Assembly (NCBI RefSeq): GCF_900129855.1
Contig: NZ_LT670819.1
Span: forward strand, 5,146,001 to 5,210,000
Length of the DNA: 64,000 nucleotides
Direction of reading: 5' to 3'
DNA from: Streptomyces sp. 3214.6
Lineage (GTDB): Bacteria; Actinomycetota; Actinomycetes; Streptomycetales; Streptomycetaceae
The notes beneath the pieces are model-generated. The model searched no databases and was not told the DNA's origin. It saw only the letters and a list, made by a program, of their open reading frames with translations. The position numbers and the translations under genes are program-made. Below, one piece after another: positions 1 through 64,000 of the stretch (its first letter is position 1; each line of letters opens with the position of its first letter).

Positions 1-237
1 GAGGCACCGGCCGCTCTCGGCGAGGTGAGCGAGCTCGTCGCCGGGGGCTCGGTGAGCGGGGAGCTGGTGGCGGCCGCCGGGCCCGATCTGCACCTGGCCG
101 CCCCGGGCGGGGTGGTCGTCCTCGACACGCGGTTGCTGCGGGGGTGGGAGCTGGTTCCGGTGGGGAGCGGTGAAGTCGCCTTTCCCGTACGTCACTTCGA
201 CGTCGGCATGGGGCACCTTCAGGACGGACTGTTCTGA
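1..237 (+). CDS. 3' end of an unidentified protein (partial)
   Basis: The frame is open from the first base to a TGA at 235-237, so only the last 78 residues of a longer gene are present. The fragment is rich in Gly, Val and Leu and ends in FDVGMGHLQDGLF. I see no signal peptide, membrane segment or catalytic motif and cannot name the family. An internal ATG or GTG start is possible but the reading frame and codon use look coding right from base 1. It is followed by about 200 bp of non-coding sequence before the two-component operon. Confidence 0.6.
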   Translation, partial: EAPAALGEVSELVAGGSVSGELVAAAGPDLHLAAPGGVVVLDTRLLRGWELVPVGSGEVAFPVRHFDVGMGHLQDGLF

Positions 238-433
238 GGGCGCGCGGGGGTGCCGGCCCGCGGGGTGCGGAAGACCGTGGGGCCGGAGGGCGTGCCGTCC
301 CTTCGGTGTGAGGGCCGGGTCGGGGTGGGGCGTGCGGCTCCCAGGTGTTGCCTGAGAGGTCCCTGTGCGTTTCTCAGTGAAATCACAGACAAGTGAAAGA
401 GTGCTCTCAGGGGGCCCCGACAAGGTGTCCACC

Positions 434-1174
434 ATGACCACGACCTCGCCCCAGGGGCGCACCGAACTGCTGAGGCCGGACGGGAGCCCCGTCCGAGTGC
501 TTGTGGTGGACGACGAGATGTCGATCACCGAGCTGCTGTCCATGGCCCTGCGCTATGAGGGATGGCAGATCCGGAGCGCCGGTGACGGCACGGGCGCGAT
601 CCAGACCGCCCGTGAGTTCCGGCCCGACGCCGTCGTCCTGGACATGATGCTGCCGGACATGGACGGGCTGACGGTCCTGGGGCGACTGCGGCGTGACCTG
701 CCGGACGTTCCGGTGCTGTTCCTCACGGCCAAGGACGCCGTCGAGGACCGTATCGCCGGGCTCACCGCCGGCGGTGACGACTACGTCACCAAGCCGTTCA
801 GCCTGGAAGAGGTCGTGGCCCGGCTGCGGGGGCTGATCCGCCGTTCCGGCGCCGCCGACCGGCGCTCCGAGGCCGTGCTCGTCGTCGGGGACCTCACCCT
901 CGACGAGGACAGCCACGAGGTCTCGCGGGCCGGGGACAACATCCATCTGACCGCCACCGAGTTCGAGCTGCTGCGCTACCTGATGCGCAACCCGCGGCGC
1001 GTGCTCAGCAAGGCGCAGATACTCGACCGCGTGTGGTCGTACGACTTCGGCGGCCAGGCCAACGTCGTCGAGCTGTACATCTCCTATCTGCGGCGCAAGA
1101 TAGACGCGGGGCGGGAGCCGATGATCCACACCCGGCGTGGCGCCGGGTACCTGATCAAGCCCGCTGTGTCATGA
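434..1174 (+). CDS. OmpR/PhoB-family response regulator
   Basis: DNA-binding response regulator of 246 aa. An N-terminal receiver domain (VLVVDDE, phospho-acceptor Asp near residue 70 in VVLDMMLPDMDG, conserved Lys near 120 in YVTKPF) is followed by a winged-helix DNA-binding domain ending in YISYLRRKID and GAGYLIKPA. The ATG at 434 was preferred over the in-frame GTG at 365 because it removes an uncharged leader with no family likeness. The stop overlaps the kinase ATG (ATGA), so the two are translationally coupled partners. The target genes are probably the glycosyltransferase genes just downstream, which is inference. Confidence 0.95.
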   Translation: MTTTSPQGRTELLRPDGSPVRVLVVDDEMSITELLSMALRYEGWQIRSAGDGTGAIQTAREFRPDAVVLDMMLPDMDGLTVLGRLRRDLPDVPVLFLTAKDAVEDRIAGLTAGGDDYVTKPFSLEEVVARLRGLIRRSGAADRRSEAVLVVGDLTLDEDSHEVSRAGDNIHLTATEFELLRYLMRNPRRVLSKAQILDRVWSYDFGGQANVVELYISYLRRKIDAGREPMIHTRRGAGYLIKPAVS

Positions 1175-2793
1175 GCGGGCGACGACGGCCGCGTGCGCAG
1201 AAGAGACGAGCGGGAAAACCGCGCACCCTGCGGACGCGGCTCGTCGTCGTGTCCGTGACCCTGATCGCCGTGATCTGCGCGCTGATCGGAACCGTCACCA
1301 CCCTGGTGCTGCGGGATCACCTGTACGGCCAGCTCGACGGGCGACTGGGTGAGGTCGCGGCGCGTGCGGCGCCCCGCGGCGGGTTCGGAGGGCCGCCGGA
1401 CCAGGCGAAGTACGGCGCCGTCACGCCCGGCCGGCAACAGGGCAAGGCGATGGTGACCGACCTCGCGCAGCTGGTCAAAGGCCCCCAGTCGGACAGCACC
1501 GTCGCGGCGAAGGTCGTCAACGGCACCATCACCGAGGCCGAGCGGGGTGTGAAGTCCACGGACTTCTCCATGGGCAGCAAGCCGCTCACCGAGGCCCAGA
1601 AGAAGGTGCTCAACTCCGTCTCCCAGGACGAGAAGACGCACACCGTGGAGCTCCCCGGGCTGGGCGACTACCGCGTCACGTACGCCAGCAACGACACCTC
1701 CAGCTACTACGTGGCCATCCCCACGGCGGAGGTCGACAACACCATCAACACCCTGATCCTCGTCGAGGTCAGCCTCACCGTCGCCGGTCTCATCGCGGCC
1801 GGTCTCGCGGGCACCGTGATGGTCGGTGTCGCCACCCGCCCCCTCCGCAAGGTCGCCGCCACCGCCACCCGGGTCTCCGAACTGCCCCTGCACACCGGCG
1901 AGGTCAACCTCAGCGAGCGGGTGCCCGAGACCGAGACCGACCCGCACACCGAGGTCGGGCAGGTCGGCGCCGCGCTCAACCGGATGCTGAACCACGTCCA
2001 CGGCGCGCTGCACGCCCGCCAGGAGAGCGAGATGCGGGTCCGGCAGTTCGTCGCGGACGCCAGTCATGAACTCCGTACGCCGCTGGCGTCCATCCGCGGA
2101 TACGCCGAGCTGACCCGGCGCGGACGGGAGGAGGTCGGGCCCGACACCCGGCACGCCCTCGGGCGGATCGAGTCCGAGGCCGGCCGGATGACCTTCCTCG
2201 TCGAGGACCTCCTCCTGCTCGCCCGTCTCGACGCCGGACGGCCGCTGCAGTTCGAGCAGACCGACCTCGTCCCCCTCGTCATCGACACCGTCAGCGACGC
2301 CCGTGCCGCCGGACGCGACCACGTCTGGCGGCTCGAACTGCCCGACGAGCCCGCCCTGGTGTCCGCGGACGCGGCCCGGCTGCAGCAGGTCCTCGTCAAC
2401 CTGCTCGCCAACGCCCGTACGCACACCCCGCCCGGGACGACGGTCACCGCGCGTGTGCAACGGCGCGGGCCGTGGCTGTGCGTGGACGTCCAGGACAACG
2501 GCCAGGGCATTCCCGCCGACCTGCTTCCGCATGTCTTCGAACGGTTCGCGCGCGGCGACTCCTCGCGCTCCCGGGCCTCCGGCTCCACCGGCCTGGGGCT
2601 CGCCATCGTGCAGGCCGTCGCGACCGCGCACAGCGGCGCCGTCACCGTCGACAGCGGGCCCGGACGGACCGTGTTCACCGTGCACCTGCCGGCGCTCGGT
2701 CCCGCCGTGCCCCGGCCCGCCCCCGAAACGAACTGGCAACTCGACTCACAGGTCGAGCACAGTGCCACCACATGGGTGCGACAGGACGCCTGA
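1171..2793 (+). CDS. Membrane sensor histidine kinase
   Basis: Sensor kinase of 540 aa, partner of the preceding regulator (4-bp ATGA overlap). Basic N-terminus, transmembrane helix about residues 24-46, an extracytoplasmic sensor segment to about 190, a second membrane helix, a HAMP domain, then HisKA with the phospho-acceptor His near 299 (ASHELRTPL) and a HATPase domain with N box (LLANARTHTP), G1 box (DNGQGIP) and G2 box (GLGLAI). The order is the standard one for the family. The signal is unknown. The kinase is followed directly by cell-envelope glycosyltransferase genes, so an envelope signal is a reasonable guess. Confidence 0.95.
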   Translation: MSGRRRPRAQKRRAGKPRTLRTRLVVVSVTLIAVICALIGTVTTLVLRDHLYGQLDGRLGEVAARAAPRGGFGGPPDQAKYGAVTPGRQQGKAMVTDLAQLVKGPQSDSTVAAKVVNGTITEAERGVKSTDFSMGSKPLTEAQKKVLNSVSQDEKTHTVELPGLGDYRVTYASNDTSSYYVAIPTAEVDNTINTLILVEVSLTVAGLIAAGLAGTVMVGVATRPLRKVAATATRVSELPLHTGEVNLSERVPETETDPHTEVGQVGAALNRMLNHVHGALHARQESEMRVRQFVADASHELRTPLASIRGYAELTRRGREEVGPDTRHALGRIESEAGRMTFLVEDLLLLARLDAGRPLQFEQTDLVPLVIDTVSDARAAGRDHVWRLELPDEPALVSADAARLQQVLVNLLANARTHTPPGTTVTARVQRRGPWLCVDVQDNGQGIPADLLPHVFERFARGDSSRSRASGSTGLGLAIVQAVATAHSGAVTVDSGPGRTVFTVHLPALGPAVPRPAPETNWQLDSQVEHSATTWVRQDA

Positions 2794-2807
2794 CGAGAGT
2801 CGATGAC

Positions 2808-4265
2808 ATGCGAACCGACTCTTCTCCCGGCACCCTGCCGGCGCGGGAGCACCTCCCGGCCGCCACAGCCGGTACGCCTGTCCTGGACGTAGTGATCCCC
2901 GTCTACAACGAGGAGACGGACCTCCAGCCGTGCGTCCGGAGACTGCACGACCACCTGACGCGTACGTTCCCCTACTCCTTCCGCATCACGATCGCGGACA
3001 ACGCGTCGACCGACACCACTGCCCTGGTGGCGCGGCGGCTGGCGGAACGGATCCCGGAGGTGAGGAACTTCAGGCTCGATCAGAAGGGCCGCGGCCGAGC
3101 GCTGCGGACCGTCTGGTCGGCGTCGGAGGCCCCGATCCTCGCGTACATGGACGTGGACCTGTCCACCGACCTCAACGCGCTGCTGCCGCTGGTGGCGCCG
3201 CTGATCTCCGGCCACTCCGACCTGGCGATCGGCTCCCGGCTCGCCCATAGCTCCCGGGTGGTGCGCGGGCCGAAGCGGGAGTTCATCAGCCGCGCCTACA
3301 ACCTGATCCTGCGCGGCTCGCTCCAGGCCCGCTTCTCGGACGCGCAGTGCGGGTTCAAGGCGATCCGGCGTGACGTCGCACAAGTTCTCCTTCCCTTGGT
3401 GGAAGACACCGGCTGGTTCTTCGACACTGAGATGCTGGTGCTCGCCGAGCGTGCCGGCCTCCGTATCCACGAGGTGCCGGTCGACTGGGTCGACGACCCG
3501 AACTCCACGGTGCACATCGTGAAGACGGCGACCGACGACCTGAAAGGGGTGTGGCGCGTGGGCAAGGCCCTGGCCACCGGTTCGCTGTCCCTCGACCGGC
3601 TCACCCGCCCGTTCGGCGACGATCCGCGCGACCGCGACATCCAGGACGTCCCCAAGGGCCTGGCCCGCCAGCTCGTCGGCTTCTGTGTCGTCGGCGGCCT
3701 GTCCACCCTCTTCTACCTGCTTCTCTACAGCGGCTTCCGCCAGTTCAGCGGCTCGCAGGTCGCCAACGCGCTGGCCCTGCTGGTGTCCGCGGTCGCCAAC
3801 ACCGCCGCCAACCGGCGTCTGACCTTCGGGGTGCGGGGCAGCGGCGGGGCCGTCAAGCACCAGGCGCAGGGCCTGGTCGTCTTCGGTATCGGACTCGCGC
3901 TGACCAGCGGCTCGCTCGCCGCACTGAACGCGGCGACGTCCCACCCCGCGCACTCCACCGAACTGGCGGTCCTCATCGCCGCCAACCTGGCGGCGACGGT
4001 GCTGCGCTTCCTGCTCTTCCGCGTCTGGGTCTTCTCCGACCGAGGGGACGGCGACGACCCGGCGGTCCAGGTGAGCCCCGCGGACCCGGCGAGCACCCCG
4101 ACGACTCCGACGACCTCGACCACCCCGGTCGTCCCGCACGCCCCCTCGCACGGGCCCTCGTCTCCGACGTACCCGACTTCCTCGTCGTACCCGACCGCGT
4201 CCGCGTCCGCCATGCGGCTGAAACCGGTGCGCCCCCACGACACCGACCCGGGGGACGCCCGATGA
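2808..4265 (+). CDS. GT2 (dolichyl-phosphate-mannose-synthase-like) glycosyltransferase fused to a GtrA-like membrane domain
   Basis: 485 aa. Residues about 25-270 form a GT-A fold transferase of the DPM1/GtrB type: VIPVYNEE nucleotide-binding strand, DVDLS metal-binding DxD, SDAQCGFKA. Residues about 290-430 carry four hydrophobic helices of the GtrA/DPMS family. Such proteins transfer a sugar to polyprenyl phosphate and may help flip it. The Pro/Thr/Ser-rich C-terminus is low complexity. The start at 2808 has GAGAG upstream; an in-frame ATG at 2772 is the alternative. The stop overlaps the next ATG, so it probably supplies lipid-linked sugar to the ArnT-like enzyme encoded next (inference). 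Confidence 0.9.
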   Translation: MRTDSSPGTLPAREHLPAATAGTPVLDVVIPVYNEETDLQPCVRRLHDHLTRTFPYSFRITIADNASTDTTALVARRLAERIPEVRNFRLDQKGRGRALRTVWSASEAPILAYMDVDLSTDLNALLPLVAPLISGHSDLAIGSRLAHSSRVVRGPKREFISRAYNLILRGSLQARFSDAQCGFKAIRRDVAQVLLPLVEDTGWFFDTEMLVLAERAGLRIHEVPVDWVDDPNSTVHIVKTATDDLKGVWRVGKALATGSLSLDRLTRPFGDDPRDRDIQDVPKGLARQLVGFCVVGGLSTLFYLLLYSGFRQFSGSQVANALALLVSAVANTAANRRLTFGVRGSGGAVKHQAQGLVVFGIGLALTSGSLAALNAATSHPAHSTELAVLIAANLAATVLRFLLFRVWVFSDRGDGDDPAVQVSPADPASTPTTPTTSTTPVVPHAPSHGPSSPTYPTSSSYPTASASAMRLKPVRPHDTDPGDAR

Positions 4266-6514
4266 CCACCCACCTCGAACAGACGACCGCCTGGGATACG
4301 CCGCCGGCCACCGTGCCGGTCACCCCGCAGCACCCGGCCGTCCCGGCCCCCGAGTCGGGTGAGCCGAAGCAGCCCCTGCACCGCAGACTGTGGCGCGGCC
4401 GCCCCGAGGACCCCCGCTGGGCCCGGCCGGCCTTCCTCGGCCTGCTGGCCGCCACCCTCCTCCTCTACCTCTACAACCTGAGCGCCTCCGGCTACGCCAA
4501 CTCGTTCTACTCGGCGGCCGTCCAGGCCGGCAGCCAGAGCTGGAAGGCCTTCTTCTTCGGCTCGCTGGACGCGGGCAACGCCATCACCGTCGACAAGCCC
4601 CCGGCCTCGCTGTGGCCGATGGCCCTGTCGGTCCGGATCTTCGGCCTGAACTCGTGGGCGATCCTCGCTCCCGAGGTGCTGATGGGCGTCGGCACGGTCG
4701 CCGTCGTCTACGCCTCCGTGCGCCGCCGGTTCAGCCCCGCGGCCGGTCTGATCGCCGGCACGGTCCTCGCGCTGACCCCGGTCGCCGCGCTGATGTTCCG
4801 GTTCAACAACCCGGACGCGATGCTGGCCCTGCTGATGGCCGTGGCCTGCTACTTCGTGGCCCGGGCGCTGGAGGACGGCCGGACGAAGTGGCTGGTGTGG
4901 ACCGGTGCCGCGATCGGTTTCGCCTTCCTCGCCAAGACGCTCCAGGCCTTCCTCGTCCTCCCGCCGCTCGCGATCGTCTACGCGGTCTGCGCGCCGGTGT
5001 CGGTGAAGAAGCGGTTCGGACAGCTGGCCGCGGCCACCGCCGCGCTGGTCGTCTCCGGCGGCTGGTGGGTCGCGATCGTCGAGCTGTGGCCCGCCTCCTC
5101 CCGCCCGTACATCGGCGGCTCGCAGAACAACTCCTTCCTGGAGCTGACGTTCGGCTACAACGGCCTCGGCCGCCTCAACGGCGAGGAGACCGGCAGCGTC
5201 GGTGGCGGCGGTGGCGGCGGCAACACCGGCCAGTGGGGCGAGACCGGCTGGGACCGGATGTTCAACTCCGAGATCGGCGGCCAGATCTCCTGGCTGCTGC
5301 CGGCCGCGCTGGTCCTCCTGGTCGGCGGTCTGGTGGCCACCCGGACGTTCCGACGCACCTCGGTCACCCGCGGTCTGTTCCTCGTCTGGGGCGGCTCGCT
5401 GCTGATCACCATGGTCGTCTTCAGCTATATGGCGGGCATCTTCCACCAGTACTACACGGTGGCGCTCGCCCCCTACCTGGCGGCCGTGATCGGCATGGGC
5501 GCGGGTCTGCTCTGGGAGAAGCGGTCCGAGATCTGTGCCTCGATCACCCTCGCGGCCTCGGTCGTCGCGGCGGCTTCCTGGTCGTACGTCCTGCTCAACC
5601 GCGCCCCCGACTACCTGCCCTGGCTGAAGTGGCTGGTCCTGGTCGGCGGCCTGGTCGCCGCGCTCGGCCTGACCTTCGCGAGCCGGATCAACCGTCAGCT
5701 CGCCCTCGCGGCGGCCTCCGCGGGCCTGGTGGCCGCGCTGGCCGGACCGACGGCGTACACCCTCAGCACGCTGCAGGAGGGCCACACGGGCTCCATCGTG
5801 ACGGCGGGTCCGGCCGGCGCGAGCATGATGGGCGGCGGCGGTCCGGGTGGCGGCGGCCGGGGCGGCTTCGGCGGCGGCATGGGTAGCGGCCAGAACCAGC
5901 AGGGCCAGCAGCGCCAGCAGGGCCAGCAGGGCCAGCAGAACGGCAACGGCAACACCCGGAACGGCAACGGCTTCCCCAGCGGCGGTCAGCTGGGCGGCGG
6001 TCGGACGGGTGGCGGCACGCCCGGCCAGAGCCAGCAGAACGGCAACGGCAGCACCCAGGGCCAGGGCCGGCAGGGCGGTATGCCCGGCGGCCAGACCGGT
6101 GACGGCGGCGGAGGCATGGGCGGCGGTGGCGGTGTCGGCGGTCTGCTCAACGGCGCGTCGGTCACCGACGAGGCCAAGAAGCTGCTGGAGACCGACTCCG
6201 GCGACTACACCTGGGCTGCGGCCGCGATCGGCGCCCAGAACGCCGCGAGCTACCAGCTCGCCACAAGCGACGCGGTGATGGCGATCGGCGGCTTCAACGG
6301 CACCGACCCGTCCCCGACGCTGGCGCAGTTCAAGCAGTACGTGGCCGACGGCAAGATCCACTACTTCATCGGCAGTGGCTCGGGCGGCGGCGGCATGGGC
6401 GGCAGCAGCAGCGGCACGTCCTCGCAGATCAGCGCCTGGGTCGAGGCCAACTTCAAGAAGGTGACGGTCGGTTCGGCCACCTTCTACGACCTGACGCAGA
6501 AGGCGAGCGGCTGA
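4262..6514 (+). CDS. ArnT/PMT-like (GT39/GT83) membrane glycosyltransferase
   Basis: 750-aa polytopic membrane protein. After about 60 soluble residues comes the family signature (SFYSAAVQAGSQSWKAFFFG, then ITVDKPPASLW) with an acidic first loop, and then about ten membrane helices to residue 530. The rest is an extracellular tail: a Gly/Gln/Asn-rich low-complexity stretch of about 100 residues followed by a small folded domain (LLETDSGDYTWAAA). Members move a sugar from a polyprenyl carrier to a surface acceptor. The 4-bp overlap with the GT2-GtrA gene implies that one operon makes and uses the lipid-linked sugar. The acceptor is unknown. Confidence 0.9.
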   Translation: MTTHLEQTTAWDTPPATVPVTPQHPAVPAPESGEPKQPLHRRLWRGRPEDPRWARPAFLGLLAATLLLYLYNLSASGYANSFYSAAVQAGSQSWKAFFFGSLDAGNAITVDKPPASLWPMALSVRIFGLNSWAILAPEVLMGVGTVAVVYASVRRRFSPAAGLIAGTVLALTPVAALMFRFNNPDAMLALLMAVACYFVARALEDGRTKWLVWTGAAIGFAFLAKTLQAFLVLPPLAIVYAVCAPVSVKKRFGQLAAATAALVVSGGWWVAIVELWPASSRPYIGGSQNNSFLELTFGYNGLGRLNGEETGSVGGGGGGGNTGQWGETGWDRMFNSEIGGQISWLLPAALVLLVGGLVATRTFRRTSVTRGLFLVWGGSLLITMVVFSYMAGIFHQYYTVALAPYLAAVIGMGAGLLWEKRSEICASITLAASVVAAASWSYVLLNRAPDYLPWLKWLVLVGGLVAALGLTFASRINRQLALAAASAGLVAALAGPTAYTLSTLQEGHTGSIVTAGPAGASMMGGGGPGGGGRGGFGGGMGSGQNQQGQQRQQGQQGQQNGNGNTRNGNGFPSGGQLGGGRTGGGTPGQSQQNGNGSTQGQGRQGGMPGGQTGDGGGGMGGGGGVGGLLNGASVTDEAKKLLETDSGDYTWAAAAIGAQNAASYQLATSDAVMAIGGFNGTDPSPTLAQFKQYVADGKIHYFIGSGSGGGGMGGSSSGTSSQISAWVEANFKKVTVGSATFYDLTQKASG

Positions 6515-6532
6515 CCCGCTCCGAGATCGGTT

Positions 6533-6569
6533 GAGGAAGGGCGGTGGCTCGATGCCACCGCCCTTCCTC
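6533..6569. terminator. Bidirectional intrinsic terminator
   Basis: Perfect 16-bp stem (GAGGAAGGGCGGTGGC and its complement) around a TCGAT loop, 18 bp after the ArnT-like stop and 15 bp before the stop of the convergent helicase gene. It can end transcription from both sides. Confidence 0.9.
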
Positions 6570-6584
6570 AATGCCCCGGGACGC

Positions 6585-8771
6585 TCACGAACCGGTGAGA
6601 ACGACAAGCCGCTGGGTCGCCCGGGTCATCGCGACATAGCGGTCCACCGCCCCTTCGATGCCCTCGCCGAACTCCTCCGGGTCGACGAGGACGACCAGGT
6701 CGAACTCGAGCCCCTTCGACAGTTCCGGGGTCAGCGACCGGACCCGGGACGACGTCGGCCGGAAGGACGGATCGCCGATGACGCAGGCGATCCCGTCGTC
6801 GTGCGCGGCGAGCCACGCGTCGAGGACCGAACCGAGCTCCGCGACGGATCCGTGGACGACGGGGACGCCACTGCTGCGCACGGACGTCGGCACGTTGGCG
6901 TCCGGGAGCGCGGCCCGGATGACCGGCTCGGCCTCCGCCATGATCTCCTCCGGCGTCCGGTAGTTGATGCTCAGGGAGGCCAGCTCGATCCGGTCGAAGC
7001 CGAGCCGCTCCAGCCGCTCCCGCCACGATTCCGTGAACCCGTGCCGGGCCTGCGCGCGGTCCCCGACGATGGTGAAGCTCCGCGACGGGCACCGCAGCAG
7101 CAGCATCTGCCACTCCGCGTCGGTGAGTTCCTGGGCCTCGTCGACGACGACGTGCGCGAACGGCCCGACGAGCAGATCCGGTTCGAGCGTGGGCAGTTCG
7201 GTCTCGTCGACCAGGCTGACCTGGGCGTCCTCGCCGCGCAACATCGACACCAGGCCTTCGCCGTCGTCACCGTCGGCGCCGGAGTTGGCGGTGGCCTCGA
7301 TCAGGTTGTCGACGACCTGTGTCATGCGCTCGCGCTGGGCGGCGAGGATCGCCGCGTGCCGGCGTTTCTGCCGCGCCGTCTCCGGGTCGCCGAGCCGCTG
7401 CCGTGCCGCGTCCAGCAGCGGCAGGTCGGACACCGTCCAGGCCTGGGCGTCCGCGCGCTGGAGCCGCTGGACGTCGTCCCGGTCGAGCCAGGGCGCGCAC
7501 ATCCGCAGGTAGGCGGGCACGGTCCACAGGTCGGACACGAGGTCGGCCGCTTCGAGCAGCGGCCACGCCCGGTTGAAGGCGGTGAGCAGCTCCCGGTTCT
7601 GCAGCAGCGACTTGCGCAGCAGAGCGGGCGGGACGTCCTCGCCGTCGTGCCCCGTTTCGTGCTTGTCCATCAGGATCGTGAGCAGCTCCTCCCGGACCTG
7701 CTCACGTGCTTCGTTGTGCGGAGTGCCCGGTTCCGCCGCCTCGAATGCCACGGCCCAGTCGCCGGCGGTCAGCTGGACGTCGGACCAGTGGGTCGTGACC
7801 GTCATCCCCTCGGCGGGCGGCTCCTCGTAGAACCTGACGGCCTTCTCGATCGCCTTCACCAGCTGCGCGGACGACTTCAGGCGGGCCACCTCCGGGTCGG
7901 CCTCGACCGCGGCCGTGGCTCCCTCGGCGACGAGATCCCGCAGGGTGCAGGTCTGTACGCCCTCCTCGCCGAGGCTGGGCAGGACGTCGGCGACGTATCC
8001 CAGGTAGGGCCGGCTCGGGCCGACGAACAGCACGCCGCCCCGGCGGTGTCCGAGGCGCGGGTCGGAGTACAGGAGGTAGGCGGAGCGGTGCAGGGCGACG
8101 ACGGTCTTGCCGGTGCCCGGACCGCCGTCCACGACGAGCGCGCCGCGGGATCCCGCGCGGATGACGGCGTCCTGGTCGGCCTGGATGGTGCCGAGCACGT
8201 CGCGCATCCGCGCCGACCGGTTGGTGCCCAGGCTGGCGATGAAGGCGGACTGGTCGTCGAGCGCGGCGTGCCCGGCGAACCCGTCCGAGGTGAAGACCTC
8301 GTCCCAGTAGTCGCTGATCCGGCCGCGGGCCCAGCGGTACCGGCGGCGGCTCGCCAGCCCCATGGGGTTGGCGTGGGTGGCCCCGAAGAACGGCTCGGCC
8401 GCCGGGGAACGCCAGTCGACCAGCAGCCGGCGGCCCTCGCTGTCGGTGAGGCCGAGCCGTCCGACGTACAGGGGCTCGCCGCTGTCGGCGTCGACCATGT
8501 GTCCGAGGCACAGGTCCAGGCCGAAGCGGCGCAGGGCGCGCAGTCGGCTGGTCAGCCGGTGGATCTCCGTGTCCCGGTCCATCGCGTGCCGGCCCATGCC
8601 GCCGGGCGCCCGGCGCTCGGCGTCGAGGCGGTCGGACAGCTCGGCGATCGCCTCGTCGAGGCACTGCGCGATGGCCGCGAAGTGCCGCTCGTCGTCGGAG
8701 ACCAGCGCCGGGTCGGCCTTGGCGGAAAGACGGTCGGGAAGGTCGAACGCGCTGGTGGTCAGGGGGTTCAC
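6585..8771 (-). CDS. helR: HelD-family RNA polymerase helicase, probable rifamycin-resistance protein HelR
   Basis: 728-aa superfamily 1 UvrD/HelD-type ATPase. Long helical N-terminus, Walker A GGPGTGKT near residue 214, Walker B VVDEAQEL near 542, and motif VI-like sequence YVAMTRATQRL at the end. HelD proteins strip RNA polymerase from DNA, and the Streptomyces HelR subgroup displaces rifamycins from the polymerase. The GTG at 8771 was chosen because GGAG lies 8 nt upstream; the ATG at 8798 has no ribosome binding site. It follows the Rgt-like gene on the same strand by 75 bp, downstream of an RAE-like element, which is the main reason for naming it HelR rather than a housekeeping HelD. Confidence 0.75.
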   Translation of the reverse strand: MNPLTTSAFDLPDRLSAKADPALVSDDERHFAAIAQCLDEAIAELSDRLDAERRAPGGMGRHAMDRDTEIHRLTSRLRALRRFGLDLCLGHMVDADSGEPLYVGRLGLTDSEGRRLLVDWRSPAAEPFFGATHANPMGLASRRRYRWARGRISDYWDEVFTSDGFAGHAALDDQSAFIASLGTNRSARMRDVLGTIQADQDAVIRAGSRGALVVDGGPGTGKTVVALHRSAYLLYSDPRLGHRRGGVLFVGPSRPYLGYVADVLPSLGEEGVQTCTLRDLVAEGATAAVEADPEVARLKSSAQLVKAIEKAVRFYEEPPAEGMTVTTHWSDVQLTAGDWAVAFEAAEPGTPHNEAREQVREELLTILMDKHETGHDGEDVPPALLRKSLLQNRELLTAFNRAWPLLEAADLVSDLWTVPAYLRMCAPWLDRDDVQRLQRADAQAWTVSDLPLLDAARQRLGDPETARQKRRHAAILAAQRERMTQVVDNLIEATANSGADGDDGEGLVSMLRGEDAQVSLVDETELPTLEPDLLVGPFAHVVVDEAQELTDAEWQMLLLRCPSRSFTIVGDRAQARHGFTESWRERLERLGFDRIELASLSINYRTPEEIMAEAEPVIRAALPDANVPTSVRSSGVPVVHGSVAELGSVLDAWLAAHDDGIACVIGDPSFRPTSSRVRSLTPELSKGLEFDLVVLVDPEEFGEGIEGAVDRYVAMTRATQRLVVLTGS

Positions 8772-8846
8772 TTGATCAGCTCCGATAAGAGGTCGCATAC
8801 GACCATGGCACGCGGGAAGAGGGCGTCCGGACGGGCGTGACCGACG

Positions 8847-10109
8847 TCACGCGGTCGCGGGCGGCCGGTCCCGGCCGTCCCGCCCGTCCCCGTCGCCCTG
8901 GCCGGCCGCGTCGAGCAGCAGCTTCGCGGCCACCGTCGCCCCGTCGGTGCGGATCGTGGCGGCCAGGGCGCTCGCGCGCACGCGGGTCTCGGGGTCCAGG
9001 GCCGTCTCGAGCGCGGCCGACAGGGACTCGACGGTCGGTGTCGGGTCGAGGTGTGCCGCGCCGATGCCCAGCTCGGCCACCCGCCTCGCCCAGTACGGCT
9101 GGTCGGCGATCCGGGGGACCACCAGCTGGGGTGCGCCGGCCCGGGCAGCCGTCGTCGTGGTGCCCGCGCCGCCGTGGTGCACGACGGCGGCCACCCGCGG
9201 GAACAGCGCCTGCTGGTTGACCTCGCCGACGACGAAGCAGTCGTCGCCGTCGTCGATCGGGGCCAGGCCCGCCCAGCCGCGGGCGAGGAGTACGCGCCGG
9301 CCGCGCGCCCGGGTCGCTTCGATGGCCACCCGGGCGATGTCCGTCGGGGCGTACGCGGCCATGCTGCCGAAGCCCACGTACACCGGTGGTTCGCCGGCCT
9401 CCAGGAACGCCTCCAGCTCCGCCGGGAGCGGACGGTCGTCGGGCAGGATCCACGCCCCGGTCTGCACCACGTCGAGGTCCGTCCTGCCCTGCGACGGCCA
9501 CAGCGTCGCGTCCGCCGCCAGCCACGGCCGGCCGGTCAGGACATGGTCGCGGACGTTGTCCACCGGCGGCAGGCCGATCGCCGCCCGATGACTGTTGAGC
9601 GCCTCGCCGTACAACGCGTTCACCCGCTGGGCGTCCTGCTCCCACAGCACCCGGTTGTCGGTCTCGTCCTGCGGGGACGGCGTGCCCGGCCGCCGCCCCG
9701 GCGGGAAGTGCCGCGACGGCAGGCCCAAGGTGTGAAAGCACGCGAGGACGTAGGGGATGCCCAGCTTCTCGGCCACGTCCCGTGCGCCGGCCGGCATCAG
9801 GCCGGTCGCCAGCAGCGCGTCGCATCCCTCGGCCGCCGCGGTGAGCGTGGCGAACCGAGCGGCGACCAGCGCGGGAGCGAGCCGGAACGCGGCCTCCGCC
9901 GTCGGCGGCTTCGGTCCGGCAACCACCGACTTCACCGTCGGGCCGAGCGGCACCAGCGGCACGCCGACCCGCCCCAGCAGCGCGGCGAACTCCTCGTCCG
10001 GCGGCGCGCACACCCGCACCTCCGCGCCGAGCTCCCGCAACGCCACCGCCAGTCCCGCCAGCGGTTCGACATCCCCGCGCGATCCCCAAGTAGTCAACAG
10101 CACGCGCAT
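8847..10109 (-). CDS. rgt: GT1-family glycosyltransferase, probable rifamycin glycosyltransferase (Rgt-like)
   Basis: 420-aa GT-B fold enzyme. The N-terminal domain opens with RVLLTTWGSRGDVEPL and holds the acceptor site. The C-terminal domain has the nucleotide-sugar motif VVHHGGAGTTTTAARAGAPQ near residue 308, then ADQPYWARRV. The family glycosylates lipophilic antibiotics and aglycones. The closest type I recognise is Rgt, which inactivates rifampicin by attaching glucose. The start at 10109 follows GGGGG at about 10 nt. The RAE-like repeat lies 58-80 bp upstream and a HelR-type gene follows, which supports the antibiotic-resistance reading. A general macrolide or flavonoid glycosyltransferase is the alternative. 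Confidence 0.75.
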   Translation of the reverse strand: MRVLLTTWGSRGDVEPLAGLAVALRELGAEVRVCAPPDEEFAALLGRVGVPLVPLGPTVKSVVAGPKPPTAEAAFRLAPALVAARFATLTAAAEGCDALLATGLMPAGARDVAEKLGIPYVLACFHTLGLPSRHFPPGRRPGTPSPQDETDNRVLWEQDAQRVNALYGEALNSHRAAIGLPPVDNVRDHVLTGRPWLAADATLWPSQGRTDLDVVQTGAWILPDDRPLPAELEAFLEAGEPPVYVGFGSMAAYAPTDIARVAIEATRARGRRVLLARGWAGLAPIDDGDDCFVVGEVNQQALFPRVAAVVHHGGAGTTTTAARAGAPQLVVPRIADQPYWARRVAELGIGAAHLDPTPTVESLSAALETALDPETRVRASALAATIRTDGATVAAKLLLDAAGQGDGDGRDGRDRPPATA

Positions 10110-10166
10110 TTCGCGACCCCCGTATTCCGCGGATTCCGGTCCAGGCCGGAGATTCTGCGGCACGAC

Positions 10167-10189
10167 GGGGGCCTTGCCGCAAGCCCCCC
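10167..10189 (-). promoter_or_regulatory. Rifamycin-associated element (RAE)-like inverted repeat
   Basis: On the minus strand 10187-10169 reads GGGGCTTGCGGCAAGGCCC, identical to the 19-bp RAE as I remember it from rifamycin-inactivating genes of actinomycetes. It sits between the divergent rgt-like and tetR-like genes and overlaps the -35 box of the tetR-side promoter. Confidence 0.8.
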
Positions 10190-10202
10190 GGTGCGCTATA
10201 AG
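10174..10202 (+). promoter_or_regulatory. Promoter of the TetR-family gene
   Basis: TTGCCG at 10174-10179, a 17-bp spacer and TATAAG at 10197-10202: a good vegetative-type promoter reading towards the regulator gene. Its -35 box lies inside the RAE-like repeat. Confidence 0.7.
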
Positions 10203-10210
10203 TTGAGAGT

Positions 10211-10236
10211 GGCAAGGAGTGGGCAACCTCCTTGCC
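10211..10236. promoter_or_regulatory. Operator-like palindrome for the TetR regulator
   Basis: Perfect 9-bp arms GGCAAGGAG and CTCCTTGCC separated by 8 bp. It begins about 9 bp after the -10 box, across the expected transcription start, 28 bp before the regulator ATG. This is a typical position for autorepression. Confidence 0.75.
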
Positions 10237-10263
10237 TCTGCTTTTTCCCGGAAGGGCCCTGCC

Positions 10264-11028
10264 ATGGCCGAGACCGCCAAGGATGCCGCCCGGCACAGCG
10301 TGTGGCTGGAAGGCAAGGCGCGTCGGCATGGGCGGGGCGGGGGGCAGCCGTCCGGGCTCGACCTGGACCGGATCATCCAGACCACCGTGCGACTGCTGGA
10401 CGCCGAGGGGCTGACCGGGTTCTCCATGCGGCGGCTGGCGGCCGACCTCAACGTGACCGCGATGTCCGTGTACTGGTACGTCGACACCAAGGACGACCTC
10501 CTCGAACTCGCCCTGGACAGCGTCTACGGCGAGCTGGAGGAACTGCCCGACCCACAGGACGAGAACGCGGACTGGCGCGAGCAACTGCGCACGCTGGCCA
10601 CGGTGTACCGCGGGCTGCTGGTCCGCCACTCCTGGCTGTCCCCGCTCGCCGGCCGCTACCTCAACCTCGGCCCGAACTCCCTGCGCTTCTCCCGCACGGT
10701 CCAGCAGGTCGTGCTGCGCACCGGCCTGCCCGCGCACGGCATCACCGGCGCGATCTCGGCCGTCTTCCAGTTCGTGTACGGCTACGGCACGATCGAGGGC
10801 CACTTCATCGCGCGCGCCGCGGACACCGGTCTGAGCCCGGACGAGTACTTCCGGCACGCCCTGAGCGCGAGCGCCGAGGCTCCGCAGACCGCGGAGATCG
10901 TCGAGCAGTCCAGGGGGTTCATGGCGGCCCGCGGCGGCGACACGGTCGAGGAGATGATGGACCGCGACTTCACCTTCGCCCTGGACCTGCTGGTCGCGGG
11001 CATCGAGGCGATGGTGAAAAGGGGCTGA
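10264..11028 (+). CDS. TetR-family regulator with TetR_C domain
   Basis: 254 aa. A basic N-terminal arm leads into a helix-turn-helix at about residues 35-80 (IIQTTVRLLDAEGLTGFSMR, then NVTAMSVYWYVDTKDDLLEL), followed by the all-helical ligand-binding and dimerisation domain of the tetracycline-repressor class. The ATG at 10264 has GGAAGG 8 nt upstream. The gene is divergent from the rgt-like/helR pair, with an RAE-like element and a perfect palindrome between them, so it probably represses itself and perhaps the resistance pair. The ligand is unknown; a rifamycin is an attractive guess. Confidence 0.9.
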   Translation: MAETAKDAARHSVWLEGKARRHGRGGGQPSGLDLDRIIQTTVRLLDAEGLTGFSMRRLAADLNVTAMSVYWYVDTKDDLLELALDSVYGELEELPDPQDENADWREQLRTLATVYRGLLVRHSWLSPLAGRYLNLGPNSLRFSRTVQQVVLRTGLPAHGITGAISAVFQFVYGYGTIEGHFIARAADTGLSPDEYFRHALSASAEAPQTAEIVEQSRGFMAARGGDTVEEMMDRDFTFALDLLVAGIEAMVKRG

Positions 11029-11130
11029 CCAGGGCCTGAGGGACACGGCTGATCAGGCCCTATGACCAGTCCAGTTCCGGACTCGCCCGTACTCGCCTGT
11101 ACTGGTGCTTACCGGTCCGTACCGGTCGGC

Positions 11131-11601
11131 CTAGTCCTCCTGGACCAGTCGCGCCGGGAAGCCGCCCGTCGCCACCGGTCCCCATCGCTCGGGCGTGACC
11201 CGGATGATCGACTTGCCCTGCTTCCGCATGGCCTCGCGGTACTCGTCCCAGTCGGGGTGCTCGCCGGCGATGTTGCGGTAGTACTCCACGAGCGGCTCCA
11301 CGGAGTCCGGCGCGTCGACGACCTCGGCGGTGCCGTCGATCTGGACCCAGGGCCCGTTCCAGTCGTCGCTCAGCACGAGGACGCTGACCCGCTCGTCCCG
11401 CTTGGCGTTGCGGGTCTTGGCCCGCTCGGGGTAGGTGGAGACGACGATCCGCCCCGAGTCGTCGACCCCGCAGGTCAGCGGCGACGCCTGGGCGCTGCCG
11501 TCGGCGCGCCGGGTGAGCAGGATCGCGCGGTGCCGGGGGCGGACGAAGTCCAGCAGCTCGTCCAGGGAGACCTTGGTGTTCGTCGCGATGTTCGGTGCCA
11601 T
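11131..11601 (-). CDS. PPOX-class (probable F420-dependent) flavin-type oxidoreductase
   Basis: 156-aa single-domain split-barrel protein of the pyridoxamine-5'-phosphate-oxidase superfamily: RHRAILLTRRADGSAQASPL at the start of the barrel, VVSTYPERAKTRNAKRD in the cofactor region and VQIDGTAEV in the second half. Short members like this in actinomycetes usually bind F420, sometimes FMN or haem. The substrate cannot be read from the sequence. The gene stands alone; about 90 bp separate its stop from the YceI gene side and no operon partner is obvious. Confidence 0.85.
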   Translation of the reverse strand: MAPNIATNTKVSLDELLDFVRPRHRAILLTRRADGSAQASPLTCGVDDSGRIVVSTYPERAKTRNAKRDERVSVLVLSDDWNGPWVQIDGTAEVVDAPDSVEPLVEYYRNIAGEHPDWDEYREAMRKQGKSIIRVTPERWGPVATGGFPARLVQED

Positions 11602-11688
11602 GGGCCCACCCTAGGCCGCGGGGCCCTTTTTTCGGCTGACCCTGCTGTGCCTACGTCTGGGCCGGGGTCCACTGGTCCCGTGGTCCCG

Positions 11689-12510
11689 CTACTGCTGCGG
11701 CAGGGCGTCTCCCTGCACCGCCTGGACGTCGAGTTCGACCTTCAGGGTGGTGCCGATGGCCGCGATGCCCGCCTGGACGACCTGGTTGTAGTCCATGGCG
11801 AAGTCCTCGCGCCGCAGTTCCGTGGTCGCCCGGAAGGCCGCCCGGGTACCGCCCCACGGGTCCGAGCCCGTGCCGAGGTAGGCCAGGTCCAGGTCCACCG
11901 GACGGGACACCCCGCGCATGGTCAGCTCGCCGTGGACGGTCCAGCGGTCCGGGCCGGCCGGGGTCAGACCGGTCGAGCGGTAGGTGAGCTGCGGGTACGT
12001 CTCGACGTCCAGGAAGTCCGCCGAGCGCAGGTGGGTGTCGCGCATGGCGTTGCCGGTGTCGATGGACGCCGCCCGGATCACCGTCTCCACCCGGGACTTG
12101 GCGACGTCGTCCGGGGCGATCTCGACGGACGCCGTGAAGTCCGTGAACCGGCCGCGCACGCTGGAGATGCCCAGGTGCTGGGCGACCGCGGCGACGGTCG
12201 AGTGCGCCGGGTCGACGGTCCAGGGGCCGGGCGGGGGCAGTTCCGTGCCGCCCTGCCGGGCCAGGGTCACGGTGCCGACCTCTGCCCGCCGGCTCGCCGT
12301 CACGATCGCGCTGGACGCCGTGGGCGCGTACCCGACGGCCGTGACGATCACCGTGTACGCCCCCGGGGCGAGCTCGGTCGTGTCCCGTACGGCTCCTTCC
12401 GCGTCGGCCTCGGCGCGGAGCACCTGGCCGCCCGCCATGTCGGTCACCGTGACGACCGCGTGCGACACGGCCCACCCGTCCCGCGTGCGGATCTTCGCGG
12501 TCAGTCCCAT
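11689..12510 (-). CDS. YceI-family protein with N-terminal carboxypeptidase-regulatory-like domain
   Basis: 273 aa. Residues about 1-85 form a small beta-sandwich of the carboxypeptidase-regulatory type (GAVRDTTELAPGAYTVIVTA). Residues about 95-265 form a YceI lipocalin-like barrel (WTVDPAHSTVAAVAQHL, VRGRFTDF), a family that binds polyisoprenoids or amphiphiles. No signal peptide is visible, unlike Gram-negative YceI. GAGGAGCAAGTGAG precedes the ATG. It lies 79 bp downstream of the MFS exporter stop on the same strand, after a terminator. The exporter carries the same beta-sandwich domain, so the two may share a partner or ligand. Confidence 0.88.
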   Translation of the reverse strand: MGLTAKIRTRDGWAVSHAVVTVTDMAGGQVLRAEADAEGAVRDTTELAPGAYTVIVTAVGYAPTASSAIVTASRRAEVGTVTLARQGGTELPPPGPWTVDPAHSTVAAVAQHLGISSVRGRFTDFTASVEIAPDDVAKSRVETVIRAASIDTGNAMRDTHLRSADFLDVETYPQLTYRSTGLTPAGPDRWTVHGELTMRGVSRPVDLDLAYLGTGSDPWGGTRAAFRATTELRREDFAMDYNQVVQAGIAAIGTTLKVELDVQAVQGDALPQQ

Positions 12511-12532
12511 CTCACTTGCTCCTCAACTGCGA

Positions 12533-12571
12533 CCGGCCCGGTGCGCGGGGTGAACCCCCGCACCGGGCCGG
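12533..12571 (-). terminator. Intrinsic terminator after the MFS gene
   Basis: 13-bp perfect stem (CCGGCCCGGTGCG and complement) with an inner GGGG-TGAA-CCCC hairpin, 18 bp past the MFS stop and upstream of the YceI ribosome binding site. It could be leaky, since the YceI gene shows no promoter of its own in the 79-bp gap. Confidence 0.75.
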
Positions 12572-12589
12572 AGCCTATAGCGAACCGAA

Positions 12590-15175
12590 CTACTCGCCGG
12601 GGTGGGCGAGTTCGATGTCGTGGCCGTCGACGCCGGCGCCCGCGACGGTCAGCGCGGTGGCCACCGGCGGGTAGCCGGTCGCGATGACCGTGTAGTCGCC
12701 GCCGTCGAGGTCGGCGAAGGCGTACGCGCCGTCCGCGCCGGTGGTGGCGGTGCCGACCACGTTGCCCGCCGCGTCCACGAGCGTCACCCGCGCGTCGGCC
12801 AGCGGACCGTGCGGCGCCCGGACGACACCCTGGAGCTGGGCGCCCGCGTCGAGGACGACCTCCGCGCGGGTCACGCCCGTCGCGCCGATCTCGACGGGCA
12901 GGGCGCGCGGCCGGAACCCGACGGCGTTCACCGCGACGGTCACGGCGCCCGGAACCAGCTCCGCGAAGGAGAACTCGCCCTGCTCGCCGGTGGCCGCGGT
13001 GGCCAGCAGATCGCCCCGCACATCGGTGACGATCACCATCGCGTCCTTGACGCCGTCGCCCGACTCGGCGGCGCGCACGACACCGCTGAGCCCGCTGGTC
13101 CCGCTGAGCAGGATGTCGTACGCGACCGGCTCGCCGTTCACGACGACCGTCGAGGCCTGCGGCTGGAAGCCGTCCGCGGAGGCGATCAGGACGTACGAAC
13201 CCGTACCCGGCGCGTCCAGCGCGTAGGCGCCGTCGGCCTGCGCGACCGACCGGCCGAGCTGACGTCCGCCGAGCGAGATCAGCGTGACGGCGGCCTGCGG
13301 CACGGGCGCGCTCTCCGCGCCACGCACGAAGCCGTGCACCGGGACGCCGCCCGAGGGAGACTGCGCGGCGGGGGCGTCGAGGGTGGCGACGGCGGCGTGC
13401 CGCTGTGTGCCCTCGGTGCCGTCGGCCTCGGTGGTGGAGGCGGCGACGGCCCAGCTCGGGACGTTCTCCTCGGCCGTCACGGGGGCCTCGACGGCGGCCG
13501 GGGCGTCCGTGGTGGCGACCGCGGCCTGCGCGGTGTCGGCCGGGGTCTGCGTGCTGTCGGCCGAGGCGTCCTCGGAAGCGGCCTGCGCCAGCGCGCCCTT
13601 GGTCCTCAGCGGGACCTCCTTGATGAACAGGGTGATCAGGAAGGCCAGGAGGGCCAGGCCGGAGGCGATCAGGAAGACGTCCGCGATGCCGTGGCCGTAC
13701 GCGCTCTCCATGACCGTGCGCAGCGGCGCGGGCAGCTTGTCCATGTCCGGGATGGAGTCGCTGGAGCTCGAACCGGACGCGAGGGAGGCGTACTTGGGGC
13801 CGAGGTCGGCGATGCCGTCCTTGGCGTAGTCGGTGATGCGGTTGGCCATGACGGCGCCCAGCGCCGAGACGCCCATCGCACCGCCGAGGGACCGGAAGAA
13901 GGTCACGGTCGAGCTGGCCGAGCCGAGGTCGCTCGGGTCCACCTGGTTCTGCGTGGAGAGCACCAGGTTCTGCATCATCATGCCGACGCCGAGACCCAGC
14001 AGCGACATGAAGACCGCGGTCTTCCAGTAGTCCGTGTCGTAGCGGATCGTGCCCAGCAGTCCGAGGCCGGCCGTGATGAGCACACCGCCGCTGACCAGCC
14101 AGGCCTTCCACTTTCCGGTGCGGGTGATGAACTGTCCGGAGACGGTGGAGGAGACGAACAGACCGCCGATCATCGGGATCGTCATGACGCCCGACATGGT
14201 CGGGGACTTGTCCCGGGCCAGCTGGAAGTACTGCGCGAAGAAGACGGTCCCGGAGAACATCGCCACGCCCACGAACATCGACGCGATCGACGACAGCGTG
14301 ATGGTGCGGTTGCGGAAGAGCCGCAGCGGGATGATCGGCTCCTTGGCCCTCGACTCGACGAACACGAAGACGAGCCCGAGCAGGACCGACCCCGCGACCA
14401 TCGCGTACGTCTGCCAGGACAGCCAGTCGTACTTGTCACCGGCGAAGGTGACCCAGACCAGCAGCAGGGAGACCGCGGCGGAGATGAAGAACGCGCCGGC
14501 CCAGTCGACCTTGACGTCCCGCTTCACGACCGGCAGGTGCAGGGTCTTCTGCAGCACGATCAGCGCGATGACGGCGAAGGGCACGCCGACGTAGAAGCAC
14601 CAGCGCCAGCCGAGCCAGCTCGTGTCGGTGATGACACCGCCGAGCAGCGGACCGCCGACGGTGGCGACGGCGAAGGTCGCGCCGAGGTAACCGGAGTAGC
14701 GCCCGCGCTCACGCGGGGAGATCATCGCGGCCATCACGATCTGCGCGAGGGCGGAAAGCCCGCCCACGCCGACGCCCTGGACGACACGGCAGGCGATCAG
14801 CATGCCGGAGTTCTGCGAGAGCCCGGCCGCGGCCGACCCCAGCACATAGATGACGAGCGCTATCTGGACGAGCGCCTTCTTGTCGTAGAGGTCGGCGAGC
14901 TTGCCCCACAGGGGGGTGGTCGCCGTCATCGCCAGCAGGGTGGCGGTCACGACCCAGGTGTAGGCGGACTGGCCGCCGCCGAGGTCGCCGATGATCTCCG
15001 GGAGGGCGTTCGAGACGATCGTGGAGGACAGGATCGCGACGAACATGCCGAGCAGCAGCCCGGAGAGCGCCTCCATGATCTGCCGGTGCGTCATCGGAGC
15101 GTCCGCGGCGGAGCCGTGGGACCCTCCGCCGTGCTTCGCGTGAGCCCGCACACCGGCTGGTGTGGTCGTTGCCAT
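12590..15175 (-). CDS. DHA2-type MFS drug exporter with C-terminal carboxypeptidase-regulatory-like repeats
   Basis: 861 aa, against about 500 for an ordinary EmrB/QacA exporter. Residues about 30-530 carry 14 membrane helices with the family motifs (LADLYDKK between helices 2 and 3, GRYSGYLGATFAVATVGGPL). After an Ala/Thr-rich linker of about 80 residues come three or four beta-sandwich repeats of about 80 residues (VHGFVRGAESAPVPQAAVTL, LSGVVRAAESG, LQGVVRAPHG). It is 13 bp downstream of a MarR-family gene and probably regulated by it. The substrate is unknown, most likely a lipophilic drug. Which side of the membrane the repeats face is not certain. Confidence 0.9.
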   Translation of the reverse strand: MATTTPAGVRAHAKHGGGSHGSAADAPMTHRQIMEALSGLLLGMFVAILSSTIVSNALPEIIGDLGGGQSAYTWVVTATLLAMTATTPLWGKLADLYDKKALVQIALVIYVLGSAAAGLSQNSGMLIACRVVQGVGVGGLSALAQIVMAAMISPRERGRYSGYLGATFAVATVGGPLLGGVITDTSWLGWRWCFYVGVPFAVIALIVLQKTLHLPVVKRDVKVDWAGAFFISAAVSLLLVWVTFAGDKYDWLSWQTYAMVAGSVLLGLVFVFVESRAKEPIIPLRLFRNRTITLSSIASMFVGVAMFSGTVFFAQYFQLARDKSPTMSGVMTIPMIGGLFVSSTVSGQFITRTGKWKAWLVSGGVLITAGLGLLGTIRYDTDYWKTAVFMSLLGLGVGMMMQNLVLSTQNQVDPSDLGSASSTVTFFRSLGGAMGVSALGAVMANRITDYAKDGIADLGPKYASLASGSSSSDSIPDMDKLPAPLRTVMESAYGHGIADVFLIASGLALLAFLITLFIKEVPLRTKGALAQAASEDASADSTQTPADTAQAAVATTDAPAAVEAPVTAEENVPSWAVAASTTEADGTEGTQRHAAVATLDAPAAQSPSGGVPVHGFVRGAESAPVPQAAVTLISLGGRQLGRSVAQADGAYALDAPGTGSYVLIASADGFQPQASTVVVNGEPVAYDILLSGTSGLSGVVRAAESGDGVKDAMVIVTDVRGDLLATAATGEQGEFSFAELVPGAVTVAVNAVGFRPRALPVEIGATGVTRAEVVLDAGAQLQGVVRAPHGPLADARVTLVDAAGNVVGTATTGADGAYAFADLDGGDYTVIATGYPPVATALTVAGAGVDGHDIELAHPGE

Positions 15176-15188
15176 GGGCTTCCTTCTC

Positions 15189-15785
15189 TTACGTTGCTTG
15201 TGCGGGTGTACGGGTGGTCTGTGTCCGTTCGCCCCCGGAGACGGGGGGAACGGGGGTGGAACCGGGGACGGAACCGGGGGCTGAAACGGATGAAACGGGA
15301 GGCGGGGGTGCGGGCGGAGGGGGTGCGGGCGGGGGCGGCGGCCGGTGCGGGACCGTCCGGCAGTCGCCGAAGCTGGCGCGCAGCCGGGTCAGCAGTCCGA
15401 TGAGCTGGCCGACCTCGGCGTCGGTCCAGTCGCCCAGCCGCTGCGTCAGCAGCTCGGTGCTCCGACGGGACAGTTCGGCGAGCATCGCGTGCCCCTCGGG
15501 GGTGAGGCGCAGGATGCGGGAGCGTTTGTCCGCCGGGTCGGGGCAGCGCTCGATCCAACCGCGGTCGGCGAGATGCGCGGCGTGCCGGCTGGTCACGGAC
15601 ATGTCGACGGCGAGCAGCTCGGAGAGATTGCTCATGCGCATGTCGCCGTGGCGGCCCAGCAGCGCCAGTACGGCGGCCGAGCCGGCGGAGCAGTCGTGCG
15701 GCAGGATCCGCCCGAGGTCCCGCTTCACGGCCCCGACGGCGCTGAGCTGACGCGCCAACTCCTCGTACTGCGCCTGCCCGGCCAT
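15189..15785 (-). CDS. MarR-family regulator with proline-rich tail
   Basis: 198 aa. Winged-helix MarR fold at residues about 10-140 (MRMSNLSELLAVDMSVTSRH recognition region, WIERCPDPADKRSRILRLT wing). The last 50 residues are a Pro/Ala/Thr tail unlike the family norm of about 150 aa. The ATG at 15785 follows a perfect AGGAGG at 7 nt. Two operator-like palindromes lie just upstream and the MFS gene starts 13 bp downstream, so this is probably the local drug-sensing repressor of the exporter. Confidence 0.92.
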   Translation of the reverse strand: MAGQAQYEELARQLSAVGAVKRDLGRILPHDCSAGSAAVLALLGRHGDMRMSNLSELLAVDMSVTSRHAAHLADRGWIERCPDPADKRSRILRLTPEGHAMLAELSRRSTELLTQRLGDWTDAEVGQLIGLLTRLRASFGDCRTVPHRPPPPPAPPPPAPPPPVSSVSAPGSVPGSTPVPPVSGGERTQTTRTPAQAT

Positions 15786-15803
15786 CTCACACCTCCTGTT
15801 TTT

Positions 15804-15847
15804 GTTGCTTGGGGCAACCATAGGAGAGGTTGGTTGCTACAGGCAAA
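15804..15847. promoter_or_regulatory. Two MarR operator-like palindromes
   Basis: GTTGC-N5-GCAAC at 15804-15818 is perfect. A second copy at 15833-15847 reads GTTGC-N5-GCAAA. Their starts are 29 bp apart and they lie 19-62 bp upstream of the marR start codon, the usual place for autorepression. Confidence 0.75.
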
Positions 15848-16034
15848 TAAAACCGGCATGAGGGCCGTAAAAAGTTGGCAAAGGCAAGTATTGCGAGGGT
15901 AAATGTGCAGGTGGGGGCGTGGGCGAGGGTGGGGCGGCAGTCGACCGAGACGCCGCGTCGCAGGGGCCTGTTCAGTGCCCGTGTGGCGACCCCCACTTGG
16001 GGCGCCCCGCCCGGTTTCGCTAGTGTCTCGGCCC

Positions 16035-16232
16035 ATGGCTAACACCCAGGGCCCCCAGGGCAACCACGACCCCGCCGGCAGCACCCAGATGTTCCGCGCG
16101 TTCGTCGACGAGGGCGCCCCCCGGGCCGCCCAGCCGGCTCCCGCACCGACCGGCTCCCGCATCGGCCTGATCGTCGGCGTCATCGCCGCCGTCGTGATCG
16201 TCGCCGCGGTCGCCTGGCTGGCGCTGAAGTAA
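16035..16232 (+). CDS. Small tail-anchored membrane protein
   Basis: 65 aa: a polar, Pro/Ala-rich N-terminus of about 42 residues followed by one strong C-terminal membrane helix (LIVGVIAAVVIVAAVAWLAL) and a final Lys. I know no function. The ATG at 16035 was chosen as the first start giving a compact protein; the codon pattern upstream is not coding. It stands alone between the marR promoter region and a convergent lipoprotein gene. Confidence 0.7.
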   Translation: MANTQGPQGNHDPAGSTQMFRAFVDEGAPRAAQPAPAPTGSRIGLIVGVIAAVVIVAAVAWLALK

Positions 16233-16296
16233 CGTCCGCACGGGGACGCCGGGTGACGGGTGGCGCCACGGCGTCACCGCGCCCCTTGACCTCTTC

Positions 16297-17112
16297 TCAC
16301 TCCCACCGCACCGACACGTCCCGTGTCTCGATGTGCATCCCCAGCGGGACCCGCCACGCGTCGACGCAGACCGTCCAGGTCCTCTTCTCGCGCGCGTCGG
16401 CGGCGATCGGCGTCGGGAGCGGGGCCGTCGACTCGCGGGTCGCCCAGTCGATGCCGAGCGCGTCGATGACATGGGTCCCGAACGTGACCGTGCCGGAACG
16501 CACCGCTGTGCCACCGGAGTTGTGGAGCGTGAGGGTCACGTCCTCGCACCACCGCTGATCCGTGCCCGCGCGGACGGTGTCGCTCACGACGAGCACCGCC
16601 GGCCCGGCGGACGCGCCACCGGACGGGACCGGTGAGGGCGAAGGCGAGGCCGACCCCGGCGTCGTACGCCCACCCGAGCCACCCTCGGACGAGGCGCCCG
16701 CCGTGGACGAGGCGCCGCCGGTGGACGAGTTGCCCCCGGCGGGTGAGTCGGCCCCGGCCGACGAGCCACCCTGCGGTGAGCCGGGCTCCGGGACTCCGGT
16801 CGTCAAAGGGGCCTTCGCCCTCGCCCCCGCCGTGTCCTGCACTCCCGCCCCCGGATCGGGCTTCGCTGTAGGGGAGTTGCCCTCCCCGTCCAGCGGCACA
16901 AGCCGCACCCCGCCCGTCGGCTCCGCCGATCCGCTCGCACCCGTGCCCGGCGGCGCCGGACCGCCTGCCGCGCCGATCGCCACGTAGTCACCGCCGTGCC
17001 CGTCGCCCCCGCACCCGGCCAGCAGCCCGGCCGCCCCCACCAGCGCGACGACAACCGCCGACGCGCCCCATACAGCGCCCCGGCGACCACCTGCCCACGT
17101 CGGACTTCGCAC
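16297..17112 (-). CDS. Putative lipoprotein
   Basis: 271 aa with a type II signal peptide: basic start, hydrophobic core and lipobox LLAGC with the lipidated Cys at residue 34. A low-complexity Gly/Ser/Pro/Thr spacer occupies residues about 40-170, followed by a beta-rich domain of about 95 residues (VTLTLHNSGGTAVRSGTVTF) with two cysteines that could form a disulfide. It is probably anchored to the outer face of the membrane with the domain held away by the spacer. The function is unknown. It converges with the small membrane protein gene. Confidence 0.85.
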   Translation of the reverse strand: MRSPTWAGGRRGAVWGASAVVVALVGAAGLLAGCGGDGHGGDYVAIGAAGGPAPPGTGASGSAEPTGGVRLVPLDGEGNSPTAKPDPGAGVQDTAGARAKAPLTTGVPEPGSPQGGSSAGADSPAGGNSSTGGASSTAGASSEGGSGGRTTPGSASPSPSPVPSGGASAGPAVLVVSDTVRAGTDQRWCEDVTLTLHNSGGTAVRSGTVTFGTHVIDALGIDWATRESTAPLPTPIAADAREKRTWTVCVDAWRVPLGMHIETRDVSVRWE

Positions 17113-17182
17113 CGAGCCAGTGTCTCTGACGCCCCGTCAGGAAGGAAGCCCCAGGAGAAACCCGCGCAGGCACCAGCCCGGT

Positions 17183-17590
17183 GGATCACGCGGTGGACAC
17201 GGGCGCGTCACGCACTCCCGGCAGGCGCACCTCGATCAGGGGGCGTCTCGGTCCGGGGGGCGCTGTCGGTCCGAGGGGAGGACCCTCATCCACTGGCTCA
17301 CCGGGCCGCCCAGGCACGACGACCCTCCCGCGACCTGATCCGCCGGTCCGGGCCTTCGGACCCGCCGAGCGGATCACGGGGTAGACGCAGGTGTGGCACG
17401 CACTCCCAGGAGGGTCACCTCGGTCAGGGGGCGCGCGCCTTGGTCCGGGGGGAGGACCCCATCCCTCGGCTCACCGGATCTGCCCAGGCACGGGCGGCCT
17501 TCCCGCGATCCGTTTCGCCGGGCCGGGCCCTCGGACCTGTCCAGCGGGTCATGCGGTGGACGCGGGTGTGGCACGCGCTTCCCCGGCGGG
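17183..17590. repeat. Degenerate ~180-bp tandem repeat in a 712-bp gene-free stretch
   Basis: Between the lipoprotein gene and the sigma factor gene (17113-17824) I see no credible gene. A unit beginning GGATCACG at 17183 recurs at 17371 (188 bp on) and, as GGTCATGCGG, at about 17547 (176 bp on). Shared landmarks are CACGCACTCCC, CACCTCG, TCAGGGGGCG and GGCTCACCGG. The third copy is partial. After it come short repeats of CTCTCGACTC at about 17625-17655. Confidence 0.65.
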
Positions 17591-17824
17591 GACCTCAGCG
17601 GTGTTGTCGGCGGTTGTCGACTCGACCGCTCTCGACTCCCCCGCTCTCGACTCCGCTGGAGCGGGGAGGGGCGCCGATCGTGTCGACGCCTCCTCCGCCT
17701 TGCGGCTGCCGCGCCCCCGCCTCGGCTGGGCTTGAGCGGGGGGATCCGGGGATCCCCATCGCCCAGCTCACCGGTGCTGATGCGGTGCCGTCCGCTTTCC
17801 TACGGCTTGATCGGCCGGACAGCC

Positions 17825-18730
17825 CTAGTCGGAGATCAAGCCGTCGCGCAGCTGGGCCAGCGTGCGGGTGAGCAGGCGCGAGACGTGCATCTGGGAGATG
17901 CCGACCTCCTCGCCGATCTGGGACTGGGTCATGTTGGCGAAGAAGCGCAGCATGATGATGCGTCGCTCGCGCGGCGGCAGCTTGGCCAGCAGCGGCTTGA
18001 GGGACTCGCGGTACTCCACGCCCTCCAGCGCCGTGTCCTCGTAGCCGAGGCGGTCGGCCAGGGAGCCCTCGCCGCCGTCGTCCTCGGGCGCCGGGGAGTC
18101 CAGCGAGGAGGCCGTGTACGCGTTGCCGACGGCGAGGCCGTCGACGACGTCCTCCTCGGACACGCCCAGGACCGCGGCCAGTTCGGCGACCGTCGGGGAG
18201 CGGTCCAGCTTCTGGGAGAGCTCGTCGCTGGCCTTGGTGAGGGCCAGGCGCAGCTCCTGGAGGCGGCGCGGCACGCGCACCGACCACGACGTGTCGCGGA
18301 AGAAGCGCTTGATCTCGCCCACGACCGTCGGCATCGCGAACGTCGGGAACTCGACGCCCCGTTCGCAGTCGAAGCGGTCGATCGCCTTGATCAGGCCGAT
18401 GGTGCCGACCTGGACGATGTCCTCCATCGGCTCGTTGCGCGAGCGGAAGCGAGCCGCCGCGTAGCGCACGAGGGGGAGGTTGAGCTCGATGAGGGTGTCC
18501 CGGACGTACACGCGCTCGGGGCTGTCCTCGGCGAGTGTGGCCAGTCGCAGGAACAGGGAGCGGGACAGGGTGCGGGTGTCGATGGCCCCCGTGGCCGTGG
18601 TGAGGGCCGGGGCCTGGGCGGCCTCGGGGGCTGTGACGTCGTCGAGCACGTCGGGCTCGACAGGCACGACGGGCGCGGTCTCGCTCTTCGTGAGCGTGAG
18701 CACCTTCGAGCTGCCCTGATCTGCGGACAT
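17825..18730 (-). CDS. sigN: SigB/SigF-family RNA polymerase sigma factor (sigN-like)
   Basis: 301-aa group 3 sigma factor: region 2 ([20 protein letters not shown], then [14 protein letters not shown]), region 3 ([13 protein letters not shown]) and region 4 helix-turn-helix ([20 protein letters not shown]). The ATG at 18730 follows AAGGGGGTGG. The N-terminal 45 residues are acidic and variable. In S. coelicolor the paralogues sigN and sigF are neighbours in this order, which gives the name; the sequence alone supports only the family. Such factors act in stress and late development and are usually held by anti-sigma factors, none of which is encoded nearby. Confidence 0.85.
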
Positions 18731-18869
18731 GCCACCCCCTTTGGGTCGCGGGACGGTCGCGGCGAACATTCCCGCTTGAGGAACGTCAGCCTTCACCTGA
18801 ATACCGGCGCCGAAGCCCCGGCAAACGCGCTTCCGGCAGAATGTCACATGTCGGCAACACGCTGTAGTG

Positions 18870-18883
18870 ACATGTCGACATGT
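18870..18883. promoter_or_regulatory. 14-bp palindrome between the two sigma genes
   Basis: ACATGTCGACATGT is a perfect palindrome about 140 bp upstream of the sigN-like start. A related half-site CACATGTCG is at 18845-18853. The rest of the 305-bp gap (18731-19035) shows no gene. It is a possible regulator site for the sigN-like gene. Confidence 0.5.
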
Positions 18884-19035
18884 GAGTAACGAATCGGCCC
18901 TGGAAACAGGGGGTGTGACGGTTTTTCAGCGCAGATCTGTCGGGAACGGCCCTGGTGAGCGATTCGCTCCCAACGGTGACGTCTCGGTCGCGCGTGCGAT
19001 CCCCGATCGAGGGACGACTGAAGCCGGGTCCCGGC

Positions 19036-19932
19036 TCACGCCTCGATGCGGTTCGCCGAGCGCAGCCGCTGGAAGCTACGTGCCAGTAGCCGGGAGACGT
19101 GCATCTGGGACACGCCGAGTTCCGCGCTGATCTGGGACTGCGTGAGGTTGCTGTAGTAGCGCAGCAGCAGGATGCGCTGTTCGCGCTCCGGGAGTTGGAC
19201 CAGGAGGTGGCGGACGAGGTCGCGGTGCTCCACGCCGTCCAGCGCCGGGTCCTCGTAGCCGAGGCGGTCCAGCAGGCCCGGCAGGCCGTCGCCCTCCTGG
19301 GCCGCCTCCAGGGAGGTGGCGTGGTACGAGCGGCCCGCCTCGATGCAGGAGAGCACCTCGTCCTCGCCGATGCGCAGCCGCTCCGCGATCTCGGCCGTCG
19401 TCGGGGTGCGCCCGAAGGCGGTCGTCAGGTCCTCCGTCGCGCTGTTGACCTGCACCCACAACTCGTGCAGCCGGCGCGGCACGTGGACCGTGCGGACGTT
19501 GTCGCGGAAGTACCGCTTGATCTCGCCGACGACCGTCGGCATCGCGAACGTCGGGAACTGTACGCCCCGGTCCGGGTCGAAGCGGTCGATGGCGTTGATG
19601 AGGCCGATGGTGCCGACCTGGACGACGTCCTCCATCGGCTCGTTGCGGGAGCGGAAGCGGCCGGCCGCGTAGCGCACGAGCGGCAGATTCGCCTCGATGA
19701 GCGCCCCGCGCACCCGATTGTGCTCCGGCGTGCCCGGCTGGAGCTCCTTGAGCTCGGCGAAGAGAACCTGGGTCAGTGCCCGGGTGTCGGCGCCGCGGCG
19801 TCGCTCGGGCGTCGGGGTGGCCTCCGCGGCGGCCTCCGGGACGGCGACGGCTTCCAGGGCGGGTGCCGGAGCGGGTGCCGGGGGTGCCTCTTGCTGAGGC
19901 GGCGCAGTACTGGCCGACACGGTCAACGCCAC
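19036..19932 (-). CDS. sigF: RNA polymerase sigma factor SigF (sporulation)
   Basis: 298-aa group 3 sigma factor with the same plan as its neighbour: region 2 ([20 protein letters not shown]), region 3 ([17 protein letters not shown]) and region 4 ([20 protein letters not shown]). The first 45 residues are Ala/Pro-rich. The C-terminus (LRSANRIEA) and the central [20 protein letters not shown] match SigF of S. coelicolor as I recall it, a late sporulation factor needed for spore wall and pigment. It lies upstream of and in the same direction as the sigN-like gene but 305 bp separate them, so they need not be co-transcribed. Confidence 0.9.
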
Positions 19933-19943
19933 CTCTTCGTCAG

Positions 19944-19979
19944 GTCAACAGCGGTCAACTCATCCGTCAAAAGCGGTCA
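19944..19979. promoter_or_regulatory. Direct repeat upstream of sigF
   Basis: GTCAACAGCGGTCA (19944-19957) and GTCAAAAGCGGTCA (19966-19979) differ at one base and start 22 bp apart, two helical turns, 12-47 bp upstream of the sigF start. This fits tandem binding of a dimeric regulator. Confidence 0.55.
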
Positions 19980-20072
19980 TAGCATCACAAGACATGTGCA
20001 CTGTGTGCAAGCACCCCATAACTCCGTGTTGAGGGAGAAGTTGGGGCTTTGTTGGTGATGCAGGACGCGCAA

Positions 20073-20101
20073 AAGCCCCCCGCCGTTCGGGCGGAGGGCT
20101 T
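20073..20101 (-). terminator. Intrinsic terminator after the Dabb gene
   Basis: Stem GCCCCCCGCC against GGCGGAGGGC with one mismatch and a GTTCG loop, flanked by AAAA and TT. It lies 32 bp beyond the Dabb stop. Confidence 0.75.
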
Positions 20102-20132
20102 CGTACTGCCGAGTACTGCCGACGGAGGCGGC

Positions 20133-20426
20133 TCAGAACTCGTAGTCGGCGACCACCCAGGTGGCGAACTCCCGCCACAGGGCGACGCCCGCCTGATGGT
20201 CCGGGTGCTCGATGTACCGCTTCAGTGCGTCCGCGTCCTGGACCGCCGAGTTGATCGCGAAGTCATAGGCGATGGGGCGCTCGCTGATGTTCCAGCCCAG
20301 CTCCCAGAAGCGCAGTTCCTCGATCTGCTCGCCCAGCGCCCGGAAGGCCGCCTCGCCGCGCGCGACCCGGGGATCGTCACGCCGGACGCCCTCGTTGAGC
20401 TTGAACAGGACCAGGTGGCGGATCAT
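20133..20426 (-). CDS. Dabb-family (stress-responsive alpha/beta barrel) protein
   Basis: 97 aa forming one ferredoxin-like dimeric alpha/beta barrel domain: IRHLVLFKLNEG at the start, EIEELRFWELGWNI-like centre and the family feature YIEHPDHQAG near residue 72. The ATG at 20426 was preferred over GTG at 20432 because GGAG lies 5 nt before it. Members are found as stress proteins and as small cyclases or monooxygenase relatives; no catalytic residue can be assigned. A terminator follows the stop. Confidence 0.85.
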   Translation of the reverse strand: MIRHLVLFKLNEGVRRDDPRVARGEAAFRALGEQIEELRFWELGWNISERPIAYDFAINSAVQDADALKRYIEHPDHQAGVALWREFATWVVADYEF

Positions 20427-20456
20427 GGGCACTCCCAGTGCGTACGACGGCCCCGG

Positions 20457-20627
20457 CTACCGCGCCCCGTCGGCGAGCCAGGTGAAGAAGTCTCCGATGG
20501 CCTTGGCGGCGTCCGATATGCCCTCGAAGCCTATCTGGACGTAGTCCGCCGCCTTTGCCGGGTCCGTGATGATCACGTAGAGCACGAAGACCACAAGCAC
20601 GTAGACGGCGATCTTCTTGGCGTTCAC
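20457..20627 (-). CDS. Small membrane protein
   Basis: About 56 aa from the GTG at 20627, which has GGAGG 9 nt upstream; starts at 20633 and 20657 are also in frame. One membrane helix (IAVYVLVVFVLYVIITDP) near the N-terminus, then an amphipathic tail (VQIGFEGISDAAKAIGDFFT). It is 30 bp upstream of the Dabb gene on the same strand and may share its transcript. I know no function. Confidence 0.7.
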   Translation of the reverse strand: MNAKKIAVYVLVVFVLYVIITDPAKAADYVQIGFEGISDAAKAIGDFFTWLADGAR

Positions 20628-20836
20628 CGCCACCTGGCCTCCCCTGTATGCGCCCACTTGGGCCCCTGTTGCCGGCGGCGAGTGTAACCGCCCGTCCGAT
20701 TTTCACACTGCTTTTGAGCATTCGCGGCGCGTTCATGAACGGCGGCCCGTTCGTGAACCGTTCGGGGGGCCTCATCCGATGAAGGGTTGAAGGCCGCCGG
20801 ACGGAGGCGGGCGAAGAGGGTGAGAAGGAGAGACCC

Positions 20837-21127
20837 ATGACGCTGCAACTGCTGTCAGCCGTAGCCGTCCCGATGGTCATCGTGGCCATGCTGCACGTCG
20901 GGGCGTTGCTCGACTGCGTCCGCACCCCCGAGGAGCGCGTTCGCCACGTACCCAAGCTGCTGTGGCTGCTGTTCATGTTCAGCGCCCCGATCGTCGGCGG
21001 CCTCACCTGGACCTACCTGGGCAAGTGGCCCGAGCCGAGCGAGCAGAGCACGCACATAGCCGACATGACGAAGGGCCCGGTTCATCGAACCGGACCCTTC
21101 GGCCACAGCGGTAGCGGAGGGATTTGA
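20837..21127 (+). CDS. PLDc_N-type small membrane protein
   Basis: 96 aa. Two membrane helices (LQLLSAVAVPMVIVAMLHVG and LLWLLFMFSAPIVGGLTWTY) in the arrangement of the phospholipase D N-terminal membrane module, here without a PLD domain. AAGGAG is 6 nt before the ATG. The last third is unusual: its codons run through the hairpin at 21070-21100 and end inside the complementary tRNA-Ser gene. The conserved module ends near residue 66, so the tail is probably accidental sequence. Confidence 0.75.
   Translation: MTLQLLSAVAVPMVIVAMLHVGALLDCVRTPEERVRHVPKLLWLLFMFSAPIVGGLTWTYLGKWPEPSEQSTHIADMTKGPVHRTGPFGHSGSGGI
21070..21100 (-). terminator. Terminator of tRNA-Ser(CGA)
   Basis: GAAGGG-C-CCGGTTC, loop ATC, GAACCGG-A-CCCTTC: a 13-bp stem with one mismatch, 9 bp past the tRNA 3' end on the minus strand, inside the coding frame of the gene on the other strand. 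Confidence 0.8.
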
Positions 21128-21193
21128 ACCCTCGGTGACTTGCGCCACACTCGCTTTCGAGGCGAGCTCCTTCGGCCGCTCGGACACGCTACC
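21109..21193 (-). tRNA. tRNA-Ser (anticodon CGA)
   Basis: 85-nt class II tRNA. Acceptor GGTAGCG pairs with CGCTACC, anticodon stem CTCGC/GCGAG with loop CTCGAAA, a long variable arm and TTCAAATC in the T loop. CCA is not encoded. Confidence 0.95.
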
Positions 21194-21250
21194 GAGAGAG
21201 ACCCTACAACAAGGTGAGCCCCGGTTTGAAATCGGTATTCGGGATGTGGA

Positions 21251-21790
21251 TCAGCGATCGCGGAAGAAGTCCGTGAGGAGCCCCGCGCACTCCTGCGCGA
21301 GGACGCCTTCGACGACTTCCGGGCGGTGATTGAGGCGCCGGTCGCGGACGACGTCCCAGAGGGAGCCGACCGCGCCCGCCTTGTCGTCCCGGGCGCCGTA
21401 GACGACCCGGTCCACCCGGGACTGCACGACCGCGCCCGCGCACATGGTGCACGGTTCGAGCGTCACGACGAGCGTGCAGCCGGACAGCCGCCACTCGCCC
21501 GGCCGTCGCCCACCACCACTGTTGCCGGGGGCGGTGTGTGTCGCCGCGTCCTTCAGGTTCGCGGCCGCCCGCCGGATGGCGAGCACCTCCGCGTGGGCCG
21601 TCGGATCGCCGCCCGCCTCGCGTTCGTTGTGGCCGGTGGCGAGGACCGTCGTGCCGTCCGGAGCCAGCACGACGGCGCCGACCGGGACGTCCCCGCCCCG
21701 GGCGGCCAGCCGGGCCTCGTCCAGGGCGAGCCGCATCGCGGCCCGCCAGGGATCGCGGACGGGGTCCGGCGGGGCCTGTGGTGCGGTCAG
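21251..21790 (-). CDS. tadA: tRNA adenosine(34) deaminase TadA
   Basis: Converts A34 to inosine in tRNA-Arg(ACG). Zinc deaminase motifs are visible: HAE (His 48 and Glu 50 counted from the ATG at 21736) and PCTMC (Cys 96 and 99). The ATG at 21736 would cut off the first helix of the fold. An in-frame CTG at 21790 adds LTAPQAPPDPVRDPWRAA, overlaps the upstream stop (CTGA) and has GGAG 8 nt before it, so I take it as the start (179 aa). A Gly/Pro insert at about residues 66-82 is longer than in E. coli TadA. Confidence 0.9.
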   Translation of the reverse strand: MTAPQAPPDPVRDPWRAAMRLALDEARLAARGGDVPVGAVVLAPDGTTVLATGHNEREAGGDPTAHAEVLAIRRAAANLKDAATHTAPGNSGGGRRPGEWRLSGCTLVVTLEPCTMCAGAVVQSRVDRVVYGARDDKAGAVGSLWDVVRDRRLNHRPEVVEGVLAQECAGLLTDFFRDR

Positions 21791-22344
21791 CGGACGGTCT
21801 CCAGGACCTCCGAGGCACCGAGGGCGTCGGCGATCTCGGTGAGCGCGTCCTCGGACAGCGACTTCAGTTCCTTCTCGCCGACGCCGAGATCGTCGAGGAT
21901 GGCGGCGTCGCCGACCGGGCCGTGCGGCACGGCCTCGGCGGAGCCGCCGCCCTGCGGGTCGTCGGAGTCCTCGTCCTCGTCCTCACCGTCTTCGGTGCCG
22001 TCGAGGTCGAGGGCGTCCAGATCCGTGTCGTTGTCATCCGGATCCCTTCCGAGCAGTTCGTCGGTGAGCAGGATCTCGCCGTACGAGCTGCGGGCGGCGG
22101 CAGCGGCGTCGGAGACGAAGATGCGAGGGTCCTCCTCGCCGTCGATGCGGACGACCCCGAACCAGGAGTCCTCCTGCTCGATCAGCACGAGCACCGTGTC
22201 CTCGTCGGGAGAGGCTTCCCGGGCCAGGTCGGCCAGATCCGACAGGGTCTCCACATCGTCGAGCTCTGTGTCGCTCGCTTCCCACCCGTCTTCGGTGCGC
22301 GCGAGCAGTGCGGCGAAGTACACCGTGACTCTCCCACTGGTCAT
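21787..22344 (-). CDS. tRNA adenosine deaminase-associated protein
   Basis: 185 aa. An N-terminal domain (VYFAALLARTEDGWEASDTE, TVLVLIEQEDSWFGVVRIDG) is followed by a very acidic Asp/Glu stretch at about residues 100-128 and a small helical C-terminal part (LKSLSEDALTEIADALGA). It overlaps the start of tadA, and this family is named for that conserved pairing in actinobacteria. Its biochemical role is not known. Start codons a few residues inside are possible. Confidence 0.85.
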   Translation of the reverse strand: MTSGRVTVYFAALLARTEDGWEASDTELDDVETLSDLADLAREASPDEDTVLVLIEQEDSWFGVVRIDGEEDPRIFVSDAAAAARSSYGEILLTDELLGRDPDDNDTDLDALDLDGTEDGEDEDEDSDDPQGGGSAEAVPHGPVGDAAILDDLGVGEKELKSLSEDALTEIADALGASEVLETVR

Positions 22345-22656
22345 AGGCGTGCCGGTTGGGGGTCCCCCCGGCGGAGGTTACGGGCGGAGAGAGCTCAGGC
22401 TCCGAGCCCCACCCACTCGGAATCGTGGCAGAAACAAGGCGTTCAGGGGACGTCTTCGGCTCCCTGTGTCCGGTGGTTTTGATCGCACGTACGTGAGGTC
22501 GTCCGTGCGCGACTCACCAGCACACTCGTTGCCGCCACCAGCGGATCGTACGCGGCTTTCCCGCGGGCCCACGCACGCCCACTCCATGGGACACCCATGA
22601 TGGTGGCGATCTTCCCCGTATGCCCCAAGTCCCGTACGGCAACGGCTGCCGCGCGG
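22345..22656. other. 312-bp gap without a recognised gene
   Basis: Lies between the tadA-associated gene and the convergently placed small gene at 22657. It holds the palindrome CACGTACGTG at 22486-22495. Short frames here lack ribosome binding sites. It must contain the promoter of the tadA operon, but I cannot fix its position. Confidence 0.4.
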
Positions 22657-22866
22657 CTACCAGCGGAACGTGCGCATGCGCATCGCGTGGCGCAGGCGGG
22701 CGGTCTTCGCGCGGCGGGGCTGGACCCGGTCGCGCAGTTCGCGGGCCTCGGCCAGCTCGCGCAGGAACCGGGCGCGGCGCCGGCGGCGCTCGGCGTCGGA
22801 CTCGGGCGGCTGCGTCTCCGGCGCGTCGCGGTCCGGCGAGTCGGGCAGGTCGGGCACGTCAGGCAT
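22657..22866 (-). CDS. Small basic/acidic protein of unknown function
   Basis: 69 aa from ATG 22866: acidic Pro/Asp-rich first third, then a highly charged Arg-rich helix (AERRRRRARFLRELAEAREL) and a basic end. GGGGTGG lies upstream. No cysteines, membrane helix or known motif. Streptomyces commonly carry short conserved proteins of this kind beside upp, which together with the codon pattern supports it as a gene. It diverges from upp. Confidence 0.55.
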   Translation of the reverse strand: MPDVPDLPDSPDRDAPETQPPESDAERRRRRARFLRELAEARELRDRVQPRRAKTARLRHAMRMRTFRW

Positions 22867-23009
22867 CAGCACACCACCCCGGGTACCCCGGTCCGTCTCC
22901 ATACCTTTCCCTCACTTTCCCTCCGACGAGCGGTTTGATGCCAGCGAACGGCCGAAGTCGGGGGGAGAGGCTCACTGTGTGTGGGGACGCCGGGCGGGTT
23001 CGGCCCGGT

Positions 23010-23022
23010 TACTGTTGTGGAC
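23010..23022 (+). promoter_or_regulatory. Probable leaderless upp promoter (-10)
   Basis: TACTGT at 23010-23015 is followed by only 7 nt before the upp ATG and there is no ribosome binding site, so transcription probably starts at or beside the A of the ATG. No clear -35 box is visible. Confidence 0.5.
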
Positions 23023-23658
23023 ATGCGTCTCCACGTCGTCGACCACCCTCTGGTCGCCCACAAGCTCACCACGCTGCGCGACCAGCGCACGGACTCCGCG
23101 ACCTTCCGCCGGCTGGCCGACGAACTGGTCACCCTGCTCGCCTACGAGGCCACGCGTGACGTGCGCACCGAGCAGGTCGACATCAAGACGCCGGTCGCCC
23201 CGACCACCGGCGTCAAGCTCTCCTACCCGCGCCCGCTCGTCGTGCCGATCCTGCGCGCAGGCCTCGGCATGCTGGACGGCATGGTCCGGCTGCTGCCGAC
23301 CGCCGAGGTGGGCTTCCTGGGCATGATCCGCAACGAGAAGACGCTGGAGGCGTCCACGTACGCCACGCGCATGCCGGAGGACCTCTCGGGCCGCCAGGTG
23401 TACGTCCTGGACCCGATGCTGGCCACCGGCGGCACGCTGGTCGCCGCGATCCGTGAGCTGATCCGGCGCGGCGCCGACGACGTGACGGCCGTGGTGCTGC
23501 TCGCCGCCCCGGAGGGCGTGGAGATCATGGAGCGTGAGCTCGCGGGCACCCCGGTCACCGTCGTCACGGCGGCCGTCGACGACCACCTCAACGAGCACGG
23601 CTACATCGTCCCGGGCCTCGGAGACGCGGGCGACCGGCTGTACGGCGCGGCGGAGTAA
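23023..23658 (+). CDS. upp: Uracil phosphoribosyltransferase
   Basis: 211 aa, the normal size. Makes UMP from uracil and PRPP in pyrimidine salvage. The PRPP loop [10 protein letters not shown] is near residues 128-137, PILRAGLGM near 70 and [15 protein letters not shown] at the uracil-binding C-terminus. The ATG at 23023 was chosen over the GTG at 22981 because [10 protein letters not shown] is the family's beginning. The gene stands alone. Confidence 0.97.
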
Positions 23659-23666
23659 CCCTGTCA

Positions 23667-23698
23667 CTGACCGGCTGACCGGCTGACCGGCTGACCGG
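23667..23698. repeat. Four tandem copies of CTGACCGG
   Basis: Exact 8-bp unit repeated four times just after the upp stop. Probably replication slippage; it can pair with itself weakly. Confidence 0.85.
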
Positions 23699-23739
23699 CA
23701 CCGGCGGGGTGGGTGGGCAGCGGCTGAGCAGGGGGGCTG

Positions 23740-24480
23740 CTAGCAGGCCTTCTTCGTGCCGGTGCCCGCTGTCGGCTGCGGTGCGTACAGGGCCGTGAGG
23801 GCCTTGGTCGCATCCGCCTGGCTGGTGAGCGCCTTGAAGCCGTTGCCGATGATCAGGTCGAGGGCCGGGCCGGTGCGGGCGGCGTCGGTGCGGCGCTCGG
23901 CGGTGCTGAGCTGGGTGGCGAGGACCGGCAGCGAGGTGTTCAGGGAGGACGCGGGGCCGAGCAGTAGCCCGGTGCCCGCGACCTTCTTGTCGTACTGCTT
24001 GCTGGCGTTGCCCACGTCGCCGATCTTGAAGCCGCGCTTCTTCAGCTCGTCCGCGGTGGTCTTGGCGAGGCCGCTGCGGGTGGTGGCGTTGAAGACGTTC
24101 ACGGTGATCTGCGCGGGCTTGGGAACCGAGCCGACGCCAACCGAGCCGCCGCCCGAACCCGAACCACTGCCCGTCCCCGTGCCCGAAGCCGCACCCGTCC
24201 GGGCGCCCGTGCCGGCCGCTGCTGCGGCGGATCCGGAGGCCACGGGGCTCGCCTTGGTGGTGTCGGAGCAGCCGGCGCCGGCCGCCGTGGCCGTCCCTCC
24301 GCCGCCCGTGAAGACGTCGATGAGCTGCAGGGTGCCCCAGCCGGCGACGCCGAGCACGGCACCGCAGGCGACGACCACGACGACCAGCCTGCCGCGTCGC
24401 CGGTGGGGGCGCATGCGGGGGTACTTGTCCCCCGTGATCCGGTATTTACCGCCCATGCCGGGGGGAGTCAGCATGCTCAT
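23740..24480 (-). CDS. Membrane-anchored LytR_C-domain protein
   Basis: 246 aa. Cytoplasmic basic segment, one membrane helix at about residues 31-54 (LVVVVVACGAVLGVAGWGTL), an extracellular Gly/Ser/Thr/Ala linker to about 125, then a LytR_cpsA_psr C-terminal domain (ITVNVFNATTRSGLAKTTAD, LLLGPASSLNTSLPVL). The catalytic LCP domain is absent, so it is a stand-alone version probably acting at the cell wall. The ATG at 24480 was chosen; another lies at 24474. The protein ends in Cys. Confidence 0.88.
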   Translation of the reverse strand: MSMLTPPGMGGKYRITGDKYPRMRPHRRRGRLVVVVVACGAVLGVAGWGTLQLIDVFTGGGGTATAAGAGCSDTTKASPVASGSAAAAAGTGARTGAASGTGTGSGSGSGGGSVGVGSVPKPAQITVNVFNATTRSGLAKTTADELKKRGFKIGDVGNASKQYDKKVAGTGLLLGPASSLNTSLPVLATQLSTAERRTDAARTGPALDLIIGNGFKALTSQADATKALTALYAPQPTAGTGTKKAC

Positions 24481-24637
24481 GGCCGCAGCGTAGTGCGCCC
24501 GGGCGGCCGTGACTAATAAACGATCATCCGACACCGTGCGGGGCACGGGAAAGCACCCGAACGGGTCAACCCGAGGGTGCGGCCGGGGGGCTCAGCCAGC
24601 GGTTCAGCCAGCGGTTCAACCGAGTGTGCGGCGCAGG

Positions 24638-24934
24638 TCAGTCCAGCTCGAGGACGCGCGCGTGCAGCACCTGTCGCTGCTGGAGCGCCGCCCGCACCGC
24701 GCGGTGCAGCCCGTCCTCCAGGTACAGGTCGCCCTGCCACTTCACGACATGCGCGAAGAGGTCGCCGTAGAACGTCGAGTCCTCCGCGAGCAGGGTTTCC
24801 AGGTCGAGCTGCTGCTTGGTGGTCACCAGCTGATCGAGGCGGACCGGGCGCGGCGCGACGTCCGCCCACTGCCGGGTGCTTTCCCGGCCGTGGTCGGGGT
24901 ACGGCCGGCCGTTTCCGATGCGCTTGAAGATCAC
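24638..24934 (-). CDS. Conserved small protein (VapB/ParB-like annotation, function unknown)
   Basis: 98 aa starting MIFKRIGNGRPYPDHG. The C-terminal half has a ParB-like DGLHRAVRAALQQRQ stretch. Orthologues beside upp and the LytR_C gene are well conserved in Streptomyces and some annotations call them VapB-type antitoxins, but I see neither a ribbon-helix-helix nor an adjacent toxin, so that label is doubtful. It is about 160 bp upstream of the LytR_C gene on the same strand. Confidence 0.7.
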   Translation of the reverse strand: MIFKRIGNGRPYPDHGRESTRQWADVAPRPVRLDQLVTTKQQLDLETLLAEDSTFYGDLFAHVVKWQGDLYLEDGLHRAVRAALQQRQVLHARVLELD

Positions 24935-25038
24935 ACGGAAAGCCTACCGGTCCAGACGTTCCGGGCGCAGCCATGGAGACGGAGTGCAACGCTGGAAAAG
25001 ACGTGATGAACAGGGGTAAAACGGAACGATGTCTGGCG

Positions 25039-25558
25039 ATGAGCGGGTCGACGAGCGCCGGTGACATCGCCGCCGGATACGCCTTCGTCGGCCCCGCCCT
25101 CGACCTGGGCGCGCTGCTGTGGGACGGCACGTGCCTGCCCGACGCCCCGGTCCGCATCCCTTCGCCGAACAGCTCTCCGCGCAGGGTGTGCCGGTCTTCC
25201 TCCCGGACGTCAAGGGCGACCTGTCAGGGGTCTCGGCCTGATCTTCCACTACGCGGACACCAAGGGCCTGGAGCTGCTCGACCTCAAGGACCTGAGGTCC
25301 GTCGTGGCCTTCCTCACCGCCTTCGAGGCCCAGGCATGGCTAGCTTCCTCGGTGATCCTCGAACTGCCCGCCGTCCAGGACAAGCCGCAGCTCTTCTCGA
25401 CGTTCCTGATGTGGTTCGCTCGAAAGCGGTAGGAGTGTTCTTCGTCACTCAAACACCCAGGGATGTTCCCGGCGAGGTCCTCGCCCAGCTCGGCCGCGGG
25501 ATCACCCGCTCCCTCTTCGGCACGGCCCGGTGGAGGCGGCAGGGCGGGCGGAGGCGGT
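25039..25558 (+). pseudogene. Remnant of a HerA/DUF853-type ATPase gene
   Basis: Three blocks of a roughly 500-aa HerA-like NTPase survive in order. (1) DIAAGYAFVGPALDLGALLW at the N-terminus. (2) The strand-2 region, FAEQLSAQGVPVFLPDVKGD in another frame near 25170, then YADTKGLELLDLKDLRSVVA. (3) VFFVTQTPRDVPGEVLAQLG and the C-terminal ITRSLFGTARW from about 25437. The Walker A loop between blocks 1 and 2 and several hundred bp further on are deleted, the frame shifts, and TAG at 25430 interrupts. The product cannot be active. Intact copies are probably cytoplasmic DNA translocase relatives. Confidence 0.8.
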
Positions 25559-25618
25559 AGGCCGGGCGGAGGCGGCAGGGCGGGCGGTTGCCCGCCGGGT
25601 GCCGCCTCCGCCGACCGG

Positions 25619-25741
25619 TCAGCGGTCCCGTTTCTCCTGGGGCGGCTGCGGGACCGGTTCCTTCACCTGCGGTTTCGGCGTGTTGCGGACGGCCTCCGCG
25701 CGCAGCAGGGCGCGCAGGACCGCGTACGGGTCGGTGGGCAT
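25619..25741 (-). CDS. 40-aa small protein
   Basis: MPTDPYAVLRALLRAEAVRN followed by a Lys/Pro/Gln-rich tail. AAGGAG lies 8 nt before the ATG, and the first 20 residues make a clean amphipathic helix. A longer frame on the same strand (25781) is Arg/Pro-rich and looks like a shadow. Function unknown. Confidence 0.55.
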   Translation of the reverse strand: MPTDPYAVLRALLRAEAVRNTPKPQVKEPVPQPPQEKRDR

Positions 25742-25814
25742 GGCTGTGCTCCTTGCGTCGTACACGTCTTGCGTCGTACACGTCGTGCTGACTGGTCTCG
25801 GGACAGGGGACCGG

Positions 25815-26126
25815 TCAGCAGCGCAGGATCACGGTGCGCAGCGTGTGCAGGGCGTACGACGGCCTCGGCGGCGCGGGGAGCGGCCGGTCGGCCGGGTCAG
25901 CGGGTACCGGGGCCGGGAGCGGGGCGGGGCGCAGGGGTGCGGCGGGACGGTAAGCGCAGGGGGCGGGTCGCAGCACCGTGTCGAGGACGTCGTACTCGAC
26001 GGTCCCGGCGGCGGCGGTCGGCGGCTCGGAGAGCTCCGCGGGCGCGCCCGGCATCAGCAGGGCGAGGAGCACGACGAGCACCCGGAGCCAGGCGTGGCTG
26101 CGGGAGTGGCTGCGTACGGTGCTCAT
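25815..26126 (-). CDS. Small secreted protein
   Basis: 103 aa with a probable signal peptide (SHAWLRVLVVLLALLMPGAP), then a Pro/Ala-rich mature part containing two cysteines (APCAYRP and the terminal ILRC). GGGGAG precedes the ATG. No known domain. It lies between the 40-aa gene and the HdeD gene, all on the same strand, with about 95 bp to the latter. Confidence 0.6.
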   Translation of the reverse strand: MSTVRSHSRSHAWLRVLVVLLALLMPGAPAELSEPPTAAAGTVEYDVLDTVLRPAPCAYRPAAPLRPAPLPAPVPADPADRPLPAPPRPSYALHTLRTVILRC

Positions 26127-26221
26127 GGCAGGTCATCTCCCCGCGACACGCCCGGCGTTCAGCACGCCGGGCGCGAGAATCACCCCTTCGGAGGAGGGGG
26201 CGCGGGAAGCAGGGGGCGTGT

Positions 26222-26878
26222 TCAGAGGGCGCGCGGGACCTGGCGGGCCCGGCCACGGATGCTGAGCGCGGTGACGATCTCGACGACGCCGACGACCGCC
26301 AGCCAGATGCCGCCGACGAGGGTGAGCACGGCGACCGACTCGAAGGGCGAGTCGATCAGGACGATCCCGCCGACGAAGGTGACGATCCCGAGGAAGATCT
26401 GCCAGCCGCGCGCCGGCATGGACGTGTCGGAGACGGCGGCCAGGGTCTGGGTGATCCCGCGGATCAGCCAGCCGATGCCGATCCACAGGGCGAGCAGCAG
26501 GATCGACTGCATCGGGCCGCGGAAGCAGAACAGGCCCAGCAGAAGGGACAGCGCGCCGCTGATGAAGCCGAGGACGCGCAGCGAGGTGGTCCTGTGTGTG
26601 CCGAAGGCGGACACCAGCTGGAAGACGCCGCTGATCACCAGGTAGAGGCCGAAGAGGACGCCGGCCGCGAAGAGCGAGGCGCCCGGCCAGACCAGCACCA
26701 GGACGCCCAGGATCAGCGAGGCGATGCCGGTGAGCAGCACGATCTGCCAGGCGGCGCGGGACAGGGCGTGCAGCGGGCCTTCGAAGGGCGGTTCCGGCTC
26801 GTGGCCGTGCCGCTGGGTGTGGACCTTGCGGTCGTCGTACTCCCGGCTCCAGGAGGGGCCGGTCGGTGGCTCGGTCAT
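26222..26878 (-). CDS. HdeD-family membrane protein (DUF308)
   Basis: 218 aa. A soluble, charged N-terminus of about 40 residues precedes six membrane helices in three DUF308 pairs (IVLLTGIASLILGVLVLVWP is the first). It is related to the acid-resistance membrane protein HdeD of enterobacteria; its role in actinomycetes is not established. A run of tandem repeats lies upstream of it. Confidence 0.9.
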   Translation of the reverse strand: MTEPPTGPSWSREYDDRKVHTQRHGHEPEPPFEGPLHALSRAAWQIVLLTGIASLILGVLVLVWPGASLFAAGVLFGLYLVISGVFQLVSAFGTHRTTSLRVLGFISGALSLLLGLFCFRGPMQSILLLALWIGIGWLIRGITQTLAAVSDTSMPARGWQIFLGIVTFVGGIVLIDSPFESVAVLTLVGGIWLAVVGVVEIVTALSIRGRARQVPRAL

Positions 26879-26944
26879 GTCCCCAGCTCAGACCCGGCGG
26901 CAACGGCCCGCCACCCGGGCGGCCCACACGACTTACCCCTTGAG

Positions 26945-27064
26945 CGCCCGTCCCGCGACCGGCCTGCCCCACGACCGACCCGTCCCGCGACCGGTCTGCC
27001 CCACGACCGACCCGTCCCACGACCGACCCGTCCCGCGACCGACCCGTCCCGCGACCGGCCTGCC
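26945..27064. repeat. Tandem 12-13 bp repeats (CCCGTCCCGCGACCGA type)
   Basis: About nine imperfect copies of CGTCCCGCGACCG / TGCCCCACGACCG fill the gap between the HdeD and glycosylase genes. Minisatellite-like; no gene or hairpin is evident. Confidence 0.85.
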
Positions 27065-27090
27065 CCTTGGTGGCCCAACCCCTTGGGGGT

Positions 27091-27668
27091 CTAACCCTTC
27101 GCCGCCTTCGCCGCCGCCTTCATCTCCTGCTTGTGCGCCCGCACCTTCGCCAGTGACTCCGGGCCGGTGATGTCGGCGACGGACCGGAAGGACTTCGCCT
27201 CGCCGTACGCGCCGGCCGCCTCCCGCCAGCCCGTCGGCTGCACGCCGAGCTGCTTGCCGAGCAGCGCCAGGAAGATCTGCGCCTTCTGCCTGCCGAAGCC
27301 GGGCAGGTCCTGGAGGCGTTTGAGGAGTTCCGGGCCGGTGGCCACGCCGTCCCAGACGGCGCCGGCGTCACCGTCGTAGTGCTCGACGAGGTACTGGCAT
27401 AGCTGCTGGATGCGCTTGGCCATGGAGCCGGGGTAGCGGTGCACGGCCGGCTTGTCGGAGAGCAGCGCGGCGAAGGCCTCCGGGTCCTGGGCGGCGATGT
27501 CGTGGGCGTCCAGGTCGTCGGCGCCGAGCCGGTCGGCGATCGTCCGGGGGCCCTTGAACGCCCACTCCATCGGAACCTGCTGATCCAGCAGCATCCCGAC
27601 CAGCGCGGCGAGCGGCCGAGGAGCTCGTCGGCCTCGGGGTCCTGGGAGAGGTGCAGGGTGACGTCCAT
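27091..27668 (-). pseudogene. HhH-GPD base-excision glycosylase-like gene, frameshifted near its start
   Basis: The main frame (27594 to 27091, 167 aa) reads MLLDQQVPMEWAFKGPRTIA, then the helix-hairpin-helix LQDLPGFGRQKAQIFLALL, and ends in a Lys/Ala tail. The natural first 20 residues (MDVTLHLSQDPEADELLGR from ATG 27668) are in another frame. At about 27607 the expected GRSPLAALVGM is reduced to GR...LAALVGM with a net loss equivalent to 7 bp. So the gene is broken unless translation starts inside at 27594, which would remove the first helix. A sequencing error is possible but a 7-bp loss makes that less likely. Confidence 0.7.
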
Positions 27669-27765
27669 GCGTCGATGATCCCGCTTGCGCGCTCGGCTTG
27701 CGCGCCAGTGCTCCGGCGCGTGCAGTCGCGTCCGCACGCCTCGCGTACGATTCCGGCAGGTCTAA

Positions 27766-27784
27766 TTAGGCAAGGCTAACCTAA
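27766..27784 (+). promoter_or_regulatory. Iron box (DmdR/DtxR-type operator)
   Basis: TTAGGCAAGGCTAACCTAA, a 19-bp interrupted palindrome differing at only two or three places from the consensus TTAGGTTAGGCTAACCTAA. It ends 18 bp before the acylase start codon, so iron-bound DmdR would block the operon. Confidence 0.9.
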
Positions 27785-27802
27785 AGCGAAGAGGGGTCCC
27801 AG

Positions 27803-29893
27803 GTGACCGCCGAGATCTACCGCGACGCCTGGGGCGTCCCGCATCTGCGTGCCGCCGACGCCCGCGCGCTCGCCCGTCTCCAGGGCCTGGTCACCGCCCG
27901 AGACCGCGCCTGGCAGCTGGAGGTCGAACGGCACCGCGCGCGGGGCACCTCGGCCTCCTTCCTCGGCTCCGAGGCCCTCCCCTGGGACCGATTCGCGCGC
28001 CGCGTCCGCCTCCACGACACGGCGAGACGCTGTTTCGACGAGCTGGAGAGACGGGACCCGGAGACGGCGGACTGGGTACAGGCGTACGTCGACGGCGTCA
28101 ACGAGGGGCTCGTCGGCGAGGGTTCGGCGGCGACCGTGGCTCCCGAGTTCGAGCGGGTCGGTCTCGCCCCCGGCCGTTGGGAGCCCTGGACCCCGCTCGC
28201 CGTCTGGCTGTCCACCCACATCCTCTTCGCCGGCTTCCCCGCCAAGCTGTGGCGCGAGGAGGCCGCCCGCCGTCTCGGCCCCGACGCGGTCGGCCTGTTC
28301 GCCACCGACGGCCCCGGCACCTCCGGCAGCAACGGCTGGCTGCTGAGCGGCTCCCGGACCGTCACCGGGCAGCCGGTCATCGCCGGCGACCCGCACCGCT
28401 TCATCGAGGACCCCGGCGTCTACCAGCAGATACGCCTCGCGTGCGACGAGTTCGACGTCGTCGGCCTCGCCGTCCCCGGCGTCCCCGGCATCGCGCACTT
28501 CGGCCACACCGGCACGGTCGCCTGGGCCATCACCAACGCCATGGCCGACTACCAGGACCTCTACCGCGAGCGGCTGCGCCGCACGGGCGCGGGAGTGCAG
28601 GCGCTCGACCCGGACGGCGCCTGGCGGCGGGTCGCCCGGCACACCGAACTCGTGCGCGTCTCCGGGGAGGAGACCGTCGAGGTCGAGGTCCTGGAGACGG
28701 AACGCGGCCCGGTCGTCGCCGGCGGGCCGGAGGGCCTCGACGATGGCACCCCGCTCGCGCTGAGCCTGCGCCACCCGCCCCGCGTCACCTGCGACCTGGG
28801 GTTCAGCGCCCTGCTGCCGCTGCTCCGGGCCCGCCGGGTCGCCGACGTGGACCGGGCCATCGACCTCTGGGTGGAGCCCGTCAACGTCGTTCAGGCCGCC
28901 GACACCGAGGGCGGCCTGCTGCACCGGGTCGCGGGCCGGGTGCCGCGGCGCGCCGAGGCCAACGGCACCCGGCTGGTGGCCGCCTGGGAACCCGGCCACG
29001 AGTGGACCGGCTGGCACGAGATGCCCCGCGCGGGACTGATCGACGGGGTCGCCGTGATGGCCAACCAGCGAGGGCCGGCAGCCGAGTTGGGCGTGGAGTT
29101 CGCGCCCCCGCACCGCGCCGACCGCATCCGGGCGCTGCTGGACGAGAAGCGCGCCTGGTCCGCGTCCGACATGCCGGCCCTCCACACGGACACGTATCTG
29201 GCCTCCGCCGCACCCCTGTTGGACCACCTGGCCGCCCTCGACGACCTGACCGCACCCGCCGCCGAACTCCGCGACCGCCTCCTGCGCTGGGACCGCCGTA
29301 TGGACGCCGACAGCCGGGAAGCGGCCCGGTTCGCGGCCCTGCGCAGCGCCCTCGTCCGCCGCCTCGCCGCGCAGCCGGCCTTCGCCGCCCTGACCACCCC
29401 GCCCGCCTACCCGGAGGTCTTCCTCCCCTGGCTCGCCCTCCTCCCGCGCATCGGCTTCGCCCTGGAACACCTCCTGCGCGCCGAGAAGTTGTACGGCATC
29501 GACCGCCCGGCACTGGTCCGGCAGGCCCTGGAGGAGGTCGCCGGGCGGCAGCCGGAGCCGCCCGCTCGCTGGGGCGACACCCACCGCCTCGCCCCCTGGC
29601 GGGCGCTCCCCGACCCCTCGGACCAGGCCCCCGCCCTCTCCGGCGACCACGACTGCGTGCTGTGCACCTCGGCCGTGCCCGGCTGGACCGACCTCGCCGC
29701 ACGCGGCCCGGCCGCCCGTTACGTGTGGGACCTGGCCCGCCGCGAGGACAGCCTGTGGGTCGTCCCGTACGGCGCGTCCGGCCTGCCCGACCACCCCCAC
29801 CACCACGACCAGCTCCCCCTGTGGCTCAGGGGCGAACTGGCCCCGGTCGTCACGGACTGGGCGCAGCTGACGAAGGAGAGCGACCATGCCTGA
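27803..29893 (+). CDS. desG: Penicillin-acylase-family Ntn hydrolase, iron regulated (DesG type)
   Basis: 696-aa amidase of the Ntn-hydrolase fold. The precursor should cleave itself between Gly and Ser at GS-NGW; Ser 176 would be the nucleophile at the start of the beta chain. Other family features are the N-terminal DAWGVPHLRAADARALARLQ and HTGTVAWAITNAMADYQDLY. No signal peptide is present, so it is probably cytoplasmic, unlike secreted penicillin acylases. GTG at 27803 follows GAGGGG. The iron box and the overlapping siderophore-type acetyltransferase gene point to hydroxamate siderophore tailoring, as proposed for desG/desH; the exact acyl donor or product is inference. Confidence 0.85.
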   Translation: MTAEIYRDAWGVPHLRAADARALARLQGLVTARDRAWQLEVERHRARGTSASFLGSEALPWDRFARRVRLHDTARRCFDELERRDPETADWVQAYVDGVNEGLVGEGSAATVAPEFERVGLAPGRWEPWTPLAVWLSTHILFAGFPAKLWREEAARRLGPDAVGLFATDGPGTSGSNGWLLSGSRTVTGQPVIAGDPHRFIEDPGVYQQIRLACDEFDVVGLAVPGVPGIAHFGHTGTVAWAITNAMADYQDLYRERLRRTGAGVQALDPDGAWRRVARHTELVRVSGEETVEVEVLETERGPVVAGGPEGLDDGTPLALSLRHPPRVTCDLGFSALLPLLRARRVADVDRAIDLWVEPVNVVQAADTEGGLLHRVAGRVPRRAEANGTRLVAAWEPGHEWTGWHEMPRAGLIDGVAVMANQRGPAAELGVEFAPPHRADRIRALLDEKRAWSASDMPALHTDTYLASAAPLLDHLAALDDLTAPAAELRDRLLRWDRRMDADSREAARFAALRSALVRRLAAQPAFAALTTPPAYPEVFLPWLALLPRIGFALEHLLRAEKLYGIDRPALVRQALEEVAGRQPEPPARWGDTHRLAPWRALPDPSDQAPALSGDHDCVLCTSAVPGWTDLAARGPAARYVWDLARREDSLWVVPYGASGLPDHPHHHDQLPLWLRGELAPVVTDWAQLTKESDHA

Positions 29894-30494
29894 CCCCCGC
29901 CTTCCCCACGCCCCGGTGCACGAGCAGGCGGCCGACGGCTTCGGTACCGTCCGCCTGCGGCCCCTCGACGCCGAGCGCGACGCGGACGTCGTCCACGGCT
30001 GGGTGAGCCAGGAGCGGGCCGTGTTCTGGGGCATGAACGGCCTGACGCGGGACCAGGTCGCCGAGATCTACGCCCACATGGACACCCTGGACACCCACCA
30101 CGCCTTTCTGACCGAACTGGACGGCGTCCCGGTCGCCCTCCTCCAGACCTACGAGCCCACCGAGGACCGGGTCGGCGAGGTCTACGAGGTCGAGCCCGGA
30201 GACATCGGCGTGCACGTGCTCATCGCGCCGACGGACGAGCGGGGCGCACGGCCCGGCTGGTCGGCGGCGCTGATGGGGACCTTCGCGTCGTATGTGCTGC
30301 TGGGCCTGGACCGGCGGCGGATCGTGGTGGACCCGGACGTGCGCAACGAGAAGGCGATCGCCCGTTTCCTGCGGCAGGGATTCGAGGCCGGCCCGGTCGT
30401 CACGCTCCCGGAGATCGACCTCCCGGACGTGTACCTGCCCGAGAAGCAGGCCCAACTCGCCTTCCTGCGCCGGGAGGCAGCGTTCCCGGAGTGA
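29886..30494 (+). CDS. desH: Siderophore-type GNAT acetyltransferase (DesH type)
   Basis: 202 aa, an AlcB/IucB/MbtK-like GNAT enzyme that would acylate an amine or hydroxylamine from acyl-CoA. Visible features are VRLRPLDAERDADVVHGWVS, WGMNGLT, GVHVLIAP (acyl-CoA pyrophosphate strand) and VVDPDVRNEKAIARFLRQGF in the C-terminal alpha/beta unit. The ATG lies 8 bp inside the acylase gene, so the two are translationally coupled and share the iron box. This suggests they act on the same siderophore precursor. Confidence 0.85.
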   Translation: MPDPRLPHAPVHEQAADGFGTVRLRPLDAERDADVVHGWVSQERAVFWGMNGLTRDQVAEIYAHMDTLDTHHAFLTELDGVPVALLQTYEPTEDRVGEVYEVEPGDIGVHVLIAPTDERGARPGWSAALMGTFASYVLLGLDRRRIVVDPDVRNEKAIARFLRQGFEAGPVVTLPEIDLPDVYLPEKQAQLAFLRREAAFPE

Positions 30495-30516
30495 CCTCAG
30501 CGATCACTCTGATCAC

Positions 30517-30586
30517 CTCGATCGCCTCCCCGCCACCTCGATCGCCTCCCCGCCACCTCGATCGCCTCCCCGCCACCTCGATCACC
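30517..30586. repeat. 20-bp tandem repeat
   Basis: Three exact copies of CTCGATCGCCTCCCCGCCAC at 30517-30576 followed by the start of a fourth, 23 bp after the acetyltransferase stop. The rest of the 233-bp gap before the CopC-CopD gene shows nothing further. Confidence 0.9.
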
Positions 30587-30727
30587 CCGATCACCCCTCC
30601 CGAGGGGCCGGACGGCCGGATGTCGGCGCGCCCGACGTGGTGACCCGGGTGAACCGGATGCCCTGTGCATGCGTACGTATCACCGAGCACGCGAGTCTCG
30701 AGTCTCAAGCAGTACGGAGCGGTTGAC

Positions 30728-32809
30728 GTGAGCGAAGGGCGCGATGGCGGACGACGGCACGGCGGTGGCGGCCGAGGCGGCGCTGGTCGGCACGGGGGTG
30801 AGTGGCACGGGCGCGGACGAAGGAGACTTCAGGGGCTGGTGCTGCTGGGCACCGTGCTGGTCCTGCTCCTCCTGGGCGGCGGACCGGCCTCGGCGCACGC
30901 GGCCCTCCGCAGCGCCGACCCCGCCGACGGCAGCGTCGTCAAGACGGCCCCCGACTCCATCACCCTCACCTTCACCGAGTCGGTAGGCCTGCTCGACGAC
31001 TCCTTCCGCGTCTTCGACCCCGACAACCAGCGGTTGAAGACCGGCAAGAGCGAGCACGCAGACGGCCGCGCCGACACCGCGCGGATCACGCTGCCCGGCA
31101 AGCTGGGCACCGGCACGTTCACCGTGGCGTGGCGGGTCGTGTCGGCCGACAGCCACCCGATCGCGGGCGCCTTCACCTTCTCCGTGGGCGAACCCTCCGC
31201 GATCCCGCCGGCCCTGCCCAGCACCTCCGTGGAGAACCCGGCCACCAGCGGCCTCTTCAACATCGGCCGCTATGTCGCCTACCTGGCCGCCGCCCTGCTC
31301 ATCGGCACGGCCGCCTTCGTCGCCGTCTGCCGGCCGCCCGACATCCGGCCGCTGCGCAGGCTGCTGCTGGCCGGCTGGTGGGCGCTCACCGTTTCGACGG
31401 TGTTCCTGCTGCTGCTCCGCGGCCCCTACGAGACGGGGGCCGGCCCCGCTGACGTGCTCGACCCGTCCGGCCTGACCCGCACGCTGGGCACCCGTCCGGG
31501 CCTGGCCCTGGTGGCGCGCCTCGCGCTGCTGGCGGCGGCCGCGGTCCTCCTGCTGCGGCAGCGAGGGCTGCTGAAGGAGCGGACGGCGGAGCAGCCGTCG
31601 CGCCCGGTGCTCCTGACCGGCGCCGCGCTGGCGGTGGGCCTCGCCCTGACCTGGGCCGCCGCCGAACACGCCTCGGCCGGCATCCAGGTCCCGGCGGCGA
31701 TGACGTCCTCCGTCCTGCACCTGCTGTCCATGGCGGTGTGGCTGGGCGGTCTGACGGCCCTGCTCACCCTGCTCTACCGCGCGTCCGTCCCGGGGCGCGT
31801 CGTCAACGGCTTCTCCCGGCTGGCGGGCTGGTCGGTGACGGTCCTGGTGGTGACCGGCGTCTACCAGTCCTGGCGCGGCCTCGGCTCCGTGTCCGCGCTG
31901 ACGGACACGACGTACGGCCGGGTCCTGCTCGCCAAACTGGCGATGGTGACGCTGTTGTTGGCGGCGGGCGCGCGCTCACGCCAGACGGTGACCACGGCGA
32001 CGAGAGGGGCGAGGGGAGCAACGGAGACAACGGAGGCCAGGGAGGCGACGGAGGCGACAGAGGCAACGGAAAGGACGACGGGGAACGTGGCGGTCGAGAC
32101 GGCTGACGAGCAGAAGGAAGCACGGTTTCCGGAGCCGGTGGGGGGACGGGCCGCCGTATCGGCCGCTGAATCGTCCACCGGACGGGCGGAAGGTCTGGTG
32201 CTGCCTGAGAAGCCTTCCCCCGAGAAGCCTTCCCCTGAGAAGCCTTCCGACGAGGTACCTGCCGTTGAGAAGCCCCCCGCCAAGCGGTCGGCCCTCACCC
32301 CCGCCGAGGACGCCCATCGCCGGGCGCTGCGTCGTTCCGTGCTGGCGGAGGTCGCGGTCTCCGTCGTCGTACTCGTCCTCACCACCGTGCTGACGGGCAC
32401 TCTTCCGGGCCGGGCGGCGGCCGAGGCGGCTACGGCGGAGCAGTCGGCCGGGCTCCCCGTGGCCTCGGTGACCAACATCCCCTTCGAGATCGACACCCCC
32501 CGCGTCGGCACCGTCAGCGGCAAGGTGCAGGTCACCCTCGACCCGGGCCGGGTCGGCGACAACGGGCTGCAGGCCGTGGTCTACGGCCCCGACGGCGGCT
32601 TCGTGAGCGTCCCCGAGCTGCGTCTGTCCTTCAGCCTGCCCGACCAGGACATCGGCCCCATCGACGCCAAGGTCACCGACAAGGGCGGCTACTGGGGCGC
32701 CGCCGCCGTCAACCTTCCCATCCCCGGCACCTGGGAGATGAAGGCGACAGTGCGGGTGTCGGACATCGACCAGGTGAGCGAGACGAAGCCGGTACGGATC
32801 GAACGCTGA
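30728..32809 (+). CDS. CopC-CopD copper transport/resistance fusion protein
   Basis: 693 aa. A basic N-terminus and signal helix end at ASA, leaving a mature N-terminal HAALRSADPADG with the copper-binding His of CopC at position 1; WRVVSADSHPIAGAFTF closes that domain near residue 165. Eight or so membrane helices of CopD follow (about 185-430), then a charged repeat-rich loop (TEATEATE and PEKPSPEKPS), one more helix and a C-terminal extracellular beta domain. The layout is that of YcnJ-like copper uptake proteins. The GTG at 30728 has GGAG 8 nt upstream; longer in-frame starts exist. Confidence 0.88.
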   Translation: MSEGRDGGRRHGGGGRGGAGRHGGEWHGRGRRRLQGLVLLGTVLVLLLLGGGPASAHAALRSADPADGSVVKTAPDSITLTFTESVGLLDDSFRVFDPDNQRLKTGKSEHADGRADTARITLPGKLGTGTFTVAWRVVSADSHPIAGAFTFSVGEPSAIPPALPSTSVENPATSGLFNIGRYVAYLAAALLIGTAAFVAVCRPPDIRPLRRLLLAGWWALTVSTVFLLLLRGPYETGAGPADVLDPSGLTRTLGTRPGLALVARLALLAAAAVLLLRQRGLLKERTAEQPSRPVLLTGAALAVGLALTWAAAEHASAGIQVPAAMTSSVLHLLSMAVWLGGLTALLTLLYRASVPGRVVNGFSRLAGWSVTVLVVTGVYQSWRGLGSVSALTDTTYGRVLLAKLAMVTLLLAAGARSRQTVTTATRGARGATETTEAREATEATEATERTTGNVAVETADEQKEARFPEPVGGRAAVSAAESSTGRAEGLVLPEKPSPEKPSPEKPSDEVPAVEKPPAKRSALTPAEDAHRRALRRSVLAEVAVSVVVLVLTTVLTGTLPGRAAAEAATAEQSAGLPVASVTNIPFEIDTPRVGTVSGKVQVTLDPGRVGDNGLQAVVYGPDGGFVSVPELRLSFSLPDQDIGPIDAKVTDKGGYWGAAAVNLPIPGTWEMKATVRVSDIDQVSETKPVRIER

Positions 32810-32824
32810 GGCACAGCGGGCCGG

Positions 32825-33316
32825 TCAGTGTCCGGGGCCGGCGGTGGGCGGAGTGGCGTGGCCGGCGGTGGGCGGAGTGGCGTGGCGGGCGGCGAGAGCC
32901 CGCTCGTCCTCCTCGAGCCGGCGGGCGCAGCGGGCGTCCGGGTCGTAGGCGACGGCCGTGCTCACGCAGGTGCAGAACACCCGTGCGTCGCGCGTGACGC
33001 GGCTGGTGAGCCGGAAGGACGTGCGGCGCAGGTCGCCGATGGTGGTGGTGATGGTGACCGGCTCGGGCTGCAGAAGCAGCGGCTGTGTGTAGTCGAGCTC
33101 GTGGCGTGCGTAGACGAACCGGGGGCGGATCTCCTGCCCGGGCAGCCCGGGGCGGACGTAGAACATGTCGATGTGGGCGTCCTGGATCATCTCCAGCAGC
33201 CGGGCGTTGTTCACATGCTGCATGGAGTCCAGGTCGCTCATGCGTACCTGACGGAGATAGAGGTGCGGTCGACAGTTCGGGGGGCGGATGTCGGACGCCA
33301 GGGCCTGGGTCAACAT
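32825..33316 (-). CDS. Hotdog-fold acyl-CoA thioesterase
   Basis: 163 aa, 4-hydroxybenzoyl-CoA-thioesterase type: VRMSDLDSMQHVNNARLLEM holds the usual Asp/His-Asn active-site motif, followed by FVYARHELDYTQPL. The final 25 residues contain a duplicated HATPPTAG unit from a 24-bp repeat and are probably disordered. AGGAG precedes the ATG at about 10 nt. It lies 63 bp downstream of the glycosyltransferase gene on the same strand, probably in one operon. Confidence 0.85.
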   Translation of the reverse strand: MLTQALASDIRPPNCRPHLYLRQVRMSDLDSMQHVNNARLLEMIQDAHIDMFYVRPGLPGQEIRPRFVYARHELDYTQPLLLQPEPVTITTTIGDLRRTSFRLTSRVTRDARVFCTCVSTAVAYDPDARCARRLEEDERALAARHATPPTAGHATPPTAGPGH

Positions 33317-33379
33317 GTGTCAGCAACTCCTAGGAACGGCAGGAGGTCCGGTCTCCCGGGCCGGTGGTCGATGCCGGGA

Positions 33380-34597
33380 TCACGGCTGGGGAAGGGCCTG
33401 CTCGATCAGGTCGGCCGCGGCCCCCGCCCCTCCCGCCGCCGCCAGCTCTTCGCGCATGGCGGACAGGCCCGCGCGGATGTCCCGGTCGGACGACACCCGC
33501 AGGACGGCCTCGCGCAGCGCCTCGGGAGTGACGGTCTCGCGCGGCAGATGGACCCCGAGCCGCAGGCGTTCGATCTGCGCGGCGTTGACCCGCTGTTCGG
33601 CCATCTGCGGGACCGCCACCAGCGGCACCCCGTGGTGCAGGGCCTCCATCGTGCCGCCCATGCCGGCGTGCGTGACGAAGGCGTCCGCCTGGGCCAGCAC
33701 GGCCAGTTGGGGCACGTGCGGGTGCACCTCGACGTTCGCGGGGAGCGGCCCCAGCAGCTCCGGCGGCACGGCGGGCCCGACGGACATGACGACATGCCAG
33801 GGCAGCTCCGCGAACGCCCGGACACAGGACCGGTAGAACTCGGGCCGCCGGGTGAACTGCGAGCCCAGCGACACCAGCAGCACCGGCAGTTCCGGCAGGC
33901 CCGGTTCGCTCGGCAGGTTCGGCCGGCTCGGCCGTGGGGGCTGCCAGGTCCCCTGGTAGGAGCGGTCCCCGAGCGCGGGCCCGACGTAGGCGACGCGCCG
34001 GGCCTCGACGGTGTCCGCCCTGCGCTGGAAGGCGCGGGGGAAGAACGCGACGGCGTGTTCCGGCCGCACCAGCTCGTGCACCCGCGCGATGTCGACGCCC
34101 TGTTCCGCGAAGGCGCCCACCAGCTCGGCGAAGCCCGGGACCTGGGCGAGGCCGGGCACGCCGAAGAACTCGGGGATGATGCCGTCGTAGGCGAGATGGG
34201 TGGGCGACGCCAGGACGGTCGGCACCTCCCAGCGCGCGGCCAGCAGCAGCCCCGCGAAGGCGTACACGTCGCACAGCACCAGGTCCGGACGGTCCCTGTC
34301 GTACGCCCGGGTCAGCGTGGGCAGGGACTCCAGCGCCCCCCGGACGACCCGCGCGAACCCCTCGCCCATGTCCTCCGGCGCCTCCGAGTCGTCCACGGGG
34401 TCCGGATGGAGCACCGGCTCGGCGCCGGCCGCCTTCACCTGGTGCACGAAGTTCTCGGTGACGGTGTACGTCACGCGATGACCGCGCCGTACGAGCTCTT
34501 CGACGACCCCCAGCGTGGGATTCACGTGCCCGTGCATCGGAACGTTGAACACGGCGATGTGCGCGGGATTCGGACTAGTGCGACGAGTACCAGGCAC
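33380..34597 (-). CDS. MGT-family (macrolide-type) glycosyltransferase
   Basis: 405-aa GT1 enzyme: acceptor-domain motif FNVPMHGHVNPTLGVVEELV near the N-terminus and donor motif FVTHAGMGGTMEALHHGVPL then PQMAEQRVNA near residue 310. It resembles the OleD/Mgt group that inactivates macrolides by adding glucose. The GTG at 34597 lies 9 nt after AGGAG; a TTG at 34606 is the alternative. It is a different branch from the Rgt-like enzyme encoded at 8847-10109. The thioesterase gene follows. Confidence 0.85.
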   Translation of the reverse strand: MPGTRRTSPNPAHIAVFNVPMHGHVNPTLGVVEELVRRGHRVTYTVTENFVHQVKAAGAEPVLHPDPVDDSEAPEDMGEGFARVVRGALESLPTLTRAYDRDRPDLVLCDVYAFAGLLLAARWEVPTVLASPTHLAYDGIIPEFFGVPGLAQVPGFAELVGAFAEQGVDIARVHELVRPEHAVAFFPRAFQRRADTVEARRVAYVGPALGDRSYQGTWQPPRPSRPNLPSEPGLPELPVLLVSLGSQFTRRPEFYRSCVRAFAELPWHVVMSVGPAVPPELLGPLPANVEVHPHVPQLAVLAQADAFVTHAGMGGTMEALHHGVPLVAVPQMAEQRVNAAQIERLRLGVHLPRETVTPEALREAVLRVSSDRDIRAGLSAMREELAAAGGAGAAADLIEQALPQP

Positions 34598-34874
34598 GAC
34601 ACGCAACTCCTGACCGGCACCGGGCCGGGGCGGGGACTTGAGGACGGCGTCCGAACGGCAGACGCGGAGTCCCGATTAAAGGCGCTCCGACACGGTTCGT
34701 GGCCGCAAACCTGCGGCAGTGTCACCCCATCAGGGAGCCTTCACGGCCGTGCGTTGACCCCTGGGGGAGCCCTGGGACGGCCAAGGCACGTGACCGCCGG
34801 TCGGATCGGCCGTTGGGAGTACAGGACGCGGGGGGTACAGGACGTCGTCCTCGGCCCATGACAGGAGCAGCCTC

Positions 34875-36254
34875 ATGTCCGGATCGCATCTGCCCTTGAT
34901 GGAAGAGGGGATGGCCCGCTGGCCGTTCGGCCCGCCCAACGCCGGGATCGCCCTGGACTTCGTGGGCGCCCCGCCCGCGCTGGACGAACTGCGCGCGCTG
35001 GTGGAGGAACGCTGGAAGGCGTTGCCCAGGCTCACCCAGATCCTGGTCGCCCCGGGCGCGGCCTCCCGCACGGGCCTCGCCTGGTGGACCGGCCGCCACC
35101 GCTGGGCGAGCAGGGACGGCCACGATCTGGCCCAGCAGGTGGACAGCGCCGACGCCACTCTGCGGGACGCGGTACGCCAGTGGTTCCACACCCCGTTCCC
35201 CGCCGAGCGCCCGCCGTGGAGCCTGCACCTCCTGCGGGGCGCGACGGAGGGGGAGTTCTCCCTCCTCTTCCGGATGCACCACAGCCTGCTCGACGGCCGC
35301 TCCCTGACCACCCTCCTGCGCGCCCTCCTCGACGACGGCGAGCCGCTGGACGGCGCCGCCTCCCTCGCGATCCCCGGCCCCCGCAGACGCATGGTCAGCC
35401 CCGGCACGACCGCCGGCGGCCCGCCCGGCCTGCTGACCACGGGCCGCGCGGTACCGCTGCCGCACCGGGGTGCGCGGGAGCACGCATACACGGTCGTAGC
35501 GCTGCGCGCCGAGGTCCTGCGGGCCGCGCGGGAAGCCGTTCGCACCGGAGGAGCCGAATCGGCCCGCCCGGCGACCACCAACGAGGTGTTCCTGGCGACG
35601 GTCTCCGGAGTCCTGCGCGCCTGCCTGTCCGCCGGCGCCGCCTCCGACACCGCGGCCGCAGCCTCCGGCGACGCTCACGGTGATGGCGGTGGCTGCGGTG
35701 ACGGCGACACGGTTTCGGGGGCACGGCAGGTCTGGCTGTCCGTCCCGGTCGACGAACGCCCCGACGACTGCGGGGAGTTCCTGGGCAACGCGTTCGCCAA
35801 CGTCCGGGTCCCCGCCCCGGTGACCCTGTCCGACCCGACGGCCCGACTGTCGGCCTGCACCGGCCTGCTCACCACGGTCACCCGGCCCCGGCGCACCTCC
35901 GAGAGGCTGGTCGAGGGCACACTCGCGGCGCTTCCCGCGGCGACCCTGGCCCTGGCCGGCGGAAAGATCTTCGCGCCCGCGTACGCGCCGGCCGCCTGCT
36001 CCTACGTCCATCTGCGCGAGCGTGGCCGGACCCTGGCCGGACGTCCCCTTCGCCACCTCACCATCGTCCCGATGGTGCCCCCCGCCGACACGGCCACCTT
36101 CGCCCTCGGCGGCTGCACCCAGGGCCACACCCTGAGCGTCGCCACCAACTCGGGCAGTGAGGACGCCGTACTCCTGGCAGAGAGGTTCCTCGACGAACTG
36201 AGCCTCCTCGCGGAGGGCTCCCGCCGACCGGACACCGCCCGGGTCAGGCGGTGA
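34875..36254 (+). CDS. Wax ester synthase/diacylglycerol acyltransferase (WS/DGAT)
   Basis: 459 aa. The catalytic HHSLLDG (HHxxxDG) is near residue 135. The C-terminal domain contains GNAFANVRVP and PMVPPADTATFALGGCTQGH typical of bacterial acyltransferases that make triacylglycerol or wax esters. A Gly/Asp insert at about 260-275 is not part of the family core. AGGAG lies 8 nt before the ATG. It diverges from the glycosyltransferase across 277 bp in which I find no clear operator. Confidence 0.88.
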   Translation: MSGSHLPLMEEGMARWPFGPPNAGIALDFVGAPPALDELRALVEERWKALPRLTQILVAPGAASRTGLAWWTGRHRWASRDGHDLAQQVDSADATLRDAVRQWFHTPFPAERPPWSLHLLRGATEGEFSLLFRMHHSLLDGRSLTTLLRALLDDGEPLDGAASLAIPGPRRRMVSPGTTAGGPPGLLTTGRAVPLPHRGAREHAYTVVALRAEVLRAAREAVRTGGAESARPATTNEVFLATVSGVLRACLSAGAASDTAAAASGDAHGDGGGCGDGDTVSGARQVWLSVPVDERPDDCGEFLGNAFANVRVPAPVTLSDPTARLSACTGLLTTVTRPRRTSERLVEGTLAALPAATLALAGGKIFAPAYAPAACSYVHLRERGRTLAGRPLRHLTIVPMVPPADTATFALGGCTQGHTLSVATNSGSEDAVLLAERFLDELSLLAEGSRRPDTARVRR

Positions 36255-36347
36255 GTTGTGCCTGCGGGGTCCCGTCCACCGCCGGGTGCCCCCGCCCGTG
36301 GACCGGGCGACGGGCATGCGGGCAGCCGTGCCGGGAACTCGGCGGCC

Positions 36348-36491
36348 ATGGGTCCCAACCATGACGAAGCCCCCCTCGGCGACGTACTGTCCGACGGAGG
36401 GCTCGACGACCGGCTGTCCCGGGGCCGGGTGCTGGAGCGGGCCGAGGCGCTGATGGCCGACGCGGTGCACGCGCGACATCGTGCCCGGTGA
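36348..36491 (+). CDS. Possible small protein ending in the att site
   Basis: 47 aa (MGPNHDEAPLGDVLSDGGLD, ending ERAEALMADAVHARHRAR). The amino-acid pattern looks coding, but no ribosome binding site is clear and the stop falls in the att repeat, so its original 3' end may have been replaced by the insertion. Confidence 0.3.
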   Translation: MGPNHDEAPLGDVLSDGGLDDRLSRGRVLERAEALMADAVHARHRAR

Positions 36492-36550
36492 GGCACTGGC
36501 GGAGGATACGAGATTCGAACTCGTGAGGGGTTGCCCCCAACACGCTTTCC
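36474..36550 (-). repeat. att site 1 (left end of the island)
   Basis: 77-bp perfect copy of tRNA-Ser(GGA) from the anticodon loop to 26 bp past its 3' end, without the 5' half of the tRNA. It marks the chromosome/element boundary. Confidence 0.9.
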
Positions 36551-36564
36551 GGGGTATCGCCTCC

Positions 36565-37800
36565 TTACTCCCCGTTCTGCGACCAGGCCGCGGTGAGCGC
36601 GGTGACCGGGTCACTGTCGGCTGGTGCGACGGGCCACCATTCGCCGTCGTCGTCCTGGAGGTAGGGGTACCAGCGGGCGTCGGGGCCCAGACGCAGCTGG
36701 ATGCCGTGGTGGATGAGGGTGAGGCGGTTGCGCCAGGTTCTGAGGTGTGTGGGGGAGTCGGTCATCTCGGCGAGGGCCGCGTCCAGGGCGGTGCGGGCGG
36801 CCTTCATCACCGTCGGGTCGGGGGCGTAGGGCTGTTCGGCGACGGTGATGCCCGTGGGGCCGCCGTGGCGCCAGGCGCGGGTGAGGCGTGCGAAGACAGT
36901 GGGTTTGGTGCCGGTGTTCTGGATCAGGTGGTGGAACCACTCGGGTCCGGGGTTGCTTGCGGCGATGCGGACGGCGTCCTGGTGCTGGGTCAGGTGCAGG
37001 TCGGCGGTGTCGCCCTCGAGGAGCCGGGCGGCGCGCGCGGTGGCGTCGGCCATGAGGCGTTCCAGGTCCGCGGCGGCCAGGCCGGTGCCGGCTGGCGGGG
37101 CGACGGGCAGTGCTGTGGTGTGGGCAGCGGGTTCCGGGAGTTCGGGCAGTTCGGGCGGCTCTTCGGCCCAGTGGGCGTACGCGGCGGCGGCCGGGATGCC
37201 GGCCGGTGCCGGCGGGGCGGCGGTCTCCTGTGCTGCCGTACGGAGTGCGCGCAGCTGGGCGAAGACCTCCTCACGACCCCGGCCGCGCAGCGTGAAGAGC
37301 ACGAACGGGTCGGTGTCGATGGTGGCGGCGATGGCATAGCAGAGTGCGGCGGCGTGCTTGCAGGGGTATCCCCAGTCGGGGCAGGAGCACTCCGGATCGA
37401 GCTCGGTGGGCAGTGGGAGCAGTGGGACGCCTGCGTGCCGGGCGTCGTCCACGAGTTCGGCGGGCATCTCGTCGTCGAGAAGTGCTGCGAGATGTCCGGC
37501 GCGGGCCGCGATCGTGTCGAGCAGGGTGTCCCACTGAGGGTCGGTGAGGACGGGCAGGTGGACTGAGGAGCGGTACGGGCGTGGGCGGCTGCCCTGGACA
37601 GCGGCATTGACCCTTCCCGGAGCGACGGTGACCGGGCCGACCATGCCTTTGCGGGCGTAGGTGCGTCCGCGCGAGAGCCGTCCTGCGTCCAGGGTGGAGT
37701 CCTCCAGGGCGGCCACCCATGCCTGGCCCCACCAGGTCGCGGCGAAGGCTCGCTTGCCGCGGGCGGGCGCACGGCGCTGGCCGGGGACAGCGGGGCTCAT
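36565..37800 (-). CDS. SWIM zinc-finger protein
   Basis: 411 aa. N-terminal half starts near WWGQAWVAALED and RGRTYARKG; the SWIM motif CSCPDWGYPCKHAAAL (CxCx7CxH) is near residues 136-149. The C-terminal 150 residues are a conserved domain of unknown function. SWIM fingers bind DNA or protein. The start ATG overlaps the stop of the SNF2 gene (ATGA); SNF2-SWIM pairs are common in actinobacteria, where the pair is thought to act as one remodelling or helicase complex. Its stop lies 15 bp from the att site. Confidence 0.88.
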   Translation of the reverse strand: MSPAVPGQRRAPARGKRAFAATWWGQAWVAALEDSTLDAGRLSRGRTYARKGMVGPVTVAPGRVNAAVQGSRPRPYRSSVHLPVLTDPQWDTLLDTIAARAGHLAALLDDEMPAELVDDARHAGVPLLPLPTELDPECSCPDWGYPCKHAAALCYAIAATIDTDPFVLFTLRGRGREEVFAQLRALRTAAQETAAPPAPAGIPAAAAYAHWAEEPPELPELPEPAAHTTALPVAPPAGTGLAAADLERLMADATARAARLLEGDTADLHLTQHQDAVRIAASNPGPEWFHHLIQNTGTKPTVFARLTRAWRHGGPTGITVAEQPYAPDPTVMKAARTALDAALAEMTDSPTHLRTWRNRLTLIHHGIQLRLGPDARWYPYLQDDDGEWWPVAPADSDPVTALTAAWSQNGE

Positions 37801-40724
37801 GACTGCCTGCCCAGGGCGACGAGTTCGGCGAGGTCGGCGTCGGACAGTTCGGTCAGGGCTGCCTCGCCGGAGCCGACGACGGCGTCGGCGAGGGCGCGCT
37901 TGGCTTCGAGCAGCTTCGCCACCTTGTCCTCCACGGTTCCCTCCGCGAGGAGCTTGTGTACCTGGACGGGTTTGTCCTGGCCGATGCGGTAGGCACGGTC
38001 GGTGGCCTGGTCCTCGACGGCCGGGTTCCACCAGCGGTCGTAGTGCACGACGTGAGTGGCGCGGGTGAGATTGAGTCCGGTGCCCGCCGCCTTCAACGAC
38101 AGCAGGAACACCGGCACTTCACCGCGCTCGAAGCGGTCCACCATCTCCTCGCGCCGCGCGACGGGGGTGCCGCCGTGCAGGAAGAGAGCGGGGACGCCGC
38201 GCTCGGCCAGATGCTTCTCCAGCAGAGCCGCCATCTGTTTGTACTGCGTGAAGACCAGCACGGATTCGCCTTCGGCGGTGATGGTGTCGAGAAGTTCGTC
38301 GAGCAGGTCGAGCTTGCCCGAGCGGCCCCGCAGGGGAGTGGACTGGCGCAGGCTGTGCTCTCTCAAATACTGGGCGGGGTGGTTGCAGATCTGCTTCAGC
38401 GCGGTGAGCAGCTTGAGCACCAGACCGCGCCGGGCGATGCCCTCCGACTCCGCGATCTTCGCCATGGTCTCGCGGACCTGTGCCTCGTACAGGCTCGTCT
38501 GCTCGGCCGTCAGCGGGACGACGTGGTCGGTCTCGGTCTTGGGCGGCAGTTCGGGCGCGATGCCGGGGTCGGACTTCTTGCGGCGCAACAGGAAGGGACG
38601 TACGAGACGGGACAGGCGCTCGGCTGCCTCGGGATCCTCGCCCGCCTCGATGGCGCGGGCATGCCGGTCACGGAAGGCGGTGAGTGTGCCGAGGAGCCCG
38701 GGGGTGGTCCAGTCGAGCAGTGCCCACAGCTCGGAGAGGTTGTTCTCCACGGGGGTGCCGGTGAGAGCGACGCGGGCGCGGGCGGGCAGGGCACGCAGTT
38801 CGCGGGCGGTGACGGCGTAGGGGTTCTTGACGTGCTGGGCCTCGTCGGCGGCCACCAGCGACCAGGCTGTCTCGGCCAGCACTTCGCGGTCGCGGCGCAG
38901 CACCCCGTAGGTGACCAGGACGATCTCGTCGCCGGCCAGGTCCTTGAGGTGGCGGTCGCCGCCGTGGTAACGGCGTACGGGGGTGAGCGGGGCGAATCTG
39001 GCGGCCTCGCGCTGCCAGTTGCCGAGCAGGGAGGCCGGGCAGACGACAAGGGTGGGGCCCGCGGTGGTGGGGTCGCTCTGGCGGTGCAGGTGCAGAGCGA
39101 GCAAGGTGATGGTCTTGCCCAGGCCCATGTCGTCGGCGAGACAGCCGCCGAGGCCGAGTGCGCACATCTCGGCCAGCCAGGCCAGGCCCCGCTTCTGGTA
39201 CTCGCGCAACGTGGCCTTGAGGGCGGCGGGCTGGGGCACGGGGGTGCGGGACTCGGGGTCGCGGATACGAGCGACCAAGTCGCCGAGCGCACCGACCGCC
39301 GCACAGGGGACCCGGTCACCGTCCCTCCCCCAGCCTCCGGCCGGGGGGACCCCCATCTCGCTTCGCTCGGCCTCGCCGGTCAGCGCGGCGCTCAACGCCT
39401 CCATGGGGGTGAGCGGTTCCATCCGGCGGCGCCTGGCGCGGGCCACCAGCTTCGGGTCGGCGACCACCCACTGGTCGCGAAGCCGGACGAGGGGACGGCG
39501 TGACTCTGCGAGAGCATCCATCTCGGCCTCGGTGAGCGGCTCGCCGCCAAGGGAGACCTGCCAGCGGAAGTCGAGGAGCGCCTCGGTGTCCAGCAGGCCG
39601 CCTGCGGTGGAACCGGGGGCGGTGCGCTGCCCGATCTCCGCGGTCGCGGTGAGCGCCTTGACCAGTTCGCGCGGCCAGTGCACGTGGACACCGGCCGCGC
39701 GCAGCGCGTCCGTGGCGTCCCCAAGGAGATCGAAGGCTTCGTCGTCGGTCAACCGGAGCTGATCGGGAGCGGCATCGTTGAGCAGCCTCCGCAGCGGGGA
39801 CCAGGCGCGGGCGCCTCGGCGCAGGGCGAGAAGGGTCTCGGTCTCGGCGCGTGGGCCGAGCAGCCGCTCCACTTCGGTCGGCTCGCTCCAGAGCCGTGCG
39901 GCCTCGATGACGAGCGCTGGGTCCGCCGCGGTGTGCAGTTGCAGGACGGCCCGGAACTGCCGTCGGCGTCCTTCGGGTACGTCGACGCGCAGGGAGACAC
40001 TGACCTCGGCGGTGAGCGCCGCCTGGGTTTCCTCGGCCCATTCACGCAACGTCGGCACGGCGCGGGCCTCGCGCCAGGCGTACGGCAGCGCTCCCATGGC
40101 GAGTGGCGCGGCCGGCGTACGGACCAGATCATCGGCGACCGCGTCGCAGAACTGGCGTACCAGCGCAGCCGGTTCGGCGATCCGTACCGGAGCAGGGCCA
40201 GGCTCGGGCAGGCAGTGGGCGTGTGGCGGGAAGGCGGCGGCCAGGGCGTCCAGCGTCTGGCGCTGGGCGGCGGTAAAGGGACCCACTTGCCAGGTGTCGT
40301 AACCGGCGGGGGTGAGCGCCGGGTGGAGGCGGCCGTCGGCGAGCAGCCGCAGCGCGAAGCGAGTGGCGGCCTGCCAGGCGGCGCCGGAGGGATGCGTCGG
40401 CTCCGCATTGGCCAGGGCGGAGACAGCGACGGCGACAGGCAGCGCGTAACCCTCGACCCTGCGCCGCCTGACCGAGCGGCCGTGCGGCAGGACCAGCTCC
40501 ACCGCCTCGGTCTCAAGGCCGGTGGGCGCCATACTGTCTCCGGCTGCTGCCCCGGTCGGCTTCCACAGCAGCAGCCGCCCAAGGCGGGCGGGCTCACCGG
40601 GCAGGAACACCGCCGCCCAGCCGGCGCCGAGCAGCTCCCTCACGAAGGCGGATGTTTCCTGCCGGGCCAGCGGCGGTGTGTTCCTCGCGCCCGTACTCGG
40701 CTCTCGTACGACGACTCGTGCCAC
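37797..40724 (-). CDS. SNF2-family DNA translocase/helicase
   Basis: 975 aa from GTG 40724, which begins VARVVVREPS; the frame is open to 40871 so the start is uncertain. The N-terminal 480 residues are the family-specific leader. The SNF2 motor follows: motif I DDMGLGKT near 530, motif II DEAQ near 625, LTGTPVENNLSELWALLDW, then helicase C with VLVFTQYKQM, LKAAGTGLNLTRA and TDRAYRIGQDKPV. It is an ATP-driven double-strand DNA translocase. It is coupled to the SWIM gene. Its place on a mobile segment leaves a defence role open, but nothing in the sequence proves one. Confidence 0.9.
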   Translation of the reverse strand: MARVVVREPSTGARNTPPLARQETSAFVRELLGAGWAAVFLPGEPARLGRLLLWKPTGAAAGDSMAPTGLETEAVELVLPHGRSVRRRRVEGYALPVAVAVSALANAEPTHPSGAAWQAATRFALRLLADGRLHPALTPAGYDTWQVGPFTAAQRQTLDALAAAFPPHAHCLPEPGPAPVRIAEPAALVRQFCDAVADDLVRTPAAPLAMGALPYAWREARAVPTLREWAEETQAALTAEVSVSLRVDVPEGRRRQFRAVLQLHTAADPALVIEAARLWSEPTEVERLLGPRAETETLLALRRGARAWSPLRRLLNDAAPDQLRLTDDEAFDLLGDATDALRAAGVHVHWPRELVKALTATAEIGQRTAPGSTAGGLLDTEALLDFRWQVSLGGEPLTEAEMDALAESRRPLVRLRDQWVVADPKLVARARRRRMEPLTPMEALSAALTGEAERSEMGVPPAGGWGRDGDRVPCAAVGALGDLVARIRDPESRTPVPQPAALKATLREYQKRGLAWLAEMCALGLGGCLADDMGLGKTITLLALHLHRQSDPTTAGPTLVVCPASLLGNWQREAARFAPLTPVRRYHGGDRHLKDLAGDEIVLVTYGVLRRDREVLAETAWSLVAADEAQHVKNPYAVTARELRALPARARVALTGTPVENNLSELWALLDWTTPGLLGTLTAFRDRHARAIEAGEDPEAAERLSRLVRPFLLRRKKSDPGIAPELPPKTETDHVVPLTAEQTSLYEAQVRETMAKIAESEGIARRGLVLKLLTALKQICNHPAQYLREHSLRQSTPLRGRSGKLDLLDELLDTITAEGESVLVFTQYKQMAALLEKHLAERGVPALFLHGGTPVARREEMVDRFERGEVPVFLLSLKAAGTGLNLTRATHVVHYDRWWNPAVEDQATDRAYRIGQDKPVQVHKLLAEGTVEDKVAKLLEAKRALADAVVGSGEAALTELSDADLAELVALGRQS

Positions 40725-40852
40725 TCTCTTCCGCCCTGTCGCTTGCCGGACCCTCCCCTGGGCCGCGCTCACTACCGAACCCCACCAGGCAATGTCACAC
40801 GCCGGCAACCGCGGGCCTTGACTTGACTGCTGGCGACGGCGCCACGGCGGAT

Positions 40853-41101
40853 ATGCCACTGCCGAACACACCGGTCCTCAACCGTACGGTGCAGCACTAC
40901 GGCGAGGCCATGAGCACCTGGGACCCAGCCGCGCCGGAGGCGTTGATCGAAGAGGCCACCGTCGACGCCTACGGCGAGGATGAGCAGGTCACCGGCTTCT
41001 TCACGATGATCGAGGAGAGCCTTGCCGTGCCGTTCAGCACGACTGTTCTCGGCGTCGACGTGAGCGTTCGCCTGGTTCGGGGCGGGACGGGTGCGTTCTG
41101 A
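40853..41101 (+). pseudogene. Truncated gene, conserved 'calcium-binding-like' protein of unknown function
   Basis: 82 aa. The stretch LIEEATVDAYGEDEQVTGFF, then IEESLAVPFSTTVLGVDVSV matches the front half of a family of about 150 aa that I have seen next to helicase genes. The sequence then turns into VRLVRGGTGAF and stops, so the C-terminal half is missing. Probably truncated by deletion. Confidence 0.5.
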
Positions 41102-41185
41102 CCTGGGGCGGAGTAGGCCATCGGACGGATGGTGGACGGCGCCGGACGGCGACGGATGAGACCAGAACTGAGACCAGGGCGCCGG

Positions 41186-41611
41186 TCATACTCGCTTGAC
41201 GACGATCGATTCCGGAACCAGCTTCTCCAGGTCGTCCTCGTCCGATGTGAAGATGGTGACTTGCCCTTTCTGCTGTCGGGCGATGATGGCGAGCACCGCG
41301 TCGATCGCGTACTTGTGGCCGTGAAGCTTGGCGTCGGACAGGAGTCGGCGGGCCTGGCGGGCCTCGTCCTTCCCGATGTCGGCGACTTTGAGCCGGGAGA
41401 GCACCCAGTCCCAGCGCTGCTCGGTGGTTCTGGCGTCGTACGCCTCCACCAGCGTCATGGGCGACGTGACCACTTCGGCTTCGCCCCGTGCTGCGAGATC
41501 GAGCCAGGCGATCATCTTCCGGTCGCCACGCACAGCGAGGGACAGGGCTTCGCAGTCGAGTACGAAGGCGCGCAGTGGCCGCTGCCCGTGATCTCTGGCT
41601 CGCTTGGTCAC
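41186..41611 (-). CDS. vapC: PIN-domain ribonuclease toxin (VapC type)
   Basis: 141 aa with the acidic residues of a PIN nuclease in place: Asp 19 (FVLDCEAL), Glu 56 (TLVEAYD), Asp 104 (HKYAIDAVLA) and Asp 124 (FTSDEDDL). It would cleave RNA when released from its antitoxin. The GTG start overlaps the antitoxin stop (GTGA), as usual for vapBC. It is carried on the mobile segment, where such modules often stabilise the DNA. Confidence 0.85.
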   Translation of the reverse strand: MTKRARDHGQRPLRAFVLDCEALSLAVRGDRKMIAWLDLAARGEAEVVTSPMTLVEAYDARTTEQRWDWVLSRLKVADIGKDEARQARRLLSDAKLHGHKYAIDAVLAIIARQQKGQVTIFTSDEDDLEKLVPESIVVKRV

Positions 41612-41886
41612 GCGGCCTCTCCGGCGTTGTGTCCTCCGGCGGTGAGGCGGCGCTCGTGCTCGGCGTCGAGATCTTCCAGCTCCGAGAGTGCTGCTGCGCG
41701 CTCGTCCTCGGTGACCGCGCCGTGTTCCTCCTGCAGCCAGTCGACCAGTTCCAGCAGTCGGTCCCGATCGCGCTTGAATCGCAGTGCTTCGGCGACGTAC
41801 GCCGAAAGTCCCCGCTCAGCCGCCTCGGCGCGGATCTCGTCCAGGAGATCTTCGGGGATCGTCACCGTTACTTTCTTGGTTGCCAT
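41608..41886 (-). CDS. vapB: Ribbon-helix-helix antitoxin (VapB type)
   Basis: 92 aa: MATKKVTVTIPEDLLDEIRA is a ribbon-helix-helix DNA-binding start, followed by an acidic helical tail that would wrap the toxin. ATG 41886 was chosen for the family-like beginning. It is co-transcribed with, and coupled to, the PIN toxin gene and probably represses the pair. Confidence 0.85.
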   Translation of the reverse strand: MATKKVTVTIPEDLLDEIRAEAAERGLSAYVAEALRFKRDRDRLLELVDWLQEEHGAVTEDERAAALSELEDLDAEHERRLTAGGHNAGEAA

Positions 41887-42121
41887 ACAAGTCACCATAC
41901 TCTTGGTGTGAATGCCCCTACCAGATTGGCGTGACCCGTAGGGCAAGGAGGCCAATGACCAATCCGTGAGCCCTGCCCATGCGTGATCGCCGACTCGTAC
42001 CGCTTCACTCGGCCACCGCGTGCCGTTCACTCTCATCAGCGCATGCTGCGTCGGATGAGGATGGTTGTCCTTCGCGGTGGTGAGTCTCCTGCCGTTGAAC
42101 GGAACGACAGGAGGAGAGTCC

Positions 42122-42475
42122 ATGTCCCTGCTGCCTTCGGCAGACGTCTTCAGGTCGATCGAGCTAAAGGTTCCGCAGCTGCTCGGTGGACAGTTGGTCT
42201 GTCCACATGTACCCGGGGAGAGATGTTCGGTCGGCGAGCACCTCACGCTCTCGGAGGCGAAGGAAGCAGCGGCACGGGATGCCGCTGATGCTGCTGTGCG
42301 GGATGCGCTGTGGCGGTGCGTGGGGCGCGATGCCTGCAGCGACGTGCCGAACTTGGCTCAGCGTGGCCAGTTGCTCGCGTTGTACTTCATCATCCCCTAC
42401 CTGCGGAAGTCGGCCGCGAGAGTCTCAAGGAGGCTCTGCGTCGATGTCGCCCGCACAGCCTTGTCGACCGTGTGA
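42122..42475 (+). CDS. Unknown protein, first of a coupled trio
   Basis: 117 aa with a strong AGGAGGAG ribosome binding site 5 nt before the ATG. It has several cysteines (LVCPHVPGERC, RCVGRDAC, LCVDV), an Ala-rich helix (SEAKEAAARDAADAAVRDAL) and a hydrophobic stretch LLALYFIIPYL. I do not recognise the family. Its stop overlaps the start of the next gene by 2 bp. Cysteine spacing could suit metal binding, which is a guess. Confidence 0.6.
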   Translation: MSLLPSADVFRSIELKVPQLLGGQLVCPHVPGERCSVGEHLTLSEAKEAAARDAADAAVRDALWRCVGRDACSDVPNLAQRGQLLALYFIIPYLRKSAARVSRRLCVDVARTALSTV

Positions 42476-42693
42476 GACTCCTTGACGACGGCTACTCGCC
42501 CATCCGCAACGAGTCGGACATCCAGGCGGTCGGTGAGGTGGACTCTTTGCTGCGGGAGCGCATCAGCGGCGAACGCATGGGCGCTACCTTGCACCGCCTC
42601 GGGCTCTTGGGCGCGTTCCTCGCCTCGGGTTCGGGGCAGGTGCCCGAGGGCGAGTCCGACGAACTCGACGGACTGCAGAAGGAAGCCGAGTGA
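42472..42693 (+). CDS. Unknown protein, second of a coupled trio
   Basis: 73 aa from a GTG that overlaps the preceding stop (GTGTGA). Charged and probably helical (VGEVDSLLRERISGERMG), ending in an acidic tail. No motif recognised. The next gene starts in its stop (GTGA), so all three are translationally coupled. Confidence 0.55.
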   Translation: MRLLDDGYSPIRNESDIQAVGEVDSLLRERISGERMGATLHRLGLLGAFLASGSGQVPEGESDELDGLQKEAE

Positions 42694-42803
42694 ACCCGAG
42701 CGCAAGGCGACTGTCGCAGTGGCTGGGCGAGCCAATGCCCCTCCGCAAGGTGGCAGATCTCCTCGGGGTCGACGCAGCGAAGGCGTGCGGACGTGCCCGG
42801 TGA
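42690..42803 (+). pseudogene. Third gene of the trio, cut off at an att remnant
   Basis: Starts at GTG 42690 in the preceding stop and reads MNPSARRLSQWLGEPMPLRK, then a helix-turn-helix-like VADLLGVDAAKACG. The last codons come from the 27-bp att remnant, which supplies the stop. The original gene was surely longer. Confidence 0.55.
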
Positions 42804-42818
42804 GGCACTGGCGGAGGA
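42792..42818 (-). repeat. 27-bp att remnant
   Basis: CGTGCCCGGTGAGGCACTGG plus seven more bases are identical to part of the 77-bp att repeats. It then passes directly into integrase coding sequence, marking a deletion joint. Confidence 0.85.
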
Positions 42819-43105
42819 GTGACTATCACGACTGGAAGCGACTGCTCGAAGACTCGGGGGTTCGGAACGCCCGGTTGCACGACGCCCGGCACACGGCCGC
42901 AACCGTGCTCATGCTGCTCGGTGTCCCGGACCGAGTCATCGATCAGATCATGGGGTGGGAGCCGGGCACGTCCGCGAGCATGCGGGCGCGGTACCTCCAC
43001 GTGCCGGACGCCATGCTCAAGGATGTCGCCCGGAAGATCGCCGTAGCCATCTGGGGAACCCCGGAAACACCCGCTGTGGACAAAAACCAGGACAACGGGA
43101 GCTGA
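42819..43105 (+). pseudogene. int: Tyrosine integrase gene, 3' fragment
   Basis: Last 95 codons of an integrase closely related to the intact one at 56560-57789: DYHDWKRLLEDSGVRNARLH, the DARHTAAT box, GWEPGTSASMRARYLHV with the catalytic Tyr. The N-terminal three quarters, including the first catalytic Arg, are absent, so it is inactive. It is followed by the same terminator-and-att arrangement that follows the intact element. Confidence 0.9.
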
Positions 43106-43114
43106 GGACAACGT

Positions 43115-43146
43115 CGAAGGGCCCCACCTTGCGGTGGGGCCCTTCG
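43115..43146. terminator. Terminator hairpin beside att site 2
   Basis: CGAAGGGCCCCACC, loop TTGC and its perfect complement (14 bp). A sister of the hairpin at 58198-58231, lying where a restored tRNA-Ser would have ended. Confidence 0.85.
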
Positions 43147-43223
43147 ACATCGTGCCCGGTGAGGCACTGGCGGAGGATACGAGATTCGAACTCGTGAGGG
43201 GTTGCCCCCAACACGCTTTCCAA
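43145..43223 (-). repeat. att site 2 (junction between elements)
   Basis: 77-bp perfect repeat identical to 36474-36550 and 58230-58306, with two more matching bases to the latter. The tRNA 5' half is missing, so no functional tRNA is made here. Confidence 0.92.
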
Positions 43224-43414
43224 TTGTGTTGGTGGGGCCTCGGGCATTGTGCAGGGGTGTTCACCTGCGTTCATGGACGGTTGGCCGGTGGGGCGCACCC
43301 GCCTTCTGGTCCGGTATGAACGGCCGTGAACGGGGCTGAATGAGACGGAAACTGAGACGGAGCCTGCGCATAACTCGGGTGACGGCTGGCTGCGGTCGGC
43401 GCTAGCGTGCGGCG

Positions 43415-44017
43415 GTGATCAGCAATGAGGGAGTACGCCTGGGTGCGGAGGCCGCACATCGCCTGGCACAGACAGGCCTCTATGAGTTCGAGGCGGGGCT
43501 GACGGAGGCCGAGTTCACGCGCATCGAGCGCGAGTACGGCTTCGAGTTCGCGGACGATCACCGAGCATTCCTTGCGGCCGGGCTCCCGGTCAACGTCCCT
43601 CCTGAGGAAGGGCAGACCTGGTCCAGACCATGGCCTGAGTGGCGGGGCGGTGACCTGGACAGCTTGCGTCAACAGCTCGACGGGCCGGTCGAGGGGGTTC
43701 TGTTCGACGTTGAACACAACGGGTTCTGGCACGAGAGCTGGGGTGAGCGTCCAGCTGATGGGACGGTGGCACTGGCAACAGCGCGGCATCAACTGGCGGA
43801 GGTGCCGCTACTGGTGCCCGTGTATGCCCACCGATACCTGCCGGCTGGCCGGGGAAGCTTCGGGCACCCAGTGCTCTCGGTGTGGCAGACCGACGTCATC
43901 TATTACGGCCTGGACCTGGTCGACTACATGCACCAGGAGTTCGACGAGGCTCGGGGCGAGGTCGACGAGAGCTGGAACCCCCGAGCGACGGTCCCCTTCT
44001 GGAAGGACTTGCTCTGA
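43415..44017 (+). CDS. SUKH/SMI1-KNR4-family protein
   Basis: 200 aa of the SUKH superfamily: LTEAEFTRIEREYGFEFADD, HRAFLAAGLPV and the Trp-rich DLVDYMHQEF end. SUKH proteins are often immunity factors against toxins or nucleases, but no toxin gene is adjacent. The GTG at 43415 lacks a strong ribosome binding site. A second, different SUKH gene is at 48778, on the other side of the IS. Confidence 0.75.
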   Translation: MISNEGVRLGAEAAHRLAQTGLYEFEAGLTEAEFTRIEREYGFEFADDHRAFLAAGLPVNVPPEEGQTWSRPWPEWRGGDLDSLRQQLDGPVEGVLFDVEHNGFWHESWGERPADGTVALATARHQLAEVPLLVPVYAHRYLPAGRGSFGHPVLSVWQTDVIYYGLDLVDYMHQEFDEARGEVDESWNPRATVPFWKDLL

Positions 44018-44266
44018 CTCTTCGGGGAGCCTGCGCGTACGGCGGGCGCCCTCAGCTTGGGAAGCTGCGGGCATTTGTGACTGTTCCGGCCGCTGACCTG
44101 GGCGAACGATGAGGGAGCGGCCCTGTCGGGTTCGGCTGCTTTCACCGTGGTTCCTCGCTGTTCCCCGCTCGTTCTGGTGCGCTAGTGGTGCGCACCGGGC
44201 CCATCCGTAATCCAGCCTGCTCGGTTCAGGCCTTCTCGCCGGGGCGGGCGCACTACCGTCGGGCAT

Positions 44267-44701
44267 ATGAAGGTCCGTCACAACGTACGTGCGGTTCTAC
44301 TCGATGGCGGTCAGCTGGTGTTCCTGCGCCGAGGATGGCCGGGCGGCACCTCCTACTACACGACCGTCGGTGGGGGCGTCGAAGCTGAGGATGCCGACCT
44401 TGAAGCGGCTCTACGCCGTGAAGTGATGGAAGAGATCGGTGCCACGATCGGCCCGGCGAGCGAGTTCCTGACCTTGACCGAGCCGGGCGACAAGGTCACC
44501 GTCATCCAGCACTTCTTTCGCGCTGACGTGCTGGACATGGATCTCAACCGCCGTAGCGGCCCCGAGCTCGACGATCCCGACATAGGCAACTTCTCACCTA
44601 TACGAGTCACGTTGGACGCGTCAGCCGTGCAAGCACTCGAACTCCATCCGCCCGAACTCGCCGACTACCTACAGGAGCACGCTGAGACTTGGGGTGCTTG
44701 A
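44267..44701 (+). CDS. Nudix hydrolase
   Basis: 144 aa with a complete Nudix box at residues about 39-61 (GGGVEAEDADLEAALRREVM then EEIG). It hydrolyses a nucleoside diphosphate linked to another group; the substrate cannot be told. It is distinct from the Pif-like Nudix protein at 50267. It stands alone in the cargo part of the element; the upstream 249 bp show no gene. Confidence 0.85.
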   Translation: MKVRHNVRAVLLDGGQLVFLRRGWPGGTSYYTTVGGGVEAEDADLEAALRREVMEEIGATIGPASEFLTLTEPGDKVTVIQHFFRADVLDMDLNRRSGPELDDPDIGNFSPIRVTLDASAVQALELHPPELADYLQEHAETWGA

Positions 44702-45101
44702 GGGGTGGCGCCATCGTCAATCCTCGGGCGATGACTGCATCGTCCCGAAGCAGCTTGGGCGGGCGCCTGACCTTGGGTCGATGTGCTGCTCACCTGCGCC
44801 GATGGTCCGCTGACGTCCGCCCTCGTCCGCAGTTGTTTGCTGGCGTTGTCACGCTGTTAGACACGCACCCTGTGCGGCTTCCAGCGTGCGGGATCAGGCA
44901 CGTCAGCTGAGTTCTCCGCTTGGGCATGGTGCGTCCAGTGTCGGAAGTCCAATCGGGTGACCTGCGGCTGTCGCTCGCTACGACTGTCACTAGCCGTCGT
45001 CACCGGTCGCCACTGAGTGGCCTCGGACGGCCCCGGGACGGCCCAGAGACAGCGTGGGATAACGCGTTGACGTGGCTGTGGAGGTGGGGTGTGATCACCC
45101 T
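44702..45101. other. 400-bp gap without a recognised gene
   Basis: No frame here has both coding bias and a ribosome binding site. Base composition is lower in GC than the core genes. I see no hairpin or repeat worth naming. Confidence 0.4.
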
Positions 45102-45320
45102 ATGGGTCCTGGCAACAGCGAGATGGATGCAGGCGTGGCTGACGACACGATCGTCGCTGGGCGGATCATCCTCGGACTGAAGACGCTACGTGATCATCTC
45201 GGCTGCTCTCTGCATGAAGCCCTGGACGCCTACGTTGCGTGCTATGAGGTGCTGCGACGGGAACGCCCAGCCGACTTCACCAAGAGTCACGAGGAGTACT
45301 GGGCGAACTTCTACTCATGA
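45102..45320 (+). CDS. Small helical protein of unknown function
   Basis: 72 aa from ATG 45102; starts at 45072 (GTG) and 45123 (ATG) are also in frame. IILGLKTLRDHLGCSLHEAL and VACYEVLRRERPADF suggest a compact helical fold of about 55 residues with an acidic end. No known domain. It ends 7 bp before a tRNA fragment. Confidence 0.5.
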   Translation: MGPGNSEMDAGVADDTIVAGRIILGLKTLRDHLGCSLHEALDAYVACYEVLRRERPADFTKSHEEYWANFYS

Positions 45321-45327
45321 CCCAATG

Positions 45328-45386
45328 GACGATCTTGAAAACCGTCGTGGCGCGAGTCATCGTGGGTTCAAATCCCACACCCACCG
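45328..45386 (+). repeat. 3' fragment of a tRNA-Ser(UGA) gene (old att site?)
   Basis: Contains an anticodon loop CTTGAAA (anticodon TGA) with an imperfect stem, the variable arm GTGGCGCGAGTCAT, the T arm GTGGGTTCAAATCCCAC and acceptor strand ACCCACC. The 5' half and the matching acceptor strand are missing. It looks like an att site for an element that targets another tRNA-Ser. Confidence 0.75.
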
Positions 45387-45394
45387 CAGTGGTT

Positions 45395-45431
45395 GAGAGC
45401 CTCTGACCAGCAGGGTCGGTCGGGGGCTCTC
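45395..45431 (+). terminator. Terminator after the tRNA fragment
   Basis: GAGAGCC pairs with GGCTCTC, with an inner CTGACC/GGTCGG pairing: a tRNA-type terminator that came along with the fragment. Confidence 0.6.
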
Positions 45432-45547
45432 CTCGTTGCTCCTCGCTGTGAGTGTCCGTTGTTCCCCGTGATTCCCCGCCTGATCGGGCACGGGAGGGGC
45501 ACGGATATTCCGAGCATGAGCAGCCGGACGGGTCGCATACTGACGTC

Positions 45548-46150
45548 ATGCTCTCGCCATTGCGGTTCCGAGACGCTCGGCACACGAAGTACCACTTCAT
45601 TGACCGTGTGCTCGTGCGCTGTCCGAGGTGCGCCGGGATTGCACACGTTGTCCCGGCGGTGTCTGCGACCGATGGCTCGGTTCCCTCGGTGTTCGCGCGC
45701 CGCTGTTTCGTCTGTCGGGCGTGCGGTCTGACTCGGGATGCGGCCGGGAGAGGGTTTCGCCTCTTCCGGGGGCGCGGTGAAGCTACAGATCCGTACTTCG
45801 GGCTGCCGCTGTGGTTGCAGGCAGAGACGCGGCACGGCTGGTTGTGGGCCTACAACCCAGAGCACCTGGAGCTGCTCCGGCAGTTCGTGCAGGCGCCGCT
45901 GCGTGAAAGGGTCCCATGGGATGCGCAGGTCAAGAAGATGACGGTTGTCGCGCGGCTACCAACCTGGATCAAGAGCGCAAAGAACAGAGGTGAGGTCCTG
46001 CGCGCCATGGGCCGCGTCTGCTCGGCTCTGCCTGGGTCGATGGTGGACGGGATGGGAGCCCCCAACGCTCGCCACGATGTGCCCGCGGCCGGGAACGGCG
46101 CCCCCTCCCACCCGGTGCCGACGATCCCCCGCCGGAGGCATCGTCTGTGA
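45548..46150 (+). CDS. Zinc-ribbon-like protein of unknown function
   Basis: 200 aa. Two cysteine pairs near the N-terminus (RCPRCAGIAH and RRCFVCRACG, about 27 residues apart) can bind one zinc ion. A Trp/Tyr-rich middle (YFGLPLWLQAETRHGWLWAY) and a basic C-terminal part with no known motif follow. Proteins like this accompany many Streptomyces accessory regions but have no assigned role. ATG 45548 was chosen; the ribosome binding site is weak. Confidence 0.6.
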   Translation: MLSPLRFRDARHTKYHFIDRVLVRCPRCAGIAHVVPAVSATDGSVPSVFARRCFVCRACGLTRDAAGRGFRLFRGRGEATDPYFGLPLWLQAETRHGWLWAYNPEHLELLRQFVQAPLRERVPWDAQVKKMTVVARLPTWIKSAKNRGEVLRAMGRVCSALPGSMVDGMGAPNARHDVPAAGNGAPSHPVPTIPRRRHRL

Positions 46151-46375
46151 CCGTGGGCCGCGAACGTGTCGGGTGCTCGACTCATGTCCCCCGGGCCTGT
46201 CCACTGTGGGCGGGCGTCGGCGCAGCCGGGGCGGAGCGGGCCGAAGGCAGGAGCGGCGCCCCGAGCGGAGCCGGGAAGCCCGCCCGGCGGAGCGGAGCGC
46301 AGCCGGGTGCTTGAACCAGTAGAGAAAGTTGCAACTCAGTCGGGCCTGAGAAGCTGTCCGGTCTCGGGAGATGCT
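46151..46375. other. Gene-free segment left of the IS
   Basis: Purine-rich (GGAGCGG-type runs at about 46225-46315). No coding frame or clear signal. Confidence 0.35.
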
Positions 46376-46491
46376 TGACATTCTCGGCAACGGGTGAAAC
46401 GAGGGCCACGGACGGCGGATGAAAAGTGAGCCACTCTGCGATCTCTTGATCATCCTGACTTCACTGGTGCTGAGGTCGGGAGGAAGAGAGG

Positions 46492-47757
46492 GTGATCCAC
46501 GTGGAGGACTGGGCTGAGATCCGCCGCATGCACCGGGTGGAGGGGCTGTCGGCTCGTGCGGTGGCCCGTCAGCTGGGGATCTCCAGGAACACCGTGCTGC
46601 GGGCTTTGGCCTCGGACCGTCCGCCGCGGTATCGGCGGGCGCCGAAGGGCTCGGCGGTGGACGCGGTGGAGCCTGCCGTGCGGGAGCTGCTGAAACAGAC
46701 GCCGACGATGCCCGTGACGGTGATCGCGGAGCGGATCGGCTGGGAGCGGGGGCTGACGATTCTGCGGGAGCGGGTGCGTGAGCTGCGGCCGGCTTATCTG
46801 CCGGTGGACCCCGTCTCGCGGACGGTCTATGAGCCGGGTGAGCTCGCGCAGTGCGACCTGTGGTTCCCGGCCGTGGACATCCCGCTCGGTTACGGCCAGA
46901 GCGGGCGGCCGCCGGTGCTGGTCATGGTGTCCGGTTATTCGCGGGTGATCACGGCTCGGATGCTGCCCTCACGGCAGACGGGCGATCTGATCGACGCCCA
47001 CTGGCGGCTGCTGACCGCTTGGGGAGCCGTGCCGAAGATGCTGGTCTGGGACAACGAAGCCGGAGTCGGCAAGGGACGCCTGACCAGCGAGTTTGCCGCG
47101 TTCGCGGGCCTGCTCGCCATCCGGGTGCACCTCTGCCGGCCCCGGGACCCGGAGGCGAAGGGCCTGGTCGAGCGCGCGAACGGCTACCTGGAGACCAGCT
47201 TCCTGCCCGGCCGCCTCTTCTCCGGCCCGGACGACTTCAATGCCCAGCTGACCGCCTGGCTGCAGATCGCCAACCGGCGCCATCACCGCGTCATCGACGC
47301 CCGGCCGATCGACCGTTGGGAGCGCGACCGGGCGTCGATGCTCGCCATCCCGCCCGTCGGCCCGCCCCACTGGTGGCCGCTTCGCACCCGTCTGGGCCGG
47401 GACCACTACATCCGCGTCGACACCAACGACTACTCCGTCCACCCCCGCGCGATCGGCCACATCGTCACGGTGCACGCCGACACCGAGGAGATCACCGTGA
47501 CCTGCGGCGACGACCTGGTGGCCCGTCATGCCCGCTGCTGGGCCAGGCATCAGAGCCTGACCGACCCCGAGCACGCCGCGGCGGCCCGGAACCTGCGCGG
47601 TGAGGTGATCCACCAGCAGGCGGCCCGGGCGGCCACCGCCAGGGCCGCGGCCCTGGCCCCCGACAGCCTCGGCATCGAGGTCGAACAACGCGAGCTGGGC
47701 ACCTACGACCGCATGTTCACCCTCATCGAGGGCGGCGGCGGGAAGGAGGACACCTGA
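46492..47757 (+). CDS. istA: IS21-family transposase IstA
   Basis: 421 aa. N-terminal helix-turn-helix (IRRMHRVEGLSARAVARQLG), DDE integrase core (AQCDLWFPAVDIPLGYG with the first Asp, WDNEAGVGKG with the second, AKGLVERANGYLETSFLPG with the Glu) and a C-terminal beta domain (YIRVDTNDYSVHPRAIG). Full length and without frameshift, so probably active. The TGA overlaps the istB start. Confidence 0.95.
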   Translation: MIHVEDWAEIRRMHRVEGLSARAVARQLGISRNTVLRALASDRPPRYRRAPKGSAVDAVEPAVRELLKQTPTMPVTVIAERIGWERGLTILRERVRELRPAYLPVDPVSRTVYEPGELAQCDLWFPAVDIPLGYGQSGRPPVLVMVSGYSRVITARMLPSRQTGDLIDAHWRLLTAWGAVPKMLVWDNEAGVGKGRLTSEFAAFAGLLAIRVHLCRPRDPEAKGLVERANGYLETSFLPGRLFSGPDDFNAQLTAWLQIANRRHHRVIDARPIDRWERDRASMLAIPPVGPPHWWPLRTRLGRDHYIRVDTNDYSVHPRAIGHIVTVHADTEEITVTCGDDLVARHARCWARHQSLTDPEHAAAARNLRGEVIHQQAARAATARAAALAPDSLGIEVEQRELGTYDRMFTLIEGGGGKEDT

Positions 47758-48617
47758 TGGCCCCAACCACCGCCCCCGCGAAAACACACCCTCCCACCGC
47801 GGACGCGGCCGGCGCGGCCAAGCCCGACGGCCAGAGCGCCCGCACGGGCCGGCAGACCGCCGCCGACCTGGCTTTCCTCGCCCGTGCCATGAAGGCCCCG
47901 GCCCTGCTGGACGCCGCCGAGCGCCTGGCCGAACGCGCCCGCACCGAATCGTGGACCCACACCGAGTACCTGGTCGCCTGCCTGCAGCGCGAGGTCTCCG
48001 CCCGCGACTCCCACGGCGGCGAGGGCCGCATCCGCGCCGCCCGCTTCCCCGCCATCAAGACCATCGAGGAGCTCGATCTCACTCATCTGCGTGGTCTGAC
48101 GCGCCAACAACTCGCACACCTGGGAACATTGGACTTCATAGCGGCCAAAGAGAACGCCGTCTTCCTGGGACCGCCGGGCACCGGCAAGACCCACCTGGCG
48201 ACCGGACTCGCCGTCCGGGCCTGCCAGGCCGGCCACCGGGTCGCGTTCGCCACCGCCGCCCAGTGGGTCGACCGCCTTGCCGCCGCCCACCAGAGCGGCC
48301 GGCTCCAAGACGAACTGGTCAAGCTCGGCCGCTACCCGCTGATCGTGATCGACGAGGTCGGCTACATCCCGTTCGAGGCCGAGGCCGCGAACCTGTTCTT
48401 CCAGCTCGTCTCGAACAGATACGAGAGAGCCAGCGTGATCGTCACCTCGAACAAACCCTTCGGACGCTGGGGAGAGACCTTCGGCGACGAGACCGTCGCC
48501 GCCGCCATGATCGACCGACTCGTCCACCACGCCGAGGTCCACTCCCTCAAAGGCGAGTCCTACCGCATGAAGGGCCGCGAACTCGGCCGCGTCCCCACCG
48601 CCACCGACAACGACTGA
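47757..48617 (+). CDS. istB: IS21-family helper ATPase IstB
   Basis: 286-aa AAA+ ATPase related to DnaC: Walker A GPPGTGKTHLATGL near residue 139, Walker B LIVIDEVGYIPF near 197 and sensor VIVTSNKPFGRWGETFGDE. It assembles at target DNA and directs IstA. It has a 40-residue Ala/Pro-rich N-terminal extension compared with the shortest members. It overlaps istA by 1 bp (TGATG). Confidence 0.95.
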   Translation: MAPTTAPAKTHPPTADAAGAAKPDGQSARTGRQTAADLAFLARAMKAPALLDAAERLAERARTESWTHTEYLVACLQREVSARDSHGGEGRIRAARFPAIKTIEELDLTHLRGLTRQQLAHLGTLDFIAAKENAVFLGPPGTGKTHLATGLAVRACQAGHRVAFATAAQWVDRLAAAHQSGRLQDELVKLGRYPLIVIDEVGYIPFEAEAANLFFQLVSNRYERASVIVTSNKPFGRWGETFGDETVAAAMIDRLVHHAEVHSLKGESYRMKGRELGRVPTATDND

Positions 48618-48777
48618 CGAACAACCGAGGCCGCACAGTGGCTCACGATTGAACCGTTCGAACTGGTCCCAAATTCAGCCGTTGCCGACAGACATTGCGG
48701 CTTCACCTGAGACCCGACACTCTGGGTTGTCGGTGCGTGCAGCTACGGTGAGGGTCCAAGCTGATCGAAGGAGCGCC

Positions 48778-49413
48778 GTGGCCGCCGAGAGCTCTTTGAA
48801 ACCGCTGCTTAGCCTTGTGCACGCTGAGCATGGGGCAGACGAGCAAGTGGACTGGCGTGCGGCCGAAGAGGCGCTTGGGGTCGACCTCCCCAGCGACTAC
48901 AAGGCGTTCATGTCCGTCTATGGCGCGGGTGACATCGGAGAACTCGGCATCCTGGGGCCGCTGCCGGTCGACTACATGCAGTGGGACCCTGGCAGCATCC
49001 TGGACGGCATCCCTGGATTCCGGGGCCTGTGGGATAGCGAGGGCGGCATCCCCGGCACCGCCGCAGACAGCAGCTCCGTCCTGCCTTGGGGCTCCGGCTG
49101 CAATGCCAATGAGTTGGGTTGGCTGATGCAGGACTCGGACCCCGACAAGTGGCCCGTGGTGGTCTGGCGTCGGCAGATTAGTTACGGCGACTCGCGATGG
49201 AAGCTCTTCGATTGCGGCATGGTCGACTTCCTGGTCAGAATGATGCGAGCCGAATTCGATGACTGCCCTCTCGGTGACGCCTCTCTCTGGGGTAGGACTG
49301 CTCCCTTCGTGCACTGGCGCGAGCAGCAGCGACGTTGGCTTGCGGGTCTCGACCCCGAGACGGGCGAGCCGGACCCCATCGTGCAGGACTTTCTTCAGTG
49401 GCCGGCGCCCTGA
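48778..49413 (+). CDS. SUKH/SMI1-KNR4-family protein
   Basis: 211 aa. VDWRAAEEALGVDLPSDYKA, then FMSVYGAGDIGELGILGPLP is the SMI1/KNR4 core; WDSEGGIPGT, WGSGCNANELGWLM and FLVRMMRAEF follow. GTG 48778 has AAGGAG 5-6 nt upstream, and the longer upstream frame reads into the IS. Members are immunity proteins of toxin systems or regulators. No toxin gene is next to it. It starts 84 bp from the IS end. Confidence 0.8.
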   Translation: MAAESSLKPLLSLVHAEHGADEQVDWRAAEEALGVDLPSDYKAFMSVYGAGDIGELGILGPLPVDYMQWDPGSILDGIPGFRGLWDSEGGIPGTAADSSSVLPWGSGCNANELGWLMQDSDPDKWPVVVWRRQISYGDSRWKLFDCGMVDFLVRMMRAEFDDCPLGDASLWGRTAPFVHWREQQRRWLAGLDPETGEPDPIVQDFLQWPAP

Positions 49414-49414
49414 C

Positions 49415-49798
49415 TCAGTCGGCGGCACGGGGCTTGAAGTCGTTGGCACCGGCTGGGAGTTCGCGACCTTGACGGTGCGCGAGTGGCAGGAAGAGTGCTG
49501 GTCGGACTGTCCACGTGATGCGCGTATTGACGTGGGTGATGGACACCGTCCAGGGCTCGCGGCGCAAGAGGGCTCGTCTCGTGTCGATGCGGTCGTCGTG
49601 GAGTCGTGTCCACGCTTCCTGCGAAGCAGCCGTGTCGAGTGCGGGTGAGATGGTGCGCAGGATCGTCGCCACCCAGTTGTTCGCCTCGACCGCCGAGTAC
49701 GCGTCGAAGGATCCGAAGATCATCGGCGGGCGTTGTCCGTCCAGCCGTTGGGTCCAGCATTCGCACCAGAAACCGGGCCTGGTCGTTGTCCTCAGCAC
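49415..49798 (-). CDS. Protein of unknown function, partner of the ATP-binding protein
   Basis: 127 aa from GTG 49798, with GAGGAGG 6 nt upstream and a 7-bp overlap with the upstream stop. Features: FWCECWTQRLDG, FGSFDAYSAVEANNWVATIL, then a basic end. I do not recognise a domain. It is translationally coupled to the HATPase gene and converges with the SUKH gene, with stops 1 bp apart. Confidence 0.65.
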   Translation of the reverse strand: MLRTTTRPGFWCECWTQRLDGQRPPMIFGSFDAYSAVEANNWVATILRTISPALDTAASQEAWTRLHDDRIDTRRALLRREPWTVSITHVNTRITWTVRPALFLPLAHRQGRELPAGANDFKPRAAD

Positions 49799-50220
49799 GG
49801 GTGCCCTCCTCGTCGTACGGCCGTGAAGAGCTCCGCGGTGACCGTGCGGCCGGCCTTGCTGTCGTGGACGACGACTCGGTGGGCGATCGCGCTGACCATG
49901 CCGAGACCCCGGCCGTGTTCGGCGTCCTGGTCCTGGTGCTCGAACTTCGGGGCCGTGCCCGTGCCTCCGTCGTCCGTCACTGATACCGCGACCACCTGCG
50001 CCGAGACAGCGACGGCCAGGTGGAAGACGCCGGACTCGCGCCCGCTGGCGGTGTGGAGGATCGCGTTCGCGCTCAGCTCGCTCACGATCAGCTCGACGTC
50101 TTCGGCAAGAGGGGAGCCACGCAGGACATCGCGCGTCCAGCGTCGGGCCCGGCTGACCTCTTCCGGGAAACCTGGGCAAGACAGTCCCCAGACCCGGAGA
50201 CTACTCGTATACTCGTGCAT
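49792..50220 (-). CDS. RsbW-like ATP-binding protein (HATPase)
   Basis: 142 aa of the GHKL ATPase fold used by anti-sigma factors: N box VSELSANAILHTASG, G1 box VTDDGGTGTAPK, G2 box HGRGLGMVSAIAHRVVVH. ATG 50220 has GAAGGA 6 nt upstream. A KorSA-type operator overlaps the start region. Single-domain proteins like this are common in Streptomyces and in AICEs; a role in controlling an anti-sigma pathway or transfer is not shown. Confidence 0.85.
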   Translation of the reverse strand: MHEYTSSLRVWGLSCPGFPEEVSRARRWTRDVLRGSPLAEDVELIVSELSANAILHTASGRESGVFHLAVAVSAQVVAVSVTDDGGTGTAPKFEHQDQDAEHGRGLGMVSAIAHRVVVHDSKAGRTVTAELFTAVRRGGHPC

Positions 50221-50226
50221 ACAAGT
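50211..50226. promoter_or_regulatory. KorSA-type operator (HATPase operon)
   Basis: ACTCGT-GCAT-ACAAGT: 6-4-6 inverted repeat with one mismatch, across the start of the HATPase gene. A half-site CTAGACGAGT lies at 50267-50276. Confidence 0.7.
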
Positions 50227-50266
50227 TCCTTCATGCAGGTAGGCCGCCATGTGCAGCGGGTTCGGG

Positions 50267-50698
50267 CTAGACGAGTTTCACGCCGTCGTGGGCGCGGATG
50301 GCCGGCGGGGACGCCGCGTCGAGTGCGTCTATGACGCGGATCGCGTACGCCTCGTCGGCGAGTTCGGAGACTTCTTCACGGGTCACCCAGCGCAGTGCGC
50401 GGGTCTCGTCGCCGGTGGTAGGCGTGCCGTCGGCCGCCTCGCAGCGGAAGACCAGCGAGACGATCAGGCCCGTCATGTTCTTGTAGACGCCGGTGAGGGT
50501 CGCGGGGAGCGCGATCTTGATGCCGGTCTCTTCGAGGACTTCGCGCTGAAGGGCTTCAGGAACGGTTTCCTCGCGTTCGAGGATGCCGCCCGGCGGTTCC
50601 CAGTGACTGTTGTCTCGGCGCTGGATCAGGAGGGCTCGGCCCCGGTTGTCGACGACGACCCCGGCCACGCTCACGGAGTGCGGGCGTTCTGTGCTCAC
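50267..50698 (-). CDS. pif: Nudix protein, probable transfer-immunity factor Pif
   Basis: 143 aa. Nudix box GGILEREETVPEALQREVLE then ETG at residues about 37-59, opened by VSVAGVVVDNRGRALLIQRR. In pSAM2 the Pif protein, which carries a Nudix motif, lies beside korSA and stops redundant transfer between cells that already hold the element. The position here, divergent from the KorSA-like gene, gives the name. GTG 50698 was chosen for its GAGG; the frame is open to 50755. Confidence 0.75.
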   Translation of the reverse strand: MSTERPHSVSVAGVVVDNRGRALLIQRRDNSHWEPPGGILEREETVPEALQREVLEETGIKIALPATLTGVYKNMTGLIVSLVFRCEAADGTPTTGDETRALRWVTREEVSELADEAYAIRVIDALDAASPPAIRAHDGVKLV

Positions 50699-50753
50699 GT
50701 TCCTCGGCCCTCTCGGATGGCTAGGCTCTCCACCGTAGCAACAACACTCGCCC

Positions 50754-50769
50754 ACTCGTCTAGATACCT
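50754..50769. promoter_or_regulatory. KorSA-type operator (korSA/pif)
   Basis: ACTCGT-CTAG-ATACCT: strong left arm, weak right arm, directly before the AAGGAG of the KorSA gene and upstream of pif. It is well placed to control both divergent genes. Confidence 0.65.
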
Positions 50770-50783
50770 AAAGGAGTACACAC

Positions 50784-51572
50784 GTGAGCCCTCTTTCTTC
50801 GGGCCTGCTCGGTGATCTCGACCCCACGAGTGATCGTGCGGTCTTCCGGCAGATCGCCGACCAGCTGCGGGACGCCATCGACCGTGGGCGATTCCGGGAG
50901 GGCGAGAAGCTGCCCTCGGAAGCTGAGCTCGTCGACCACTACGGGGTCTCCCGGATGACGGTCAGGAACTCCTTCTCCATCCTCCAGGGGGAGGGCCTGG
51001 TCCACGCCGAGCACGGCAAGGGCGTCTTCGTCCGGCCGCGTCCGCCCGTGCGACGGCTCGCCTCCGACCGGTTCGCCCGTCGCCACCGTGAGCAGGGGAA
51101 GTCGGCGTTCATCGTCGAGGCGGACACCGTCGGGAGCCATCCACAGGTCGACAGCCTTGAGGTCAAGGAGGAGAAGGCCAGTCAGGACATCTCCACGCGG
51201 CTCGGGTCCGTGCGGCGGGTGCTCGCACGTCGGCGCCGCTATCTCCTCGACGGCCGACCGGTCGAGTTCGCCACCTCCTACCTGCCGCTCGACATCGCCC
51301 GCGGCACTCAGATCGCCGAGCCCAACCCCGGTCCCGGCGGCATCTACGCCCGTCTCGAAGAGCTGGGCCACCGCCTCGACCACTTCGAGGAGGAGATCCG
51401 CGCGCGGATGCCTTCGCCCGACGAGGTGCGCACGCTGCGACTGGCGGCCGGCGTACCCGTGATCCACCTGATCCGGACCGCGTTCGACACCGAAGGGCGA
51501 CCCGTGGAGGTCTGCGACACGGTCATGGCGGCGGACGCCTACGTCCTGTCGTACCAGCTCCCGGCCACGTGA
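50784..51572 (+). CDS. korSA: GntR-family repressor KorSA
   Basis: 262 aa. Winged helix of the GntR class (FRQIADQLRDAIDRGRFREG, LPSEAELVDHYGVSRMTVRN) and a C-terminal UTRA ligand domain (RRRYLLDGRPVEFATSYLPL). KorSA of pSAM2 keeps the element integrated by repressing its activator, replication and transfer genes. AAGGAG precedes the GTG. Operator-like repeats ACTCGT-NTAG-ACGAGT occur before this gene, the pif/HATPase side, the gene at 51742 and the spd gene at 54629. Confidence 0.88.
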   Translation: MSPLSSGLLGDLDPTSDRAVFRQIADQLRDAIDRGRFREGEKLPSEAELVDHYGVSRMTVRNSFSILQGEGLVHAEHGKGVFVRPRPPVRRLASDRFARRHREQGKSAFIVEADTVGSHPQVDSLEVKEEKASQDISTRLGSVRRVLARRRRYLLDGRPVEFATSYLPLDIARGTQIAEPNPGPGGIYARLEELGHRLDHFEEEIRARMPSPDEVRTLRLAAGVPVIHLIRTAFDTEGRPVEVCDTVMAADAYVLSYQLPAT

Positions 51573-51633
51573 GCCGGTGATGGGCGGTGGTGCGCGGGGA
51601 CGCTTCCTCCAACTCGTACACCCCAACACGCTT

Positions 51634-51649
51634 ACTCGTATAGACGAGT
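51634..51649. promoter_or_regulatory. KorSA-type operator, best copy
   Basis: ACTCGT-ATAG-ACGAGT, perfect 6-bp arms, 93 bp upstream of the SCO3933-like gene that leads the transfer operon. Confidence 0.8.
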
Positions 51650-51709
51650 GGGCAAGTTGTGTGTCAGAGTGATCGTCGTGAGCCCGCGAAATCGGGTTCG
51701 CAGATCGCA

Positions 51710-51725
51710 TCTTGTATAGACGAGT
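51710..51725. promoter_or_regulatory. KorSA-type operator (transfer operon)
   Basis: TCTTGT-ATAG-ACGAGT, one good arm, 17 bp before the transfer-operon start. With the copy at 51634 it forms a pair 76 bp apart. Confidence 0.7.
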
Positions 51726-51741
51726 AGATAGGAACGCAACT

Positions 51742-52098
51742 GTGCGCACCATCCGTGTGGAGACCTCCGCCGCGACGATCCTCCTGACGGAGGCTCCCGA
51801 GCCGAAGGTCCGCGACCGGCAGACCGGCGAGATCGCCAAGGACGCCGTCAGCGGTGAGGCGCTGATGACCATCGGCGTCGTCTACATCGAGGACGGGGAG
51901 TCCTCGCTGATCAAGGTCACCGTCCCTGAGGGCGGTGTCTCGGAGGGGCTGAACCTCGGTGCGCCGGTCTCGCTGCCGGGGCTCGTCGCCCGGCCGTGGG
52001 AGTCGGTGTTCAACGGGCAGCAGCGTCACGGCATCGCCTTCCGTGCCGCCGCCGTCACCCCGGCCGCGTTCCCGGCCGCCATGGGGGCCTCGGCCTGA
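51742..52098 (+). CDS. SCO3933-family regulatory protein
   Basis: 118 aa. VRTIRVETSAATILLTEAPE, then VRDRQTGEIAKDA and WESVFNGQQRHGIAFRAAAV are typical of a family found just upstream of tra genes in actinomycete elements; its label as regulatory is from annotation practice and its action is unknown. GTG 51742 has AGGAA 7 nt upstream. The stop overlaps the TraSA start (TGATG) and two KorSA-type operators lie upstream. Confidence 0.8.
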   Translation: MRTIRVETSAATILLTEAPEPKVRDRQTGEIAKDAVSGEALMTIGVVYIEDGESSLIKVTVPEGGVSEGLNLGAPVSLPGLVARPWESVFNGQQRHGIAFRAAAVTPAAFPAAMGASA

Positions 52099-53477
52099 TG
52101 TCCGATCTCGCGACGCTTCTGGAGGTGGGTGGTCCTGTCGCCGTGCTCGGCGGTGGGGCCGCCTACACCCGGGCCAACCACCCGGCCCTGTACTGGTCCG
52201 CCGTCGGCGGGCCGATATCCACCGTCCGGCTGCTCAGCTCGTACGCCTCGGTCATGGAAGCCTGCGGCCTGACCGTCGCGCCGTCCCGGCTGAGCATCCT
52301 CGCCGTCAAGGCCACGACCCGGCGGGAGGTGCGGCCCGTCCCGCCTCGCCGGGGCATCATCCGGCCCACCTCGACCGGCTTACGGCTCCGTCTCCGCCTC
52401 GCCCCGGGACAGGAACCCGCCGACGTCGCCGCCTCGGCCGAACGGCTGAGGCACGCCTGGGGCGTCCACGCCGTCTACGTCACTACCGTCAAGCCGGGCG
52501 TCGTCGAACTGCGGCTGGTCGGCTTCGACGTCCTGCGCAAGGTGCGGATGCCGCGCAAGCTCGACGGCGGGTTCCTCAAGGTGCCGGTCGCGCTGAGGGA
52601 GGACGCTATGCCCTTCGTACGCGACTACCGGGCCGTTCCCCACCAACTCACGCTCGGCGCAACGCTGTCGGGCAAGTCCATGTACCTGCGGCACCTGGTC
52701 ACCGGACTCGCCCGTCACGACGTCGCTCTCGTCGGCGTCGACTGCAAGCGCGGGGTCGAGCTAGCTCCGTTCGCCTCGCGCCTCTCGGCACTCGCCACCG
52801 ACCCGGACGAAGCCGCAGAGCTCCTGCCCGTCCTGGTCAAGGAAATGGAGGATAGATACGACCTGATCAAAGCCCGGCAGGGCATCGCCCCCAGCACCCC
52901 CGACGAAGAGATCACCTCCGACATCTGGGGGCTGCCCGAGAGCGAACGACCCGTGCCCGTCGTCCTGTTCGTCGACGAGGTGGCCGAACTCTTCCTCACC
53001 GCCACCCGCAAGGACGAGGAACGCCGCGACGAGATGGTCACCCAGCTCATCCGCCTCGCCCAACTCGGCCGCGCGGCCGGCATCTACCTCGAAGTCTGCG
53101 GGCAGCGCTTCGGGGCCGAACTCGGCAAGGGCGCGACCATGCTCCGGGCCCAGCTCACCGGCCGGGTCTGCCACCGCGTCAACGATGAGGCCTCCGCGAA
53201 GATGGCTCTGGGCGACATCGCGCCGGAAGCCGTCCTCGCCGCCTGCGCCATCCCCGCAGAGCGCCCCGGCCTCGCGGTCGCGGGCGACACCTCCGGCGGC
53301 TGGTCCCGCATCCGCACCCCCTACCTCTCCCTCGGCGACGCCGCTGACGCCTGCCGGGAGACGGCCCACCTGGTGCCGGACCTGCCCGCGCTGAAGCCCT
53401 TCCGGCCCTACGTGCCCGTACCGCCGCCCGTCGAGCAGCCGAGGCCTGTCGTCCAGCCGCGCCCCGTCACGGACTGA
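52098..53477 (+). CDS. traSA: FtsK/SpoIIIE-type DNA translocase TraSA
   Basis: 459 aa. A hydrophobic stretch near the N-terminus, then the motor: Walker A GATLSGKS near residues 187-194, Walker B VVLFVDEVAEL near 300 and LAQLGRAAGIYLEVCGQRFG. Such proteins alone move double-stranded plasmid or AICE DNA between Streptomyces hyphae. The Pro-rich C-terminal end is variable. It is coupled to the SCO3933-like gene, and the spread genes follow 83 bp later. Confidence 0.9.
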   Translation: MSDLATLLEVGGPVAVLGGGAAYTRANHPALYWSAVGGPISTVRLLSSYASVMEACGLTVAPSRLSILAVKATTRREVRPVPPRRGIIRPTSTGLRLRLRLAPGQEPADVAASAERLRHAWGVHAVYVTTVKPGVVELRLVGFDVLRKVRMPRKLDGGFLKVPVALREDAMPFVRDYRAVPHQLTLGATLSGKSMYLRHLVTGLARHDVALVGVDCKRGVELAPFASRLSALATDPDEAAELLPVLVKEMEDRYDLIKARQGIAPSTPDEEITSDIWGLPESERPVPVVLFVDEVAELFLTATRKDEERRDEMVTQLIRLAQLGRAAGIYLEVCGQRFGAELGKGATMLRAQLTGRVCHRVNDEASAKMALGDIAPEAVLAACAIPAERPGLAVAGDTSGGWSRIRTPYLSLGDAADACRETAHLVPDLPALKPFRPYVPVPPPVEQPRPVVQPRPVTD

Positions 53478-53560
53478 GCCCGCTCCCGCCCCGGTCGGCG
53501 TGACCGTCTCGCGCCACGTCCATACCCCTCCCATGCCTGAACCCGGAAGGAGACGCCCTC

Positions 53561-54190
53561 ATGCGCGCCCAACTGGCCCGGGTAGACGCGGTGCTCGTAC
53601 AGGCGCTCATCGCCGCCGCGCTGTCCTTCGCCCACATTCACGACGTCGCCGTGGCGGCCGGACAGGACGGCTGGAAAGCCTGGGCCTACCCCGTCTCCGT
53701 AGACCTGCTGCTCGTCGCCGCCTGGCGTCGACTGCGCTCCGGGTCGTCCAAGGGTGCGGCCTGGTGCTGGTTCGTCATCGCGCTCGCCGCCTCCCTCGGC
53801 GCGAACGTCGCCACGGCCGGCCTCCTCGACCTTGCCGACGTCCCGGCCTGGCTGCGCATCCTCGTCGCGGGCTGGCCCGCCGTCGCCTTCCTCGGCGGCA
53901 CCCTCCTCGCCCACTCGCCCGCAAAGGCGGCCACGGCCGTCGAGACGACCGAGGACCAGGAGGACGAACCCGAACACCCCGAACCCACACCCGACCCGCC
54001 CGGCCGACCTGCCATCGAGGCACCACCGGAACAACCCGCCGTCCCCGTCCCGGCCGCCCTCATCGACCACGCCCGCAAGGTCGCCGCCCAGCACCACACC
54101 CGCACTGGCGCCCCGATCGACACCCCGACCTTGCGCGCCCGCCTCGGCGTCCCGGCACCCATGGCCGACGCCATCGCCGCCCACCTCTGA
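53561..54190 (+). CDS. DUF2637-type membrane protein (spread, SpdB-like)
   Basis: 209 aa. Four membrane helices in the first 125 residues (ALIAAALSFAHIHDVAVAAG, YPVSVDLLLVAAW, WFVIALAASLGANVATAGLL, ILVAGWPAVAFLGGTLL), then an acidic Pro-rich linker and a small helical C-terminal domain (LRARLGVPAPMADAIAAHL). Spread proteins help transferred DNA pass between hyphal compartments. GAAGGAG is upstream of the ATG. Confidence 0.8.
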   Translation: MRAQLARVDAVLVQALIAAALSFAHIHDVAVAAGQDGWKAWAYPVSVDLLLVAAWRRLRSGSSKGAAWCWFVIALAASLGANVATAGLLDLADVPAWLRILVAGWPAVAFLGGTLLAHSPAKAATAVETTEDQEDEPEHPEPTPDPPGRPAIEAPPEQPAVPVPAALIDHARKVAAQHHTRTGAPIDTPTLRARLGVPAPMADAIAAHL

Positions 54191-54201
54191 GAGGAAGTCC
54201 G

Positions 54202-54393
54202 ATGTCCGCGAACCGCCGCTTCCGCAACGTCACCCGCATCGGCCCCGTGCAGGTCGGCACCGCCTACGACCACCGGGGCCGCGAGAAGCACACCGCCGCC
54301 TGCACCGCCCCGCGCTGCAACTTCTCCGCCGACTACGACAGCCGCGCCGCCGCCGAGCTGGCCGCCCGTACCCACCGCTGCCCCGTCCGCTGA
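54202..54393 (+). CDS. Mobile element transfer protein (small)
   Basis: 63 aa, basic, with two cysteine positions in the middle (ACTAPRCNF) and HRCPV at the end that could bind zinc. GAGGAAG precedes the ATG. This short protein is a regular member of AICE spread operons; the function is not known. It lies 11 bp after the DUF2637 gene. Confidence 0.75.
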   Translation: MSANRRFRNVTRIGPVQVGTAYDHRGREKHTAACTAPRCNFSADYDSRAAAELAARTHRCPVR

Positions 54394-54409
54394 AAGGACC
54401 CCGTACCCC

Positions 54410-54604
54410 GTGACCGTCAGCCTGCCGCTCGTCGTCGTCCTCGGCTTCTTCGCCTGGGCGGCCGTCAAGTACCTCGGCGTCCGGACCTGGATCGTCGTGC
54501 TGATTGCCCTGTTCGGTTTCTGGCTCTCGCACACCTTCCTTGCCCCGGCCATCGAGTCCGGCACGCGCTCCGGAGTCACCGTCATAAACGGCCAACACAT
54601 CTAG
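54410..54604 (+). CDS. Small two-helix membrane protein (spread operon)
   Basis: 64 aa from GTG 54410: helices LPLVVVLGFFAWAAVKYLG and WIVVLIALFGFWLSHTFL with a short hairpin. Probably a spread protein. AAAGGA is upstream. Its stop TAG lies inside the KorSA-type operator for the next gene. Confidence 0.75.
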   Translation: MTVSLPLVVVLGFFAWAAVKYLGVRTWIVVLIALFGFWLSHTFLAPAIESGTRSGVTVINGQHI

Positions 54605-54610
54605 ACGAGT
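54595..54610. promoter_or_regulatory. KorSA-type operator (spdD)
   Basis: ACACAT-CTAG-ACGAGT: right arm perfect, left arm weak, 19 bp before the spdD ATG. Confidence 0.6.
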
Positions 54611-54628
54611 AGACAGGAGATCTCGGCC

Positions 54629-54880
54629 ATGTTCCTGCCCAAGTACCCGGACAACCCCACCCCGCCGCCCGCACACACCCACGCCCCGACCGACCCGGCC
54701 CCCGTCCCGATGCGGCGCTCGCTCCCGTCGATCTCCCTCGATCAGAAGACCGTCGCGGCCGTGCTCGTCGGCGGAGTCGTCCTCACCGCGCTGCTGGCCG
54801 CCGTCGCCGTCACGGCCATCTCGGTCGCCGTCGCCGCCGTGGTCCTGCGCTCCCTGCTCGGCGAACACCACCGCCGCTGA
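54629..54880 (+). CDS. spdD: SpdD-like spread protein
   Basis: 83 aa. A Pro-rich N-terminal third, then one long or two short membrane helices (TVAAVLVGGVVLTALLAAVA, ISVAVAAVVLRSLLG). AGGAGATCTCGGCC precedes the ATG. The name follows the family seen in actinomycete plasmids. It probably has its own KorSA-controlled promoter. Confidence 0.75.
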   Translation: MFLPKYPDNPTPPPAHTHAPTDPAPVPMRRSLPSISLDQKTVAAVLVGGVVLTALLAAVAVTAISVAVAAVVLRSLLGEHHRR

Positions 54881-54979
54881 CCTGCTGCGGCCAGACCTCC
54901 GGGGCGGCGCGACACAGCCACGCATCCGCCGCCCCGGCGGCCCACCCCTCCCGAAGTGCCCGTCAGAAGGAGCACCGCC

Positions 54980-56323
54980 ATCTTCACCAGCAACACCCCG
55001 CCCCCACTCCCGGAACTCAGCAACCTCGCCGCAGGCGGCACCCTGCCCGGTATCCTCCGCCAGCTCTCCGGGCTCGGCGGCTGCACCCACCCCATCCGCC
55101 TCGACGGCCACCGCACCGAATACGACGTCGACACCGCCACCGGCGAGATCGGCCGCATCCTCCACCACCTCGACTCGGGCGACCTCCCGGCCGGCCAACT
55201 CCTCGTCCGCTGCAACAACCGACGCACGACCCGCTGCCCGGCCTGCTCCGAGGTCTACCGCCGCGACACCTTCCAACTGATCACCGCCGGACTGCGCGGC
55301 GGCAAGGGCACCCCCGAACACGTCGCCACCCACCCCCGCGTCTTCGCCACCTTCACCGCCCCCGGCTTCGGCCCGGTCCACAACCGCCGCACCGACGGAC
55401 GCCCCTGCCGCTGCGGCGTCCGGCACGACCAGGAGGACGAAGCGCTCGGCACCCCGCTCAACCCGGACACCTACGACTACGAAGCCGCTGTCCTGTGGAA
55501 CGCACACGCAGGCCCGCTCTGGCGCCGCTTCTCTACGTACCTGCGCCGGGAGGTCGGCAAGCGCGCCGGACTGTCACAGCGGGATCTCCGCGACCACGCC
55601 CGCGTCTCCTTCGCCAAGGTCGCCGAGTACCAGAAGCGCGGCGCGGTCCACTTCCACGCCGTCATACGCATCGACGGCCCCGGCGGCGGCGACACCCCGC
55701 CCCCGACGTGGGCCACCGCCGAGCTGCTCACCGACGCCATCGGCGCTGCCGCTGCCAAGGTCCACGTCGACGGACCCACCATCGACGGCCGCGCCCACAC
55801 CTTCGCCTTCGGCCGCCAACTCGACGTCCGCACCATCCGATCCGCCGACTTCAACGACGGCCAGGAGCTCACCGAACGCGCCGTCGCCGCCTACATCGCC
55901 AAGTACGCCACCAAGGGCGCAGAGACCGCCACGGGAGCTCTCGACCGCCCGCTCAAGTTCGTCGCCGAACTCGCCCAGCTCGACATCAGCGAGCACGCCC
56001 GCCGCCTGATCCGAACCGCCTGGGCGCTCGGCGCACGCAAGGACCTCGAACACCTCCGCCTGCGGGCCTGGGCCCACATGCTCGGCTTCCGCGGCCACTT
56101 CTCCACCAAGTCCCGCCGCTACTCCACCACCCTCGGCGCGCTCCGCACCGCCCGAGCCGAATGGCGACGAGCACAGGCAGCAGCGAACGAACCCACCCCC
56201 GAGACGACGTACGTGCTCGCGCATTGGGTCTTCGCCGGAACCGGCCTCTCCGACGCCGAAGCCTGGCTCGCCGCATCCCTCGAACCCGCCCCCGGAACGG
56301 AAGGAGAGCCCACTCATGGCTGA
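54980..56323 (+). CDS. repSA: Replication initiator RepSA, apparent ATC start
   Basis: 447 aa from 54980. Rolling-circle-type initiator of pSAM2 elements: cysteine cluster RCNNRRTTRCPACSEVYRRD, the HUH-like AVHFHAVIRIDG that binds the metal, and AAYIAKYATKGAE with the candidate nicking Tyr. An ideal AAGGAG lies 7 nt before ATC at 54980. The only ordinary in-frame start upstream is GTG 54956 (455 aa), which has no ribosome binding site and would place AAGGAG inside the gene. So either ATC is used, perhaps a mutated ATG, or GTG is used weakly. Confidence 0.88.
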   Translation: MFTSNTPPPLPELSNLAAGGTLPGILRQLSGLGGCTHPIRLDGHRTEYDVDTATGEIGRILHHLDSGDLPAGQLLVRCNNRRTTRCPACSEVYRRDTFQLITAGLRGGKGTPEHVATHPRVFATFTAPGFGPVHNRRTDGRPCRCGVRHDQEDEALGTPLNPDTYDYEAAVLWNAHAGPLWRRFSTYLRREVGKRAGLSQRDLRDHARVSFAKVAEYQKRGAVHFHAVIRIDGPGGGDTPPPTWATAELLTDAIGAAAAKVHVDGPTIDGRAHTFAFGRQLDVRTIRSADFNDGQELTERAVAAYIAKYATKGAETATGALDRPLKFVAELAQLDISEHARRLIRTAWALGARKDLEHLRLRAWAHMLGFRGHFSTKSRRYSTTLGALRTARAEWRRAQAAANEPTPETTYVLAHWVFAGTGLSDAEAWLAASLEPAPGTEGEPTHG

Positions 56324-56549
56324 GCCGCAAGCCACTGTCACCCTGCTGGGACCCTTCGACCCGTCCTTCGTCCTCTTGACCGTCGAGGAAGCGGCCCGGC
56401 GGCTCCGCATCGGCCGCACGACGTGCTTCCGGCTCGTCCTGGCCGGAGAGATCGAGTCCGTCACCGTCGGGCGGCTCCGTCGAGTCCCCGCCGACGCACT
56501 GCCCGCCTACGTGGCCAAGCTGCGCCACCGACCCGCCCACGCGGCCTGA
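56316..56549 (+). CDS. xis: Excisionase (helix-turn-helix)
   Basis: 77 aa: LLTVEEAARRLRIGRTTCFR, then LVLAGEIESVTVGRLRRVPA is the MerR-like helix-turn-helix of the excisionase family. It bends att DNA so that Int can excise the element. It overlaps the repSA end by 8 bp and is 10 bp from int, so rep, xis and int are probably one transcript. Confidence 0.9.
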   Translation: MAEPQATVTLLGPFDPSFVLLTVEEAARRLRIGRTTCFRLVLAGEIESVTVGRLRRVPADALPAYVAKLRHRPAHAA

Positions 56550-56559
56550 GGGAGACGAC

Positions 56560-57789
56560 ATGGCAGAGAAGAACCGCAGCCGACAGCCCAACGGTGCCTC
56601 CTCGATCTACCTCGGCAAGGACGGCAAGTGGCACGGTCGTGTGACCGTCGGCGTCCGCGATGACGGCAAGCCAGACCGCCGCCACATCGAGCGCAAGACC
56701 AAGGCCGAGGTGACCAAGGCAGTCCGCGAGATGGAGCGGGCCCGGGACGACAAGAAGCTCAGGAAGCCGGGGCAGAGCTGGACACTCCAAGCCTGGCTTG
56801 AGCACTGGGTCGAGAACATCGCCAAGCCGTACGTCTCCGAGAACACGTACGACGGGTACGAGGTCGACGTCCGCGTTCACCTCGTCCCCGGCTTGGGCGC
56901 CCACAAGCTCGACCGTCTGGAGCCTGAGCACCTTGAGCGCTTCTACGGGAAGATGCAGGCGTCCGGGAGCTCGGCCGGCACCGCCCACCACGCCCACCGG
57001 ACGATCCGGGTCGCCCTCGGTGAAGCCGTCCGGCGCGGCCACGTCGCCACCAATGCGGCCGAGATCGCCAAGGCTCCTCGCCTCGAAGAGGAGGACATCG
57101 AGCCGTACACGATCGAAGAGGTGCAGAGCCTCCTCGTCGAGGCGGCCAAGCTCCGCAACAGCGCGCGCTGGGTCGTCGCCCTGGCGCTCGGCCTCCGTCA
57201 GGGTGAGGCGCTCGGCCTGCACTGGGAAGACGTCGACCTCGACCCGGGGTACGTCCGCATCCGTAAGAACCGGCTCCGCCCGAAGTACGCGCACGGCTGC
57301 GGTGCCAATCCGTGCGGTAGGAAGGCTGGCTACTGCCCCAAGAAGGAGCAGACCCGTCGCGAGCACAAGTCCACCAAGTCCCGAGCCGGACGGCGCACCA
57401 TCGGCCTGCCCGATCCGCTGATCAAGATTCTGCGCCAGCACCAGGAAGCCCAGGAGCGGGAGCGGATCGCGGCGGGTGCTGACTGGGAGGGCAAGGGGTA
57501 CGTCTTCGCCTCGCCGATCGGCGGACCGCTGAGCCCCAACACCGACTTCCATGTCTGGAAGAGGCTTCTCCGGGACGCTGGCGTACGGGACGGCCGTCTC
57601 CATGACGCTCGCCACACCGCCGCGACCGTCCTCCTGATCCTTGGCGTCCCGGACGTCGTGATCGACTCGATCATGGGTTGGGAGCCTGGGGGAGCCGCCC
57701 GGATGCGCGCCCGGTACATGCACGTGACCGGGACCATGCTTCGCAAGGTCGCGCACCAGGTTGGCGACGCGCTCTGGGGTGACGTCTGA
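56560..57789 (+). CDS. int: Tyrosine site-specific integrase
   Basis: 409 aa. N-terminal AP2-like arm binding (GKWHGRVTVGVRDDG), core-binding SAM-like domain (TLQAWLEHWVENIAKPYVSE) and catalytic domain with Arg 213 (LGLRQGEALGL), His 348/Arg 351 (HDARHTAAT), GWEPGG and Tyr 386 (RARYMHV). A cysteine cluster CGANPCGRKAGYC inside the catalytic domain is typical of the pSAM2 branch. It lies next to att site 3 and recombines the 3' half of tRNA-Ser(GGA). The remnant at 42819-43105 is a close relative. Confidence 0.95.
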   Translation: MAEKNRSRQPNGASSIYLGKDGKWHGRVTVGVRDDGKPDRRHIERKTKAEVTKAVREMERARDDKKLRKPGQSWTLQAWLEHWVENIAKPYVSENTYDGYEVDVRVHLVPGLGAHKLDRLEPEHLERFYGKMQASGSSAGTAHHAHRTIRVALGEAVRRGHVATNAAEIAKAPRLEEEDIEPYTIEEVQSLLVEAAKLRNSARWVVALALGLRQGEALGLHWEDVDLDPGYVRIRKNRLRPKYAHGCGANPCGRKAGYCPKKEQTRREHKSTKSRAGRRTIGLPDPLIKILRQHQEAQERERIAAGADWEGKGYVFASPIGGPLSPNTDFHVWKRLLRDAGVRDGRLHDARHTAATVLLILGVPDVVIDSIMGWEPGGAARMRARYMHVTGTMLRKVAHQVGDALWGDV

Positions 57790-57811
57790 CGCCCTGGGGG
57801 GGGGGGCCGAC

Positions 57812-58132
57812 TCAGCTGGTCGCGAGGATCAGGCTCAGTGCAAGCAAGGCAAGTCCTGCCACGGCTATGACACTGCCAATGAGCTTGAAGAATCCAGGGC
57901 TGAGGCTCTCGGTGTCCGCGAGGCTCAGATTGCCAGTGCGCTGGCCCCTCAGCTCCAGAGCGGCTCGTCGGCGCGCCAGCGTTGTGTCAACGGCACCGCG
58001 CAGGTTGAACGCCCACCTCGCTCCGATGTAGACGGCTGCGGCCCCCAGGGCTGCGAGGAGAATCAGGACTGCTGTCGGGTCGGACGAGGCTGCGGCCGAT
58101 GTAGTGGCGATCATGAGCATGACGAGCAGCAT
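57812..58132 (-). CDS. Small membrane protein between int and attR
   Basis: 106 aa: helix VLILLAALGAAAVYIGARWA, a charged middle (DTTLARRRAALELRGQRTG) and a second helix LIGSVIAVAGLALLALSLIL. ATG 58132 or the ATG six codons later may be the start. No known function. It converges with int, 22 bp apart, the gap holding a run of ten G. Confidence 0.65.
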   Translation of the reverse strand: MLLVMLMIATTSAAASSDPTAVLILLAALGAAAVYIGARWAFNLRGAVDTTLARRRAALELRGQRTGNLSLADTESLSPGFFKLIGSVIAVAGLALLALSLILATS

Positions 58133-58197
58133 CGCAGGCGGCTGAATCGGATGTCACCGGATCGGCGAACTGAGACGGAAAGTGAGACGGACAACGT

Positions 58198-58231
58198 CGA
58201 AGGGGCCCGCTGCGAACAGCGGGCCCCTTCG
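58198..58231 (-). terminator. Terminator of tRNA-Ser(GGA)
   Basis: 15-bp perfect stem CGAAGGGGCCCGCTG, loop CGAA, 25 bp past the tRNA 3' end. It belongs to the element, not the original chromosome, because it lies on the attP side. Confidence 0.9.
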
Positions 58232-58306
58232 ACATCGTGCCCGGTGAGGCACTGGCGGAGGATACGAGATTCGAACTCGTGAGGGGTTGCCCCCAACACG
58301 CTTTCC
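58230..58306 (-). repeat. att site 3 (right end, within the intact tRNA)
   Basis: 77-bp repeat identical to those at 36474 and 43145, here continuing into the tRNA 5' half so the gene is restored. Confidence 0.92.
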
Positions 58307-58340
58307 AAGCGTGCGCCCTAGGCCTCTAGGCGAATCCTCC
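58256..58340 (-). tRNA. tRNA-Ser (anticodon GGA), integration target
   Basis: 85-nt class II tRNA: acceptor GGAGGAT with ATCCTCC, anticodon stem ACGCT/AGCGT with loop TGGAAA, long variable arm GGGGGCAACCCC and TTCGAAT T loop. Its 3' half is the att core of the elements to its left. Confidence 0.95.
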
Positions 58341-58412
58341 GCCGCAAACAATACAAGACGTTGAGGAGTGCTCGCGAACTCGTTCCCCCCGCTCAGATCC
58401 TGTAGCCTGTGC

Positions 58413-58503
58413 GAAGCCCCTCACGCGGCGCTATCTGACTGAACTCCCCCAGGGCCGGAAGGCAGCAAGGGTAGGTTGGCTCTGGCGGGTGCGTGGGGGG
58501 CGC
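58413..58503 (+). ncRNA. ffs: Signal recognition particle RNA (4.5S-type)
   Basis: Conserved apical domain GGGCCGGAAGGCAGCAAGGG with the GGAA tetraloop and the asymmetric loop AGCAAGGGTAGG. The ends CCCCTCACGC and GCGTGGGGGG pair to close the hairpin. Its usual place in Streptomyces is just upstream of dnaX. Exact ends may differ by a few bases. Confidence 0.92.
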
Positions 58504-58590
58504 TTGCGTTTCACCGGCTCGGCGATGCCCAGGGGGCCCCGGGATCGTGCGTGGGGCCCGATGTCAGTGGTCGCCTATAACCTCGTATGC

Positions 58591-60993
58591 GTGTCGTCTC
58601 TCGCGCTGTACCGCCGCTATCGCCCGGAGTCGTTCGCCGAGGTCATTGGGCAGGAGCATGTCACCGACCCGCTGCAGCAGGCGCTGCGGAACAACCGGGT
58701 CAATCACGCGTACCTGTTCAGCGGGCCGCGTGGGTGCGGGAAGACCACCAGCGCGCGCATCCTGGCCAGGTGTCTGAACTGCGAGCAGGGGCCCACGCCG
58801 ACTCCGTGCGGGGAGTGCCAGTCCTGCCGTGACCTCGCGCGCAACGGGCCCGGCTCCATCGACGTCATCGAGATCGACGCCGCCTCCCACGGTGGTGTGG
58901 ACGACGCCCGTGACCTGCGGGAGAAGGCCTTCTTCGGGCCCGCCGGAAGCCGCTACAAGATCTACATCATCGACGAGGCCCACATGGTCACGTCGGCCGG
59001 TTTCAACGCGCTCCTCAAGGTCGTCGAGGAGCCCCCGGAGCATCTGAAGTTCATCTTCGCGACCACGGAGCCCGAGAAGGTCATCGGCACCATCCGGTCA
59101 CGGACCCACCACTACCCGTTCCGGCTCGTGCCGCCGGGCACGCTGCGGGAGTACCTCGGCGAGGTGTGCCAGAAGGAAGGCATTCCCATCGAGGACGGCG
59201 TCCTGCCGCTCGTCGTGCGTTCCGGCGCGGGATCCGTGCGTGACTCCATGTCCGTGATGGACCAGCTCCTCGCCGGTGCGGGCGACGCGGGTGTGACATA
59301 CGCCATGGCCACCTCCCTGCTCGGCTACACCGAGGGCTCCCTGCTCGACTCCGTCGTGGAGGCCTTCGCCACCGGTGACGGCGCCGCCGCCTTCGAGGTC
59401 GTCGACCGGATCATCGAGGGGGGCAACGACCCGCGCCGCTTCGTCGCCGACCTGCTGGAGCGGCTGCGCGACCTCGTGATCCTCGCCGCCGTTCCGGATG
59501 CGGCGGACAAGGGGCTGATCGACGCCCCGGCGGACGTCATCGAGCGCATGCAGGCCCAGGCCGGCGTCTTCGGTGCCGCCGAGCTCAGCCGTGCCGCCGA
59601 CCTGGTCAACGAGGGCCTCACCGAGATGCGCGGCGCCACGTCGCCCCGCCTCCAGCTCGAACTGATCTGCGCGCGCGTGATGCTGCCCGCCGCCTATGGA
59701 GACGAGCGGTCCGTCATGGCCCGCCTCGACCGCATCGAGCGCGGCGTGAACTTCTCGCCGGGCGGCGGTGGCGGTATGGGTATGCAGGGCGCCCCCACGA
59801 TGGCCCCCGCCATGCCTGCCATGGGGTACGTGCCCGGCCCCGAGGCACACGGCGGCTCCGCCATGGGCGAGGGCGCGTCCATCCCGCCCGGCAGCGGGGC
59901 CGCGGCGGCCCGCGCGGCGGTACGAGGGCAGGGGCCCGGGCCAGGACCGGGGCAGGGGCAGGGGCAGGCTCCGGGGCAGGCGGCTGCGCCTGCCGCCGCC
60001 GGGCCCGCGCCGATCCAGCCCCCGGCCGCCGCGCCTGCGGCCACCCCGACGCCCGCTCCCACTCCCATGCCCGCTCCCGCTCCTGCCGCCCCTCCCGTCG
60101 ACGAGCCTCCCGTCCAGCCCGCCCCCGGCGCCTGGCCCACCCCCACCGCGGCGGGCAGTGGCCGTCGTCCCGGCGGCTGGCCGACGGCCGCCCCCGCGGG
60201 TGGTGGTGGACGCCCGCAGACACCCGCCCCCGCCGGACCCCCGGTCTCCGCCCCGACGGCGCCCCCCGCGCCCGCGTCCGCCCCCGGGCCCGGGCCCGCT
60301 GCCGCGTATGCGCCTCCGTCCGGCGGCCTCGACCCCCGCATGCTCTGGCCGAACATCCTGGAGGCGGTCAAGAACCGTCGGCGCTTCACCTGGATCCTGC
60401 TCAGCCAGAACGCGCACGTCGCCGGTTTCGACGGCGCGACCCTTCAGCTCGGCTTCGCCAGCGCCGGCGCCCGCGACAACTTCGCGAGCAGCGGCAGCGA
60501 GGATGTGCTGCGACAGGCGCTGGCCGAGCAGTTCAGCGTCCAGTGGAAGATCGACGCGGTAGTCGACCCGTCCGGCGGCTCGGCGCCCCCGCCGACCGGC
60601 GGTTTCGGCGGCGGAGGCAGTGGCGCCGGTGGCGGTGTCGGCGGCGCTTCGGGCGGCTACGGCAGTCCCGGCAACGCCGGTGGTTACGGCAGTTCCGGCG
60701 GCTACGGCGGTGGCGGTACGTCCGCCCCATCGGCCCCGTCGGCCATGAACACGGCAGCACCCCAAGCCCAGGCACACGCGCAGGCACAGGCACCGACCGC
60801 TCCCGCCGCCACCGCCCAGCAGGCGCCCGCTTCGGCGCCCGCCCCCGCGGCCCCCGCCCCCGAGCCGGTGGCTCCCGAGGACGACACCCCTGAGGACGAC
60901 GACCCGGACCTCAACGAGTCGGCCCTCTCCGGCTACGAACTGATCGTCCGGGAGCTGGGAGCGACGGTGGTGGAGGAGTTCACCAACGAATAG
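58591..60993 (+). CDS. dnaX: DNA polymerase III subunit gamma/tau
   Basis: 800-aa clamp-loader subunit. Walker A GPRGCGKTTS, zinc-binding cysteines (CLNCEQGPTPTPCGECQSC), Walker B IYIIDEAHM and GAGSVRDSMSVMDQL in domain III. Residues about 390-590 and 650-770 are Gly/Ala/Pro low complexity. Between them is a tau domain IV-like part (LWPNILEAVKNRRRFTWILL). GTG 58591 starts VSSLALYRRYRPESF as in S. coelicolor; no ribosome binding site precedes it, while TATAAC lies at 58576, so the mRNA may be leaderless. No frameshift site for a separate gamma was found. Confidence 0.97.
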   Translation: MSSLALYRRYRPESFAEVIGQEHVTDPLQQALRNNRVNHAYLFSGPRGCGKTTSARILARCLNCEQGPTPTPCGECQSCRDLARNGPGSIDVIEIDAASHGGVDDARDLREKAFFGPAGSRYKIYIIDEAHMVTSAGFNALLKVVEEPPEHLKFIFATTEPEKVIGTIRSRTHHYPFRLVPPGTLREYLGEVCQKEGIPIEDGVLPLVVRSGAGSVRDSMSVMDQLLAGAGDAGVTYAMATSLLGYTEGSLLDSVVEAFATGDGAAAFEVVDRIIEGGNDPRRFVADLLERLRDLVILAAVPDAADKGLIDAPADVIERMQAQAGVFGAAELSRAADLVNEGLTEMRGATSPRLQLELICARVMLPAAYGDERSVMARLDRIERGVNFSPGGGGGMGMQGAPTMAPAMPAMGYVPGPEAHGGSAMGEGASIPPGSGAAAARAAVRGQGPGPGPGQGQGQAPGQAAAPAAAGPAPIQPPAAAPAATPTPAPTPMPAPAPAAPPVDEPPVQPAPGAWPTPTAAGSGRRPGGWPTAAPAGGGGRPQTPAPAGPPVSAPTAPPAPASAPGPGPAAAYAPPSGGLDPRMLWPNILEAVKNRRRFTWILLSQNAHVAGFDGATLQLGFASAGARDNFASSGSEDVLRQALAEQFSVQWKIDAVVDPSGGSAPPPTGGFGGGGSGAGGGVGGASGGYGSPGNAGGYGSSGGYGGGGTSAPSAPSAMNTAAPQAQAHAQAQAPTAPAATAQQAPASAPAPAAPAPEPVAPEDDTPEDDDPDLNESALSGYELIVRELGATVVEEFTNE

Positions 60994-61142
60994 CGCGAAG
61001 AGCGCGAAGAAATGCGCGGGCGCGGAGAGACGCGCGAGGCGGAGAGCACGACGGGTTGTTCGTAGGAACGCACAGTGCCGTCGCGCCCCGGCCTTCGGAA
61101 GCCCGCACAAACGCCCCGGCCCCGGCCGGTTAGGCTGACCCC

Positions 61143-62396
61143 GTGAACGTCCTCGTCATCGGCAGCGGCGCCCGCGAACACGCCCTGTGCCGCTCACTGT
61201 CCCTCGACCCCGCCGTCACCGCGCTGCACTGCGCCCCCGGCAACGCCGGCATCGCCGAGGTCGCCGAGCTGCACCAGGTCGACGCCCTGGACGGCGAGGC
61301 CGTGTCCGCGCTGGCCGTCGAGCTCGGCGCCGAGCTGGTCGTCGTAGGCCCGGAGGCGCCCCTGGTGGCCGGGGTCGCCGACGCCGTGCGCGAGGCGGGC
61401 ATCCCGGTGTTCGGCCCCTCGAAGGAGGCCGCTCAGCTGGAGGGCTCCAAGGCGTTCGCCAAGGACGTGATGGCCGGGGCCGGTGTGCCGACCGCCCGCT
61501 CCTACGTCTGCACGACCCCCGAGGAGGTCGCCGAGGCCCTCGACGCCTTCGGCGCGCCGTACGTCGTCAAGGACGACGGTCTCGCCGCCGGCAAGGGCGT
61601 CGTCGTCACCGACGACCTGGAGGCCGCCGCGGCGCACGCCGCCGCGTGCGAGCGAGTCGTCATCGAGGAGTTCCTCGACGGCCCGGAGGTCTCCCTCTTC
61701 GCGATCACCGACGGCGAGAGCGTCGTCCCGCTGCAGCCCGCCCAGGACTTCAAGCGCGCGCTCGACGGCGACGAGGGCCCGAACACGGGCGGCATGGGCG
61801 CCTACTCGCCGCTGCCCTGGGCCGACCCGAAGCTGGTGGAGGAGGTCCTTCAGACCGTTCTCCAGCCGACCGTCGACGAGATGCGCCGCCGGGGCACCCC
61901 CTTCTCCGGTCTGCTCTACGCCGGCCTCGCGATCACCGGCCGCGGTGTCCGTGTCATCGAGTTCAACGCCCGCTTCGGCGACCCGGAGACACAGGTCGTC
62001 CTGGCCCGCCTGAAGACGCCGCTGGCCGGAGTCCTGAAGGCCGCCGCCACCGGCGACCTCGCCGACCTGCCGCCCCTGCGCTGGAGGGACGACGCGGCCG
62101 TCACCGTCGTCATCGCCTCGCACAACTACCCCGGCACCCCGCGCACCGGCGACCCGATCACCGGCCTCGCCGAGGTGGCCGCCGAGGACGCCCCGCACGC
62201 GTACGTCCTGCACGCCGGGACGAAGGACGACGACGGGACGGTCGTCAGCGCCGGTGGCCGTGTGCTGTCCGTCACCGCGACCGGTGCCGACCTCACCGAG
62301 GCCCGCGAGCGCGCGTACAAGGCGGTCGCGCGCATCGGCCTCGACGGTTCCCAGCACCGTACGGACATCGCCGCGAAGGCGGCTGCGGACGCGTAA
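61143..62396 (+). CDS. purD: Phosphoribosylamine-glycine ligase
   Basis: 417-aa ATP-grasp enzyme of purine synthesis, making GAR from phosphoribosylamine, glycine and [16 protein letters not shown] opens the N domain, [17 protein letters not shown] binds [23 protein letters not shown] and [15 protein letters not shown] complete the site. It starts at GTG 61143 with no ribosome binding site; TAGGCT at 61131-61136, 6 nt before the GTG, suggests a leaderless mRNA. Stand-alone in this window. Confidence 0.97.
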
Positions 62397-62576
62397 CACG
62401 TGTTCCGAGCGGACGGACCGGCGGGCGTGTGACGCGCGTCTCAGTAGGTATGTCCCAGGCCCCGGGCCTCAGGGAACTCCGCATGGAGGAGCCCTGAAAC
62501 CTGGGGCCTGATCGTTGCCCACCGTCATCCACCTTTCCCCAAAGCCATTCCATCGAGTGAGCGCTGAGCTATCCGG

Positions 62577-62605
62577 CTGACGTGGGCCGGAGTGCCAACT
62601 AGGGT
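62577..62605 (+). promoter_or_regulatory. Vegetative-type promoter upstream of the last gene
   Basis: CTGACG at 62577-62582, 17-bp spacer, TAGGGT at 62600-62605. It would give a leader of about 135 nt for the gene at 62747. The rest of the 350-bp gap (62397-62746) shows no gene. Confidence 0.55.
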
Positions 62606-62746
62606 GCGGCGCAAGCGTCCCGGCACAGGTTCCGGCACTTGGCCCACCGGCATTGCGATGTCAGTGGGCGGTGCCACAGTGGGGGAGTGAGCACTGCGAA
62701 GACAGCCGGGGGAAACAGGACTGCAGGGAGGGGGTGAGGTCCGGTC

Positions 62747-64000
62747 GTGACCGGTATGCGTGTGGAGGTGGGCGCGCAGGCCGCGCGTGCCCGGGCGCTC
62801 GCCGTGCTGCGTATCCGCAGCCGGGCACTCGCCGTCGCGCTGCTGCCCGCGGCAGCCGCCGTGATCCTGCTCGCGGGCGGTTCCACCGGGCACCTCGTGG
62901 GCCAGGGGTGGGACACCGCACGCTGGGCCGTGGTCGTCGTCGCGGTCGTCGTGCTGCTGGCCGCCGGTGTCATCGCCCTGGTCGTGGCCCGGGCCCGGCC
63001 CGCCGTCAGTCCCACGGTCGCGATCGCCGAGGAGTCGGCCCCCGACCTGTACCGGCTGGTGCGTGACCTCGCCGACCGCCTCGACGTCCCGGCGCCCTCC
63101 GCGATAGCGCTCACGCCGGACTGCGACAGCTGGCTGGAGGACCGCACCCACCCGGCGCACGGCCCGCCCCCGCCCCGCGACGGCGACGAGATAGCGGGCG
63201 CGGGAGGTCCCCACGGCCCCCTCCACCGTCGTACGACGGCGGCGCCCGTCCTCGTCATCGGCTCGCCGTTCCTGTGGTGGATGCGCGTCGGTGAGCTGCG
63301 CGCCGTCCTCGCCCCCGTCGTCGCCGGTACGGGACCCTCCGCGCACCCCGACATAGCCGCGGCCCGGCGCTTCGTGCGCGGGCTGGACGCCGCGGTGGCC
63401 GGCTGCGCCTCCCGGGGCAACCGTTATCCCGTCCTGCGGCCGGCCTGCTCGGGCATCGGCTGGGTCGCGCGGCTGATGCTGCGTGGCTGCCAGGTCCACG
63501 CCGGCGAGATGGAGCGGGGCGTGGCCGCCGCGGCGGCCGAGCGTGCACAGGCTGTGGATTACGGGCTGCGGATCGTCGCCCAGGAGCAGGTGGGGCTGGC
63601 GTACGCGGGCTGGGACCGGCTCCTCACGCGCGTGGCGCTGCCCGCCTGGCGGATGGGCCGCTGGCCCTCCCGGCTGGACGCGGGGGTCGTCGCCGCCCTC
63701 ACCGAGCTGTCCCGGCGCGACCGCCTGGCCGAGGGCTTCGCCTCCCGGCTCGGTGAGCGCCCCGCCTGCGACCTGCTCGAAGAGCCCGGCACCATCGACG
63801 AGGCGGCCTCGCTGCTCGCCGCCCGCCTCTTCCACGGCGGGCCCGCGGACCCCGGCCCGGACTGGTCGCCGGTGGCCTGGGACGACTACCCGGACGAGGT
63901 CGTCGACCGCAAGTGGCGCACCGACGCGGCCCGCCTCCACCGCGTCCTGGACGCCCTTGGCGTCCGCCGCACCCCCGACCCCGTCACCCACCCCCACGGC
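62747..64000 (+). CDS. Membrane protein, conserved beside purD (partial)
   Basis: The frame runs from GTG 62747 (or ATG 62756) off the window end, at least 417 residues. Two N-terminal membrane helices (ALAVALLPAAAAVILLAGGS and WAVVVVAVVVLLAAGVIALV) are followed by a soluble domain: LYRLVRDLADRLDVPAPSAI, VLVIGSPFLWWMRVGELRAV, RFVRGLDAAVAG. This layout resembles M48-type membrane peptidases but the HExxH zinc motif is replaced (VGELRAVLAP lacks both His), so catalysis is doubtful. Its purine-rich GGGAGGGGG leader serves as ribosome binding site. Confidence 0.75.
   Translation, partial: MTGMRVEVGAQAARARALAVLRIRSRALAVALLPAAAAVILLAGGSTGHLVGQGWDTARWAVVVVAVVVLLAAGVIALVVARARPAVSPTVAIAEESAPDLYRLVRDLADRLDVPAPSAIALTPDCDSWLEDRTHPAHGPPPPRDGDEIAGAGGPHGPLHRRTTAAPVLVIGSPFLWWMRVGELRAVLAPVVAGTGPSAHPDIAAARRFVRGLDAAVAGCASRGNRYPVLRPACSGIGWVARLMLRGCQVHAGEMERGVAAAAAERAQAVDYGLRIVAQEQVGLAYAGWDRLLTRVALPAWRMGRWPSRLDAGVVAALTELSRRDRLAEGFASRLGERPACDLLEEPGTIDEAASLLAARLFHGGPADPGPDWSPVAWDDYPDEVVDRKWRTDAARLHRVLDALGVRRTPDPVTHPHG

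Follow-up and report, generated by a model that had tools for sequence, protein, structure and literature searches.

How does the 3′ part of one tRNA gene come to lie within an element that is integrated in another? The question is raised by a 64,000-nt stretch of DNA from Streptomyces sp. 3214.6 (C1:5146001-5210000, referred to here as the window), in which a fragment of tRNA-Ser(UGA) is found inside an AICE that occupies tRNA-Ser(GGA). An earlier note, made from the sequence alone, had described the fragment as lacking its 5′ half and as being followed by a terminator-like hairpin. It had further proposed that the fragment is an att site left by an element targeting another tRNA, which would mean that the cargo region was assembled from pieces with different targets or that a second site is open to the element.

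The fragment and the element around it

The genes of the window element are those expected of an ordinary AICE. A RepSA-type replication protein (PF20199, E = 3.2e-152) and a FtsK/SpoIIIE-type transfer protein (PF01580, E = 3.6e-34) are encoded between ~43.2 and 58.3 kb, and the integrase adjoins tRNA-Ser(GGA), the 3′ part of which is duplicated at the far end (Table 1). When that part was sought to the left of the UGA core, its copy was matched at 43110-43213. The same gene set (RepSA, TraB/FtsK, and a tyrosine integrase) and duplication of a tRNA 3′ end characterize pSAM2-type AICEs; unlike these, the window AICE holds att modules of other tRNAs inside it, all in one orientation. The span of ~43.2–58.3 kb, with an older layer alongside, follows from the tRNA copies and an integrase remnant. 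A C-terminal piece of an integrase (42785-43105) stops where the homology of the distal att copy begins, and a further copy of the tRNA-Ser(GGA) 3′ part, 77 bp long and 100% identical, lies at 36474-36550. The UGA fragment is therefore internal to the present AICE. The perfect copy at 36474-36550 bounds the older layer, in which a SNF2-helicase gene is found.

Table 1. Features of the AICE and its attachment modules (positions in the window)
Feature	Position	Strand	Basis or remark
tRNA-Ser(GGA) 3′ part, distal att of present AICE	43145..43228	-	homology from 43106, with terminator
Module A, left-end att module, tRNA-Gly(CCC) type	44046..44192	+	aligned rows
NUDIX-domain cargo ORF between modules A and B	44267..44701	+	domain match
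Module B, left-end att module, tRNA-Pro(CGG) type	44733..44868	+	L279, L287
Module C, similar build	44908..45048	+	alignment
72-aa cargo ORF	45102..45320	+	stops 8 nt before UGA core; common to G033
tRNA-Ser(UGA) 3′ part (att core), anticodon stem to 3′ end	45329..45387	+	sequence reading, BLAST
Terminator-like hairpin	45395..45431	+	folding; other copies by eye
Block of paired direct repeats, TTCCCCG twice and GGGCACG twice	45456..45504	+	alignment of 71 blocks
Cargo ORF "orf232"	45548..46150	+	longest frame 45452-46150
~330-bp conserved repeat between cargo and AICE backbone	46003..46330	+	recurrence in relatives
IS21-family pair in AICE	46492..48617	+	istA 46492-47757, istB 47757-48617
AICE backbone: NUDIX (-), GntR, SCO3933-family, TraB/FtsK, DUF2637, RepSA, Xis-like HTH	50267..56549	.	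domain matches
Tyrosine integrase of present AICE	56560..57789	+	Phage_integrase, 1.6e-16
Complete tRNA-Ser(GGA), present integration site	58253..58340	-	ARAGORN

Little could be said of the cargo from its sequence: orf232 has no match in Pfam, PHROG, or NCBIfam, and no family was found for it, for the 72-aa ORF, or for a 200-aa ORF. The ~330-bp repeat, which might be a transfer or replication site, was matched by most of the rows listed, often more than once per genome; a tally of 295/295 belongs to a query that also contained the tRNA core. Phage records gave no match, and plasmid records yielded 34 partial matches, none covering >80% of the query. In the host genome, an 85-bp repeat with 95% identity between copies ~9.6 kb apart (C1:5134357-5134441 and C1:5143963-5144047) overlaps the tRNA gene at C1:5134326-5134398 and probably marks another integrated element.

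The fragment comprises 59 nt of the 87-nt tRNA-Ser(UGA) gene, and its 5′ half is absent, as had been claimed. Comparison with the host gene, proposed in the earlier note, bears out the resemblance: by BLAST against the host genome, the complete tRNA-Ser(UGA) gene (C1:5117538-5117624), on the same strand and ~74 kb to the left, is matched with 94% identity over 63 nt (E = 1.9e-18). A lack of such similarity, which the note had listed as grounds for dropping its reading, is thus not observed. The variable arms of the two are unlike, and given this difference and the 94% identity, the fragment does not represent a copy of the gene that the host now has. A complete tRNA at this position, which the note had named as evidence against its reading, was not found; neither ARAGORN nor Rfam (gathering threshold) called a tRNA at 45.3 kb, and the fragment lacks the complete cloverleaf of a functional gene. 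The idea that it is the far end of a 74-kb element extending from the host tRNA-Ser(UGA) was dismissed, since other tRNA genes lie in between; in addition, the host gene is followed by other downstream sequence, and the fragment itself is internal to the Ser-GGA element. To the left of the complete host gene are a 24-nt 5′ piece of tRNA-Ser(UGA) at C1:5108612 and a decayed copy with a terminator at C1:5112128-5112290, both perhaps from older insertions.

The hairpin after the fragment is likewise real as a fold, at -27.9 kcal/mol with a z-score of -2.94 against 200 shuffles, and hairpin-like sequence with altered letters was seen by eye in other copies. A third piece, overlooked earlier, is the block of paired direct repeats. 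Since this conserved block follows the hairpin, the right limit of the feature was moved to 45504. In an alignment of 71 blocks, some of them without an adjoining core, the repeat pairs recur, and the block is read as a set of putative integrase arm sites. The stretch 45329-45504 as a whole is matched elsewhere in the genus, often at nearly full length and also at complete tRNA-Ser(UGA) genes, so the fragment is not a product of chance; core, hairpin, and repeat block form one attachment module. A role of the block as promoter of the next cargo gene is not general, because the next gene seen in several UGA-type loci (e.g., L196, L201, and L219) is a GntR gene that reads toward the block. In L179, repeat blocks stand alone at positions 3279, 4505, and 7973, with nothing matching a tRNA core; their two right-hand repeats have jointly become TGGCACG, and they are perhaps arm sites of another integrase.

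The module at complete tRNA genes and inside other AICEs

When 392 genomes of the genus were searched with 45329-45504, matches were obtained in 390, ordinary tRNA genes included, and among the matches listed many were near-complete over the 176 nt. Thirty loci were then read side by side with 1.5-kb flanks: 12 held a complete tRNA-Ser(UGA) and 18 a fragment, the window included. Core and variable hairpin were common to them, as was the block TTCCCCG-TTCCCCG...GGGCACG-GGGCACG except in L120, L121, and L142; beyond the block most sequences diverge. A survey of longer stretches covered 60 of up to 20 kb (L172-L231), taken from among the matches listed, plus five named loci. Its first stretches were chosen mainly as fragments, and later ones by going down the list while skipping known complete tRNAs and a few others; because of this uneven choice, the counts of fragments and complete tRNAs are not estimates of their frequency.

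Where the tRNA is complete, the module marks the left end of an AICE. In five loci (L175, L193, L208, L209, and L212), a complete tRNA-Ser(UGA) with the block stands at the left, and a UGA-type integrase followed by a UGA core stands at the right. The 330-bp repeat is present in L175, L193, L208, and L212 (none was seen in L209), and transfer genes are present in L175, L208, L209, and L212 (none were seen in L193). The order in these UGA-type AICEs is tRNA-Ser(UGA), repeat block, cargo, 330-bp repeat, NUDIX/GntR, TraB, Rep, UGA-type integrase, and UGA core. The UGA-type integrase, with that of L157 taken as the type member, is a tyrosine recombinase according to Pfam. The sequence comparison thus supports the reading of fragment, hairpin, and block in the window as a left-end attachment module of tRNA-Ser(UGA) AICEs, and the suggestion of an att site from an element with another tRNA target has held up.

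Such modules also recur inside AICEs with other targets. A total of 78 core copies were scored: 37 fragments with a block, one fragment with a block and a UGA-type integrase alongside, 25 complete tRNAs with a block, seven fragments with an integrase, six fragments, and two complete tRNAs. All were found by similarity to the window module, which favours conserved copies. Judged by length, L151 and G087 represent a single contig, and so do L156 and G099; each contig was counted once. The locus L147 (Ile-GAT), with part of the block and no core, was left out. Among the 38 fragments with a block (37 plus the one beside an integrase), the nearest tRNA on the 3′ side points at the copy in 15 cases and away in none (452 kb read); for the other 23, the sequence read on that side contains no tRNA. 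On their 5′ side, four tRNAs point at the copy and one away (281 kb), while on the 3′ side of the 25 complete copies two point at it and six away (365 kb).

In 14 of these 15 loci, the 3′ part of the downstream tRNA is repeated to the left of the UGA core, so that the core is bracketed. The figure combines 13/14 with L228, where the left copy is present but the 64-nt "tRNA-Phe(aaa)" call is doubtful; the repeated part is absent in L207, and the left copy in L218 is weak (83% over 46 nt). Eight targets are clear, namely Ser-GGA, Arg-CCT, Val-TAC, Thr-TGT, Pro-CGG, Arg-ACG, Arg-CCG, and Gly-CCC. Of the 14 bracketed loci, only five show a backbone with TraB and Rep (the window, L148, L151, L169, and L197), with four of the eight targets (Ser-GGA, Val-TAC, Arg-CCT, and Thr-TGT). 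The remaining loci are decayed or lack TraB/Rep in the stretch read: in L172, L180, L183, L184, and L185 only the end of an integrase gene is left beside the tRNA, L218 has integrase scraps, and no integrase was seen in L176 or L225. L169 and L228 have an additional tRNA copy to the right of the UGA core, which places the module in an outer tandem layer rather than in the element next to the tRNA. Not every related AICE carries the module, as no UGA core was found in the 10 kb left of the 330-bp repeat in L167 (Pro-CGG), the backbone of which is 72–95% identical to that of the window. The buried att module is confirmed, and it is part of a recurrent pattern.

A proposed stack of left ends, joints at the core, and differing integrases

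Modules A, B, and C lie to the left of the UGA module in the same orientation. Module A was found by reading to stand at the 3′ part of tRNA-Gly(CCC) in 8 of 30 aligned rows (one of the rows being the window), and three of those eight match tRNA-Gly(CCC) at 98–100% over 48 nt. For module B, two of 22 rows (three being the window), L279 and L287, stand at the 3′ part of tRNA-Pro(CGG), with 95% and 100% identity over 43 nt; an assignment to tRNA-Pro(GGG) was dropped when the comparison gave tRNA-Pro(CGG). The repeat of module B is GTCACGC(A/T)GTTAGACAC, which resembles an arm site of pSAM2. Alignment yielded no tRNA target for module C. Matches to the A stretch were present in 71 of 199 genomes and to the stretch of B and C in 122 of 199.

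The arrangement is not peculiar to the window. A module A or B lies <6 kb to the 5′ side in 11 of the 38 buried UGA copies (10 loci) versus none of the 25 complete copies; on the 3′ side the counts are 1/38 and 3/25. Neighbouring modules <6 kb apart share their orientation in 23 of 24 cases and in 18 of 18 if their types differ (66 distinct loci), the sole exception being a UGA-UGA pair in L223. Likewise, where the 330-bp repeat (25 copies) comes after a module at a distance of up to 8 kb, the two point the same way for all 35 modules concerned. In the five loci in which it was scored, the outermost module is that of the current target: a UGA module at a complete tRNA is outermost in L219 and L227, with A inside, and in L221, with B inside, whereas L184 and L185, which now occupy tRNA-Pro(CGG), have module B directly against their left Pro copy and the UGA module farther in.

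The joints of the buried copies fall at the core. Pairwise comparison covered 74 loci, i.e., 73 of the 78 copies (omitting those <1.5 kb from the end of a stretch) and G033. Twenty-three pairs of fragments, drawn from 20 loci and thus not independent, shared >260 nt of homology rightward, and in 19 of them the homology ends within 10 nt of the core start. None of 34 pairs of complete tRNAs breaks there, which is partly trivial since the 5′ half is common to them. All eight pairs of a complete tRNA with a fragment end at exactly 0, but every one involves the same fragment, L211. Breaks of this kind are what site-specific recombination at the core start would give. In the window itself, homology to L148 (Streptomyces olivochromogenes, Val-TAC AICE) runs rightward from the core at 95% over 685 nt and stops at the core, whereas homology to G033 (88% over 469 nt) lies nearly all left of the core and ends inside it, the G033 core being of the other variable-arm type to the right of CGATC. 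Since the left flank matches one element and the right flank another, the two sides of the window core have different histories. Together with modules A and B, of tRNA-Gly(CCC) and tRNA-Pro(CGG) type, this substantiates the proposal of a cargo region pieced together from parts with different targets.

Unlike integrases are found on like backbones. The window and L197 (Thr-TGT AICE) share 94% identity in GntR, 92% in NUDIX, 89% in Rep, and 87% in TraB, versus 41% in Xis and 34% in Int; with L167, the values are 93% for GntR, 87% for TraB, and 25% for Int. Conversely, TraB of L148 is only 58% identical to that of the window, yet the segment from core to orf232 is 95% identical. These contrasts indicate that backbone, integrase end, and left-end cargo move separately.

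How the module may have become internal

The explanation judged probable is that the left-end module of Ser(UGA) AICEs became internal to a Ser(GGA) AICE by recombination in the backbone and switching of the integrase. The recombination route and the time order of the switches, as we infer them, would be as follows. Circles of related AICEs would recombine through their common backbone, whereby the old integrase end would be lost and a new integrase gained, along with the att site and left end that belong to it. The new left end would come to lie outside the old one, and the old one would be joined where crossover takes place, in the anticodon loop, the proposed cutting site of the old integrase. 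Repeated switches could then build a stack facing one way, in the window Ser-GGA (present), Gly-CCC, Pro-CGG, C, and Ser-UGA. On sequence grounds, the stack of left ends is thus read as having been left by integrase switching.

It may be asked whether the UGA module is a live second att site, i.e., an attP for tRNA-Ser(UGA) at which a UGA-type integrase acting in trans could integrate or mobilize the element. Core and block together show higher conservation than the rest of the noncoding module (189/216 versus 146/222 positions, p = 8e-8), as tested with the pairs L151 and L156 only, L148 being omitted as 91–100% identical throughout; in the same two pairs their advantage over orf232 is not significant (p = 0.083), and conservation partly reflects how the copies were found. 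GATC stands directly left of the core in 17 of 37 fragments with a block versus none of 27 complete tRNAs, which would suit a working site. So would a motif resembling GGAGTCTCAATGG: of 11 copies picked as look-alikes and scanned, eight carry it to the left of the core at a distance of ~30 nt, but the left flank of the window is without that motif. Moreover, no host protein exceeds 38% identity to the UGA-type integrase, so use of the site would probably need an integrase from outside. Present use in trans is therefore held to be unlikely, albeit worth serious consideration, and a relic of a formerly working joint is favoured.

Modules alternating with small ORFs in one orientation also call to mind a gene-cassette array, in which single cargo genes, each with an att module in front, would come and go. 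Neighbours 1.1–1.9 kb apart, such as A-A-C in L246 and UGA-UGA in L192, fit this picture, and the near-identity of the core-orf232 segment in L148 implies a segment that moved apart from the backbone. However, 18 of 24 neighbouring modules differ in type and would not be moved by one integrase, and for each of modules A, B, and UGA there are matching left ends beside a tRNA. An integron cassette array is defined by attC sites and an IntI integrase; these three modules are tRNA-derived. An array of this sort is improbable as the source of the stack.

Less probable still is an accretion scar, in which a UGA-type AICE inserted at a chance UGA-like site and then decayed. Tandem accretion of AICEs is described in passages of PMC9513070, and the window retains older tRNA-Ser(GGA) fragments at 36474-36550 and 43145-43228. 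Against it, elements with several targets carry this module at a comparable position, so that the accident would have had to happen many times over, and only one UGA core was found within the element. A cis-mobilizable element (CIME), by comparison, has attL and attR of one specificity at its flanks and no integrase, and the single core does not form such a pair.

Finally, a terminator or small RNA without an att role, suggested by the strong hairpin, can hardly be upheld, given that relative to L151 and L156 the hairpin stretch is poorly kept (66% and 57%) while the repeat block (92% and 84%) and core (97% and 78%) are better kept, and that copies beside complete tRNAs mark element ends.

The preferred reading, burial of a left end by integrase switching, draws on processes that are already known. 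Accretion, module exchange, and integrase switching of AICEs are reported in parts of PMC9513070, where the AICE03 family combines a like backbone with a different integrase and target, comparable to the 87–94% identity in GntR, Rep, and TraB at 34% in Int seen here; the section on AICE03 makes no mention of an old att kept inside the element, which is the case in the window. Passages of PMC3218068 deal with tRNA remnants suitable as integration sites and with Fean6303, which has an extra attL. As described there and in PMC9513070, Fean6303 and tandem or accreted AICEs resemble the window AICE in having more than one att copy in or beside the element, but their copies are of one target and those of the window of several. 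The composite genomic island CGI48, from an excerpt of PMC8978831, likewise has att sites of another target in one element; it holds a whole inserted island with both att sites, unlike the single left-end modules here. An internal att site between tandem elements is noted in part of PMC10711302. Stacked internal att modules of several tRNA targets were not met in the accessible portions of the open-access literature searched.

Buried sites may keep a readable record of the targets that elements or their parts once used. More broadly, it is tentatively suggested, as something short of an even prospect, that Streptomyces AICEs carry stacks of att modules belonging to other tRNA targets, facing one way and with the current module outermost, and that the cores could be docking points through which integrases, left ends, and single cargo genes are exchanged and old targets regained. 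If so, the target history of an element would be readable from its own sequence. A change of target is usually inferred from comparison of integrases; internal modules would give a direct record and would make the order of switches testable. They would also complicate the automatic calling of boundaries in such elements, and would explain how near-identical cargo segments come to be found in divergent AICEs.
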